Source of the DNA: Maylandia zebra
Lineage: Eukaryota; Chordata; Actinopteri; Cichliformes; Cichlidae
DNA length: 64,000 bases
NCBI RefSeq assembly: GCF_041146795.1
Contig: NC_135178.1
Location: 1 to 64,000, forward strand
Direction: 5' to 3'
In this document: one piece after another, positions 1 to 64,000 of the stretch
How positions within the stretch are numbered: the stretch's first letter is position 1
Layout of the letters: every line of letters starts with the position of its first letter
The notes under the pieces: model-generated
Databases searched by the model: none
Told to the model about the DNA's origin: nothing
Seen by the model: the letters and a program-made list of their open reading frames with translations, nothing else
Translations under genes and position numbers: made by a program

Positions 1-540
1 TCAACTTGGTGGGTTAGGAGTTGATTATATCGGGAGACAAAAAACAAAAAAAGGGGGAGAGAAGGCTGACACAGGGCCTGGCCCCATTGCCTCCCCTCTG
101 AATAACACAGCCAACACAACAACATTTTCCTGTTTGTTTGTTTTTGTTTTTTGTTTGTTTTTGTTTTGTTTTGTTTTTGTTTTTTCTATACATATTTAAT
201 TACAGGCTGCTTTGCCGGCCCTGAAAGCCGAGGCTGACTGGACTCCTGCTCTCCCCCATACGTGACACTGACCAAATGCTGCAACAGCTGGACCCACAAC
301 AACGACCTGAGAATGTCAACAGACCTGCAGGAATGTGATCTCATGCAGCCGAGACGGAGAGCACTAAACCTAAGGCCCGTTTCACTACACGGGGGAAAAT
401 TCCCAGACTGCGTCAGCTGACAGAGCTGTAAAGAGACGCCCGCCAAGCCCGAATGAAAAGTAAGGCCGAGCGAAAGAATGCTGACCTTGATAACTTTGCA
501 TTCACACTGTGCAGGACAGTGATGGACCAACACGGATGAT
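1..540. other. no gene recognised; (TTTG)n-rich tract
   Basis: No gene is supported here. A T-rich stretch with repeated TTTG/TTTTG units lies at about 130-185. Open frames on both strands have no recognisable domains. The segment may belong to the degraded retroviral fossil that follows. Confidence 0.4.
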
Positions 541-835
541 CGGGTGGCGAAAAAGGGCGTGACCGAGACAAGAGGAGTAACTGAGGACAGAAGGCACCTC
601 AGAATGGACAAAAACACAGAAGAAGATGCAGGTTTCACCTGCGGTGAACATCGACACTGGAGAAAGGACTGCCCCAATTGGGGTCAGAACCAGGACGGAC
701 TGAATTTTGAGCAGCAGCAGCAATGGTCGCAAACAAACTGAAAAAGGAGGGGGGCAGGACCCCAGGGCATGCTTCAGGCCGTGGTTTACCCAGAACACCA
801 GAACAGGAAAGTGATGAACACAAACACCCACACAA

Positions 836-1064
836 ACACACACATCTACATGCACTGACTCAGAATGAAGAGAAACAAACACACACACACACACACACAC
901 GTCTCCAAACACACAGATTCAGAATGAAGTGAAATACACACATGAACACGTGCACTCGTTGAGTGAGTGAGAAATGACATATACACACATACACACACAC
1001 ATTGGAATGCTGATTCACTGAGAAGTGATCCACATACACACACACACACACACACACACGCTGA
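836..1064. repeat. (CA)n microsatellite cluster
   Basis: Interrupted runs of CA/CACA occupy about 836-905, 977-1005 and 1030-1060. They generate long spurious open frames in both directions that are not genes. Confidence 0.9.
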
Positions 1065-1066
1065 TG

Positions 1067-3080
1067 CAATGAAGAACGCTTTGCTTATGCTGATATGCAA
1101 AATGCTGCACACAAACATCCCAATGCATAATTTTTATGAGGAGCCATTGATTACTTAGAATGTGTTATATGTCACCTAGAAGGCATTTATGTAGATTTTA
1201 GGAATAAGCTCTAAAACGGTTTGGTTATGAAAACAATGTCTGTGCGTGATGTCTGTTTATGGCTCAAGGCCTTGACTGAATTCTTTGCTGTGCTTCACAC
1301 AGCCCTGATGAGGAACAGTGGCACAGAGTGAAAATGATGAATTAATAGTGTAAGTTTAGGTTGGAGTACGGCATTTTCTGTGATTGAGTTTTAATTCAAG
1401 GAGGAACAAAAGGTGTTACGGCACCTGAGGTTCTCATTCCCACACAATATTGTCCCGGCAGGAAGCAAAATGTTCCTGTGAATTTCTGGTTGATTGTTTG
1501 GTTTTGTTTAGCGCTAGCTTGATTTTATCAGTGAGCTTTGGCTTGTGTTCTTTCTCGTAAGCGAGAGAGGGATAGTTTTATGCTTGGACATGTCTGCAAC
1601 GGGCCCTAGTTTGTGTTATTTTAGTAGTATTTTGTTGGTTATGTCTGTTTTCGTGTTTGTTACAGTGCACTGGAGAAAAAAAACATCTGAGAGGTGTGAT
1701 CCACCGGTGGTGATATGTTGATATTTTGTGAGTTTATGATTTAACAATCAGCTCTTTAAACCAGGCCTGAAAGATTGAAATTTAAAGCGCTATGAAATAT
1801 TCTTACAAAAACAGTTGCAAAGTGTGCTTCTCCATGATTGTAATTGGCTTGGGAGAAATTCACTTATAGGGAACACTGAGAAGTTCTGAGTCTAAAAGGA
1901 TTGCACCGAGTCAATCCGGCCCAAAAAACAACATGGAATTGTTTTCCTTTAAAATGATGACGTCATCTTGCTGGTGATGGATGCTCGAATAGGTTGCGCG
2001 TGAGACTCCATTATCAGCAACATCTGGTATGAATGTGTATGGAGGTATGCATGTGAATGGACTGTGATGGACTGACGACTAAAAGTTTTGACTGACTTGA
2101 TACTGAGACAATGACTGCACCCACTTTAGGATTCGTAAATGCCAATAAACAATTCATAAACAATTCACCCAGCCGACAAGAGAAGGGTGGATGCTTCGCT
2201 TTGTTTTGTTTTGTTTTTTCAGGAGCAGGAGGATAAGAGAGACTGGAGGAGGAGACTCTAGCTTCACATAAGTATGAACTGCAGACTTAACACTGTGGTT
2301 GCTGATTTTGAGTTACCGATGTTTGCATTAAGAAAACTGTGCTATATTAGCTGTGTTTTGAGTAAGGTATCATGTTATATTATTGGGAATGCCAAATGCT
2401 ACAGTGGAGAAGACTTTTTATACCACTCATGACTGGAATATGTTACTATTAACCATAGCAGGCCACTGTAAAAAGTCAATTAAATTTTATAGAGGAAAAT
2501 CGCCAAAATTGAACAATACCTATGAATGACTGGCCACATTCAGAATAGAGATATGCAATAATAAACATTGGTCCACATGATTTAGGTTCTCACTTGAAAT
2601 AGTAAGTTATTAAATGTAGAATATAATCGACAGGGACATTTGATAGGATGTGGTACTGCAAAAGAACAAGAGCAAAGTAAATAAAGAAAATATTGTGTTT
2701 AGTTTGGATAAATTCAAATTAAAATGTACCATTACACTCAGAGGATCAATATGGAATAAAACATATGCAAAATTTGTAGGAAGTACATGACTGATAACTG
2801 TTCTGTCCTGAGCGTTTGTTTCTAGAGCACCCACTTGACCACACCAACAGTTTCTCGCCACCGAGGAGGGGTACTTGCAAAAAGAATAAAATAAAAATCT
2901 GAGTTTAACAAAACATTTTAAATGCAAATATCAAGATTACCTTTCTTTTTCCATGAAATGTGCTTGTGGGCACGCCAGCCATTTTGAAAAGGTGGGCAAA
3001 ACAATTGGCAAGGCCACACCCCCACACATGTGATATAATGTTAAAGGTACTGTTGCCCTCTCTAAGAAACATCAGGAATT
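1067..3080. other. unassigned intergenic or repeat-derived sequence
   Basis: About 2 kb with no coding region, TIR pair or known SINE/LINE motif that I can support. A (GTTTT)n stretch lies near 2200-2215. The open frame on the minus strand at 2610-2927 has no recognisable domain. Confidence 0.4.
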
Positions 3081-3086
3081 AGAGGA

Positions 3087-3359
3087 GTGGCAAGTAGAGT
3101 ATGCGAGCTACAAGCAAAAACTAAAATGTGTACTACAGTGTGCAAAAATGAAATACTGGGTCATCAGGGGGTCATGAGGGACATTTATAAAACTAAAAGT
3201 CCCACTAACCTTAAAGTGCACTTGAAAAGCCCACACAAGAAGGTTAACCTAGCTTACCTAGAAGACCTCATCAGGGGGAGCACACTCCCCCTCCTTGAAG
3301 AGCTCACCCACTCAACCCGCATCCCCAGAAAACAGCTAACCCCAGATAAGGCAGCGTGA
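3087..3359 (+). other. unassigned 90-codon open frame
   Basis: Open frame with a basic, Lys-rich middle and a leucine-rich C-terminal part. No family was recognised. The sequence around it is repeat-derived, so this may be a fragment of an element rather than a host exon. Nothing seen supports translation. Confidence 0.2.
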
Positions 3360-4975
3360 TGTATCCCGAGACAACAGGACTGGGACATCTAAATAAAGGT
3401 GTGAAACAATCGCCTTCAAAAGATTATCAATTCACTTGAACCAAAATTAGGACCACTCGGTGCGGCAAGAGTTAATAGTTATTAGTCTCAACACCCAAGG
3501 ATAACCAGAAGAGCATGACTGATATGATGGAACTGGGATTTTGTTACACTTAATTTTTGCAAAACACAAACAAAACTAAATTGAAACTAAGGATTTTCAG
3601 AAAATAAAAACTGAACTAAACTAGCAAACAATTGGTAAAAACTGATTAAAACTGATGAAAATTGCAAAACTATTACAACCCTGGTCCAGACTAAGATGGT
3701 GTTGGACATCTTCAGGGCAGAAAAGGGTTGGTGTGACCAAGGTGTGGTTTGGCTTGTTGTATGTACATTTCAAAATTTTACAGCTCTGGATGGACCAGTT
3801 ACCAGGGCATGGAAGGATGACAGACTTTATTACATGAGGAGAAGGGACATTTTCGGGATCGAAGATCCTCAGGGATGACAAGGCTGGAGCAACGGTACTC
3901 GAGAGAAGAATTTCTGATATTTTCTGAGATATGATGTCACCAACCTTCTCTTTTAATTGTCTAGCTCCAATGAATTGACACATGGGAGTGTGTCAAAAAG
4001 GGGGAAGTTGAGTCCGAGCATCAAACAATGGTTTTATGAACATCTTATGACGTTATTTCTGTGTTTAATAATTTAGCTATGGTAAAACTTAAGCTTATAA
4101 TGTGTTAGACTTAGAAAGGGTTCACTAATTTTTGATTTCTTTTACACACACATAGATTATGATTAGAATAGGTCCTGAACATAATATTTTAAACCAAATT
4201 TGAATCATTAGAACAACAATGGATAACAATATTAGATTATCAAGGCTAGGGAGAGAGGTGTTTTGGTTTTCTGTCTCTTGCAGAGAAAGGAACAGACACC
4301 AGACGGGGACACGGAGATGTGAGGACCCTTCACAGCAGAGACAGATGTAGGGACAGCCGAGACAGCAACTGGGGTCAAGTGTCATGACGTTTGGGCTCCT
4401 GGAGAAGATGGATCCCACAAACACAGCAATAACCATGAAGGGGTTGGCGAAAACCAGGAACACCAGACCAACGAGGTTCGAGAGGCTCTTGGCAAAAAGG
4501 GGGACACGCCGGTGAACCCAAAACACACAGATCCTTGTTTGAAATCGGGGCAGAATAATCCCCAGAACTGTGCAATGACTAAAGGGTGGTCTAACCCCGG
4601 AGGTCGAAGAAAGAAGCTGAGAATCACCCAACTGGAAGACACTGGTAGCTGCAGCAATAAAAATAAAGGTTAAAAGCTCCTTAGACAGAGGTTCTAGTCT
4701 AAGTACATTTGAAAGGTATAAGGTGGCATTAAAATGGGAGTGGAAAACTGGAGCACCAAAATAAAGCTGTGGGAGAATTGGGGAGTGATGGGAGAGTCAT
4801 CTGTAACTGCTGTTATGGTTGTAAATCTAACTTTGCTTGCATCTGAACTGCGTGAACACAGAGGTCATCCCACATATGGTCCACCCGTTAAAGGGGGACA
4901 GAGGGCCTCAGGATCAAGAAAACTTGGACCTTGCGACCCTGGAGTGCATGTTGTAAGTGATCTCTTTCAGAGATC

Positions 4976-5616
4976 AAAAGGGGGAATTATTAGATTATTC
5001 TGTTATTATATGTTACCTTATATATGTAATCAAAGTAGTTGAATTAGAATACTGCTGTAGACCACATTATACCCTTTAATATAGAGTGTGTGAGCTGTAT
5101 GTAGTTTAGTTCTCATTATACTTTTGAGTTAACAGAACATATTCACATATTAGTTCATTAGATAAATGTGCATCACTCTGTATCCTTGATCTGCTGGGAA
5201 TGTGTTACACTGTTTTCTTGACATGCTTAATTGTTGAATCATGAAGAGAAGGTTGTAAGCAGGAGACTCTGTGTCTAAAGACAGGGGAGATAGATAGACC
5301 ACATTCCACACCCCCACCTTACAGAAAGCAGAGAAACAACTGCCGAGGTCATAACTTAGGCGCTGTAACAGAGAAAAAATGTGATGTTTTGGCTTTTACG
5401 ACTAGCTGGGGGCCACTAGAGACTATAAAAAGCTGAGCAACCCGTCACCATTTAGAGACATGTGCCTGACCCTCTGGTAGCATCTCTCCCGTCTGGACGT
5501 TGTAATGCTCTGACTGTTGAATTGTATGGAAATAAATGATTGTTGATTGAGCATTGATACACCGAGTATTGTCCTTCCTTCAGCCCAAAGATTCAAAGAA
5601 TTGGGAGATTTCAACA
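4976..5616 (+). repeat. retroviral-type LTR (3' or solo) with preceding purine tract
   Basis: A purine tract (AAAAGGGGGAA, about 4977-4987) is followed by a block starting with TG near 5001 and ending in CA at about 5616. The block has U3-R-U5 features: a TATA-like CTATAAAAAG near 5423-5432 and an AATAAA signal at about 5531-5536. No matching second LTR was found in the window, so it is the 3' LTR of a partial element or a solo LTR. The exact ends are estimates. Confidence 0.5.
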
Positions 5617-5921
5617 AGAGGCTATATAAAGTGCTAGTGGTTGTGAGTGGTGGTTCAGTCCATGTTATTATTGTGTTTGAGGGTACAGTTGTCCATTGTG
5701 GGTGTGTGTATGTTCAGTCCATGAGTTTAACGTGGGTCAGATGTCAGGAGGCAGAGTTCAGGAGTCTGACAGCTGTGGGGAACATCTACATCCTAACCCC
5801 TACATCAATAGGACATCTACTGGGAACTTTCCTCCCTAGATAACACCTAGCACAAACAGCAGTAACTTAAATAGAGTTGAATGCTACATCTTATCAAACA
5901 AAGTGGACAAGAAAGCAGCTC
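5617..5921. other. unassigned spacer
   Basis: About 300 bp between the LTR-like block and the SINE. No gene or repeat was recognised. Confidence 0.3.
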
Positions 5922-6192
5922 GGGGGCGATCGTGGCTCAAGAGTTGGGAGTTCGCCTTGTAATCAGAAGGTTGCTGGTTTGAGCCCCGGCTTGGACAGTC
6001 TCGGTCGTTGTGTCCTTGGGCAAGACACTTCACCCGTTGCCTACTGGTGGTGGTCAGAGGGCCCGGTGACGGCAGTGTCCGGCAGCCTCGCTTCTCAGTG
6101 CGCCCCAGGGTGGCTGTGGCTACAATGTAGCTTGCCATCACCAGTGTGTAAATGGGTGGATATGTAAAGCGCTATACAAATACAGGCCATAT
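5922..6192 (+). mobile_element. tRNA-derived SINE, AFC-like
   Basis: The head has an A box (GTGGCTCAAGAGTTGGGAGT region) and a B box (GGTTGCTGGTTTGAGCCCC). The conserved body contains CCTTGGGCAAGACACTTCACC, CTACTGGTGGTGGTCAG and CAGGGTGGCTGTGGCTACAA. The tail reads AAAGCGCTATACAAATACAGG. As I recall the consensus, this is the African cichlid (AFC) SINE or a close relative, which is the main organism clue in the window. The copy is nearly full length. SINEs of this kind are pol III-transcribed and depend on a partner LINE. Confidence 0.8.
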
Positions 6193-6195
6193 TTT

Positions 6196-7702
6196 GGCTG
6201 GCAGTAGCTCAGGAAGTAGAGCAGATCACCTATTAAATTGAAGGCTGGTGGTTTGACCTAGTGATGGGACGTTCTGTATCGAGGCTTCGGAGCGTGTGTC
6301 GAGTAATGGAGGGGGCGTTTCCGCGAAGCGCGTATCGAGGCTTGCTTCATTTATGGGAGGAGCTGAAAATGATGACGTCCGAAGCCTCGCTGCCCGGCTG
6401 TACCACGTGACTGGTTCATGAAGTGGTTCGAACTTTGCCGCGAGATATGACAGCGATATAAACCCCTCAGACTTCATTCAAAAATGTGGGTGTTTGATGG
6501 AGAGTTGCGGTTAGTGAGAGTTTGGAGACAGTTTGGAGGTTTATGAGAGTGAGGAGAGAAAGTCAGGAGAGAATGGAGCCAGCTAAGGAGAGGAGGATGT
6601 CCTCCCCTGTGTGGGAACATTTTGATCTTATTCCTCCCAACAAGGTATTTCTACAGAAGATGTATTTTCATGATACTGATGGTGCAATACAATTTATGTT
6701 GAGCTGTCTTGACTTTTGTACAAGGTGAAGTGTTTGCTATGTGCCAGGGAGCTGGGATATAACAACAACATCCATGCTTAGGCACTACAGAGCTTTGCAT
6801 GAGAATAAGGGGGACACCGATCGTGGAGCAAGACCTGGTGAGCCATCAAATGCAATGATAATATAGGATGCAGTAATGTTACTAAATGATATAACAATAT
6901 TATACAACTGTTATAAGTTACGTGTGTGCTATTTATATTTGTGCTTTGTCTTTATTGTCTTTCCTCAGGAGAACAATCTCAAATAGATGAAGACCTGGTT
7001 AGCATGGTGATTGAGGACTCCCAGCCATTTAGCATTGTGGAGGACAAAGGATTCAAAAGATTTGTTAAATCATTAAATCCTAGCTATGTTCTCCCCACTA
7101 AAAAGGTCATAAAAGCAGTGAAAATTTAGTTTTTACAGAATAAAATGTGAAGCCTCAGTGTGTAGCTGTCCATACCTCAACGTTACAAAAGCACAACCAC
7201 TGTCCACACCCCAACCACACCTCACCTCACAGTAAATGATCATTTCCATTTCAAGCATTTCCAAATAATCATTTTCCATACTGCCACTATAAATATACAC
7301 AGTATACTGCCATCACTACAATATACATGTTTTACACACTCCTTTTGTTGTTGACATTTACAGGCTGTGTGCAAAATGCCACACTCTTCAAATTCATGCC
7401 AGCTATTATTTTTACGTCCAGTAGGTGTCCTGCTAGAGCAAATGAAGCTTCATGAAGCTTCGCGTTGGGGTGAACCAATTGGATGAAAAGCTTCAGTGCT
7501 TCATGGGGCTTCATCTGCCCATCACTAGTTTGACCCCCTATCTCCATCCTTTGGGCATGATACTAACCCCAAGTTGCTCTCCAATGCATTTGAGTGTGAA
7601 TGCTAGAAGCACTTGCACAGCAAAACAAGTGCTTGTGAGAATAAGGCAAGTTGTGTAAAGTGCTGTTCTCAGAGTAGAAAAGCACAATATAAGAACAAGT
7701 CC
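6196..7702 (+). mobile_element. tRNA-type SINE split by a hAT insertion
   Basis: The left part (6196-6258) has a tRNA-like head, GTAGCTCAGGAAGTAGAGCA, and the start of a B box. The right part resumes at 7528/7536 with CCCCCTATCTCC, CTAACCCCAAGTTGCTC and the tail AAGCACAATATAAGAACAAGTCC. The target duplication GTTTGACC (6251-6258 and 7528-7535) joins the halves exactly, so the hAT entered the B-box region after the SINE had landed. Confidence 0.75.
6259..7527 (+). mobile_element. hAT element encoding a BED-finger mini-protein, copy 1
   Basis: The ends are inverted (TAGTGATGGG...CCCATCACTA) and flanked by the exact 8-bp duplication GTTTGACC, diagnostic of hAT. Inside is a three-exon gene remnant: exon 1 from ATG 6573 to the donor after AACAAG near 6644; exon 2 from 6725, carrying the CLLC of a BED finger; exon 3 from about 6969 to the stop near 7128. 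Compared with the inverted copy at 56514-57814, exon 2 here lacks 5 nt (ACCTC), so the frame is broken. Confidence 0.88.
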
Positions 7703-7713
7703 TGAAAAAGGGA

Positions 7714-7729
7714 GGGGGGGGGGGGGGGG
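7714..7729 (+). repeat. poly(G) tract
   Basis: Uninterrupted G run just downstream of the split SINE. It is likely a homopolymer artefact or a polymorphic tract. Confidence 0.9.
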
Positions 7730-7959
7730 AAATAAAAGTGTGCAAATGTGTTTCTTATGTCATTTTATTACAAATTATCATTCAATCATTTATTGGAGAC
7801 AACCATTATATAGCATTAAAAGTCATTGTTTAATAAAAAGCAGTTAAAGTTTAAGCTTTGATCCCATAAATATGCACTGAGGTTTTCATGTTCTGTTAGT
7901 GGATTAAAAGATCATTCATCTCTGGCTGCGCAGCAGGACTATGAGTACAAGGAGGAAGA

Positions 7960-10225
7960 TCAGTCTTCATCTGCATAATCAAAGGCAACGCCAGTCGCTT
8001 GCTGCTTTCTGCAAACACACATGGACAGTAGCTTTATTTCACTCACATCAGTAGCATCACTGCTCTATTGAAGTCCTGTAAGAGACACCATACTTTTTAA
8101 CCCCAGGGTTGATGAGCGAGGACCCCGGAAGTCTTCTCTTCATGGTCATTGCTGGAGCGCTGCTCTGCTGCTGCCAGGGCTCAAACTCTAAAGGAGAATA
8201 GTTTTGCATTAATGAAAACGTTTAATTGCCCAATTACCTTTTTAAGCATGACATTTACATGTCTCCTTTTACTGAAAAAGATGGAATACTTCAATGTACA
8301 TATAAGCACCGGATATAAGATCATTATTGTATTCAGTACTTACCTCAAAATTACCCAACACTAAGAAAATCCCATTTTAAAATCACTTAAAACAGTTTTA
8401 ATATATTTAGAAGAGATTGCATTACAGCTGAAAATAAATGCAAATTTATTATGATGTTAAAAGAAAATTTGAGCCTCTTTCAAGATTAAAGTTTATTGTG
8501 ACTGGTAGTCCACACTTGCAGAACCACATCTATGTGTTGGGGTTCTGTACCAGTGGGCCAGTTTCACAAAACATGCAGAACAACTACTCCAGTCAAGGCA
8601 TAATGGCGAATAAATATTTGTAGTACAGTCAAACTGAGTGTTTGAAACTGTTTACAGATGTCCACGGCAACCATCGTTTATGTTGTTTTGTTTTATTTTT
8701 TTCCCCTTACTTCTTCCTCATCATATGAGTTTTCCTTTGGGATGAATAAAGCTTTTCTTATTCATGATGGAGAACAAGGGAAACTTCCAATATGATCCAC
8801 TATTAACAGGTACACCTGTAGCCCCAAAATCTTACTTTCCTTCTGGTAATTTCCATTGTCTTTACAAAAGATATACCCATTTGACATTTCCCAGGTATTT
8901 TGGTTGCAGCAAAAAATTATTATGGATTTCACAACAGATCACAACATGATCTGTTGTACAGCCTCTTGTAATTTAATTTTACACATGAAAATGAAGAGCA
9001 GCATCTCCTGATCCAAGGCAACTTCAGCTACCATAACCATACTGGATTACACATACGGGAAGCTTCTGTTGTGGTTTAATCATGTTTCTAACCTGCAGAG
9101 TGTCCTGCTTTACATTCCTGACTGAAAGCATGCATCAATGGAATCATTTATGAGCAAACATCCATTAGGTTGTATAGAAAAGTTGGCCACAGCCAGTGTG
9201 ACATCACATTTAGATTTTGAATCCTTGGTATTGGAGATGGCCAATGGTTATTTGAAGCCAAGAGCCATTTCACAAATGTATACCTGTGGGCCGTCTTTGG
9301 TTTTTCACTGGACTGGCTGAGGGGGGTCCACTTGAGGGGCCACCTGTGAGGGGACATGTTACAGTCAGTACTGATCTAAAAGGAAGTTAGTTTTAATTCT
9401 GCATAAAATGAGTCACAACTACAAAGTGAATTCACTGTCAAGCTGTGTGAGGCTGTCAGCCATCGTGAACAGCAGCTCCCTCAACTTGTCTGTGGCCTGT
9501 GGACCTTCCAGTCTGGACAGAGTTACACTCAGGTCTCCTGGACTGGATCCCAAACGCAGCTCTGCACCAACCTCATGCACGGAAACAGACACATCTCCAC
9601 TATTGCAGGATGCCCTGAGGAAAATAGAGATATATTCAGCCTCACTTACCTGACCACAGCTTTTTATAGTTCCATGCAAGAAGTGATGCATGCAGGAGTT
9701 GAGTGTGGTCTCACCTGAGTTTTAAGACATAATCCTCTGTAGATTTTAAGGCAAACCGCTGCCCCTGAACACACAGGGAAGACAGAAATTATGACAGTAT
9801 ACTGAGTGAATGAGAAGAAACCCAGAATACTTACAAGGTGCTTCAGACTGTCCTTAGTGTACTCCACACTCCAGACATTTGCAGCATCTGTCAGACTACA
9901 GCACACGATGTTTTAGTGCGCATGTGTGCCTAAACTAATGCGCTCACCGTCAGACTTTCACTGTCAGTTAAAACTAAATTTTATACCACCGGGGGAAAGG
10001 CCGTAACATCAACAAACTACTAATACTTCCATTTCCTAGCTTATGTCCAAGTACAAACGTATTTTTCCGAATAAAAAAGATTTAATTTCAAATGAACTCC
10101 GGCTAATAACAACATCTGACTCACCAGACACTAAGCATTCCGTCTTTCCTGCGAGTGTAACAAAGGAATTTAGATTGGCTTGTTTTATCCAACACGGTAC
10201 AATAGGAATTTACACTAACATCCAT
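7960..10225 (-). CDS. paxx: PAXX, non-homologous end-joining factor
   Basis: Seven exons on the minus strand: 10225-10125, 9895-9835, 9764-9715, 9614-9436, 9343-9284, 8187-8094 and 8008-7960, total 594 nt, 197 aa (human PAXX has 204). All splice sites are GT/AG and all phases agree. Motifs in order: SKFLCYTRRKDG, CLTDAANVWSVEYTKDSL (compare human YVTDAAELWST), RFALKSTEDYVLKL, a head-domain block with VHEVGAELRLG, LSRLEGPQATDKLREL, then SASPVKNQRRPT, PGSSLINPGVKKKQQ and the terminal tail GVAFDYADED. In human PAXX the equivalent GVDFDET tail carries the Val and Phe needed to bind Ku; both are present here. By family, it is an XRCC4-superfamily nuclear scaffold that stabilises Ku and ligase IV complexes at breaks. 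The donor of exon 4 (A/GTGAAT) is weak. An in-frame upstream ATG at 10339 could add 38 residues; 10225 matches the family start better. Confidence 0.9.
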
Positions 10226-10473
10226 GTCTCCACTGTGGTTCACAGAAGAACAAAAGAAAAACAAGCGTATGCCTCTTGCACTCTTGCAAGAGTACACCGT
10301 TTCATAGCATGAGTGCCAGACACCTTTGACAAGCGCCATCTTCTGGCTTGGAATGGTTACTTCACTGGCTTGCAGACTACGGGGACCTCTCCCTCTCGAT
10401 GTAATCGGCATACCAATTGTTGAATGGAGGAGTAAAGATCTATACTTCTGTTCCTGAATCCAGAGCACACACT
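10226..10473 (-). promoter_or_regulatory. 5' flank of paxx, ending at a transposon nest
   Basis: About 250 bp separate the preferred paxx start from the edge of a 3.2-kb nest of DNA transposons at 10474. No TATA box was recognised. The core promoter must lie here, reach into the nest, or be split by it. Confidence 0.35.
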
Positions 10474-10914
10474 CAATAGCGGTTTTAGATACGGGCGACA
10501 CGGGCGGTTGCCCGGGGCGTAGGGTTGCCAACCGTCCCTTAAAATACGGAATCGTCCCGTATTTAGAAACAAAAGTACACGTCCCGTATTGAGCTAATAA
10601 GGGACGCACTTTGTCCCGTAATACAGTGAGAATCAAAAGTAGTCTATAAATGTTTATGGAATTAACGCTTTGTTTGAAAACATAATTCCCAGCCCCTCTC
10701 CTGCTTTGTGACCAATGAGCTGACAGCACATGACAATAGTTGGGTTGCGGTCACGTGGTTGTGATGACGTGCGGAGGCAGCGCGATTTTTGAGTGGAGGG
10801 CGGAAGTAAACATGGAGGACACTGTGGAGAGTCAGGAGAGCAGCTATTGTGCAACTTTAGACCCCGTTTCTCGGGAGAGATATAAACAGATAGTTAAAAA
10901 AATATATCGGACGT

Positions 10915-11123
10915 GATCCGTATTCTTTGAAAATGTCCGAATACACCACAGAAGTAAGGCTGTGGATATCACCAACTACTTGGTCCTCCAGACTTCTTAC
11001 TACACTAGGCAGCAAATGAAAGCTTTCAAGAGTCTGGAGGCGTACAATTTTTTTGTCAGCGGGTGGGTCCACAACCTTGGAACAAAACGTCTCCGTGATG
11101 GATACAGTTTGGTGTTTGCAAGG
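10915..11123 (+). pseudogene. 5' exon of YqaJ-type accessory gene of the ISL2EU-like element
   Basis: The plus-strand frame reads AVDITNYLVLQTSYYTRQQM then KAFKSLEAYNFFVSGWVHNL and RDGYSLVFAR, followed by a donor (AGG/GTGAGT at 11123/11124). This block resembles the N-terminal region of fish proteins that go on into a SWIM/YqaJ nuclease. The downstream nuclease exons are absent, removed by an internal deletion somewhere between about 11150 and 11233. The upstream start lies near 10862 or earlier and is uncertain. Confidence 0.55.
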
Positions 11124-11232
11124 GTGAGTTCTTATATTGCTTTATCTTAAACACGCTAACAGTTAGCGGTAGCGGCTTTAACGTCAACAAACATGCCACA
11201 TCCTTAGGACTTCGTTAGAGTGACAGTTTGTT

Positions 11233-11749
11233 TCAAGGTAAACCATTCTCAGCCGTCTGTTGCATATCCAAAATCGCCTCTGCACATCGATGCTGTTCTG
11301 CCTTAAGCTTCATTATTTTCTCTCGTTTGAGAACTGATTCCGATCTGGGTTTTCGTTCGTAGCCGAGATTGACCGTCGGAGCCCAGTCCTCCGACTCTTC
11401 GTCATCCAAAGCACTTGGGCAGCCTATAGTCCCAATCAAGTCAATATTAGACTACTAACTTAAAAGCACTAAGTAAACGAGAATTTAACGACAACCTAAT
11501 GCTAATAAGTTCGTTTGCAAACATAACATTACCTCTGACGAAGTGGTCGCTGCAGACACGGGCATTGGCAGACTCTGCTCCTCCCGACTGTAAACGTAAA
11601 TTTAAAATCCATTTTTTCCTACGTTTTTCGGTTAGAATTTTCCATTTTTCTCCTCTTCGTTGGGCTATTTTTGTTACCCTAAAATACCGTTTATCAGTTT
11701 CTCTGGTCGACCTACTGGAGCATCCGTAAACACAACAGGACATAGGCAT
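11233..11749 (-). pseudogene. THAP-domain transposase gene, 5' exons only
   Basis: Exon 1 (11749-11533) begins ATGCCTATG and encodes a THAP zinc-finger: CCVYGCSSRS at the start, a basic middle (KRRKKWILNL) and VCSDHFVRG at the end, giving the C-x(n)-C...C-x2-H pattern. The donor after AGAG at 11533 joins in phase to exon 2 at 11423, which reads GCPSALDDEESEDWAPTVNL, a linker seen after THAP domains in fish proteins, followed by a Lys/Glu-rich coiled stretch. The catalytic exons are missing. By family it is a DNA-binding transposase; this remnant could at most bind DNA. Confidence 0.75.
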
Positions 11750-13702
11750 TTTGCGTACTGTCTGTCTGTGATTTTGCGCTTATCTTTTTCACTTCCGACC
11801 GCCAGTCAAATTTCGCGCTTTACGTCGACGTCACGTCTACGTCAAATGAAACCTAGCTATTCGAGTATGACAATTCAGATTACCGCTCATCTCATTGGTC
11901 GAGGAAAGGTCGCTTACGGAGAAAATACCGGAAGACAACAGATGACCACAACAAGAAGCATGGCCAACAGGGAAACAAACGCCGTCACTGCGGTGCAAGT
12001 CTCGGACGACAGTACACCTAAAGCTGGGCAGACACTGTGCGATTTTTTCAGTCGCGTTATTCAGCTCCTGCTCAAACTGCACGATTGACTCGCAGGGGTT
12101 AGAAGTTGGTAGGTCACGATGCAGGTCTCACACTATACCGCCCGATGCTCTGATGCGACCTGAGTGCTCACACTGTGCGTCCATAAAATTAAGGTTATAA
12201 CAGAAAATCTGTCGCTCGCTCTCTCTGTCTCTCACTCACACAGACACACCACCACCATCAACTTTGCTAAATTGCTAATGAAAAACATGATCAGGCAGCT
12301 GTGATTTAGCAGCGATGTAGATCCAACTATTTTCACGGTTGTTGTGGTCGTGATAATTTTGTGAGGCCACATCGAAAAGGCTCGGATGAGCTTTTCAAAG
12401 TTCTACAAGTTGTGCCTCCATCGCTTGTGTCCAGATCACACGCTGCACAGCCGTGCTGCTCCGTCTTTTTCACGGCGTTTACGTGTTTGCGCGCGAGCAG
12501 TGTGAGCGCCTGTGGTGACACCTTCACGAGCGATTGATGATCGGGAGCTGGTCGTGAGGTGTTAATCACTTCTCGTTACCCCACGTATACTACACGATGA
12601 AGGCCAAAATCGGTCCGATCACTCAAAAATCGGCTCAAAATGGGCCTAAAACCGCACAGTGTGAGCCCAGCGTTAGAGCAGCAATGTTTGTTCCCCTCAG
12701 AGAAAGGTAAGAATGGGAAAACACCTGGCTGGAAAAAGTTAATATGGGCATGTGCAGTGAATATCAGCGCTATGTGGCCAGAAGTGTGATAATATAATTT
12801 ATTTTGTGTAATAAACGACTGCAAGGATGGATGATTACAACAAATAGATGACTAATACATAAAAGTAATACATAGATGAATAATGATGATGAGTTAAGAT
12901 GCGTAATCATGGGAACAAGCGGGTTTTCAAACGGGAGCAGCTGATTAGCATTAGAAAAGCTGAAATAATACCTCAACTGAAGCCAATTGTACTAAATGCA
13001 CTAAATGTGCACTGTTACAAGAATATTTTTCTTTCTATTGTTTTCTATTATTTTAAGTTAAGCAGGACAGAGTTCTTTTAAAGAAAGATTTACTTATATT
13101 CTCAAAAGTTAAGCATGACAGGCTTCTGTTTAAGAAAGAGACCTGTTTTATGTGTTAATGTTGTCATTTTGAGCTAAAAATAAATGGCTAAATGATCATT
13201 TGTTTCACATGTGTTCATATCACAAAGAATACACATCTACTTAAATCAAATTCAAGTCAAAGGGTTAAAAAAAATAATTTCACACACAAAAAAAGAGCTA
13301 GAAAATTCACCACACTGGGAAGGGTGAAGACAACTGGGTCGCCCGGCCCTGGCCACGAGGTGTCCCTTATTTATTTTTCAGGGAGTTGGCAACCCTACCG
13401 GGGCGGCATCGTGGTGAGGGGTGGCATCACGGGCATCGGCAAAAAAGAAAAAAATGCTTGAACTCATGCTGCCCCGACGTCAGCCAGGGAATGGCACAGG
13501 CACCGATCGGTTTTCTATCGCCCATTTGCTGGGGGTAAGGGCGCCCTCCTGCTGCTTCCGGCACGGGGAGGAGAGGCCGGGGCGGCGGGGGATTCTCTGG
13601 CTGGTTGGAGCAGCATCTAATAATAATCAAAACAAACCAACAAACACGAAAACACCAGACGTCCAGGGCGCCAAACAGGCTAGGACCGCCACTGCACACA
13701 CT

Positions 13703-13982
13703 TGTACACCTGTGTTAGCAAAATAGCACTGGACCATGCCCTGTGGACATTAACTTTATTGAAGAGAATACTTGCACCTAATTCAACTTCTTTCCCCCTA
13801 AGAGGAAAATCTAACAATTCCACTGCACATCTTACCTTCACGTGTTGCTTATTTACTATAATAATTCCATATGCATTTTCTTCATCTTATTGGGTTGAAA
13901 CTTTCTTGATACCTTATATCTCAATCTGTTGCCATGTCACCATCACTAAGTGAAACATCATAAATAAACTATATGTTTTGAA
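13703..13982. other. unassigned spacer
   Basis: AT-rich sequence between the hAT nest and the Penelope fragment. No gene or repeat was recognised. Confidence 0.3.
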
Positions 13983-14803
13983 TATGTCTGTGAAGGTTCT
14001 CAGTCATCCAGGTTATCGTAGTCAAAGGAGCTTGCAAAGAAAAGCGTCTGGACACCTCAGGGTGTCCTGTGGGAGGTGCTGTGGGAGTATGGGGTGTCTG
14101 GCCCATTGCTATTTCACTGAGGGAAAAGGGAAAGAATGTTAGCCAATGGAAGAGGAAAGGGATCAAACTTAGTAGATATAATGTAATAAAAAGTTCAAAA
14201 CAAAGGAGCTTGCAAAGAAAAGCGTCTGGACTTCTTTAAGTTGCTTGAAGACGTTTCACCTCTTATCCGAGAAGCTTCTTCAGTTCTAAGGTCAAATGGT
14301 GGAGAGTCCCAGATATAAACCTAGTGGGAGAATCCCCCCACAGAGGGAGAAAAGGACCCCCTGATGATCCTCTAATCGCCTGAGCCAAGGTGTGAAACTG
14401 GGTGTGGGTCCCAATCAGCCAGAGTTTCGGGTGTGTTCATTGTGAAACCTGGCCCCACCTTATCATGCGAATTCCTGAGGTCAGATGGCCCAGGATGTGA
14501 GTGGGCGTTAAGGCGTCTGGGAAGGGATCTCAAAACTGGATTATAGATGGCAGAGAGTTGGTGTCGTAAATCCCTGCCTCTGTTCAAAGATGGTCGCTCA
14601 CAATGGACATAGATGGCTTCTTTCACTCCTCTTTCAAACCATCTGTCCTCTCTGTCCAAAATGTGAACATTGGCATCCTCGAAAGAGTGTCCTTTATCCT
14701 TAAGATGCAGGCATTCTAACAGCTTGGTAGTTTGGTCAGGTAGCTTTGTAGACCCCATTAACTGCTTTGATTTGCTGTGAGCTTTGTCATAGCTTGGTTC
14801 CAT
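13983..14803 (-). mobile_element. Penelope-like element fragment with GIY-YIG endonuclease part
   Basis: Minus frame 14372-14803 contains LHLKDKGHSFEDANVHILDR, EDRWFERGVKEAIYVHCERP, SLNRGRDLRHQLSAIYNPVL and PRRLNAHSHPGPSD, the C-terminal GIY-YIG endonuclease region of fish Penelope (Poseidon/Neptune-type) elements. The preceding reverse transcriptase is absent, so the copy is 5'-truncated. The 3' end carries GGAGCTTGCAAAGAAAAGCG twice (14028 and 14203), in keeping with the terminal repeats of this group. A 55-bp Rex3 piece sits between them. Confidence 0.8.
14055..14109 (-). repeat. short Rex3 fragment between the Penelope end repeats
   Basis: About 55 bp (around GGTGTCCTGTGGGAGGTGCT and GAGTATGGGGTGTCTGGC) match the Rex3 body near 31685-31755 of this window in inverted orientation. 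It abuts the Penelope end motif directly, so it looks like a template-switch or gap-filling insert. Confidence 0.65.
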
Positions 14804-15694
14804 CTTTGTTTGGCGTCTTGGACACTTTGGTTAATGTGGATGTCATTGTTGTTTGTAGGAACCTTTTGCTGTGCTACTGTGATTGACACTCATACATTTA
14901 TTCCAGCTTTGTTGGTTTGTTGCTGGAGTTTTGGCAAAACAGTGTTGTGTGGGGGTGTTTGTAGCTGCAGATTATTTAGTGTTGGACACTTGTGATGAGA
15001 TCTGGTGTTCATTTAGGTATAGAGTAGATATTTATTTGCTATTGCTGTACAGGTTAACTGTGTCTCCTGTTGAACCTATTTGCAAGGATAGACTTGCTAT
15101 CTGGAGCAAAGAGTGATGGCCTGCTTGAAGCTGACGCCTGTGTCAACCCCCCCCCCCCCCCCAACATACTGCTTCAGAAGCACTCCTTTGAGGCTTTGGA
15201 GGTTTTTCCACAGTCACTTGATCAGTGACATCTGAAGCTTCATTTAGAACTTTTAGAAGAATTTTTAACTGCTTGATTCAGTAGTTTATAAAGAAGTCCA
15301 TCATTTGCGGGATTTGTGGAGTGTTTTGTGGTGAGCATTTTTCCTTTCCAGTTCACAATCAATTCTACCCCCTGGTCAAAAATATGTATAAGAAAATTGG
15401 CCTAATATAATATTATTTATAAACATACCTGTCCACTGATTGTCCAGTTAATTGCATAAGTACAAGGAGGCAGGACCTCACAGCAGAAGTATACTCCATA
15501 ATGTGTTGTACATTATTATATGTATATTATATGTATTTTTTATCTATTGTATTTAACAACACCAAGAAGCTACAAGCAAAGAAAGACCACACCATGGCAC
15601 ATGTTTAAACAAGGAAAGTTTATTGATGAAAATTATTTATTTAACAAAAAAACATAACAATTTTTTCATCCCAAATAAGTAAGTTCAAAGCAGT
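14804..15694. other. unassigned sequence with a poly(C) tract
   Basis: No gene is supported. A run of C lies at about 15147-15162. The rest is AT-rich with no recognisable domain, TIR or SINE head. Confidence 0.35.
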
Positions 15695-15855
15695 GAGTGT
15701 GAATGGTTGTCTGTCCCTATGTGTTAGCCCTGCGACAGACTGGCGACCTGTCCAGGGTGTACCCCGCCTTTCGCGCTATGACAGCTGGGATAGGCTCCAG
15801 CGCCCCCCGCGACCCTGAAAAGGATAAGCGGAAGCGAATGGATGGATGGATGAAT
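15695..15855 (+). mobile_element. non-LTR retrotransposon 3' tail
   Basis: Contains GCGACAGACTGGCGACCTGT, GGGTGTACCCCGCCTTTCGC, GGCTCCAGCGCCCCCCGCGA and GGATAAGCGG, then (GGAT)n. This 3' end is very common in fish genomes and carried by LINEs and their SINE partners. Only the tail is present, so the copy is severely 5'-truncated. Confidence 0.75.
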
Positions 15856-16185
15856 TGTGAACTCTGTTCTGTGGAATGGGCAATCATAATGGAAAAAAAT
15901 CAAAGGAGTGAAAGGGTTTGACCCTTACGAGCACACAGAGTGGACAAAATACGTTAGCGTGCTGCCCAACTTTCACCACGCTCATATTTATAATTATACG
16001 GTTCTTGGAGTGAGTGCATACACTCATGAAGTTTAGTAACTTCAGGTCACTGCAACAAGCCGACGGATGGGTACAGGACCTTGAAATGCACCATGTAGAA
16101 CGAAAGACCATTGTACATATCACAAGTTTACCAGTCTCACAAATAGTCTTCATAAATACACATTCGTTAACCGTTTATTAAGAGG

Positions 16186-17407
16186 ACCCTTGGTAGGCCC
16201 TTAAAAAATGCACCCTCTAAAGGCCCTAATGGACCAAAACGTCCACCCCCCAAAAAGTGCAATAAAAAGATTATATATTCATATTTTTTTCCACTTTAAA
16301 TTGGTCAGTCTTTTAAAACTACTTCTCCCTGAAATATTCATATAAAGTTTTAATTACATTTTCGTTGTTTTAACCCTTTAAATCCCAGGTTTATTACATG
16401 AGCGCCCTGTTTTTTTAGGCCCAAAAAACAAAAAAACTTAATATTTTCAAAAAAAAAAACATTTGAAGTAATATTCGTTTGTTATTATAATTAGGCCTTT
16501 GGATGGACTAAAGATTGGCACCAACAGTCATTTCGATCGCCTTTTATTTTTTTTGCAGGAGCGCATTTCATAAAATGCACACACTATCGGTCCTAATCGA
16601 CCACACCCAAAAAAGTGCTATAAAAATTTTATATATTAATATTTTATTCCACTTTAAATTAGCCAATCTTTTAGACCTACTTCTCCTTGAAATATTCATG
16701 TCAAGTTTTAATTACATTTCGCGGATTTTAACCCTTTATATCCCGGTTTCGTCACATGAGCACACTGCTTTTTTTGCCCCAAAAAACATAAAACTTGAAT
16801 ATTTTCCAAAAAAAACATTTGAGATAATATTCAATTGTTATTATAATTAGGCCTTTAGATGGACTAAAGATTGGCACCAACAGTCATTTCGATCGCCTTT
16901 TTTTTTTTTTTTTCAGGACCAGAAAATGGTCTCCAGACGGCAAATGCTCCTCCTCTAGGCCGAAAAAAGTGCATGTTCCCGGGGTAAGTCGCGACGATGA
17001 CCGGGGCACGATGACCGGGGACTCCTTTTTCCAGCACACACGTTCGATACCACGTGACAAAAAATACGTCATTTCCTGTTGACTAAAAAAAAAAAAAGCA
17101 CCCTCTCATGGTCCTAGGGACCGAAAATGGTCCCGCCAGATCAGCGGGCGAAGCCGCTGCTGCACGCCGAAAATGAGGCTTTGTTTCCCGCAGGTCTGTT
17201 ACGGCAGCCTGCTGTTTTCCAGCCCGGGGTCAAATGCGGAGCAAGGGCGCCACCCGGTGGACAAATAAAAAAATTACAACTCTAAGGCCAATAGACCAAA
17301 ACGAGACGGAGACATAAGTAATCACCAGGACATTAACGGTAATAATTCTGCAGTGAAAAATAGCGTTTATAATGGAAGTCAATGGGACGAAAACGTCCAC
17401 TAGGGCT
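16186..17407. mobile_element. putative DNA transposon with an internal tandem duplication
   Basis: The block is flanked by near-identical octamers (TTAAGAGG 16178-16185 and CTAAGAGG 17408-17415). It has weakly inverted ends (ACCCTTGGTAGG and CCACTAGGGCT), and the motif CGAAAACGTCCAC or CAAAACGTCCACC near both ends. Inside, about 16203-16565 is repeated in tandem at about 16571-16915 (shared ATAATTAGGCCTTTGGATGG-like and CAACAGTCATTTCGATCGCC blocks). A third, partial copy starts near 17093. No coding capacity was recognised. The superfamily is unknown; an 8-bp duplication would fit hAT. Confidence 0.5.
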
Positions 17408-17415
17408 CTAAGAGG

Positions 17416-18282
17416 ATGTGTATTGTTAGCTTAGCCACTGAAGCTAATTTAAGGAAGTCAGACTTGAATTTTGAAATAAAATTATACCAAACTTTTTTTT
17501 GGAGAATTTGGCTATATTCAATTAAACACAGTGCAAATGGCTTGGAATCGAAAAATGCAAAAGCCACAAAAGGTCCCCAGGGCTTTTCAGGTGTGTTAAG
17601 CTCAACGGCAATTAATTAGTAGTGGAAATAATTTCTGGTTCGCATTACAGAAATGTAGCAGTGACAATAATATTGTATGCTGTAATCGTACTGGGCAATT
17701 AGTGATACAAAAAAACCCTGTTTTATCCTGTGAATAAAAGTATGTTTTTGTCAATGTACCATGGTAATAACAGAAGTGAAACACAATATTGTGTCAGGAC
17801 AATTCACTATTTATGCACAATAAACAAAGGAGCATAGCGTGACAATTTCTGTTCAGCGCCAGACTTGCTTGTAACCTATATCACCAATTATGTTAAGAAA
17901 AATGATGTATTAACTACTACAAAACACCTTTGTGGAAATGCTTGGAGCAGACTAACATATGAGCTGGAGTGTTCTGGGATGTTATATTTGGTCTTCGAAT
18001 GGCTGCAATCCAGTTGCCTCTTTGTTACTTCGGAAACATGGCTTGAACAATTTCTCTTCAACGACGTAATCCGATAACAACCGATCTCTTTACCCGTCAG
18101 CTTCCCGTGGCTGTCATGCGACCGGCTATTGCAGTTAATAATACAACAGCTTCTTGCCATTTTTTTTCTTTTTATCGCTGTGTAATGTAATTTCAATTGA
18201 AAGCCTGCGTGCGCTAGTACCTCTTGCCACGAGTTCCCAGAATCCTTTGCGGTTTTACCCCTGAATGATGTCACATTTTCAA
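17416..18282. other. unassigned AT-rich sequence
   Basis: No gene or repeat was recognised. The open frame at 17888-18274 on the minus strand has no identifiable domain. Confidence 0.3.
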
Positions 18283-18515
18283 TCTCTATTCATTCACTCT
18301 CACATTCACACTGGTGGAGGTAAGCTACAGTGGTACCCATAGCTGTCCTGGGGCAGACTGACAGAAGCGAGGCTGCCATATCGCGCTATCGGCCCCTCTA
18401 GCCATCACCAGTAGGCGGTAGGTGAAGTGTCTGGCCCAAGGACACAATGAGCGAGACTGTCCAGCAACCTTCCGATTACAAGACAAACTGCCAATTCTTG
18501 AACCACGATCGCCCT
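18283..18515 (-). mobile_element. degraded AFC-like SINE
   Basis: The reverse complement shows GGGCGATCGTGGTTCAAGAA, the B-box region GGAAGGTTGCTGGACAGTCT, CATTGTGTCCTTGGGCCAGA and ACTGGTGATGGCTAGAGGG, matching the SINE at 5922-6192 with many substitutions. It is older and lacks a clean tail. Confidence 0.75.
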
Positions 18516-19490
18516 TTTTGAACTTGGTTTATTGGAAATTACCCTACACTGCATACTTTAAATCTCACTGCGCATCTGTCATTCTCCTTTGCAGACCCCT
18601 TTGTGTAACCCACCTCCTCCCCATCTCCAACTCTCTTTTTTTAACAATATTTTTAGTCATTTATTTTCACAAACAACCCATAATTACATAATATGATATG
18701 GTGTAAAATTCACAGCAATGAAAAACAAAAAAAAGGAACAAACAAACCGAAAACCAAACACACAACACCAGCTCAGATCCATCTTAACAATACAATACCT
18801 GTGGTTCCAATAGTATGCAGTTCGAACACTCAAGGAAATCCTTGTAGTAAAATATTAGAGACATCGGGTTATACATGATTCACGTATGGTTCACAGACCT
18901 TAAAGAATTGGTCTGTTTTTGAGTGTAATATACTCCAATGCTCCTCTTTGCCAGCCTTTAACAGTTGGTGCTTTTTCATTAATCCACTGCAGTTTGAATA
19001 TTCTTCCTCGCAGCTTAGGTGAGAATACAATACAACCTCCTATTAGTCTTGGATATTAAATGCTGGCTCATGAGATGACACATGTTCTCAGACAAATCAT
19101 ACATGACCCAGCAGTTTTCAAAGAATGCAAACTTTGTTATTACAACAGCTGCCAGAAAAGAAACTGGTTGATCTTGATCGGTGGTCATTGCTCTCTCTCT
19201 CTGGATTTTAACTAGCTAGTACTGCTGGCTATTTTTCTAAGCCAAGATGATCTTAAAAGAGATGCTAGCATTAGCCATGTTAGTCCGTTACCTTCAACAG
19301 ATGGTCAGGCTGTCCACAGGTGCACACGTGGAGTTTCAACTGCATAGTCCCTTCATCCTTCATATATCTGTGTTAGAAAGAGTGTAAATACTGAGGTCCA
19401 ATGGTCTTTGTACATACAAAATTCAGTAGTAATTAGGACTTTTTTTCTAGGCATTCGTTAAAAATATATACCTTATTTATTTTATACCAA
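18516..19490. other. unassigned intergenic sequence
   Basis: No coding exon, TIR pair or SINE was recognised. Confidence 0.3.
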
Positions 19491-19491
19491 T

Positions 19492-19735
19492 TAAAGGGAT
19501 AGCTCAGTAGGTAGAGTGGTGGCCCCATGATCGGAAGGTCGGGGGTTCGACTCCACTGAACGGCTACCCTTAGGGTACCCCAGAGCTAGGTACCGTCCCT
19601 ACACACTGCTCCCCGGGCGCTGCATTGGTGGCTGCCCACCGCTTCACTGGGTGAATGGGTTAAATGCAGAGGAACTATTTCCCTATGGGGACAAACACAT
19701 ACACATTACAATACAATACACATTACATTACAATA
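19492..19735 (+). mobile_element. tRNA-derived SINE (second family)
   Basis: The tRNA-like head GATAGCTCAGTAGGTAGAGT is followed by the B box GGTCGGGGGTTCGACTCC. The body has CTACACACTGCTCCCCGGGC, GGTGGCTGCCCACCGCTTC and GTGAATGGGTTAAATGCAG. The tail is an ACATTACAAT-type simple repeat. A related copy is at 61863-62055. Despite the tRNA-like head this is not a tRNA gene. Confidence 0.75.
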
Positions 19736-19739
19736 CTAC

Positions 19740-21299
19740 ACTAGTAATGGCTTTAGACTTCCATGTGTGAAACTCTTACTAGTTTAGTCACACTGCTTGC
19801 GTAGAAACCTAGACTTGCAATGATTTGAAGTTGTGAAAGCTCAACTGGATTTATGACATGTTCATTTAGTTCTGCCATAGTGCCTTCTATATGGCATGAC
19901 ATCCTACTTTTGAAATAAATAGCATGCTACAAATTCTTCATAATCTGCAAATTTTCTTCTCATTTCTCAATTTACATGAAATTTTTATTTATTTATTTAT
20001 TTTTATTTTTTTTGGATGCACTCGGATGTGTGGATCCAACTTGATTTTTTCCAAAACACAAGGCCCTACTTTCATCGAGTTCATTCAGAGTTTAACTGAA
20101 ACATTTGGCACGGTGTTTTCGTCAGTCTGTTTGAGTTTCACATCACTTTTCCACAGAAATCACTGGTGATAATTTGAAATGGGGACACATACTGACAATA
20201 CAAAAGCAATTGCTCTGGGATGTAATCTATGTGAATGTAAAGTTGTGACTTAGCATTCTTGTAGTTTCCTAGCTAACTAGAGACTGTGTGGGTTTGTATA
20301 CAGTATACAAGTGGAAACATTATACAATATTTGAATGAATGAAGAAAAGTGCATATACTGTTAGCATGGAGTAATAAGTTGATTTTAACAAAATTAAAGA
20401 AACATTTTAACAGCTATTTAATACATTAAAATACCCTGTCCTTTAATGGTGGGCATTTATAAAACAATGTCTATTCTTGACTACCCACTATAAGTCATGA
20501 TTAGACTTTGTATGTCAGTTACACATGCTTTATGGAACATGCATGTTGTCCATCAGCAATTAAATGCACAGCTCATTTATACTCAAAGATTCTCTCTCTT
20601 AAAAACAATTGTCATTTCAGTTGCTCATAACTGGACTCATTTTAAAGGGCTTGCGGAAAGGGAGTCATGATTGTTCGGGTTTTCTCTGCTTTCTTTATTA
20701 TATTCTCATATTTATTATTATTTAATAATATCATTTATTATTGTATATACAATAATAAATTATATTATTGTGCTTTCTTTATAATAGAAAGCACCTTGAA
20801 TAATTTTGATTTGGTACTACTTAAATAAAATAAAATTGAATTGATCTGAGCTGTCCTACCACGATTACCTTCCTCACCCAATCACTAACTCAGTCAAACT
20901 ATATACTGTTACCATCCATCTGGCCTGTGTTGCTTGCAATCTGTTTGTAACCTTTTTAGTGTCTGCCTTCAGTCTTTTAAAATAACAATTGTATTAAAAA
21001 GTACAACATAAACACATACAATCATAAAACCTTTTCCCTTAACATTAAAGTTACCTAAGTGAGAAAGTCAGGGAGAGCTCAACAGGTTTGTGCAAGTTTA
21101 TGCTTGGAATCCCACCATGCACTTAGAAATGTGGAAAAGCCCTCTTTTGCTGTGTGCAAACAATTCAATTTTCAGTATAACAAGTTATAATTTATTTTCC
21201 TCATTGACCTCTGTTTGGACAATATCAGAAAGAACAGTGCCCTGAGGCACCTGTTGTTGTTTTCTTTTGTTGTTCCAAAGCTATGGGTGAAGTCTATGA
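19740..21299. other. unassigned upstream sequence of the first chemokine gene
   Basis: Mostly AT-rich with no exon recognised. A (TTTA)n stretch lies near 19985-20010. A self-complementary AT-rich block lies at about 20695-20770. A LINE-like tail ending AAATAAAATTGAATTG lies at about 20790-20845. Confidence 0.35.
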
Positions 21300-21371
21300 T
21301 TCTGGGAAATGGGCTTTGTAGAGGGGAAAAAGAAGAAGAAGAAGAAAGTGAAAGCATTCTGGAAAGTGAAA
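21300..21371 (+). promoter_or_regulatory. interferon-type promoter elements, TATA-less copy
   Basis: A GAS-like TTCTGGGAA (21300-21308) and two ISRE/IRF-like GAAAGTGAAA sites (21344-21353 and 21362-21371) precede the gene, at the same spacing as in the copies at 50.5 and 54.0 kb. The roughly 10-bp stretch that holds TATATAA in those copies is missing here: CAGGCAG runs straight into CGTGCTGCTTAC near 21419. Confidence 0.7.
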
Positions 21372-21499
21372 TTAATGTTGCAAAACACCTCTTGGGGGTG
21401 GGACCACTTGTGCAGGCAGCGTGCTGCTTACTTCACAGCATCAGGAGCCATACTCAAGACAGAAACGGTGAACAGCGGATCTGCCATACAGCCACAACT

Positions 21500-21963
21500 A
21501 TGAACTCAGTCACTGCCTTCATTGCCTGCCTGCTTATCCTAGGTGCACAAGGTACTGTGAAAAAAAAAAATTTTTTCCTTCTTTGTTTCTTTTTTTCCCC
21601 TTCATCCTGTTTATGGATATTTTGGCTGCTGATCAACAGGTAATGCTCTTGTCTTTTCCTACACAGGACAACCAGCCAGCAAATCTAATAAATGCAAGTG
21701 TTACAGTTACATTGGCAGGATCAGCCCAAAGCTCATCAAGGCTGAGCCAGTGATACACTACCCAAGTATCTTCTGTCCACATACAGAAATCATGTGAGTC
21801 CACAAGATCATCTGAGGCATGATTCTGCTGTGTTCTCCAGCTCCTTTCTAATACACCTCTTTTTAAAAAATCTTTCAGTGTTACCACAAAAGCAGATATG
21901 AAGAGGTGTGTGAGTCCAGAGTCCCCACTTGGACGACACATTCTAAAAAATCGTACTTACTAA
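21500..21963 (+). CDS. non-ELR CXC chemokine (CXCL9/10/11-like), diverged copy
   Basis: Exons 21500-21551, 21667-21793 and 21879-21963 encode 87 aa. Signal peptide residues 1-18 (MNSVTAFIACLLILGAQG). The mature part has the CXC motif C27-K-C29 preceded by SNK (no ELR), then C54 and C70, the four cysteines of the fold, with EIIVTTKADMKRCVSPES near the end. By family it is a secreted, receptor-binding leukocyte attractant, most like the CXCR3-ligand group. Compared with the two downstream copies, the exon 3 border is altered: a stop (TAA 21961-21963) precedes the donor, so the basic tail encoded by a preserved exon 4-like block at about 22077-22136 is lost. The promoter lacks the TATA box of its paralogues. 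The core fold is intact, so it may still work; expression is uncertain. Confidence 0.85.
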
Positions 21964-22319
21964 AACTTACTAAAAAAAGTAAGTCAGAATGACACGCACG
22001 CACAACTCTGTGTGAAGATGACAAACTAAAGGTCTGTGTTGCTTGTCACTGATAATCTCACTTGTTTCTTCAGGCAAGGGAGGAATGGAGCTGTAAAGAT
22101 CACGACTGCTGGTCAGAGTACTGCTGCGATTTAAACAATACACTGCACAACCTACAAGCTGCACTCGTGACACATGGTTGTTGAACTAGAAGAACTCACA
22201 GCAAATACAAGACAGCCAATATTCTTTTTGGTTACTTTGCCAGTTTTGTTCCCATGTGTGTGTATGTCTATATAGTCTGGACTTGAACTTTTTTTACATT
22301 TTTGTACATATGTTTTTTA

Positions 22320-22337
22320 AATAAATACCAAAATAAA
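22320..22337 (+). terminator. polyadenylation signals of the first chemokine gene
   Basis: Two AATAAA hexamers (22320-22325 and 22332-22337) occupy the same place as the signals downstream of the two other chemokine copies. Confidence 0.6.
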
Positions 22338-23118
22338 ACTCATGTGATGGGACTTTCTGTTCTTTGTGTCTTGCTTTGTTTCCAGTGTATCAACATAAGA
22401 CAAACTAAACTCTTACACATATATTATTTAGGATTTAAAAAGAGTTTTAAAGTTTTCTTTAATCTGGGAAAATACAAACTGAGTGATAATTCCACTTTGA
22501 AACAAATGAGCGTACTGTGTGTGCAACAGTAGTGCTGGTCATAGCTGTTAGCTAACTGGGTAAGGGTGTCATGAGTCTGTAGCTCAGTCCACCGGTTTAT
22601 TTAGTTTTAAAGTAAGTTACAGCCTGCCTTTTGGAGGGGTTATATTTCACTTAACACTATCTAATATGCATATCCACATAATTGTGGATTATTATAATCA
22701 TGATAGAAAAAAACGCATTGTGTTTTAAAGAAAATACATTAAGAAAAAGATTGTTAGATTTATATTTCAAATATAACAAAATGCTGATTTTACATCACCC
22801 AAATTATTGTATCTCTACAGTTTAAACATTTAATAAGATTTTGATGATTATTGATTGATTATGCCTTTAATTGTCACTTGCGGTGTTACACGTACATGTT
22901 ACCTGCAGTGAAATGGGACCCCTTCCCTGTTTGAAACAAACTGAATCATTATAAATAAATTATTTTATATTTATTACTTTAAAAAATCCTCAGTACTCAT
23001 ACTATATGACTAGGAATAAACAGTAAGGGAATGATTCTGGATCAGCACCATGATGAAAACCTGTTGCTATACAGTATTCTGAAAAAAGTTGTACAATGTC
23101 ACACTATGTGCATGTGCG
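22338..23118. other. unassigned sequence
   Basis: 3' flank of the chemokine gene followed by AT-rich DNA. A short repeat-like stretch (GATTATGCCTTTAATTGTCA, about 22858) was noticed but not classified. Confidence 0.3.
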
Positions 23119-23431
23119 TGTTCAATTCAATTCAATTTTATTTATATAGCGCCAAATCACAACATAAGTCGCCTCAAGGCGCTTCATAGATACAGAGAAA
23201 AACCCAACAATCATATGACCCCCTATGAGCAAGCACTTTGGCAACAGTGGGAAGGAACAACTCCCTTTTAACAGGAAGAAACCTCCGGCAGAACCAGGCT
23301 CAGGGAGGGGCGGCCATCTGCTGCGACCGGTTGGGGTGAGAGAAGGAAGACAGGATAAAAGACATGCTGTGGAAGAGAGACAGAGGTTAATAACAGATAT
23401 GATTCAATGCAGAGAGGTCTGTTAATACATA

Positions 23432-26400
23432 CACTGTAAAAAAATATTCCGTAGAAAAACAGAAAATGTCCTGGTAATTTTCTGCCAGTACATTTTCTGT
23501 TTTTTTACGGAGGTTTGACGGACCTTTCTGTAAATGATAAAACGGAAAATTCTGTAGATTTACAGTATACTCTCTGTACTATTTACGGACATTTCCTTCA
23601 GCTATAAAACAGAAAATTCCGTTTATTCACAGTATATTTTCTGTATCATTAACTGATATTTTCCGTTAATAGAAAAATTGAAATTTCTGTTTATATTACT
23701 ATTTCCAAGCACTTCTTTTCACTGTAACTCATTAAATATAGTTCTTTATATCCTTAAACGTACATTTCTATGCAATTACAACCTAGTACACCATGTACTC
23801 AAAAATTCATAAATTAAAACTTAAATTAATTTGTGCTTCGTACACAACAACATTGGTACAATTAATGTTAAATATTCTTTTATTCTCCTTAACTCAAACA
23901 CTATACTTAAATATAATGACAGCATCCATCTTGTCATAAAACTACTAAACAGCTGATACATGAACAAAATAACTCACAAGCTTTCAAATTTGAGCATTTT
24001 TATTTCCTTGAAATCAGGTTGCCCTCATGTAAATGTGTTTATTTACATTCATTCAAGTGGCTACCAAGTGTTTTCTTCAAACAGGACACCTGACAAACAA
24101 AAAATGTCATATTTAACGACATGTTCACATTTAATAATATCCAGAGTACCTTTTAGTTAGAATCACTGCCTTGTGGTAGTTTTGCCTCAGCCAAATGGTT
24201 AAGGTGTGGTTTACATCCATCTCTGTCCACTTATGATAGAGTATACACATGTAGTCAGTTATAGCCAAACACCTTTGATTACTGAATTGCATTCACTTCA
24301 TTAATGAAGTGAATGTAATTCACATTTGCGTGAACATTTGTCTGAGATTAACTCTTTGGGCTCTTTACCTTACAATATAACATACTTGAGTCAAAATTTG
24401 TTGACTGTTTAAGTGGTGCCACATGAATACAACTGAACAGATCTAAAGAAGATGTTCCTGAACTTTGGGTTTATTCGAACAGGACTGATGGATAACCACA
24501 GGACTTTTCCCCATATGATAACTACAACACATAATAAATTAAGACAGATTACTGTCCCAAACTTAAAGATAAAAGTGTATTTACGGGACTTGTTTTGTCA
24601 GTGAGGAGCAAAGTATAATTAGAAGTGCTTGTTCTGATGAAAAGTTAAACTGTAAACAGCAGCATAGTGAATAAGGATCTGTGTCCACGAATCCTCAGCA
24701 GTGACAACACTTAAACATCATAGTTCAAAATCCTTAAGGCACACCTTTTTCTCCACGGTGTTCAAATTCTCTAAGCTGGTTAAGTAGAGGAAAAAGTCTG
24801 ACATATTTCATGACCATTAAATGTTAGACTAGGCTCTGAAAACGAGGTTACAGTTACAAACAAAAACCTCTGCTTGTGCGCACAGACCCTAAATCACAAC
24901 AAATAAGACAATAGTAAGACAAATTACTACAAAGTCTTGTTACCGCTCTTCATATAACAGTGTGACAAAGTCCTGAATGCAGCCTGCATGTTAGTACATC
25001 AAGGTCCATCTGAGCTTTAAGTAAAATACACTCAGCTTTTCCTTGGATTTTAAGAGTTGCTCAGTTCATACAGGAACTGCAGCAGTCGGAGTTAACGTGT
25101 CGCTGTGTTGCTCCTCCGTGTCAGCCATTGAGACTAGTCGCAATTTATTCTGAGGAAAAAAAGAGAAACAACAAGACATTTTTAAAAAGTTTGTATTTTT
25201 ATAAATTTTTTTTACCTAGAGCATAAACAACATAAACAAAAAAAGGATTAGGGCTGTGCGATATGACGATATATATCAGATTACGATATAAAAATGTCTA
25301 TCGTTTCATATTATACACTATTCTTTGTTTTGTGGTGTTGCAAAATAAACTGTTTACGGCAATATTTTTTTCATGGTTTTGATGGTCACTGTAGTTGCTA
25401 TATTATTTCTTAAAGTTCTCTCCTTCTCTTATACTTAAAATAACCACACTATGGACGGACAAGTGACTGTTTTTAACGCGTACTTTCGTTACCAACAATG
25501 AGGATAAAACTATCGTGTGTCTCCGCCGTCCGCTTGTTGATTTTCCACATAAACCTTTCACAATAAAGCTCAAGTTTCTGTTGAGACTTTTCAAACTAAA
25601 CTGAAATGATATACATTATTCTCAAACATAAAATTTCAGAATATGCATCAAACAAATGACCTCAAATAAAAACATCAAGTAACTATAAATGGCGCTTACA
25701 GTCACCACGCAGATGAAGGCACAGAGAATACCAGCATGGCCAGCAAGGATGAGGCAGAACCAGAAGGACCAGTCAAAAGAAATCGAGGACCTTATTGTTA
25801 AATGAGGGGCTACCTCTGTAGCATGGACATGGTTTGGTTATGAAAAGTCTGACACGCCCCAGAAAACTGTACTATGCAAATTATGCCACAAACTGGTCCC
25901 CACCACCACTCGAACACGACAAACCTCTTTAACCACCTACACAAGAATCACATGAAAGAGTTTCGAGAGAGTTTACGAATGAAAAGCAAAAAAGAGTCGT
26001 CAGGTGCTCAAAATAATCCTTAGACTCAAACGTTAGAACAGGCTTTTCCTTGCAGCACGCCGTCTAATAAATACTCAGAAAGAAAATGGCGGCCATTTAA
26101 ACTCATGTCTAAAAATGTATAGTTTCATGCATCGGTCAAAACACTCGACTCCTGGTACACGACGCCCAACTGAAAACATTTCACATAAGTCGAGTTGCCC
26201 GAGAATCACAGAATTTACAGAAAATGCACTATTTTGTGATATATATCGTTATCAGGAGAGATACGTCTTATATTGGGATATGAGACTTTGGTCATATCAC
26301 GCAGCCCTACAAAGGATTATAATTCACGTAGAGTTGCATACACATAACACCATTCTGTTGCAACAAAAGCAGTTTATAATTAAAGTAACATACATACCTT

Positions 26401-27930
26401 GAAAAACTAAATCAACCACAACATTAAACTCACCTTGTGTTTGTAGAGAAGGTGATCAGGGTTTTTCTTCATTTCCTGAGACCAGCTGCTCTGGATCATC
26501 ACCAGCTTGTATCTTCATCTTTTTTTTCACTCGGGGAAGTCTTTCCTTTTCTTGGCCATTGCTCTGCACTGGAAAACCAAAGTGTGTGATCAAAGGTGAA
26601 ATAAGGGATATTTTTCCACTGCAGGACTTAAAGTGCTTCAAGTAGTGATAGCTGTTGATCCATTTCTCAAATAATCTGTAAGGATCTGGATTTTTAAGAA
26701 AGATACAAATATCTCTGCTTATATTTGGCTAAAAGCTTGATATAGACAAGGCATATAGAGCCCCTGCACACCAGCACTGCGCTTACATTATAGTTCAATC
26801 AAGAAATAGTTATTATTGATTTATTATTGAATTTTTTTAGTAATAATTTTTAGTATTTAATCACATTAGCACAGTGGGGTGACAAAAATATTCCACATAC
26901 AAGAAATGCTGCTCAGCATTTCATAAATTACATTTTCAACAAATGTTGGAGTAAAAACACAGTTACAGGGAAAATGTGTCTGTCTGTAAATATTAACTAA
27001 ACATTTCTATGTGCTACAAAATAGACATACTGTAATTGTAAATGTGCTGAGGTGAAACTATACTTTCAATAATTTTACCACTACAGTCTGTTAACCACCG
27101 AAATAATCTATGCTGGTCAGCTAGCTAAAAGTCTTTACTTTAGCAGCCCAAATCAGAGGCTAACATTAGCATTTGCTAGCGTCAGCCAGGAAGGTCTGAG
27201 GCTTAAACTAGGGTTAGTGTAACTTTGCCTGAAACCCTTTAAAGTGTACAGTAGAGCCAACTGTAAAACACAGGTATTGATACAGTACTTATTAGAGTCC
27301 TAGAATAATTTCTAGAACCATGAAGTTCTCACTTTCCCAGTTATCCACATCGCTGACTTTCGCTAATTAGCTAGTTAGCAGTCACAGCTGTGTAATACCC
27401 AGAGAGACACAGACAGCTAACTATAATATTTATGAAAACTGGTTCAGCCACTGAAGGGCAAAACTGGTGGTATCACAGTAAAAATTATTTTAACATTAAC
27501 TAAAATAAAGCTTAAGTCATGTTAAACCTAAATAACAATTATTTTAAAAAATGAGTCAGCAAAATATTCCTGACTTGTCTGGAGACAGCCGAAACCAGTT
27601 AACAAATAAATTAACAATTCTTTCTAAATAAAAACACGGAGTCTTTTGAAAAAACATTATTTTAATAAAACGAAACATGAGTTTTAATACTTACCACAGA
27701 AATTTGAAGGCAGTTTCTCCAACTTCAGAATCCAAAATCCAGATGAAGCCTGAAAGAAGCCTAATGGCTGCTCTTGCGCTTACTTTTCCCTCCTTTTCAG
27801 GTTCTTTTTCCCACAATGCATTGCAGTAGTTGAGAAATACAGAAAAATACCTGTAAATGACTAATACGGAAAATTCCTTCACGTTTATACAGTAGATTGT
27901 ACTGTATTTTTACGGATTTTTTTTACAGTG
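23432..27930. mobile_element. TA-flanked DNA transposon (CACTGTAAAAAA ends) inside the L2
   Basis: The TIRs are CACTGTAAAAAAATATTCCG and its counterpart CGGATTTTTTTTACAGTG, about 28 bp with few mismatches, flanked by TA (23430-23431 and 27931-27932). Internal sub-terminal repeats (TTCCGTTTAT, TTTCTGTA and similar) fill the first 250 bp. No transposase was recognised. A minus-strand open frame at 26456-26641 is Lys/Glu-rich and could not be assigned. TA duplication fits Tc1/mariner, but the superfamily is open. A hAT element sits inside at 25250-26310. Confidence 0.8.
25250..26310 (+). mobile_element. non-autonomous hAT with BED-finger remnant
   Basis: The ends AGGGCTGTGCGATATGACGA and TCATATCACGCAGCCCTAC are flanked by the duplication AAAGGATT (25242-25249 and 26311-26318). 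Around 25810-25970 the plus strand reads AWTWFGYEKSDTPQKTVLCK then LCHKLV, a BED zinc-finger start typical of hAT transposases, followed by disruption. A shorter relative is at 47027-47700. Confidence 0.85.
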
Positions 27931-28196
27931 TAGTGAGCGAGAAAGGTGACTGGAAAGGAAAAACTCAATGCATCATGGGAATCCCCCGGCAGCCTATGTC
28001 TATTGCAGCATAACTAAGGGAGGATTCAGGGTCACCTGGTCCAGCCCTAACTATATGCTTTAGCAAAAAGGAAAGTTTTAAGCCTAATCTTGAAAGTAGA
28101 GATAGTGTCTGTCTCCTGAATCCAAACTGGAAGCTGGTTCCACAGAAGAGGGGCCTGAAAACTGAAGGCTCTCCCTCCCATTCTACTTTTAAATAC

Positions 28197-30663
28197 TCAG
28201 GGAACAACAAGTAGGCCTGCAGAGCGAGAGCGAAGTGCTCTAATAGGGTGATATGGTACTACAAGGTCATTAAGATAAGATGGGGCCTGATTATTTAAGA
28301 CCTTGTATGTGAGAAGCAGGATTTTGAATTCAATTCTGGATTTAACAGGAAGCCAATGAAGGGAAGCCAAAACAGGAGAAATATGCTCTCTCTTTCTAGT
28401 CCCTGTCAGGACTCTTGCTGCAGCATTTTGGATTAGCTGAAGGCTTTTCAGTGAGTTTTTTGGACATCCTGATAATAATGAATTACAGTAGTCCAGCCTG
28501 GAAGTAATAAATGCATGAACTAGTTTTTCAGCGTCACTCTGAGACAGGATATTTCTAATTTTAGAGACGTTGCGCAAATGGAAGAACGCAGTCTTACATA
28601 TTTGTTTAATATGTGCATTGAAGGACATGTCCTGGTCAAAAATGACTCCAAGGTTCCTCACAGCGTTACTGGAGGCCAAGGTAATGCCATCCAGAGTAAG
28701 AATCTGGTTAGATACCATATTTCTAGGCTTTTCAGGGCCGAGTACAATAACCTCAGTTTTATCTGAATTAAGAAGCAGAAAGTTAGCGGCCATCCAGGTC
28801 TTTATGTCTTTAAGACATTCCTGCAGTTTAACTAATTGGTGTGTGTTATCTGGCTTCATGGACAGATAGAGCTGGGTGTCATCTGCATAGCAGTGAAAAT
28901 TTATGCTATGTCTTCTAATGATACTGCCTAAGGAAAGCATGTATAATGTAAACAGAATTGGTCCTAGCACTGAACCCTGTGGAACTCCATAATTAACCTC
29001 AGTGTGTGAAGAGGACTCTCCATTTACATGAACAAATTGGAGTCTATTAGATAGATATGATACAAACCACTGCAGTGCAGTACCTGTAATACCTACAGCA
29101 TGTTCTAATCGCTCTAATAGGATATTATGGTCGACAGTATCGAATGCTGCACTAAGGTCTAGCAGGACAAGCACAGAGATGAGTCCACTGTCAGAGGCCA
29201 TAAGAAGATCATTTGTAACCTTCACTAAAGCTGTTTCTGTGCTGTGATGAGCTCTGAAACCTGATTGAAACTCTTCAAATAAACCATTCCTCTGCAGATG
29301 ATCTGTTAGCTGTTTGACAACTACTCTTTCAAGGATTTTTGATATGAAAGGAAGGTTGGAGATTGGCCTATAATTAGCTAAGACTGCTGGGTCTAGAGAT
29401 GGCTTTTTGAGTAAAGGTTTAACTACAGCTAGCTTGAAGGCCTGTGGTACATAGCCGATCATTAGAGATAGGTTGATCATATTTAAGATCGAAGAATTAA
29501 TTAATGGCAGGACTTCTTTGAGCAGTTTTGTAGGAATGGGGTCTAAAAGACACGTTGATGGTTTGGAGGAAGTAATTATTAAAGTTAACTCAGAAAGATC
29601 AATTAGAGAAAAAGAGTCTAACTTAACATCAATGGTACTAAGAGTAGCTGTAGATAATATTACATCTGTGGGATGATTACTGGTAATTTTTTCTCTAATG
29701 ATAAACATTTTATTTGTGAAGAAGTTCATGAAGTCATTACTAGTTAACGTTAAAGGGATTGTTGGCTCAAAAGAGCTCTGCCTTTTTGTCAGCCTGGCTA
29801 CAGTGCTGAAGAGAAACCTGGGGTTGTTCTTATTTTCTTCAATCAGTGATGAATAGTAAGATGTTCTGGCTTTGTGGAGGGCTTTCTTATAAAGCAGCAA
29901 ACTATTTCTCCAGGCTAAATGATGATCCTCTAAATTTGTGACACGCCATTTCCTCTCCAGATTACGAGTCATCTGCTTTAGGGTACGTGTTTGAGAATTA
30001 TACCACGGAGTCAGGTACTTCTGATTAGAGACCTTAGTTTTCACAGGAGCTACAGTATCCAGAGTTGTACGTAGTGAGGAGGTGAAATTATTAACAAGAT
30101 AATCAACTTCTGTTGGGGTAGCGTTCAGATAGCTGCTCTGCTCTATGTTGGTACAGGGCATTGAAGATGATAACAGTGGGTGGATTATATTCTTAAACTT
30201 AGTTACAGCGCTTTCAGAAAGACATCTACTTTGATAAAGTCTACTCTCCACCGCTGTGTAATCAATTATTGTAAATGTAAATGTTATCAGGAAATGATCA
30301 GACAGGAGAGGGTTTTCAGGAAACACTGTTAAATGTTCAGTTTCTACGCCATATGTTAAAACAAGATCTAGAGTGTGATTAAAGTGGTGGGTGGGTTCTT
30401 TTACATTTTGAGAGAAACCAATTGAGTCTAATAACAGATTAAATGCCATGTTGAGGCTGTCATTTTTAGCATCTACATGGATGTTAAAATCACCCACAAT
30501 AATTATTTTATCTGAGCTCAGAACTAAATTAGATATAAAGTCTGAGAAATCAGACAGAAACTCTGTGTAAGGCCCAGGTGGACGATAGATGATAACAAGT
30601 AAGACTAGTTTCTGAGTTTTACAGCTGGGGTGGACGACGTGTGTATGTTTTATGTGTATAGAT
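28197..30663 (-). CDS. L2 LINE ORF2: endonuclease C-terminal part and reverse transcriptase
   Basis: One frame of about 820 codons is open. Order: apurinic-endonuclease C-terminal half with [13 protein letters not shown] and [10 protein letters not shown]; a linker; reverse transcriptase with [65 protein letters not shown] and the catalytic [11 protein letters not shown]; then the thumb and C-terminal region with [17 protein letters not shown] and [20 protein letters not shown]. The frame ends ...SAGLLVVP then TGA; after it the same frame continues as VFKSRMGGRAFSFQAPLLWN, so the stop is probably a C-to-T change at a CGA codon. The N-terminal endonuclease half is missing because of 5' truncation. 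The first codons of the open frame (to about 30698) come from the Rex3 tail. Not mobile as it stands, but young. Confidence 0.9.
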
Positions 30664-30682
30664 TTTTCAAAATTATTACTCC

Positions 30683-32699
30683 ATCCATCCATCTTCATCC
30701 GCTTTATCCGAGGCCGGGTCGCGGGGGCAGCAGCCTAAGCAAAGAGGCCCAGACCTCCCTCTCCCCGGCCACCTCCTCCAGCTTTTCCAGGGGAACGCCA
30801 AGGCGTTCCCGGGCCAGCTGAGAGATATAATCTCTCCAGTGTGTCCTGGGTCTGCCCCGGGGCCTCCTCCCAGTGGGACATGCCTGGAACACCTCACCCA
30901 GGAGGTGCCCAGGGGACATCCTTGTCAGATGCCCGAACCACCTCAGCTGGCTCCTTTCGATGTGGAGCAGCAGCGGCTCTACTCTGAGCCCCTCCCGGAT
31001 GGCCGAACTTCTCACCCTATCTCTAAGGGAGAGGCCAGCCACCCTTTGGAGGAAGCTCATTTCTGCCGCTTGTATCCGCGATCTCGTTCTTTCGGTCACT
31101 ACCCACAGCTCGTGGCCATAGGTGAGGGTAGGGACGTAGATCGACCGGTAAATTGAGAGCTTCGCTTTTATACTCAGCTCCCTCTTCACCACGACGGACC
31201 GGTGCAGCGTCTGCATTACTGCAGCTGCAGCCCCAATCCATCTGTCGATCTCCGGCTCCCTTCTCCCATCACTCGCGAACAAGACCCCGAGATACTTGAA
31301 CTCCTCCACTTGGGGCAGGAACTCATCCCGACCCGGAGTGGGCACTCCACCCTTTTCCGGATGAGAACCATGGCCTCAGATTTGGAGGTGCTGATCCTCA
31401 TTCCCGCTGCTTCACACTCGGCTGCGAACCGTTCCAGTTCGAGCTGGAGGCCCACACCCGATGAAGCCAACAGAACCACATCATCCGCAAAAATCAGAGA
31501 TGAGATTCTGAGGCCACCAAAGCGAAAGCCCTCCGTCACTTGGCTGCGCCTAGAAATCCTGTCCATAAAAATTATGAACAGAACCGGAGACAAAGGGCAG
31601 CCCTGGCGGAGCCCATCACCCACTGGGAACGAGTCCGACTTATTGCCGGCAATGTGAACCAAGCTCTTGCAACGATTGTATAGGGATTGAATGGCCCATA
31701 GCAATGAGCCAGACACCCCATACTCCTGCAACACCTCCCACAGGACACCCCGAGGGACACGGTCGATTGTGGATTGGGTCGAATGTGTTTTGTGGACTTC
31801 TCCAAGTCCACAAAACACATGTAGACTGGTTGGGGAAACTCCCATGCACCCTCAAGTATCCTCGAGAGGATAAAGAGCTGGTCCAGTGTTCCGCGACCAG
31901 GACGAAAACTGCATTGTTCCTCCTGTATCTGAGGTTCGATTAGCGGACGAACTCTCCTTTCCAGCACCTTGGCATAGACTTTCCCAGGGAGGCTGAGGAG
32001 TGTGATTCCCCTGTAGTTGGAACACACCCTCCGGTCCCCCTTCTAAAAGATGGGGACCACCACCCTGGTCTGCCAGTCCACAGGTACTGCTGCTGATCTC
32101 CACACAACATTGCAGAGGCGTGTCAACCAGGACAGCCCTACAACGTCCAGAGCCTTCAGGAACTCGGGGCCGGACCTCATCAACACCAGGGGCTCTGCCA
32201 CCAAGCAGTTGTTTAACTGCCTCAGTGACCTCGCCCCCGGAAATTGGCGGGTCATTCCCCTCATCCCCAGACTCTGCTTCTTCCTCGGAAGACGTGTCAG
32301 TGGGATTAAGGAGGTCCTCGAAGTATTCCTTCCACTGCCTGACAATTTTCTTAGTCGACGTCAGCCAGCACTATACACAGTGCAGGTAGAGCACCGCTTT
32401 CCCCTCCTGAGATGCCTGACAGTTTGCCAGAATCTCTTCGAGGCAGTCCGAAAGTCTTTTTCCATGGCCTCTCCGAACTCCTCCCACACCCGAGTTTTTG
32501 CTTCAGCCACTGCCCGAGCCGCATTCCGCTTGGCCTGTCGATACCTGTTGGCTGCCTCCGGAGTCCCACAGGCTAACCAAGCCCGATAGGACTCCTTCTT
32601 CAGCCTGGTGGCTCCCTTCACCTCTGGTGTCCACCATTTGGTTCGGGGATTACCACCACGGCAGGCACCAACCACCTTGCGACCCCGCCTCTCGCCCTA
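30683..32699 (-). mobile_element. Rex3 (RTE-clade) LINE, 5'-truncated
   Basis: Minus-strand reverse transcriptase pieces in several frames: FRPGRGTLDQLFILSRILEG, GLRQGCPLSPVLFIIFMDRI, SLIFADDVVLLASSGVGLQL (catalytic FADD), then FKYLGVLFASDGRREPEIDR, LTYGHELWVVTERTRSRIQA and RSQLRWFGHLTRMSPGHLLG. The 3' end carries (CCATC)n in plus orientation. Nucleotide sites ACAAAGGGCAGCCCTGG and ACCACCACCCTGGTCTGCCA match, as I recall, the sites used as Rex3 probes in fish cytogenetics. The frame is interrupted several times and the endonuclease region is missing. Confidence 0.9.
31783..31820. repeat. perfect 17-bp inverted repeat inside Rex3
   Basis: ATGTGTTTTGTGGACTT (31783-31799) and its exact reverse complement (31804-31820) are separated by CTCC. 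The palindrome interrupts the reverse transcriptase frame and looks like a local foldback copy of about 20 bp. Confidence 0.9.
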
Positions 32700-32878
32700 G
32701 GACTGAGTTATGTTGTACTGGAAGCTGTTATTACCACAAACATGCAGGCCAGTGGTGGGGGTGGGCTATTCTTGTAAAGCAGCTTTATTTTTATGACATT
32801 TTTTATTGTAACAACCAACGATTTATACAGGAAAATAATGACTATTAACAAGATTGCCCAAACTTTTGCATCCCACTG
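32700..32878. mobile_element. possible Tc1/mariner-type terminal fragment
   Basis: The right edge reads CCCAAACTTTTGCATCCCAC followed by TG and TA, a terminal sequence style seen in Tc1/mariner elements. No matching left TIR was found, so it is a fragment. Confidence 0.4.
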
Positions 32879-32880
32879 TA

Positions 32881-33390
32881 TTAGTATATATTGTCATTAG
32901 TATAATATGAAATAAATTCTGCATGTGTCAAGTCGTGTGCCAACATTTGCTGTGTAGTAGAACTGAGACATTAGTCATTATAAAAATTTATTTGAAATAA
33001 TATTAAAATTCTCACACAGAAAAACATTAAACATAAATATATAAAATATAAGTATTTACAGAGAGACAGGAATAAAAAGGACCAGCTGCTCTCCAGAGCA
33101 GGAACAAGGCTGAGGAGGAAATGCTCCATTGGAGACTGGTGTTGCCTTTTCAGGGACACCAGGATGGCCAGCTCCACCGTCGATGGACCGTCCTGGGACC
33201 CGTCCCTCATCTGCCTCGGAGCTGTCCTCCTCTGTGGGCCTGTAAAACACAGCACAAAACACAAAGAAATGAGAAGGCTGCTACTAGATTTTAATTTCAA
33301 CATTGAAAAAAACCCAAAACAAAACAGGATAATTTCAGATTGGTTATAGATATTTAGTAAAGGTTATCAGTAAAGGGAATTCCACTGAGT
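32881..33390 (-). other. unassigned sequence with a possible exon remnant
   Basis: On the minus strand a splice-acceptor-like TTTACAG near 33243 precedes an open stretch to about 33070 containing PMEHFLLSLVPALE, weakly reminiscent of a BESS motif of transposon accessory or MADF proteins. This is a low-confidence impression. The remainder is AT-rich with no recognised feature. Confidence 0.2.
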
Positions 33391-33941
33391 AAGGCTGGGT
33401 CATATCATACCATTCACAGTAATACCGGTATAATGTTGACAAGGACAAGATGGCGCCTGTGTTTGGCTTTGCCACTTGTGCCGCTACAGCTCGCTGGTAT
33501 AGTTTTATACTGGCCGCTATTGTCACTTGCAAGATTATTTTTACCGTCCTGTGTTTTGATTTTGTCTCTGCCACCAATACTTATGATCGGGGCATGATGT
33601 TGTATATCAAAGATTCAATGGAGAGCTACTGTGACAGCTGGGACAGTTACAGGAAATTTTTCCCTCCACCCTTTGTGTGTTCCTCACCTGACTGCATGTT
33701 ACAATACATATCGGTGGGATTTAACACGAAGAAAAGAAGAAGTAGGGGAACCAGGGCCGGTGTCCAGGTTCGACTGAGAAGGTACTGAAGATTAGCTTCT
33801 TGCATGTGGGAAGAGTCCCGGTGCCTACAACCAATTTATCTACTGTCACCTGGTGCCGACGCTACACTTCAGTTCCCAGCTCGGAATCTATGGTCTGATG
33901 GCCCCATGTTCACTTGGCGTCCCTCCTTCGACCGCCGTTTT

Positions 33942-34107
33942 TGTTGTGGTAAGGACTAATTCAATGGTTCATGCAGCACCCTCTGGTGGTGGTGCCGTGT
34001 GTATTTGTTGTTGCAGCTTGGCAATAAACGGAGTTGCTACGTTAAGACAGAGCTGTCCCAGTCTCGTTAATGGTGCTGCTATTATAAACCTGAGATCTAC
34101 CAAAACA
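33942..34107 (+). repeat. 5' LTR of the Gypsy element
   Basis: 166 bp, TGTTG...AACA, with an AATAAA signal inside (about 34022-34027, in GGCAATAAACGG). Confidence 0.9.
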
Positions 34108-34261
34108 TGGTGTCAGAAGTACTCTAGAGGGAAGAAGAACGTCACGAAAACGGAAGCTTTCTCACTGGAGAGAACTCGCCCTGCAAGTTTGCATTAACAG
34201 CCACAGTAGGAGCTAAGCTAACAAATTAGCAAACGCTAACTAGCATCTTGCGACTAGCAGC

Positions 34262-35420
34262 ATGACAGCCGAGCCAGCAGCCTTCCAAGTATCACCGCCG
34301 CCGAAATTTGACTTTTCAAAGCCAGAAGAGTGGCCGAAATGGATCCGACGCTTTGAGAGGTTCAGGATAGCATCCGGACTCGAGCTACAATCGGACGAAA
34401 ACCAGGTTAACACTCTGATATATACAATGGGCGATGAAGCTGAGGACGTGATCACTTCGTTGAACCTGACCGAAGAGGAGGCGAGTGAGTACCACACTCT
34501 CAAAGACAAACTCGAGGCACACTTTGTAGTCAGAAGAAATGTTATCTTTGAACGTGCAAAGTTCAACCAAAGGCAGCAAGAAGCAGGAGAGACTGCAGAC
34601 GGGTTTATTACATCCCTATATGCCTTGGCTGAGCATTGTGGCTACGGGGCGCTGCACAGTGAAATGATAAGAGACGTGGACTGTGCCACAAACCACAGAG
34701 AGCAACGTGAAAAGCCAATGCAACCGCTGTGGAAAGACACCCTTTCACAGCAAGAACCTGTGCCCAGCCAAAGAGGTACTCTGCAATCAGTGTAAAAAGA
34801 AAGGTCACTATGCAAGAGTGTGCAGGTCTGGGGCAGTGGGAGAAATACGTGCAGCAGGTGGTGACAGTGAAGAAAGGGAGGTAGCATTTTTGGGAACAGT
34901 AGCCTCAGAGAGAACTGAGGATGCGTGGTTGACTAAAATAAAAGTTAACAATGTAGACTGCTGGCTCAAAATTGACACAGGAGCGGACGTAACCGTATTT
35001 CCTGAAAAAGAGTACAATGCTCTAGCACAAAAACCACAGCTGCAACCCACAGATCTGAAACTGTATGGGGCGGAAATGTCTCCACTAGCCGTTAGAGGGA
35101 CATTTACTGCTAACCTGAGCACTCCGAGCAAAACTACAGTACAGCCTGTGTATGCAGTAGCAGACCTGACGCAAGGGTTACTTAGCCGCTTAGCAAGTGT
35201 AGCACTTGGATTAGTGGCCAGAGTAGAAGCAGTGTCACTCACTTCGGTAGAGGCAGTAAAGCAGCAGTTTCCAAAACTATTCAACGGGTTAGGCCGAATG
35301 GAGGGGGAATACAAAATTGAGCTTAAAGCAGACGCTAAACCATTTGCCCTGTCAACCCCAAGAAGGGTCCCGTTTCCCCTGTTGCCCAAAGTCAAAGGAG
35401 ACCTTGCTCGTATGAGTTAG
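34262..35420 (+). pseudogene. Gypsy gag, zinc-knuckle and protease region
   Basis: The 5' piece (34262-34795) is a Gag capsid-type sequence with PKFDFSKPEEWPKWIRRFER and FNQRQQEAGETADGFITSLY. An overlapping piece (34683-35420) has zinc knuckles CNRCGKTPFHSKNLC and CNQCKKKGHYARVC, then a retropepsin core WLKIDTGADVTVFP. Fossil region of an LTR element; broken relative to the family. Confidence 0.85.
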
Positions 35421-35464
35421 GTGTAATCTCCAGAGTAGAGCAGCCTACTGACTGGTGTGCAGGA

Positions 35465-37987
35465 ATGGTTCCAGTACCTAAACCAAACAGAGATGAAGTG
35501 CGTGTGTGCGTGGACTTGACCAAACTAAACAATTCTGTGAAAAGAGAAAGACACATGTTGCCATCAGTTGAGCACACCCTAGGACAGCTAGAGGGCGCAA
35601 AGTTGTTCTCAAAACTCGATGCTAACTCAGGGTTTTGGCAAATACCTTTGTCCAAGCAGTCAGCTCTTCTCACAACCTTCATCACACCATTCGGAAGGTA
35701 CTGTTTCAATAGACTCTGTTTTGGCATATCCTCAGCCCCTGAGCATTTTCAAAAACGAATGTCTCAGCTTTTGGAAGGGCTGGACGGTGTTGTCTGCCAA
35801 ATGGATGACATTCTGGTTTATGCTGACACACAGACCCAGCACGACAAGAGGCTGGTTGCAGTCCTCGAACGGCTCACAAAAGCAGGGGTGACATTGAAAA
35901 GTGAGAAGTGTCAGTTTGCAAAGACCTCAATCAAGTTCCTCGGACAGATCATTGACACTACAGGAGTCAAAGCAGACCCAGAAAAAGTGAAAGCGGTCAG
36001 CAACATGGAGGCACCCACCGATGTGGGTGGAGTGAGACGATTCCTAGGAATGGTTAATCATCTAGGCAAGTACCTTCCCCACTTAGCAGAGAAAACACAG
36101 CCGTTGAGAGAACTACTCAGTACCAAAAAAATTTGGTGTTGGAGTGAGGCTCAACAAACAGCGTTTGACAACATTAAGGCAGAACTGAGTAAACCACCGA
36201 ACTTGGCACTCTACAACCCCAAAGCACAAACAACAGTATCAGCTGATGCATCCTCCTATGGACTAGGAGCGGTGCTACTTCAGAAACAAGAGGATGACAC
36301 AACCAAGCCAGTGGCCTTCGCTTCAAGAGCATTAACCCCCACAGAACAAAGGTATGCTCAAATAGAGAAGGAAGCGTTAGCCATAACCTGGGCATGCGAG
36401 CGATTCTCTGATTTTCTTATAGGCATTGAGTTCCATGTTGAGACAGATCACAAGCCTTTAGTACCACTTTTGGGCTCCAAGAACTTAGACGAACTGCCAC
36501 CACGAGTACAAAGACTGAGAATGAGATTAATGCGGTACTCTTTCACCATCTCACATGTCCCAGGCAAACACATCGCAACTGCAGACGTGCTGTCCAGAGC
36601 ACCAGAAAAAACTGTTTGTGATGAGACATTAAGAGACGAAATGAACCTGTATGCACATCAGGTGATTTCAGGTCTTCCTGCAACAGAGGAGAGACTACAA
36701 CAAATAAGAGAGCAGCAAGACAAAGACGAAACACTGAAACAAATCAAACTCTACTGCAGGAACGGCTGGCCGGACAAACTCAAAATACCAGGTCCATGTT
36801 TCCCATACCACCAGCATGCAGGGGACCTGACTGTTGAAAATGAACTTCTCCTAAAAGGTATGCGTATAGTTATTCCAAAGATATTACAGAAAGATGTTTT
36901 GACACGACTGCACACAGGTCACCAGGGCATTGTAAAGTCCAGGGAACGAGCCAAGCAGTTGGTATGGTGGCCAGGACTGAGCTCTCAACTACAACAGCTG
37001 GTAGCAGAATGTGAGACATGTGCAAAGGTGAGACAGCAACCCAGAGAAACACTCATGCCAACTGAGTTTCCTACATGGCCGTGGGAGTTAGTTGGTGCTG
37101 ATATTTTTGAGTGGAGTAACAGCCAGTATTTGGTTGCAGTGGACTATTTCTCACGATACATAGAAATAGCTAAGCTGTCCTCTACCACATCAGCAGCAGT
37201 GATTGACCACTTAAAGTCCATATTCGCATGCCACGGCATTCCAACAGAGTTAAGGTCGGATAATGGTCCACAATTCTCCTCAGAACACTTCCAAAAGTTT
37301 GCTTCAGAGTGGGGCTTTGCCCACACCACTTCCAGCCCGAGATTCCCTCAGAGCAATGGTGAGGCTGAAAGAGCAGTGAGAACAGTAAAGAGCCTTCTAC
37401 AGAAAGAAGGAGACCCATATCTTGCTCTCATGGCATATCGCGCCACACCACTTGCCAATGGACATAGCCCTGCAGAGCTTCTGATGGGGAGGAAACTTCG
37501 TACCACAGTTCCCATACTTCCATCCTGCCTCAACTCAGGCTGGACAAACATCACTAAACTGAGAGAGAGAGAAGGGAAGGAGAGAGAAAAACAGTGGAAA
37601 TGGTTCAATTACAGACACAGAGCACAAGACCTCACTGGACTACACCCAGGAGATCAAGTTTGGATCACAGACATGAAAACAAATGGGACTATATCAGGCA
37701 GAGCAGATACGCCGCGGTCTTACCTTGTTGAGACCCCGAGGGGGCTTCTACGTCGAAACAGGAGCCATCTCATCACACTAAAAGGGACCAAGACTGAACC
37801 AACTGAACAACAAATCCCTGTCCTGCCAGAAAACAGCAGCAGCCCTGTTTCAAACCAGGTTCAGCAGTGTCTTATACCACCAAGTAACCAGTCTACTGAA
37901 AGAAGATATCCTACAAGAGACAAAAACCCACCGAGGTACCTTAAGGACTTTGATTTAGGTAGAAGGTACTCTCGAGCACCTGAGTGA
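35465..37987 (+). CDS. Gypsy pol region: reverse transcriptase, RNase H, integrase
   Basis: An open stretch of about 840 codons. Reverse transcriptase with KLFSKLDANSGFWQIPL, FGISSAPEHFQKRM and the catalytic CQMDDILVYAD. RNase H with VSADASSYGLGAVLLQ and HVETDHKPLVPLLG. Integrase with an HHCC finger (HTGHQGIVKSRERAK, CETCAKV), core residues in GADIFEW and LRSDNGPQFSSEHF, and a C-terminal domain with GDQVWITDMKT. The domain order RT-RH-IN is that of Ty3/Gypsy elements. Confidence 0.92.
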   Translation: MVPVPKPNRDEVRVCVDLTKLNNSVKRERHMLPSVEHTLGQLEGAKLFSKLDANSGFWQIPLSKQSALLTTFITPFGRYCFNRLCFGISSAPEHFQKRMSQLLEGLDGVVCQMDDILVYADTQTQHDKRLVAVLERLTKAGVTLKSEKCQFAKTSIKFLGQIIDTTGVKADPEKVKAVSNMEAPTDVGGVRRFLGMVNHLGKYLPHLAEKTQPLRELLSTKKIWCWSEAQQTAFDNIKAELSKPPNLALYNPKAQTTVSADASSYGLGAVLLQKQEDDTTKPVAFASRALTPTEQRYAQIEKEALAITWACERFSDFLIGIEFHVETDHKPLVPLLGSKNLDELPPRVQRLRMRLMRYSFTISHVPGKHIATADVLSRAPEKTVCDETLRDEMNLYAHQVISGLPATEERLQQIREQQDKDETLKQIKLYCRNGWPDKLKIPGPCFPYHQHAGDLTVENELLLKGMRIVIPKILQKDVLTRLHTGHQGIVKSRERAKQLVWWPGLSSQLQQLVAECETCAKVRQQPRETLMPTEFPTWPWELVGADIFEWSNSQYLVAVDYFSRYIEIAKLSSTTSAAVIDHLKSIFACHGIPTELRSDNGPQFSSEHFQKFASEWGFAHTTSSPRFPQSNGEAERAVRTVKSLLQKEGDPYLALMAYRATPLANGHSPAELLMGRKLRTTVPILPSCLNSGWTNITKLREREGKEREKQWKWFNYRHRAQDLTGLHPGDQVWITDMKTNGTISGRADTPRSYLVETPRGLLRRNRSHLITLKGTKTEPTEQQIPVLPENSSSPVSNQVQQCLIPPSNQSTERRYPTRDKNPPRYLKDFDLGRRYSRAPE

Positions 37988-38244
37988 CCAGCCCGGGGCA
38001 GAATAATCCCCTCACTCAGTTGAAGGACTGGGTTGTCTACCCCACCTTCATAGTTGAATAAGTTCACACAGTTAAATAAAATAATAGTTATAAATTAAGG
38101 CAATAAATGTTTGTTACAGATTTGAGTTAATGTAACAGCCTTGGAGTATCCAGCTACAAGTTAAGTTGCAGTGATTTCAGTATTGACATAAATGTGGATT
38201 AATACAGAAAACATTATAGTTTATAATGTACTCAGAAGGGGGGA

Positions 38245-38410
38245 TGTTATGGTAAGGACTAATTCAATGGTTCATGCAGCACCCTCTGGTGGTGGAGCCG
38301 TGTGTATTTGTTGTTGCAGCTTGGCAATAAACGGAGTCGCTACGTTAAGACAGAGCTGTCCCAGTCTCGTTAATGGTGCTGCTATTATAAACCTGAGATC
38401 TACCAAAACA
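38245..38410 (+). repeat. 3' LTR of the Gypsy element
   Basis: 166 bp, about 98% identical to the 5' LTR, preceded by a purine tract and followed by the GTTTT duplication. Confidence 0.9.
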
Positions 38411-40315
38411 GTTTTGATGGCAGAGTTGATGGATATTAGCTTCTGCTAGCCCTGAAGTCCCCGCCCGGCGTAACAGGTGTAGAGGTGCGCACAGGTGTTT
38501 AATTCGAGTGCCACTTCAGTCAGCTGTTGACTGCACCAACCAAACGTCTTCAATCAGGTTTGCCCTGCTCAACACTCGCTCAATCACAAATCGTTTATTT
38601 TAAACGATCTTTTTATAAAGGAATCTCTCAACTTCTTGTGTTTAACTGAGATGTGGCAACAAAACATGGATTATATACATCTGAAGGAAATTTGTTCGAC
38701 GTCTTTCGGGACGTGGCGGAGGTCTTGCTGTTGTGCACCAGGACAGATTCACATGCAGACTGATGAACTTGGATTCTTTTACTTCATTTGAACTTCAGAT
38801 GATCAAGGTCGGCTCTTTGCGCACCTTTTATTGTATTTTAATCTACCGACCTCCTGGCCCTGCCGGAGTCTTTTTAACTGAATTTAACGACCTCCTATCA
38901 TCCATTATTAAATTAGAGAAGGTGGTAATTTTGGGAGATTTTAACCTTCATATTGATGATGCATCCTGTAATATGGCTGCTGACTTCATGACTATCACAG
39001 AGTCTTTTAATTTTATGCAGCATGTTTCTGGCCCTACACATGTAAAGGGTCACACATTGGACCTTGTTTTCTCCTTGGGTTTAAATATAAATGACATTCG
39101 TGTGGAAAATGTCCATGTGAGTGACCATAGCTGCATATATTTTAACTTGTCGTTTTATTTGGATCCCCCGGCTCCCAAAATAACGATTGAAAGGCGAATC
39201 ATAAACCAGAACGCTGGCAAAAGGTTCTCTGCCATGTTTGACGCTGAAATGACTTAGAATGATTTGGACTCTCTTGTCTCATCCTTTAATAACCAGTGTA
39301 ATTCTACTTTAGACATGGTGGCACCTCTGAAAAAAAGTACTGTCCTACGTTTGAAATCTCATCCTTGGTTAAATGAAAACATTCGTAATTTCAGGAGATA
39401 CTGTCGCAAGCTAGAACGTTTGTGGAAGGCTTCCAAGCTTGAGGTTTATAAGTTACACCTTAAAGAATCTATCCTCTTGCTAAATGACATGTGGAAAAAT
39501 GCCAGAGTATTTTTCATACCTCATAGCTTCAAAAAAGAAAGATCCTAAATTCTTGTTTAAAACAATTAAGAGTATCGTTTCTCCTGATGCTCCTTGTGCA
39601 CCAGTTCACTCAACGTCCGAATGCAATGAGTTTATGAACTATTTCAGAAATAAGGTCATTGCCACCAGGTCTAATATCTCTCCATCTTCTCAATATCAAA
39701 CTTTTAACTTGCTCTCCTCTGATACTTGGTCCTCTTTTACTCCTGTTACATTACAAGACATCAGAGGCCTGCTTTGTCATATAAAACAGACTTCAAGCCC
39801 CCTTGATGTCCTTCCATCTTCATTTTTCACTAGTGTGTTTGATTCAATTGGCCCCTGTATTGTGGAAATGATAAATACTTCTCTTCATACTGGCTGAGTC
39901 CCCAGCTTACAAGCTATTGTTGAGCCAATATTAAAGAAACCCCAGCTGGATCCATCTCTTCCTAACAGTTATAGGCCAATATCCAAATTGCCTTTTATAT
40001 CAAAAATTTTAGAAAAAGTAGTACTAGAAAAACTTAACTATTTCCTGGATAAAAATGCTGTTATGGACACTTTCCAGTCTGGTTTTCGTAAATTGCATTC
40101 CACTGAAACGGCCTTACTTAGAGTATCTAGTGATATCTTGATGGCAGCAGACTCTGGAGAATATACAGTGCTGATCCTGTTGGATCTCAGCTCTGCTTTT
40201 GACACTGTAGATCACAGTATCATGATAAACAGACTCGAGAACTTGTTTGGGATTACTGGTGTTGTTTTAAAATGGTTTATATCATATCTGTCTGAGAGAT
40301 CTTTTACTGTTTGCA

Positions 40316-41797
40316 CAGGGCTCTAGACTAACTTTTTGCCATGGGCGTACCGGTACGCCTAACTTAAAAAAGTTAGTCGTACCGGCACAAAAGTTAGGCG
40401 AACACAAATTTTATAATAACTTATATAATATAATGTGTTTTTCTGGATACACTGTGCTTTTTCAGCATTCAAAGATTGATGACACCGTGTCAGAGCACTG
40501 GCTATGAATTTCAGAAGGATCAGGCCTTAACTTAACAGAAAAGTTAGCAATAGTTCTTTTCCTATTACAGCTACATCCACTTCTGTCGTGCCTAGGCTAC
40601 TCACTAGGGCTGGGTATCATCACTGCTTTCTATAATCCATTCAATTCCGGTTTTCAAGTCCCGATTCGATTCAACTTAGCCTCAGACAGTCAGAAATATT
40701 ATAATTCTGATCATTTATCAGTACTGACTTCATCAGAATTGTGAACATCACAGCAGATGTCTATGTGTGAAAGTAACTGAGAATAAAACACAGAAAAACA
40801 TGAAGGAGATTTTCCTGGTCTGGCTTTTTATAGCAGATAACCTTAAAAATATTCTACAATGTTCTGCATATAAAGTTTAAATTTCTTCAGTATTGAACAA
40901 CAGAAAAATAGGCTTTCTTGTCCGAGGTCATTTAAGTGAAAAAAAGAAAAGAAAAAGACAGCAGCCTACAGTGCTGTAAACAACGGTAGACTGGTGGGTA
41001 ATAAGCGAATGAATAATACAGAAAACAGAGATTGGAGACGGAAACTGTTCTTGAAGTACAGAGAGAGTTAGAGAGAGCGCTAGCTGTGCATGAAGTGTGA
41101 TTTTAATAGTCGTGGAAGCAAAACAGCAAAATTCATGACGACATTGATCAAATGTGAAGCGCAGTTTGCTGCTTCTTTTGCTGCTTCTTTTGTTGCTGGC
41201 TCGGTGAATTTTGGTTGGAGAGAGACAAAACCTGCAGCTCAGAATCAGCGCAAAAAGACGTAATCACAGCGCGGACCGGACGCATCAGAACCGCTAAGCT
41301 CCGACAGTGTGTCCGTCTGCGGGCTGTCGGGTGAGAAAGCCGAGGAAGACAAAGTTGATTGTGATGTGTCGAGTCATTCTGTGTTTACGTCTTTGTGTGG
41401 AATCCGTGTACCTGCTCTCATTTGCTGTTTGGTTGTTGTTGAAATGGTTTTGTGAGCTTTAATCACAAAACACAGTTATATTTAAAAGTCGATTCAGGAT
41501 TTAATGAATTGATATCGCTTTATTCAAGCTACTCACCTCCCACTTCCACCTGCACTTTCAACTGGACCACGGCCAATCAGAGAGGTCCCGCCCCTTACTA
41601 TCTCTGATTGGTTTAGTCCACGATAGGGGCATAATGTGTGTCTGTTGTTGACCACAGGGAAGGTTGCAGATTTTGTTTTTTGTTTTTTGCTACCCGAACA
41701 GTTGGTCGCACAGGTGCAACCGAATTTTTTTTTTTAGTCGCACCACTGAAAAATTTGGTCATATTTGCGACCAAATTGGTCGCACTCTAGAGCCCTG
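40316..41797. mobile_element. DNA transposon with CAGGGCTCTAGA ends and 5-bp duplication
   Basis: The ends CAGGGCTCTAGACTAAC and GTCGCACTCTAGAGCCCTG are flanked by TTGCA (40311-40315 and 41798-41802). Removing the insert and one TTGCA rejoins the host LINE frame as SFTVC-MNHVTSESTVL without a shift, which confirms the borders. The interior is non-coding apart from short frames. A 5-bp duplication fits the hAT5 type or another superfamily; typical hATs make 8 bp. Confidence 0.8.
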
Positions 41798-42501
41798 TTG
41801 CATGAATCATGTCACATCAGAATCAACAGTTTTGCCGTGTGGGGTACCTCAGGGATCTATCCTGGGTCCAATTCTCTTTTTACTTTATGTATTTCCCCTA
41901 GGCCAAATTATTAAGCGCTATAAATATATCTCCTATCATCTCTATGCTGACGACATCCAACTATACTGTTCCTTCAAAATGTCTGAGTTTTATAAATTGT
42001 CTAATTTAAGTAATTGCCTGACAGAAATCAACAAATGGTTATATGACAATTTTCTCCAACTAAACTCTGAAAAAACAGAAACTCTAATTATTGCTCCAGA
42101 CCACATGGTCCCAGAAATTAGACAGCATATCAGCTTCTTAGACCCTTATGTAAAATCAAGCCTTAGAAACCTCGGTGTCATATTTGACAGCTCGATGTCG
42201 CTGGAGCAGCATTCTAAGCAGCTGGTCTGAAACTGTTTTTATCATTTATGGAATATTTCTAAACTCAGACTAATGGTATCAAAGCTTGAACTTGAGATGA
42301 TTATTCATGCTTTTATTTCTTCTCGTTTAGACTATTGTAATGGCCTTTTTACTTGTTTTAACAAATCAGCCTTAAATCGTCTTCAGACTCTGCAGAATGC
42401 TGCAGCACGTCTCTTAACAGGCACCAAAAGAAGATCGCATATCACTCCAGCCTCCCTTCACTGGTTCCCTTCACTGGTTGCCTGTAAATTTTAGGTTTCA
42501 T

Positions 42502-43905
42502 TAGGGCTGCTCAATTAATCGAATTTTAATCACGATTACGATCTGGGCTTTCAACGATCATTAAAAATGACTGAGCCGATTATTAGCCCCTCCCTCATGC
42601 TTTACTCTCGCGCTGCTCCGTGTGGCAAATCAAGCGCACTGCTCTGCATTTCGAACACGCGTCACAACAATTAAGAGGACCCGAGGGAAGCTCGGAGAGC
42701 TAAGCAGAAGTTATTTGGAGAGGAGTGGACTGCCGTTGGTTGAAAAGAGAGGTAAAAAAAAAACAAAAAAAAAAACTTCAGTGGTGTGGAAACATTATGG
42801 GTTCGTGGAGTCAGACGTGGATCAAGTAGACACAGTGTGTAAACTTTGCTATGGTGTCGTAGCTGCACCACAGAGCAACACTGCAAAGTTTACATTTTTC
42901 ATTTATTTCTTATATTGCAAACATTTGCACTGTTATCAGTATTTGCACACTATTTTATATTATTTTTTAAAGTCATTATTCAATACATTGTTATTGTTAA
43001 CCCTTTAAAGCCGGTCAGAGCAGCATGCTCGTTTTGTATAACTATTTTTAAATCCCTGTAGAACCTGAACCGCTAAGCTAGCACAATAAAATTTTTTCCA
43101 TATGAAACCAGAGGAGTTGTATTTACATCTTATGCCCTCAGCTTGTCCTAGGTCACGGTTTCCTTCCACATATAGCTTTGCAAAAATTGCATAAAAAGTG
43201 CTTGCAGGAACAAAAACATAATATTCCAGAAACACGCTTTGCCGATCTGATCAGCTGTTCTTAACACTTCCCACATTGAAAAAGACATCAACATGAACTA
43301 TCGCAAGTGACGTCATTTTCGCGGAAAATGTAGTTTTTTACTTGTAGGCCTTAGAACTCGAATTGCGCTGCTGGAAATAGTTTATTTTGATGCACATGCT
43401 TTGCAAATTTGCATCATAGGATTGTTTTTTTGTTTTTCCTGCAGTATATAAAAATTGCTGTATCTCCAAAAATAAAACTATGAAGACACTCAAAATAAAT
43501 TTCCTGTTGTTGTAAACTATTTTTTGCAACTTTTTTGTATTTAAAGTTTTGAGGGATAAACCTCTTAAATTTCTCCAAGTAGAAATATATGTAAAAAAAA
43601 CAAAACAAAAATGATTTTCAATTTTTTTGTAGTTTATTGCACTTTTTTGCAATTAATGTAGTTACTATGGACTTAATACATACACATTTTTAAAATATGG
43701 GCTATAACAGTTGTATTGATGTATAGCAACTTAAAATGCTCCCACAAATGGCACTACAACATTTAAAAAAAAAAAAAAAAAGCTCTGGCGGACTTGGTTC
43801 TATGGTAGGTCTTAAAGGGTTAAATAAATATCGTCAAATAATCGTGATCTCAATTTCAGTGAAAATAATCGTGATTATCATTTTTGCCATAATCGAGCAG
43901 CCCTA
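42502..43905 (+). mobile_element. non-autonomous hAT with BED-finger remnant
   Basis: TIRs TAGGGCTGCTCAATTAATCG and ATAATCGAGCAGCCCTA are flanked by the exact 8-bp duplication GGTTTCAT (42494-42501 and 43906-43913). At about 42770-42890 the plus strand reads TSVVWKHYGFVESDVDQVDT then VCKLCYGVVAAPQSNT, the BED finger of a hAT transposase; the catalytic region is absent. Confidence 0.92.
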
Positions 43906-44940
43906 GGTTTCATTTTAAAATTTTAGTTCTAAACTTTAGGGCCCTACATGGTCAGGCTCCTCAATATTTATCTGACCTGCTGAAACCACATGCATCTTCT
44001 CGGGCTTTAAGGTCATTAGATCAGAGACTGCTGGTGGTACCGCGCACTCGTTTTAAAACTTGTGGTGATCGGGCCTTTCAGGTTGTGGCACCACGGTTGT
44101 GGAATTCTCTCCCACTGTCTCTTCGTTGCACGGACTCCATTGATTCTTTTAAGAAACAGCTGAAGACATTTTTATTTAGAAAAGCATTTGATTAATTTCT
44201 TCTTATGCTGTTTTTATAGTTTTACATTGTTTTATTTACTGTTATATTGTTTTTATATTCTCATTTCCTTTGTGATTTTTATCTGTGAAAACCGCTATAT
44301 ACTTACTTACTTTTACTAATGTTGGGCAACGATAAGAAAATGAAATATCGCTATAGAATATGGGTAAAACGCACATGCGTAGTGCCTTTGTTTTCATACG
44401 CACATGGCGGAAAAAGTGTGCCGGCAACAGAGAATGAGAAGGGCGAAAGCGGATCGTTGAATGAAACTGATGAATCAGAATTGGTTTGTAAAAATGCTGA
44501 AACTTCAGTGGTGTGGAACTGGTTTAGCTTTCGTCCGTCAGATACACAACAAAGCACTAGTTTTGGTAGCGCATGCTAGCGGGCTGTCGTTATTACCGTG
44601 TTGTTTGGAAAATACGGCACACTTAAAATCAATCCTTTGTTTTTTCTGAAAATCGACAGTGCCCCTTATAATCCTGTGTGCCTTATGTATGACTTCTGGT
44701 TGTGTTTACTGACCTCAAAATGATTTTATGTGGTACACGGCGCTGGAAAATCTGTCACGTTTTAGTACGACTTTGCTAAGCTACGAACCCGCACCGCATG
44801 ATGGATTGTCGGAGCATTACGGCTATCGTAGGCAGGAGCCTCGCGGAGTGATACGTACTGTGCTTCAACATAATATTACCGTATTGTGTGTGTATAACCT
44901 CTTTTTAAGTTTTGTGGATAATAATATCCACAAAACAAAA

Positions 44941-45520
44941 CTCTTCCGGGAAAACATCTGATTTAATGACATGTGAATATGCTGAGGATATGTCGGCCAA
45001 TTTCCACTGGAAATGCCTTTTGGTTAAACTGTCAGCAAGGAATTTGCACTGTTACATTTTTATATAACTTTAATGCACATAAAAAACAGCTGCTTGTTTA
45101 CGTGAAAATACATTGATGGGGTTTTTTGCACTAATAAAGTTGTGGAGTTGTAAAGCATTTTGTCTAGTGTCAGTTATATCGTCAGTCATATTGTTAGCGC
45201 AAATTTTCAAATGTATATTGTGATAAATATTTTTGGTTATATCGTCCTGCTCTAGACAAGGGTCACTCCCATGCAAGTAATTAAAATGTTGCTTTGTCAT
45301 TTTGTAATCCAGATAACATTTTATTATTTCTTTTTCATAGTTTGGCGAAAAAGGTAAAAAAAAAAAAAAAGATACAAGGTGATAGCACACTTACATGCCT
45401 CAATTACAAATACAGCTACACTTGCATCCAAATCAGATGTCATAATTTTTAGAAGTGTGAGCTTCAGACTACAGGAGCAACTCTTCCTGGAAAACATCTG
45501 ATTTAATGACATGTGAATAT
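44941..45520. repeat. 40-bp direct repeats 540 bp apart
   Basis: CTCTTCCGGGAAAACATCTG plus the following 20 bases (44941-44980) recur at 45481-45520 with one mismatch. They border about 500 bp of AT-rich DNA. This could be a local duplication or the scar of an insertion with unusually long flanking repeats. Confidence 0.8.
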
Positions 45521-46610
45521 ATGTTTCGTCACCACTTTAGTATTTTAAGGTACATTGCGGAGTTTACTGGGACTGGGGTTTTCCATCAGCATGTTTCTTT
45601 CAATTTCATTTCCTCTTCTTTAGCTGTATTGAGGAATCTACTGAAAATTAAAAAAAAAAAAAAAAGCTGCAACATATATTGTCAGTGTCATTTTCACAGA
45701 AGCAGAAGTTAGAAAACAACATGCCGAGTAAGCGACAAAATTACAGTTGTGTTGTGACTGAGCATAGAGGTTACTTCATGACCAGTGTTGGGAAGGTTAC
45801 TTTTAAAATGTATTCAACTATACCATACCAATACCAACTAGATTTTTAAATCTTAATATAAAATGAGTAACAGTTGGGATGACATTATGTAAGGCTGCAG
45901 TTTTTGCAGCACTCTGGTATAAAAAACTATTCCGCGCGTATATAAAACAGGTCCCCGGCTCCGAACCGTAGTAAAGGGACCTCTGGCTAATTCGTCGGGT
46001 TCCGTGTCGGGCTCGTAGCCGAAAACTAGCTTTACTTTGTTGTCTGGGTCAGCTTTGCTAACGAGAGAAAGAGAGAGGCGTTGAAAGGCTGCTCCAACGG
46101 AATTTATCGTTTCGGAGGAAAACGAACACAGCGTACTGTCGAGTCTTAATAGCTTACTTACAACTGGGCTCGTCAGGCTCTCTTTTTGGCTGCAGTGGTT
46201 ATTATTATATTTACATGTTTCCATCTACCGTTTGTGGTCGGTGACAACTCGTACTTTTCTTTCGACTCTCCTTTTTCTCCCTCCCTTGAGCTCACATGGC
46301 AGTCCATTCTCCCTGCAGCATGGACTACACTGCCAATGAGGCTACATAATTTAGGGTTATTGCCTGTAACACTCTAACACTCTCTGATTGAGACACATGC
46401 ATTAGAGCCTCGTATTGTGTGTTTTGTTTGGGTTTCCACCGGCGTCGAATTACCAAAAATAGAGAGAGCCTAGCCTAACATGAAACAGGAAAATACCGTG
46501 TAATCCATTTATTTCAACAAAGTAACTGTATTCTGAATACCACCCTTTTTAACGGTAATTGTAATGGAATACAGTTACTCATATTTTTATTTTAAATACG
46601 TACATGTAGG
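45521..46610. other. repeat-derived sequence, family uncertain
   Basis: CAGTGTTGGGAAGGTTACTTTT at 45783 resembles the terminal sequence of a common fish hAT family (CAGTGTTGGG). No matching right end was identified. A sequence like AATGGAATACAGTTACTC near 46563-46580 is partly complementary to ATGAGTAACAGTTGGG near 45863. No coding domain was recognised. Confidence 0.35.
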
Positions 46611-47708
46611 GCTGGGCCATATTATATCATTCACGGTACAATGTTAGACAACGATACGAAAATAAAATAATGCGATAGAATATGGGTAAAATGCGCATGC
46701 GCAGTGCCTTTGTTTTCATATGCACATTGCGGAAAAAGCATGGCAGCAACGGAGAATGAGAAGAGGGAAAGCGGAACGTTGAGTGAAACGGATGAAACAG
46801 AATTGGTTTGTAAAAATGGTGCAACTTCAGTGGTGTGGAACTGGTTTGGTGTTTGTCCGTCAGATACCCACCAAAGCACTTTTTTTTTTTTTTGTAGAAC
46901 GTGCAAGCAGGCAGTCGTTATTGCCGTATTTGTCGGACTAAGGTGCTCGTAAATCTGGGTCCAAAACTCCGTCCGCTTGAGGTCCCAAAGTCAAACGAAC
47001 ACTGCGGCATCACTGAGAGTTAAAAACAGGCTTGTACGATATAATGATATATATCGGATGACGATATAACAGTGTCTATCGTTTCATTTTACGCTATCGT
47101 TTGTTTCGTGGTGTCGCAAAATAAACTGTTTATGGCAATATTTTTTCATCGTTTTGATGGTCACTGTAGTGGCTATATTAATTTCTTAAAGTTCTCTCTT
47201 TCTCTTATATTTTATATAACCACACTACGGAAAGACAAGCGCCTGGTTTTTATGCGTTGTCGTGAGCAGCAATGACGGTAAAACCATCACGTGTCCGGTT
47301 GTTTATTTTCCACATAAACCTTTCACAATAAAGCTCCAGATCCTGTTGAGACTTTTCAAACTAAACTGAATTGCGTGAAAGAGTCTGCAGAGTGCTAAAA
47401 AATAAACCTTGGACTCAAACATTAGAACAGGCTTTTCCCCACAGCACGCTGTGTAATAAATACTCACAAAAAAAATGGCGACTGTTACAAGTCATGTCTA
47501 AAAATGCATCCTTTAATGCATCGGTTATAACACTCGACTCCAGGTACATGACGCCCAGCTGGAAACACTTCACGCAAGTCGAGGTGCCCGAGATTCACAG
47601 AATTTACAGAAAACGTTAAATCTTTGTGATTTATATCGTTATCAGGACGATAGATGTCTTATATCAGGATGTGAGATTTTGGTCATATTGCACAGCCCTA
47701 GTTAAAAA
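46611..47708 (+). mobile_element. hAT fragment with BED-finger start, holding another hAT
   Basis: The left end GTAGGGCTGGGCCATATTAT matches the split hAT at 33391/44318. At about 46740-46865 the frame reads ESGTLSETDETELVCKNGAT then SVVWNWFGVCPSDTHQST, a BED-finger N-terminus. The right end was not located; the sequence continues beyond the inner insertion at 47027-47700. Confidence 0.7.
47027..47700 (+). mobile_element. short hAT derivative
   Basis: The ends CAGGCTTGTACGATATAATG and GGTCATATTGCACAGCCCTA are flanked by the exact 8-bp duplication GTTAAAAA (47019-47026 and 47701-47708). It is related to the element at 25250-26310 (shared ATCGTTTCAT, TTTTCATCGTTTTGATGGTC-like and ACATAAACCTTTCACAATAA blocks) but lacks the BED-coding part. 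Confidence 0.88.
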
Positions 47709-48370
47709 CTGTCTAAATTCTTTCATTTTTAATAAAACGAACAGCATTGCTGCTTTACCAGGTGTAACAATTAAGTTTAACATCCAGGCATCCATGAAAA
47801 TTTATTACATTTAACAGAGTCAGAAGTTAGCATGATATAGCATGTTCTCACTGAAAGATTTCTGAAATTATTAAAACGTACAGCTCTGCTATAACTTCCA
47901 ACATAAATGAAGACAGAAAACTAAACAGCAGTGACATTTGTAGGGTTAATGAAGTTGGGCTAGCTGGTATATAATGCTGTGCTACATGATCGCTAGGGAC
48001 ACAGCTATGTTAGCATAACATAAACAGTGAAGCTGCAGGATGAATGCTAACATTTTTCCACTCGATAAAAGTTAACGTGAGGGTTCCTGATGGTTAGAGA
48101 CAAATGCAATCGCATGGCAAGATGCTTTAAACTAGTGATGTGTCGGTCGCAAACGAAACGGCTCTTAGAGCCGACTCTTTGAAGTGAGCAACGTAAGCCA
48201 TAAGGAGCCGTGTTTTTTTTTTTTTTTCTCTCTCTCACACTTTTCCCCCCACTTCACTCCGCACGCGAGCCCTGTGCTCTGCGCTGGGCAGAGTGGTATG
48301 GCGTTATTTTTGTGCCACTATTCTGAGCGCATGTAAAATAAATTGCAGCTGTAGGTGTTGCAATTGGCAA
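47709..48370. other. unassigned sequence with a hAT-like end
   Basis: TAGTGATGTGTCGGTCGC at 48133, followed by the palindromic CGGCTCTTAGAGCCG, resembles one end of a fish hAT family. No partner end was seen. No coding exon. Confidence 0.35.
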
Positions 48371-49026
48371 GGCAAACCTAGACTTCAGAAAAATAATTGA
48401 GGCAATTCATTTACATGGGATCAAAATGTGACTGAGACAGTGATGCAAAGAATGAAAAATATTACACCAGAATAATAACAAGATGCAGCACGATGGTTAG
48501 TACTGTTACCTCACAGCAACAGCAGTCCTTCTGTGAAAATCTAACCGGAAATCTTACTATTTTCTATTAGTCTTTTTGTTCACTTTTGACTAATTAGTGG
48601 TGTTATGAAGGGACACTGTATCAGCTGAGAACCATAGCTAAATTAAAGCTACTTGTATTGCTTATGAAGAGTGATCCATGCATATCAAATACTGGAGTAA
48701 TACAAGTCCTTGCACATAGAGCTGTCACATACCGTCAGGTGTTGCCTACAGTTGGTTCATATGCTGAACTTGTAAACAGAAAAAACTCAACAGTTGCACC
48801 TGATGAAATACATACATTTTTAGACAGTGAGATGACTTTCAATTTGAAGATGCAACTTCAACTATTTTGCTGGTAATAACTGAAATGAGCAAAGAAAACC
48901 AACAGCCTATTTATGCAAGATAATTCATAATTTTATTGAGGAGGGTTATATTGATTGGGTCTAATTACTGGGGTGGGTCATAACCCCCCTAAACCACCTT
49001 GGAAATTACGCCCCTATTCGTATTGC

Positions 49027-49061
49027 ATATATGTGTGTGTATATATATATACATATATATA

Positions 49062-49118
<57 letters not shown>
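49027..49118. repeat. (TA)n/(TG)n microsatellite in unit A
   Basis: Alternating TA with short TG runs. The orthologous tract in unit B (52535-52620) is shorter. In unit C the same tract received a Tc1 and a hAT. Confidence 0.95.
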
Positions 49119-49121
<3 letters not shown>

Positions 49122-50549
49122 GAGATAATGAAGAAATGGCTCACATACACAGCTTCTGAATTAACTTGATATTTCATTTCACAATATATAGGCTAAACTT
49201 TCTCAACAGCCCCCTTAAATGTAAGCTGAGAGTGTGCACAGTATAAATAGTTTTATTTCAAATCTATTTTGCTGACACACAGAGTCAACACTGAAAATTG
49301 TACAACATTAATGAATTACTATGTACTCGCTGTGTAGTTCAAAAGTACAATGTTTATTGTGACTTTAAATAAAGGTACCCTGACTTTAAAGCCTTCTGTT
49401 TCGTATGCTTGACATTTGTGGTATGTGATGAATTAGTAGTAGTAGCATGAAAGAGCATAGAAAAAAGTGTTTGTGTGAATGAGTGTTCAGATAGAGTAAA
49501 AAAATGCTATATAAGAACCAGTCCATTTACCATTTGGTAATCTCAGTCTGGTGAATACATTTTTGTAACTGGAGTGGCTTTCTGACATGAACTGCTGTGT
49601 TTTTATTGAGTTAGTTCGAAACTTTTACAATCTTGTTCATAGACACCACCACGTAAAATAAATTGCACATGTAAGTGTTGCAATTTGAGGAGAAATTTAT
49701 TTTAAGTGAAGAAAAGCTAAATTTGAGTGAACAAAATTCATTGCTGCGTGCAAAAAATGTATTTCTGTGTTTGCTATTATCCATACACACACAATAGCAG
49801 CCCCTGTCACTCAGTTTTTGCACTTGTGCTCTCAATATTTCTGCCTGTGCGCGCTCAACTCTTTCTGTACACCGTTATATTTGTGCCACAAAACCAGCCA
49901 ATCACAGACTTGGATGAAAAAAAATCTGATTGGCTGTTTTGGTCTCCAATCAGCTCGAAATGACAAAATGCAATATCCCAGAATCCATTTCGTCCAAAAC
50001 TCAAACGAGGCAGTGGCGGAGGAACACAGAGTGGCGGAGTTTGAAATATTACTCTTTCCGGGTCACAAAATAAACTTTTAAGATATTTTCATGCGAGAAT
50101 AGTGCTGTGTAAACTTCAAATATTTGCTTGATTTATCAAGACATCACATATTTGCATAAGTGCTCCCAAAAACAAAAACCAGGGGGGAAAGCCTTTCTGC
50201 AGGATATTTGTTTTCTTTAATCCTTAAGCCTAACAAGAACATTTGAGAAAAAAGAAAAAAGAAAAAACCTAAACAGACAAAGTGGAAGGCCACAGTCAGA
50301 GGTCAGCGTAATCACATAGATCTACATAGCTGAGAAAATCATTTTTGCTGTTTTTTTTTTATTTTTTAAATCAGATCTCACATTAAAAATGCAACTGGAA
50401 GCTTTATGGTGATAGCTAAAGTGTAAGGGATAGCAGTGTACAAAACAGTTTAAATTAATATATAGTTGCTTTTGTCATGAGCTGTCTTATTAATGTCATT
50501 TATATACCTAAAAGATTTCCCTCTGTAGGCATTTTTTCAATAGCTGCGA

Positions 50550-50674
50550 TTCTCGGAAACAGGCTTTGCAGAGGGGAAAAAGAAGAAGAAAGTGAAAGGC
50601 ATTCTGGAAAGTGAAATTAATGTTGCAAAACACCTCTTGGAGGTGGGGCCACTTTGTGCAGGCAGTGTATATAA
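50550..50674 (+). promoter_or_regulatory. GAS, two ISREs and TATA box of chemokine copy A
   Basis: GAS-like TTCTCGGAA 50550-50558; ISRE/IRF-like GAAAGTGAAA at 50588-50597 and 50607-50616; TATATAA at 50668-50674, about 84-90 bp before the start codon. The order and spacing are those of an interferon-gamma and IRF-responsive promoter. Activity is inferred. Confidence 0.75.
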
Positions 50675-50757
50675 GCGTGCTGCTTACTGCTTCACAGCAT
50701 CAGGAGCCATACTCAAGACAGAAACGGTGAACAGCGGATCTGCCTACAGCCACAACT

Positions 50758-51375
50758 ATGAACTCAGTCACTGCCTTCGTTGCCTGCCTGCTTATCCTAG
50801 GTGCACAAGGTACTGTGAAAATCGTATTTTTTTTCCTTCTTTGTTTCTTTTTTCTCCTTCATCCTGTTTATGGATATTTTGGCTGCTGATCAACAGGTAA
50901 TGCTCTTGTCTTTTCCTACACAGGACAACCAGCCAGCAAATCTAATAAATGCAAGTGTTACAGTTACATTGGCAGGATCAGCCCAAAGCTCATCAAGACT
51001 GAGCCAGTGATACACTACCCAAGTATCTTCTGTCCACATACAGAGATCATGTGAGTCCACAAGATGACCTGAGGTATGATTCTGCTGTGTTCTCCAGTTC
51101 CTTCCTAATACACCTCTTTTTAAAAATCTTTCAGTGTTACCACAAAAGCAGATATGAAGAAGTGTGTGAATCCAGAGTCCCCACTTGGACGACACATTCT
51201 AAAAAATCACAACAAGTAAGCCAAATTCAGAATGACACGCACGCACAACTCTGTGAAGATGACAAACTAAAGGTCTGTGTTGCTTGTCACTGATAATCTC
51301 ACTTGTTTCTTCAGGCAAGGGAAGAAAGGAGCTGTAAGCACCACGACTGCTGGTCAGAGTACTGCTGCAATCTAA
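50758..51375 (+). CDS. non-ELR CXC chemokine (CXCL9/10/11-like), copy A
   Basis: Four exons: 50758-50809, 50924-51050, 51135-51215 and 51315-51375, all GT/AG, total 321 nt, 106 aa. Signal peptide 1-18 (MNSVTAFVACLLILGAQG). Mature chain with C27-K-C29, C54 and C70, no ELR before the CXC motif. Exon 4 adds a tail starting QGKKGAVSTTTAG. If the third intron is retained, translation ends at once (AAG TAA, 51214-51219), giving an 87-aa form. By family, a secreted attractant for CXCR3-type receptors on leukocytes. The gene lies in a tandem unit with an identical-protein twin 3502 bp downstream. The exact orthology within teleost CXC names is not settled. Confidence 0.9.
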
Positions 51376-51630
51376 ATAAGACACTGCGTGACGAACACGC
51401 TGCACTCCTACTGCACAGCAGAAGTGACACCTGGTGTTGAACTAAAAGGACTCATTCAGTCTCACCGGAAATACAAGACAATCAATATTCTTTATGATTA
51501 CTCTGCAATTTTTGTTCCCCTTGCGTGTATATATATACACATTAATATATATTAATATATATATATAAACATATGTATAGTCTAGACTTGAACTTCTTAC
51601 ATTTTTGTACATATGCTTTTTAAATAATAA

Positions 51631-51636
51631 AATAAA
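51631..51636 (+). terminator. poly(A) signal of chemokine copy A
   Basis: AATAAA about 255 bp after the stop codon, preceded by TTTTTGTACATATGCTTTTT. Confidence 0.6.
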
Positions 51637-52534
51637 ACCTATATGACGGGACTTTCTGTTCTCCATGTTTTGCTTTGTTTCCTGTGTACCTGTGTACCAA
51701 CACAAGACAAACTAAACTCTTACACATGATGTTTTTTAATCTGGGAAAAATGCAGTGATCAATCCATATGACCTTTTTATGATGCAAGTGTAGCAGTTAT
51801 GGTTTTAAAATTTGAAATGTGAGCCACCAGATAAGGGATCTCTACTAAATCAGGGATAGCTGCATGAAAGAAATACAAGGCAAACCTAGACTTCAGAAAA
51901 ATAATTGAGGCAATTCATTTACATGGGATCAAAATGTGACTGAGACAGTGATGCAAAGAATGAAAAATATTACACCAGAATAATAACAAGATGCAGCACG
52001 ATGGTTAGTACTGTTACCTCACAGCAACAGCAGTCCTTCTGTGGAAATCTAACCGGAAATCTTACTATTTTCTATTAGTCTTTTTGTTCACTTTTGACTA
52101 ATTAGTGGTGTTATGAAGGGACACTGTATCAGCTGAGAACCATAGCTAAATTAAAGCTACTTGTATTGCTTATGAAGAGTGATCCATGCATATCAAATAC
52201 TGGAGTAATACAAGTCCTTGCACATAGACCTGTCACATACCTTCAGGTGTTGCCTACAGTTGGTTCATATGCTGAACTTGTAAACAGAAAAAACTCAACA
52301 GTTGCACCTGATGAAATACATACATTTTTAGACAGTGAGATGACTTTCAATTTGAAGATGCAACTTCAACTATTTTGCTGGTAATAACTAAAATGAGCAA
52401 AGAAAACCAACAGCCTATTTATGCAAGATAATTCATAATTTTATTGAGGAGGGTTATATTGATTGGGTCTAATTACTGGGGTGGGTCATAACCCCCCTAA
52501 ACCACCTTGGAAATTACGCCCCTATTCGTATTGC

Positions 52535-52581
52535 ATATATGTGTGTGTATATATATATACATATATATATGTGTGTGTGTA

Positions 52582-52620
<39 letters not shown>
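52535..52620. repeat. (TA)n/(TG)n microsatellite in unit B
   Basis: Counterpart of the tract at 49027-49118, shorter and with one more interruption. Confidence 0.95.
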
Positions 52621-54051
52621 GAAGAGATAATGAAGAAATGGCTCACATACACAGCTTCTGAATTAACTTGATATTTCATTTCACAATATATAGGCTAAAC
52701 TTTCTCAACAGCCCCCTTAAATGTAAGCTGAGAGTGTGCACAGTATAAATAGTTTTATTTCAAATCTATTTTGCTGACACACAGAGTCAACACTGAAAAT
52801 TGTACAACATTAATGAATTACTATGTACTCGCTGTGTAGTTCAAAAGTACAATGTTTATTGTGACTTTAAATAAAGGTACCCTGACTTTAAAGCCTTCTG
52901 TTTCGTATGCTTGACATTTGTGGTATGTGATGAATTAGTAGTAGTAGCATGAAAGAGCATAGAAAAAAGTGTTTGTGTGAATGAGTGTTCAGATAGAGTA
53001 AAAAAATGCTATATAAGAACCAGTCCATTTACCATTTGGTAATCTCAGTCTGGTGAATACATTTTTGTAACTGGAGTGGCTTTCTGACATGAACTGCTGT
53101 GTTTTTATTGAGTTAGTTCGAAACTTTTACAATCTTGTTCATAGACACCACCACGTAAAATAAATTGCACATGTAAGTGTTGCAATTTGAGGAGAAATTT
53201 ATTTTAAGTGAAGAAAAGCTAAATTTGAGTGAACAAAATTCATTGCTGCGTGCAAAAAATGTATTTCTGTGTTTGCTATTATCCATACACACACAATAGC
53301 AGCCCCTGTCACTCAGTTTTTGCACTTGTGCTCTCAATATTTCTGCCTGTGCGCGCTCAACTCTTTCTGTACACCGTTATATTTGTGCCACAAAACCAGC
53401 CAATCACAGACTTGGATGAAAAAAAATCTGATTGGCTGTTTTGGTCTCCAATCAGCTCGAAATGACAAAATGCAATATCCCAGAATCCATTTCGTCCAAA
53501 ACTCAAACGAGGCAGTGGCGGAGGAACACAGAGTGGCGGAGTTTGAAATATTACTCTTTCCGGGTCACAAAATAAACTTTTAAGATATTTTCATGCGAGA
53601 ATAGTGCTGTGTAAACTTCAAATATTTGCTTGATTTATCAAGACATCACATATTTGCATAAGTGCTCCCAAAAACAAAAACCAGGGGGGAAAGCCTTTCT
53701 GCAGGATATTTGTTTTCTTTAATCCTTAAGCCTAACAAGAACATTTGAGAAAAAAGAAAAAAGAAAAAACCTAAACAGACAAAGTGGAAGGCCACAGTCA
53801 GAGGTCAGCGTAATCACATAGATCTACATAGCTGAGAAAATCATTTTTGCTGTTTTTTTTTTATTTTTTAAATCAGATCTCACATTAAAAATGCAACTGG
53901 AAGCTTTATGGTGATAGCTAAAGTGTAAGGGATAGCAGTGTACAAAACAGTTTAAATTAATATATAGTTGCTTTTGTCATGAGCTGTCTTATTAATGTCA
54001 TTTATATACCTAAAAGATTTCCCTCTGTAGGCATTTTTTCAATAGCTGCGA

Positions 54052-54176
54052 TTCTCGGAAACAGGCTTTGCAGAGGGGAAAAAGAAGAAGAAAGTGAAAG
54101 GCATTCTGGAAAGTGAAATTAATGTTGCAAAACACCTCTTGGAGGTGGGGCCACTTTGTGCAGGCAGTGTATATAA
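54052..54176 (+). promoter_or_regulatory. GAS, two ISREs and TATA box of chemokine copy B
   Basis: TTCTCGGAA 54052-54060; GAAAGTGAAA 54090-54099 and 54109-54118; TATATAA 54170-54176. Identical to copy A in order and spacing. Confidence 0.75.
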
Positions 54177-54259
54177 GCGTGCTGCTTACTGCTTCACAGC
54201 ATCAGGAGCCATACTCAAGACAGAAACGGTGAACAGCGGATCTGCCTACAGCCACAACT

Positions 54260-54877
54260 ATGAACTCAGTCACTGCCTTCGTTGCCTGCCTGCTTATCCT
54301 AGGTGCACAAGGTACTGTGAAAATCGTATTTTTTTTCCTTCTTTGTTTCTTTTTTCCCCTTCATCCTGTTTATGGATATTTTGGCTGCTGATCAACAGGT
54401 AATGCTCTTGTCTTTTCCTACACAGGACAACCAGCCAGCAAATCTAATAAATGCAAGTGTTACAGTTACATTGGCAGGATCAGCCCAAAGCTCATCAAGA
54501 CTGAGCCAGTGATACACTACCCAAGTATCTTCTGTCCACATACAGAGATCATGTGAGTCCACAAGATGACCTGAGGTATGATTCTGCTGTGTTCTCCAGT
54601 TCCTTCCTAATACACCTCTTTTTAAAAATCTTTCAGTGTTACCACAAAAGCAGATATGAAGAAGTGTGTGAATCCAGAGTCCCCACTTGGACGACACATT
54701 CTAAAAAATCACAACAAGTAAGCCAAATTCAGAATGACACGCACGCACAACTCTGTGAAGATGACAAACTAAAGGTCTGTGTTGCTTGTCACTGATAATC
54801 TCACTTGTTTCTTCAGGCAAGGGAAGAAAGGAGCTGTAAGCACCACGACTGCTGGTCAGAGTACTGCTGCAATCTAA
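54260..54877 (+). CDS. non-ELR CXC chemokine (CXCL9/10/11-like), copy B
   Basis: Exons 54260-54311, 54426-54552, 54637-54717 and 54817-54877. The four exons are identical in sequence to those of copy A, so the 106-aa product is the same: signal peptide 1-18, CKC at 27-29, C54 and C70, and a tail from exon 4. Intron 1 differs in its pyrimidine run. A (TA)n tract in the 3' UTR (about 55029-55083) is longer than in copy A, so transcripts of the two copies would be distinguishable there. Same promoter elements as copy A. Confidence 0.9.
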
Positions 54878-55146
54878 ATAAGACACTGCGTGACGAACAC
54901 GCTGCACTCCTACTGCACAGCAGAAGTGACACCTGGTGTTGAACTAAAAGGACTCATTCAGTCTCACCGGAAATACAAGACAATCAATATTCTTTATGAT
55001 TACTCTGCAATTTTTGTTCCCCTCGCGTGTATATATATATATATATATATATACACATTAATATATATTAATATATATATATAAACATATGTATAGTCTA
55101 GACTTGAACTTCTTACATTTTTGTACATATGCTTTTTAAATAATAA

Positions 55147-55152
55147 AATAAA
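55147..55152 (+). terminator. poly(A) signal of chemokine copy B
   Basis: AATAAA at the position equivalent to 51631-51636. Confidence 0.6.
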
Positions 55153-55394
55153 ACCTATATGACGGGACTTTCTGTTCTCCATGTTTTGCTTTGTTTCCTG
55201 TGTACCTGTGTACCAACACAAGACAAACTAAACTCTTACACATGATGTTTTTTAATCTGGGAAAAATGCAGTGATCAATCCATATGACCTTTTTATGATG
55301 CAAGTGTAGCAGTTATGGTTTTAAAATTTGAAATGTGAGCCACCAGATAAGGGATCTCTACTAAATCAGGGATAGCTGCATGAAAGAAATACAA

Positions 55395-55848
55395 GGCAAA
55401 CCTAGACTTCAGAAAAATAATTGAGGCAATTCATTTACATGGGATCAAAATGTGACTGAGACAGTGATGCAAAGAATGAAAAATATTACACCAGAATAAT
55501 AACAAGATGCAGCACGATGGTTAGTACTGTTACCTCACAGCAACAGCAGTCCTTCTGTGGAAATCTAACCGGAAATCTTACTCTTTTCTATTAGTCTTTT
55601 TGTTCACTTTTGACTAATTAGTGGTGTTATGAAGGGACACTGTATCAGCTGAGAACCATAGCTAAATTAAAGCTACTTGTATTGCTTATGAAGAGTGATC
55701 CATGCATATCAAATACTGGAGTAATACAAGTCCTTGCACATAGACCTGTCACATACCTTCAGGTGTTGCCTACAGTTGGTTCATATGCTGAACTTGTAAA
55801 CAGAAAAAACTCAACAGTTGCACCTGATGAAATACATACATTTTTAGA
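55395..55848 (+). repeat. chemokine tandem unit C, left part
   Basis: Third copy of the unit start, matching 48371-48824 almost perfectly. It ends abruptly at ...TTTTTAGAC, where units A and B continue with AGTGAGATGAC. The rest of the unit appears to resume at the (TA)n tract at 59093, after about 3.2 kb of other DNA. Confidence 0.9.
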
Positions 55849-56513
55849 CTGCATGGTTTAATAAGGAGTGGGGAAAAAAAAAAAACTGTACCTTTTTTGT
55901 GTGTGTATTTTTTTTTTTTAAACTGGCTGTATCCCACTGCTGCCACCAATTGTCATGATCCAAGCAGCCAGGAACACACAGGCACAAATGTAATCTTCAA
56001 AAAATGGGTTTTATTATACCCCCAAAAAGGACAAGATGATTACAAAAATTCAAGATATCAAAAATAAAGTTTTTAAGAACCAAGTGGGCCCGTAAAAGAG
56101 GTTAACATAACATAACGCTACTCAAAAGTCACTTAACAAAAACATAACTCAACAAACTGACCTGCCCAAATGAGAAACAGCTCCAGTTATATAGCAAATG
56201 AATAAACCATTATATACACCAAAGGTGAAAACTAAAGAGATAACAGCCAACCATCATTCAAGAAGAACCCCATTCCCCCTGCATGATCACAATAGATGGT
56301 TCAGTCCACTTTATTGGCTTCTGCATTTAAACCAGCTCCACCCTCAGCCTCCTCTTTCAGCCAAACCAGGAAGGACTGGAGCGGAGGTCAGGTAACTCAG
56401 AAAGAGCAGAAATATAATCAATATAACATATACCTATATAAAATAACAAACAATGCAAAGCAAAGTCTATGCCACCATTTGGGCTATAGCTTAGTGCTGT
56501 CATGCATTACAGG
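55849..56513. other. unassigned insert sequence in unit C
   Basis: Poly(A)- and poly(T)-rich start, then sequence with TGTCATGATCCAAGCAGCC and GGGTTTTATTATACCCCC. It continues after the hAT at 57823-57923. No domain or terminal repeats were recognised; it may be a decayed retroelement. Confidence 0.3.
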
Positions 56514-57814
56514 TAGTGATGGGCAGATGAAGCCCCATGAAGCACTGAAGCTTTTCATCCAATTGGTTCACCCCAACGCGAAGCTTCATGAAGCTTCATT
56601 TGCTCTAGCAGGACACCTACTGGACGTAAAAATAATAGCTGGCATGAATTTGAAGAGTGTGGCATTTTGCACACAGCCTGTAAATGTCAACAACAAAAGG
56701 AGTGTGTAAAACATGTATATTGTAGTGATGGCAGTATACTGTGTATATTTATAGTGGCAGTATGGGAAATGATTATTTGGAAATGCTTGAAATGGAAATG
56801 ATCATTTACTGTGAGGTGAGGTGTGGTTGGGGTGTGGACAGTAGTTGTGCTTTTGTAACGTTGAGGTATGGACAGCTACACACTGAGGCTTTGAGCCTCA
56901 GTCCTGCCTGTTCACATTTTATTCTGTAAAAACTAAATTTTCACTGCTTTTACGACCTTTTTAGTGGGGAGAACATAGCTAGGATTTAATGATTTAACAA
57001 GTCTTTTGAATCCTTTGTCCTCCACAATGCTAAATGGCTGTGAGTCCTCAATCACCATGCTGACCAGGTCTTCATCTATTTGAGATTGTTCTCCTGAGGA
57101 AAGACAATAAAGACAAAGCACAAATATAAATATCACACACGTAACTTATAACAGTTGTATAATATTGTTATATCATTTAGTAACATTACTGCATCCTATA
57201 TTATCATGGCATTTGATGGCTCACCTGGTCTTGCTCCACAATCGGTGTTCCCCTTATTCTCATGCAAAGCTCTGTAGTGCCTAAGCATGGATGAGGTGTT
57301 GTTGTTATATCCCAGCTCCCTGGCACATAGCAAACACTTCACCTTGTACAAAAGTAAAGACAGCTTAACATAAATTGTATTGCACCATCAGTATCATGAA
57401 AATACATCTTCTGTAGAAATTTACATACCTTGTTGGGAGGAATAAGATCAAAATGTTCCCTCACAGGGGAGGACATCCTCCTCTTCTTAGCTGGCTCCAT
57501 TCTCTCCAGACTTTCTCTCCTCACTCTCATAAACCTCCAAACGGTCTCCAAACTCACACTAACCGCAACTCTCCATCAAACACCCACATTTTTGAATGAA
57601 GTCTGAGGGGTTTATATCGCTGTCATAGCTCGCGGCAAAGTTCGAACCACTTCATGAACCAGTCACGTGGTACAGCCGGGCAGCGAGGCTTCGGACGTCA
57701 TCATTTTCAGCTCCTCCCATAAATGAAGCAAGCCTCGATACGCGCTTCGCGGAAACGCCCCCTCCATTACTCGACACACGCTCCGAAGCCTCGATACAGA
57801 ACGTCCCATCACTA
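56514..57814 (-). mobile_element. hAT element encoding a BED-finger mini-protein, copy 2
   Basis: TIRs TAGTGATGGG and CCCATCACTA are flanked by the exact 8-bp duplication ATTACAGG (56506-56513 and 57815-57822). It is the inverted sister of 6259-7527, with the same internal gene. Confidence 0.92.
56933..57500 (-). CDS. BED zinc-finger mini-protein of a hAT derivative
   Basis: Three exons on the minus strand: 57500-57429, 57342-57225 and 57093-56933, with GTATGT, GTGAGC donors and AG acceptors; 351 nt, 116 aa, no internal stop. Exon 2 holds the BED finger: CLLCARELGYNNNTSS then MLRHYRALHENKG (C-x2-C and H-x4-H). Exon 3 holds a hAT N-terminal block, DSQPFSIVEDKGFKRLVKSL and NPSYVLPTKK, then ends in VVKAVKI. 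Full hAT transposases continue for several hundred residues with the RNase-H-like domain and dimer region; none follows here. The conserved aromatic of the BED start (W in copy 1, SPVWEHF) is R here. Likely role, if made: DNA binding without cleavage. Expression is unproven. Confidence 0.65.
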
Positions 57815-57923
57815 ATTACAGGTAACTCAAAATATCAAATTAGTTAACTTATGATCACAGAAGCTTTAGAGCATAACGTAAACATAAGACAAAAGACCAC
57901 ATGAATATTACCTAAGTATCTCA

Positions 57924-59092
57924 GTTGTGTGGTTGCATGCATCCATCACAGTGTGAAAAAATCAACTGTGGGAGCAATCATCAGAAAATGGAAGACATAC
58001 AAGACCACTGATAATCTCCCTCGATCTGGGGCTCCACGCAAGATCTCATCCCGTGGGGTCAAAATGATCATGAGAACGGTGAGCAAAGATCCCAGAACCA
58101 CACGGGGGGACCTGGTGAATGACCTGCAGAGAGCTGGGACCAAAGTAACAAAGGTCACCATCAGTAACACACTACAACGGCAGGGAATCAAATCCCGCAG
58201 TGCCAGACGTGTTCCGCTGCTGAAGCCAGTGCATGTCCAGGCCCGTCTGAAGTTTGCCAGAGAGCACATGGATGATACAGCAGAGGATTGGGAGAATGTC
58301 ATGTGGTCAGATGAAACCAAAGTAGAACTTTTTGGTATAAACTCAACTCGTCGTGTTTGGAGGAAGAAGAATACTGAGTTGCATCCCAAGAACACCATAC
58401 CTACTGTGAAGCATGGGGGTGGAAACATCATGCTATGGGGCTGTTTTTCTGCCAAGGGGACAGGACGACTGATCCGTGTTAAGGACAGAATGAATGGGGC
58501 CATGTATCGTGAGATTTTGAGCCAAAACCTCCTTCCATCAGTGAGAACTTTGAAGATGAAACGAGGCTGGGTCTTCCAACATCACAATGATCCAAAACAC
58601 ACCGCCCGGGCAACAAAGGAGTGGCTCCGTAAGAAGCATTTGAAAGTCCTGGAGTGGCCTAGCCAGTCTCCAGACCTCAACCCCATAGAAAATCTGTGGC
58701 GTGAGTTGAAAGTCCGTGTTGCTCGGCGACAGCCCCAAAGCATCACTGCTCTCGAGAAGATCTGCATGGAGGAATGGGCCAAAATACCAGCTACTGTGTG
58801 TGCAAACCTGGTAAAGACCTATAGTAAACGTTTGACCTCTGTTATTGCCAACAAAGGTTATGTTACAAAGTATTGAGTTGTATTTTTGTTATTGACCAAA
58901 TACTTATTTTCCACCCTGATTTACGAATAAATTCTTTACAAATCCTACCATGTGGATTCATGGATTTTTTTTTCACATTCTGTCTCTCACAGTTGAAGTG
59001 TACCTCTGGTGCAAATTACTGACCTCTCTCATCATTTTAGGTGGGGGGACTTGCACAATCGGTGGCTGACTAAATACTTTTTTGCCCCACTG
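57924..59092 (+). mobile_element. Tc1-like transposon, 5'-truncated
   Basis: The right TIR region reads TTGCACAATCGGTGGCTGAC and ends TTTTTTGCCCCACTG, followed by TA (59093-59094) at the start of a (TA)n tract. The left TIR and the first part of the gene are missing. The sequence matches Tc1 elements with CAGTGGGGCAAAAAAGTATT ends. Confidence 0.88.
57930..58876 (+). pseudogene. Tc1-like transposase, N-terminally truncated
   Basis: An open stretch of about 315 codons without an ATG at its start; the first 30-35 residues (first helix-turn-helix) are missing. The second DNA-binding part reads [20 protein letters not shown], with the GRPR-like [11 protein letters not shown]. Catalytic domain: first Asp in [13 protein letters not shown]; a glycine-rich [20 protein letters not shown]; the second Asp site reads [11 protein letters not shown], where active Tc1 enzymes have Asp two residues before the NDP-type Asp, so it is His here; Glu in [16 protein letters not shown] at the 34-residue spacing. 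With a missing N-terminus and a lost catalytic Asp it should be inactive. Confidence 0.88.
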
Positions 59093-59145
59093 TATGTATG
59101 TATATATATATATATATATGTATATATACGTATATATATGTATAT
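59093..59145. repeat. (TA)n tract of unit C, left part
   Basis: The tract is interrupted by the hAT at 59146-61113 and resumes as ATGTATATATACG at 61114. Confidence 0.85.
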
Positions 59146-61113
59146 TAGGGTTGCCAACCGTCCCTTAAAATACGGAATCGTCCCGTATTTAGAAACAAAA
59201 GCACACGTCCCGTATTGAGCTAATAAGGGACGCACTTTGTCCCGTAATACAGTGAGAATCAAAAGTAGTCTATAAATGTTAATGGAATTAACGCTTTGTT
59301 GGAAAGCATAATTCCCAGCCCCTCTCCTGCTTTGTGACCAATGAGCTGACAGCACACTTATGACAATTCGAGTATGACAATTCAGATTACCGCTCATCTC
59401 ATTGGTCGATGAAAGGTCGCTTACGGAGAAAATACCGGAAGACAACAGATGACCACAACAAGAAGCATGGCCAACAGGGAAACAAACGCCGACACTGCGG
59501 TGCAAGTCTCGGACGACAGTACACCTAAAGCTGGGCAGACACTGTGCAATTTTCAGTCACGTTATTCAGCTCCTGCTCAAACTGCACGATTGACTCGCAG
59601 GGGTTAGAAGTTGGTAGGTCACGATGCAGGGTCTCACACTATACGGCCCGATGCTCTGATGCGACCTGAGTGCTCACACTGTGCCTCCATAACATGAAGG
59701 TTATAACAGAAAATCTGTCGCTCTCTCTCTCTCTGTCTTTCACTCACACAGACACACCACCACCATCAACTTTGCTAAATTGCTAATGAAAAACATTATC
59801 AGGCAGCTGTGAATGAGCAGCAGTGTAGATCCAACTATTTTCACGGTTGTTGTGGTCGTGATAATTTTGTGATGCCACATCGAAAAGGCTCGGATGAGCT
59901 TTCCAAAGTTCTACAAGTTGTGCCTCTATCACTTGTGTCCAGATCACACGCTGCACTGCCGTGCTGCGCCGTCTTTTTCACCGACGTTTACGTGTTTGCG
60001 CGTGAGCAGTGTGAGCGGCTCACGAGCGATTGATGATCGGGAGCTGCTCGAGGTGTTAATCGCTTCTCGTTACCCCACGTATACTACACGATGCACGATG
60101 AAGGCCAAAATCGGGCCGATCACCAAATCGGTCGCACGACTCAAAAATCGGCTCAAAATGGGCCAAAAATCGCACAGTGTAAGCCCAGCATTAGAGCAGC
60201 AATGTTTGTTCGCTCAGAGAAAGAAAAATAGGCTGCAAAAGTACTGGGAGGAATGGGAAAAGGGAAACACCTGGCTGGGAAAATACACCATAACACCTTT
60301 AAAGCGCACTGCACTGTGTGCCGGCGCACTTTTTCCATAGGCATGCTTCTAGTGGTGGGCACATGAAGAACATGAGGGGCGTGAAAGCTCGGGGAACCCT
60401 TAACCAATTTCTTGTCCACCAGGCCACGGCAGAAGCAGATATGGTATGTAAACACTGGTTTGTTGTTTAAACCCTCTGGTTAAGGTTAATATGGGCATGT
60501 GCAGTGAATATCAGCGCTATGTGGCCAGAAGTGTGATAATATAACTTATTTTGTGTAATAAACAACTGCAAGGATAGATGATTACAACAAATAGATCACT
60601 AATACATAAAAGTAATACATAGATGAATAATGATGATGAGTTATGATGCGTAATCATGGGAACAAGTGGGTTTACAAACCTGATTAGCTTTAGAAAAGCT
60701 GAAATAATACCTCAACTGAAGCCAGTTGTACTAAATGCACTAAATGTGCACAGTTACAAGAATGATTTTGTTCTATTGTTTTCTATTAATTTATATAATT
60801 TTAAGTTAAGCAGGACAGAGTTCTTTTAAAGAAAGATTTACTTATATCCTCAAAAGCTAAGCATGACAGGCTTCTGTTTAAGAAAGAGACCTGTTTTACT
60901 GTGTTAATGTTGTCATTTTGAGCTAAAAATAAATGGCTAAATGATCATTTGTTTCCCATATGGTCATATCACAAAGAATATGCATCTGCTTAAATTAAAT
61001 TCAAGTCAAATGGTTAAAAAATAATTTCACACACAAAAAAAAGAGCTACCACACTGGGAAGGGTGAAGACACGAGGTGTCCCTTATTTATTTTTCAGGGA
61101 GTTGGCAACCCTA
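59146..61113 (+). mobile_element. hAT element (TAGGGTTGCCAAC), second copy
   Basis: TIRs TAGGGTTGCCAAC and GTTGGCAACCCTA are flanked by the exact 8-bp duplication ATGTATAT (59138-59145 and 61114-61121). It lacks the ISL2EU-like insert of its sister at 10520-13397 and preserves about 170 bp absent there, which include HCTVCRRTFSIG-like coding (about 60308-60345), a zinc-finger start typical of hAT transposases. No full transposase. Confidence 0.92.
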
Positions 61114-61862
61114 ATGTATATATACGTATATATACGTATATATACGTATATATATATGTATATATATATGTATATGTATGTATATGTGTATGTGTATATA
61201 TATATGTATATATATGTGTGTGTGTGTGAAGAGATAATGAAGAAATGGCTCACATACACAGCTTCTGAATTAAATTGGTATTTCATTTCACAATATATAG
61301 GCTAAACTTTCTCAACAGCCCCCTTAAATGTAAGCTGAGAGTGTGCACAGTATAAATAGTTTTATTTCAAATCTATTTTGCTGACACACAGAGTCAACAC
61401 TGAAAATTGTACAACATTAATGAATTACTATGTACTCGCTGTGTAGTTCAAAAGTACAATGTTTATTGTGACTTTAAATAAAGGTACCCTGACTTTAAAG
61501 CCTTCTGTTTCATATGCTTGACATTTGTGGTATGTGATGAATTAGTAGTAGTAGCATGAAAGAGCATAGAAAAAAGTGTTTGTGTGAATGAGTGTTCAGA
61601 TAGAGTAAAAAAAATGCTATATAAGAACCAGTCCATTTACCATTTGGTAATCTCAGTCTGGTGAATACATTTTTGTGACTGGAGTGGCTTTCTGACATGA
61701 ACTGCTGTGTTTGTATTGAGTTAGTTCGAAACTTTTACAATCTTGTTCATAACAGACACCACCCACATTAAAAATCTAGAAGTAATGTTGAAATGAAATG
61801 CGCAAACCCACTCTAAAAAATAATTATAATTAAAACAAAATTGCAAATGAAAAATAAAAAAA

Positions 61863-62055
61863 AATAGCTCAGTAGGTTGACCATTCGCCCCATGATCGGG
61901 GGTTCAAATCCACCAAATGGCTACCATGAGGTACCCTGAGCAAAGTACCATCCCTACGCAGTGCTCCCCGTGTGCTGGATTGGTGGCTGCCCACTGCTTC
62001 ACTGAGTGAATGGGTTAAATTCAGAGAGTAATTTCCCTACAGTGGATTAATAAAG
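61863..62055 (+). mobile_element. tRNA-derived SINE (second family), copy 2
   Basis: AATAGCTCAGTAGGTTGACC, GATCGGGGGTTCAAATCC, CAGTGCTCCCCGTGTGCTGG and GAGTGAATGGGTTAAATTCA match the SINE at 19492. The tail is GGATTAATAAAGTATACC. Confidence 0.75.
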
Positions 62056-62069
62056 TATACCAACCCATT

Positions 62070-62400
62070 GGCATTCTGGAAAGTGAAATTAATGTTGCAA
62101 AACACCTCTTGGGGGGTGGGGCCACTTGTGCAGGCAGTGTATATAAGCGTGATGCTTACTGCGTCAGATGATAAAACCCATGTGACGAGACTTTCCGTTT
62201 TCCGTGTTATGCTTCGTTTCCTGTGTACCTATGTAAGACACATTACATACACATGATGTTCTTTAATTTAGGGAAAGAATACAGTGATCAATCCATATGA
62301 CTTGTTTATGATGCAAATGAGCAGTTATTGTTTTATTATTTGAAATGGGATCTCTACCAATTTAGTGATAGCTGCATGAAAGAAATACAAGGCTTCTATA
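62070..62400 (+). pseudogene. chemokine ghost: promoter joined to 3' flank, exons deleted
   Basis: GCATTCTGGAAAGTGAAATT (ISRE-like site at 62079-62088), the TTGGGGGGTGGGGCCACTTG stretch and TATATAA (62140-62146) match the chemokine promoters up to GATGCTTACTGCGTCA. The next bases, GATGATAAAACCCATGTGAC, match the region at the poly(A) signal of the intact copies (AATAAAACCTATATGACGGG). All four exons and three introns are gone, removed by a deletion with its junction at about 62164-62172. Downstream similarity continues to the unit end. Confidence 0.8.
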
Positions 62401-62467
62401 CAAGGCCTAGACTTCAGAAGAATAACTGAGGCAATTCATTTACATGGGATCAAAATGTAACTGAGAG

Positions 62468-63824
62468 CAGTGGCGGTCCTAGCCTTTTTGGCGCCCTGGG
62501 CGAACACTCCCTCTGCCCCCCCCCCCCCCCCCCCACCACACACACACACACACACACAAAACATATTAAGGATTGTACATTAACAAAAAACTGTTGTACA
62601 CACACACACGTGAAGAGAGAGAGAGTATGCATAGTATACAAATGGACACCAAACAGCCATCGTAATTCGTCATACAATTAGAACAGGGCAAATCAACAAT
62701 TAACAATGACTAATTAATATTAAAATCTGTAATATAATGTATTGTTTGGAGTTTAGTCTGTTACTGTTGCTATTTTTACCTTTTCTTCTTGGAGCAACTG
62801 TAACCCACATAATTTCCTTAGGGATTAATAAAGTATTCTGATTCTGATTGTTTCAGGATGACCTGCCATTATCCAATGACACATCTGCTTACCTGTATCT
62901 TTTGCTCGTTTCTCCTCCTCTTCTTTTCTCTTTTTTCTAAACTGAGCATCTGATGGCTTTGAACTTTTCTTGTCCATCTTCCATTGGTTTTAATTTTGCA
63001 CTCCAGTATGAACACCCATCCCTCAACCCGAGGATCACCACAACATGACCTAATAGACCTACACCTTAGTTCACAGATTCACTTTGTCTAGGGTTTATTT
63101 CTGGGATTTCACACAACCCAAGGTTCAAATCATGAATACGTAATGGGCTTGGATTTACAACATTATAAATGAAATGTGCTCTATTTGGAAGCAGCAGGTC
63201 TCCCTCCCCTTTCGACAGGTTGTGTGTGAGACTTTAAATCAACAAACTGTAAATTTTAAATTGTTATTGATCCCTTTACCCCGAGTCATAAAGTGTATAT
63301 TTATTTTCTTACTCTTCTTATATATATATTATTTGTTTACTTGCACTGCTGTAACTGGAGCCTCGTCGTCTCGTCTCTCTATATACTGGACTGTATGTAG
63401 CGGAGATGACAATAAAGTTTACTTTGACTTCAGCAGCAAGCAGGCGCACCGAGGGTTTTCGCGCTCACTTTTTGTGTACAGAATTTCAAAAAAACATCGG
63501 TGCAAATTATAAGTCTGTATTATAATGTCTGGTGTTTTCGTGTTTGTTGGTTTGTTTTTATTTTGCGAATTGATTATTATTAGATGCTGCTCCAACCAGC
63601 CAGAGAATCCCCCGCCGCCCTGCCCTCTCCTCCCCGTGTCGGAAGCAGCAGGAGGGTGCCCTTACCCCCAGCAAATGGGCGATAGAAAACCGATCGGTGC
63701 CTGTGCCATTCCCTGGCTGACGTCGGGGCAGCATGAGTACGAGCATTTTTTTTTTTTTTTGCCGATGCCCGTGATGCCACCCCGGGCAAACCGCCTGTGT
63801 CGCCCGTATCTAAAACCGCTACTG
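62468..63824 (+). mobile_element. hAT (CAGTGGCGG family) inserted in unit D
   Basis: TIRs CAGTGGCGGTCCTAGCC and CTAAAACCGCTACTG, with duplication ACTGAGAG/ACTGAGAC (62460-62467 and 63825-63832). The unoccupied site is seen in units A, B and C (GTGACTGAGACAGTG). It contains poly(C) (62517-62534), (CA)n (62537-62559), LINE-type tails near 62800-62848 and 63340-63425, and one transposase exon. Confidence 0.85.
62893..62977 (-). pseudogene. hAT transposase first exon remnant
   Basis: The minus strand starts ATGGACAAGAAAAG and reads MDKKSSKPSDAQFRKKRKEE before a GTAAG donor (62892-62888). A short Lys/Glu-rich first exon of this kind begins TTF-type hAT transposases in fish. No downstream exon was recognised. 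Confidence 0.5.
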
Positions 63825-63874
63825 ACTGAGACAATGATGCACAGGATGAAAAATATTACACCAGAATAACAACA

Positions 63875-64000
63875 AGGTTCAACACGGTGGCTTGCCTCAC
63901 AGCAAGTAGGCTCAATTCCACCATCAGGCTGTGTGAAGTTCGCATGTTCTCCCTGAGAACCCGCACAAGCGTGCGGGTTCTCTCTGGGTACCCCGGCTTC
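63875..64000 (+). mobile_element. tRNA-derived SINE (HE1/DANA-like), cut by window end
   Basis: CAACACGGTGGCTTGCCTCA, a B-box-like GGCTCAATTCC, then GAAGTTCGCATGTTCTCCCT and GGGTACCCCGGCTTC follow the pattern of HE1-type fish SINEs. A shorter piece of it is in units A-C (about 48491-48530). Confidence 0.7.

Follow-up and report, generated by a model that had tools for sequence, protein, structure and literature searches.

Tandem units carrying a CXC chemokine gene and its promoter in Maylandia zebra: a probable product of unequal crossing-over

A CXCL9/10/11-type array comparable to the one reported here is the cxcl11 cluster on zebrafish chromosome 5, where lineage-specific duplication is described as having given seven tandem cxcl11-like genes (PMC4348563). 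Within that cluster the cDNAs of cxcl11af and cxcl11ag are reported to be only 2 bp apart, and interferon-gamma elements are described in the promoters (PMC4348563). Extensive intrachromosomal duplication of fish chemokines is also a theme of reviews (PMC4690017, PMC3568907). Recent tandem repeats of chemokine genes are found as well on zebrafish chromosome 25, differing from the present case in that they belong to the CC subfamily and hold several genes per unit. At human loci of the CCL3L1 type NAHR acts in segmental duplications, the units are much larger and population variation is known. On the cichlid gene described below we found nothing usable in open-licence PMC papers. The window analysed here, bases 1-64000 of a 40.27-Mb contig (assembly of 962 Mb in 63 contigs), holds two near-identical chemokine units, A and B, followed by the remains of two others, C and D, and preceded by an older damaged paralogue, gene 1.

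Two near-identical units and their chemokine genes

Units A and B lie head to tail (Table 1), and each of the first three units starts with a copy of a 458-bp block, R, the copies R1, R2 and R3 being 99% identical. The alignment of A with B runs over 3522 columns with 7 substitutions and 2 indels (3495/3502 ungapped positions identical), the indels measuring 6 and 14 bp and both falling within TA repeats. Given 99.8% identity over 3.5 kb, a match by chance is of no concern. An earlier note on this DNA had described head-to-tail repeats of about 3.51 kb that differ by scattered changes and microsatellite lengths, and this is borne out; only its exact borders were off, the true ones (48368, 51876 and 55392) lying 3 bp further left.

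Treating the whole unit as single-copy DNA had to be corrected: unit positions 1283-1798 are a dispersed repeat, and the matches listed for it in the assembly include several dozen at 83-92%, spread over many contigs (best 40 of 3750 candidates). Its copy in unit B lies at 53152-53667, and since A and B share it, it would have entered their ancestor before the duplication. Unit C has no match to it. An assembly search with the gene part (query 50166-51875) gave A, B, gene 1 and C, the last in two pieces; all other matches listed fell on the TA repeat of the query (best 40 of 112 candidates). To the right of the window, at 64-104 kb of the contig, hmmsearch found no chemokine exon (E up to 1) and there were no further units, the only likeness to the unit being four short matches of 61-120 unit bases each. 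A frame on the minus strand of that stretch (contig 70972-71361) looks by eye like the final part of a phosphatase of the PP2C/PPM1 type and may be a neighbour gene useful for synteny.

Table 1. Features of the chemokine array, in window positions.
Feature	Position	Strand	Size or unit positions	Remarks
Gene 1, older damaged paralogue	21298..22430	+		84% over 1222 columns
Unit A	48368..51875	+	3508 bp	R1, upstream region, dispersed repeat, promoter, chemokine gene A, 3' flank
R1	48368..48825	+	458 bp	before A; proposed crossover substrate
Dispersed repeat in unit A	49650..50165	+	unit 1283-1798	
Two ISRE-like GAAAGTGAAA sites, gene A	50588..50616 (starts 50588, 50607)	+		
TATA box TATATAAG, gene A	50668..50675	+		by eye
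Gene A coding exons	50758-50809, 50924-51050, 51135-51215, 51315-51375 (span 50758..51375)	+		106-aa CXC chemokine
Unit B	51876..55391	+	3516 bp	content as unit A, with gene B
R2	51876..52333	+		before B; middle copy
Two ISRE-like GAAAGTGAAA sites, gene B	starts 54090, 54109			
TATA box TATATAAG, gene B	54170-54177			by eye
Gene B coding exons	54260..54877 (= A + 3502)	+		coding sequence identical to gene A
R3	55392..55849	+		after B; start of broken unit C
Unit C remnant	61121..61794	+	unit 648-1317	
Unit C promoter relic	62070..62166	+	unit 2231-2327	one GAAAGTGAAA (62079), TATA box 62140-62147, no gene behind
Unit C remnant, 3' flank	62152..62387	+	unit 3246-3508	
Unit D stub, first part	62406..62472	+	unit 10-75	
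hAT-like insert in D	62468..63824	+	1357 bp	ends CAGTGGCGG / CAGTAGCGG; 8-bp flanks ACTGAGAG / ACTGAGAC
Unit D stub, second part	63823..63905	+	unit 62-152	63825 onward beyond insert

Both genes have four exons with consensus splice sites and a 321-nt coding sequence that translates to 106 aa; the exons had been called identical, and the coding sequences do agree at 321/321 nt. The protein matches Pfam IL8 (PF00048) at 34.9 bits (cut-off 21.3, E 1.8e-8), has its cysteines at C27-K-C29 (the C-X-C), C54 and C70, and begins with a hydrophobic stretch that looks by eye like a signal peptide. No ELR precedes the CXC, the protein reading SNKCKC at this point. It is 96% identical to Haplochromis burtoni 'CXCL10' and 95% identical (82% coverage) to an Oreochromis aureus protein, and its relatives carry names of the CXCL9-, 10- or 11-like kind. 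The best solved structure is CXCL10 (E 4.5e-11), with CXCL2/3 scoring near other CXCL10 entries, and in a protein tree A/B fall among the cichlid rows (98/96), but 7 of the 11 inner branches are open. From their sequence A and B encode ELR-negative CXC chemokines, putatively of the CXCL9/10/11 kind, whose members are interferon-induced CXCR3 ligands. A Pfam IL8 profile search of the assembly gave at least six matches and none at the A/B locus, where the exon-by-exon score falls below threshold, so that this count is a lower bound. Elsewhere on the contig a second CXC-like exon group lies at 35.37-35.39 Mb (within 35360001-35410000), and there 35379003-35381630 and 35387968-35390664 form a tandem pair that aligns at 92.5% over 2731 columns and whose exon-2 matches are identical.

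The promoter was copied together with the gene: two GAAAGTGAAA and a TATA box are present in each copy, in agreement with the proposal that the recent tandem duplication included the promoter. The window has 14 occurrences of the motif GAAANNGAAA, compared with 5.0 (sd 2.35) in shuffled sequence, and 0 of 100 shuffles reach 14. All seven GAAAGTGAAA of the window sit in promoters: gene 1, A and B have a pair each, and C has one. Because these promoters are copies of one another, the seven represent a kept motif and not independent hits. The putative label "interferon-type" rests on these promoter sites and on the names of the relatives. Rfam and tRNA scans gave no match.

Decayed relatives of the unit

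The third unit had been described as broken, and indeed C lacks the entire stretch in which the four exons lie. Behind R3 the unit is interrupted by about 5.3 kb of other DNA. Transposon copies are found there, among them a Tc1-type transposase frame and two elements whose inverted ends match, and unit sequence resumes at 61121. The match then ends at the dispersed repeat; further on, the exons are deleted between the promoter relic and the 3' flank, whose two matches overlap by about 15 bp. The fourth unit, correctly expected to begin before the window ends, is the stub D of about 150 bp. It is split by a 1357-bp insert, which we take to be hAT-like and whose 8-bp flanking repeats differ at one base. 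Position 62467, where the earlier note had let the array end, is the insertion point of this insert.

The Tc1-type frame inside C (window 57905-58876) is open over 323 codons and has a near copy on the minus strand at contig 76373-77230. An element of about 1.3 kb with ends TAGTGATGGG forms an inverted pair (6259-7527 and 56514-57814, 96% alike), one copy of which lies in C. A family having inverted ends TAGGGTTGCCAAC is represented by copies at 10520-13397 and 59146-61113, alike at 91-96% in two of three aligned pieces and at 88% in the third. At 33942-38410 the window further contains a retroelement whose direct end repeats, 166 bp long, are 98.2% alike, and its two long frames at 34671-35420 and 35339-37987 resemble by eye the gag/protease and pol of the Ty3 type.

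In gene 1, exon 3 is interrupted by an in-frame stop (about 21961-21963), and the gene has lost its TATA box to a small deletion, both ISRE-like sites being kept. It differs from A at 24/596 positions (4%) from the promoter to exon 3 and at 65/352 (18%) from exon 4 onward (p = 5e-13). In Astatotilapia calliptera a protein agrees with gene 1 in its exon-4 residues and is without the last part of exon 3, so that related damage may be shared by that species. Unit C is likewise uneven, differing from A at 12/537 positions upstream and at 40/233 at its 3' end.

The uneven divergence of C and gene 1 suggests an older exchange within the cluster. One might then ask if A and B are themselves an older tandem pair kept alike by whole-unit gene conversion. 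The patchy divergence of A from both C and gene 1 would speak for such a process, although the patchiness of gene 1 may partly reflect constraint on its coding part. The likeness of A and B spans the full unit up to both borders, dispersed repeat included, and a 3.5-kb tract that leaves no old divergence behind is harder to produce than a new duplication. We regard this explanation as highly improbable, and the conversion that had been offered for A and B is not needed for their likeness.

The repeat at the unit borders and a proposed crossover

Full-length R is present at this locus only. The assembly gave 10 matches, namely R1-R3, two in D and five of 35-48 bp, and no full-length copy was found elsewhere in the 962 Mb. 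We considered that R might be a dispersed transposon that seeded the event, and rejected this since only a piece of about 35-48 bp occurs elsewhere. A|B and B|C share one and the same border into R, which is diverged but recognisable at C|D and absent at P|R1, P being the DNA to the left. Its presence between C and D makes A|B an ordinary unit border, the end of the unit's remaining part (X) followed by R being the normal order of the array. The DNA just left of R1 (48330-48365) resembles the start of the dispersed repeat (89% over 36 bp), and the left border of the array may therefore be an insertion border.

The duplicated segment is flanked on both sides by these direct repeats, with its copies head to tail, and we infer that A and B are probably the product of a recent unequal crossover (NAHR) between direct R repeats. 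The starting locus would have been P - R1 - X(gene) - R3 - Q, an old array whose units each started with R and whose downstream members C and D had decayed by then. R1 of one chromatid would have paired with R3 of another, and the exchange would have given P - R1 - X - R2 - X - R3 - Q, with X doubled and no scar. R2 would then be a hybrid with its 5' part from R3 and its 3' part from R1, the exchange point falling within unit 368-458, the final ~90 bp of R. From both genes one would predict transcripts for secreted, interferon-responsive chemokines of the CXCL9/10/11 kind.

The substitutions within R bear on such a hybrid. There are three between R1 and R2, four between R1 and R3 and one between R2 and R3; R2 agrees with R3 and not with R1 at unit positions 169, 354 and 367, the pattern predicted for a hybrid if the exchange came late in R. 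At unit 192 R1 equals R2 and R3 differs, for which the crossover model needs one private change in R3. R1 and R2 differ more per site (3/458) than A and B elsewhere (3/2918; Fisher p = 0.036, from only 6 substitutions). Finally R3 differs from R1 by 0.9%, against 11-17% in other parts of C and D, so that one has to assume an earlier homogenisation both of R and of the block in C (12/537).

Whole-unit gene conversion, discussed above, could lead to the same arrangement, and so could an assembly loop. In the latter case the true haplotypes would read R1-X-R3 and the assembler would have looped round R, setting two X alleles in series. False allele duplications are reported as common, at 4-16% of three older assemblies, and two near-identical copies on one scaffold, as here, are described as the hallmark of these heterotype duplications (PMC9516828). 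The A-B divergence of 0.1-0.2% is as large as ordinary heterozygosity would be, two TA-repeat lengths are among the differences, and a repeat stands at every border. Gaps between copies are listed as a sign of false duplications (PMC9516828); A and B, unlike those, have no gap between them, and with no N in contig 1-104000 there is none in or beside the array. The assembly is moreover very contiguous, a 7-kb array should be short enough for long reads to cross, and the scored candidates (best 40 of 3750; best 40 of 112) gave no second location for the unit. We therefore think an artefact unlikely, and continue with the crossover as the preferred explanation.

Age, selection and comparison with known chemokine clusters

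With R and the TA arrays set aside, A differs from B at 3/2918 sites; between R2 and R3 the figure is 1/458. With a cichlid mutation rate of 3.5e-9 per site and generation the duplication would be roughly 150,000-310,000 generations old, thus of the order of 10^5. This divergence lies within the range of allelic differences, so that the copies are possibly young enough to segregate and may still do so.

At such an age identical exons are expected and are silent on selection: the probability that the 321-nt coding sequence stays unchanged is about 0.72 at the 3/2918 rate and about 0.53 at the overall A-B rate. The suggestion of the earlier note that the dose amplification might reflect recent selection is not supported, and we rejected the identical exons as an argument for it. 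What might still favour selection for more of an interferon-induced chemokine is that the copied segment is a whole transcription unit, each copy having all exons together with the TATA box and two ISRE-like sites. Between gene 1 and A the values of dN 0.021 and dS 0.018, obtained over 252 shared coding nt from five changes only, carry no informative signal, and the neighbouring copies gene 1, C and D have decayed as in plain birth and death. Nothing at the locus demonstrates that the doubling was favoured by selection, which appears quite improbable to us.

One could go further and imagine R as a standing recombination substrate through which the array repeatedly gains and loses units, with chemokine copy number young and perhaps segregating, and with the gene-less promoter of C still firing an interferon-dependent non-coding transcript. 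We put very little weight on this speculation. If the duplication is real and polymorphic it would offer a small, typable chemokine copy-number variant with a defined PCR breakpoint in a fast-radiating group of fish. Otherwise the locus is a textbook case of birth-and-death evolution among clustered chemokine genes, with two near-identical genes, a damaged paralogue, a promoter-only relic and a stub.

Mispairing at a repeat beside a gene is an ordinary route of immune-gene multiplication. In human CCL3L1-type loci chemokine copy number is described as altered by recombination between repeats (PMC4035060), as proposed here. The tandem growth of CXCL11-type genes is already known, and A/B is a further case of that kind. 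Compared with the zebrafish cxcl11 cluster it belongs to another lineage and consists of two units predicted to work, a promoter relic, a stub and a damaged paralogue, and here the probable exchange point is narrowed to a repeat.
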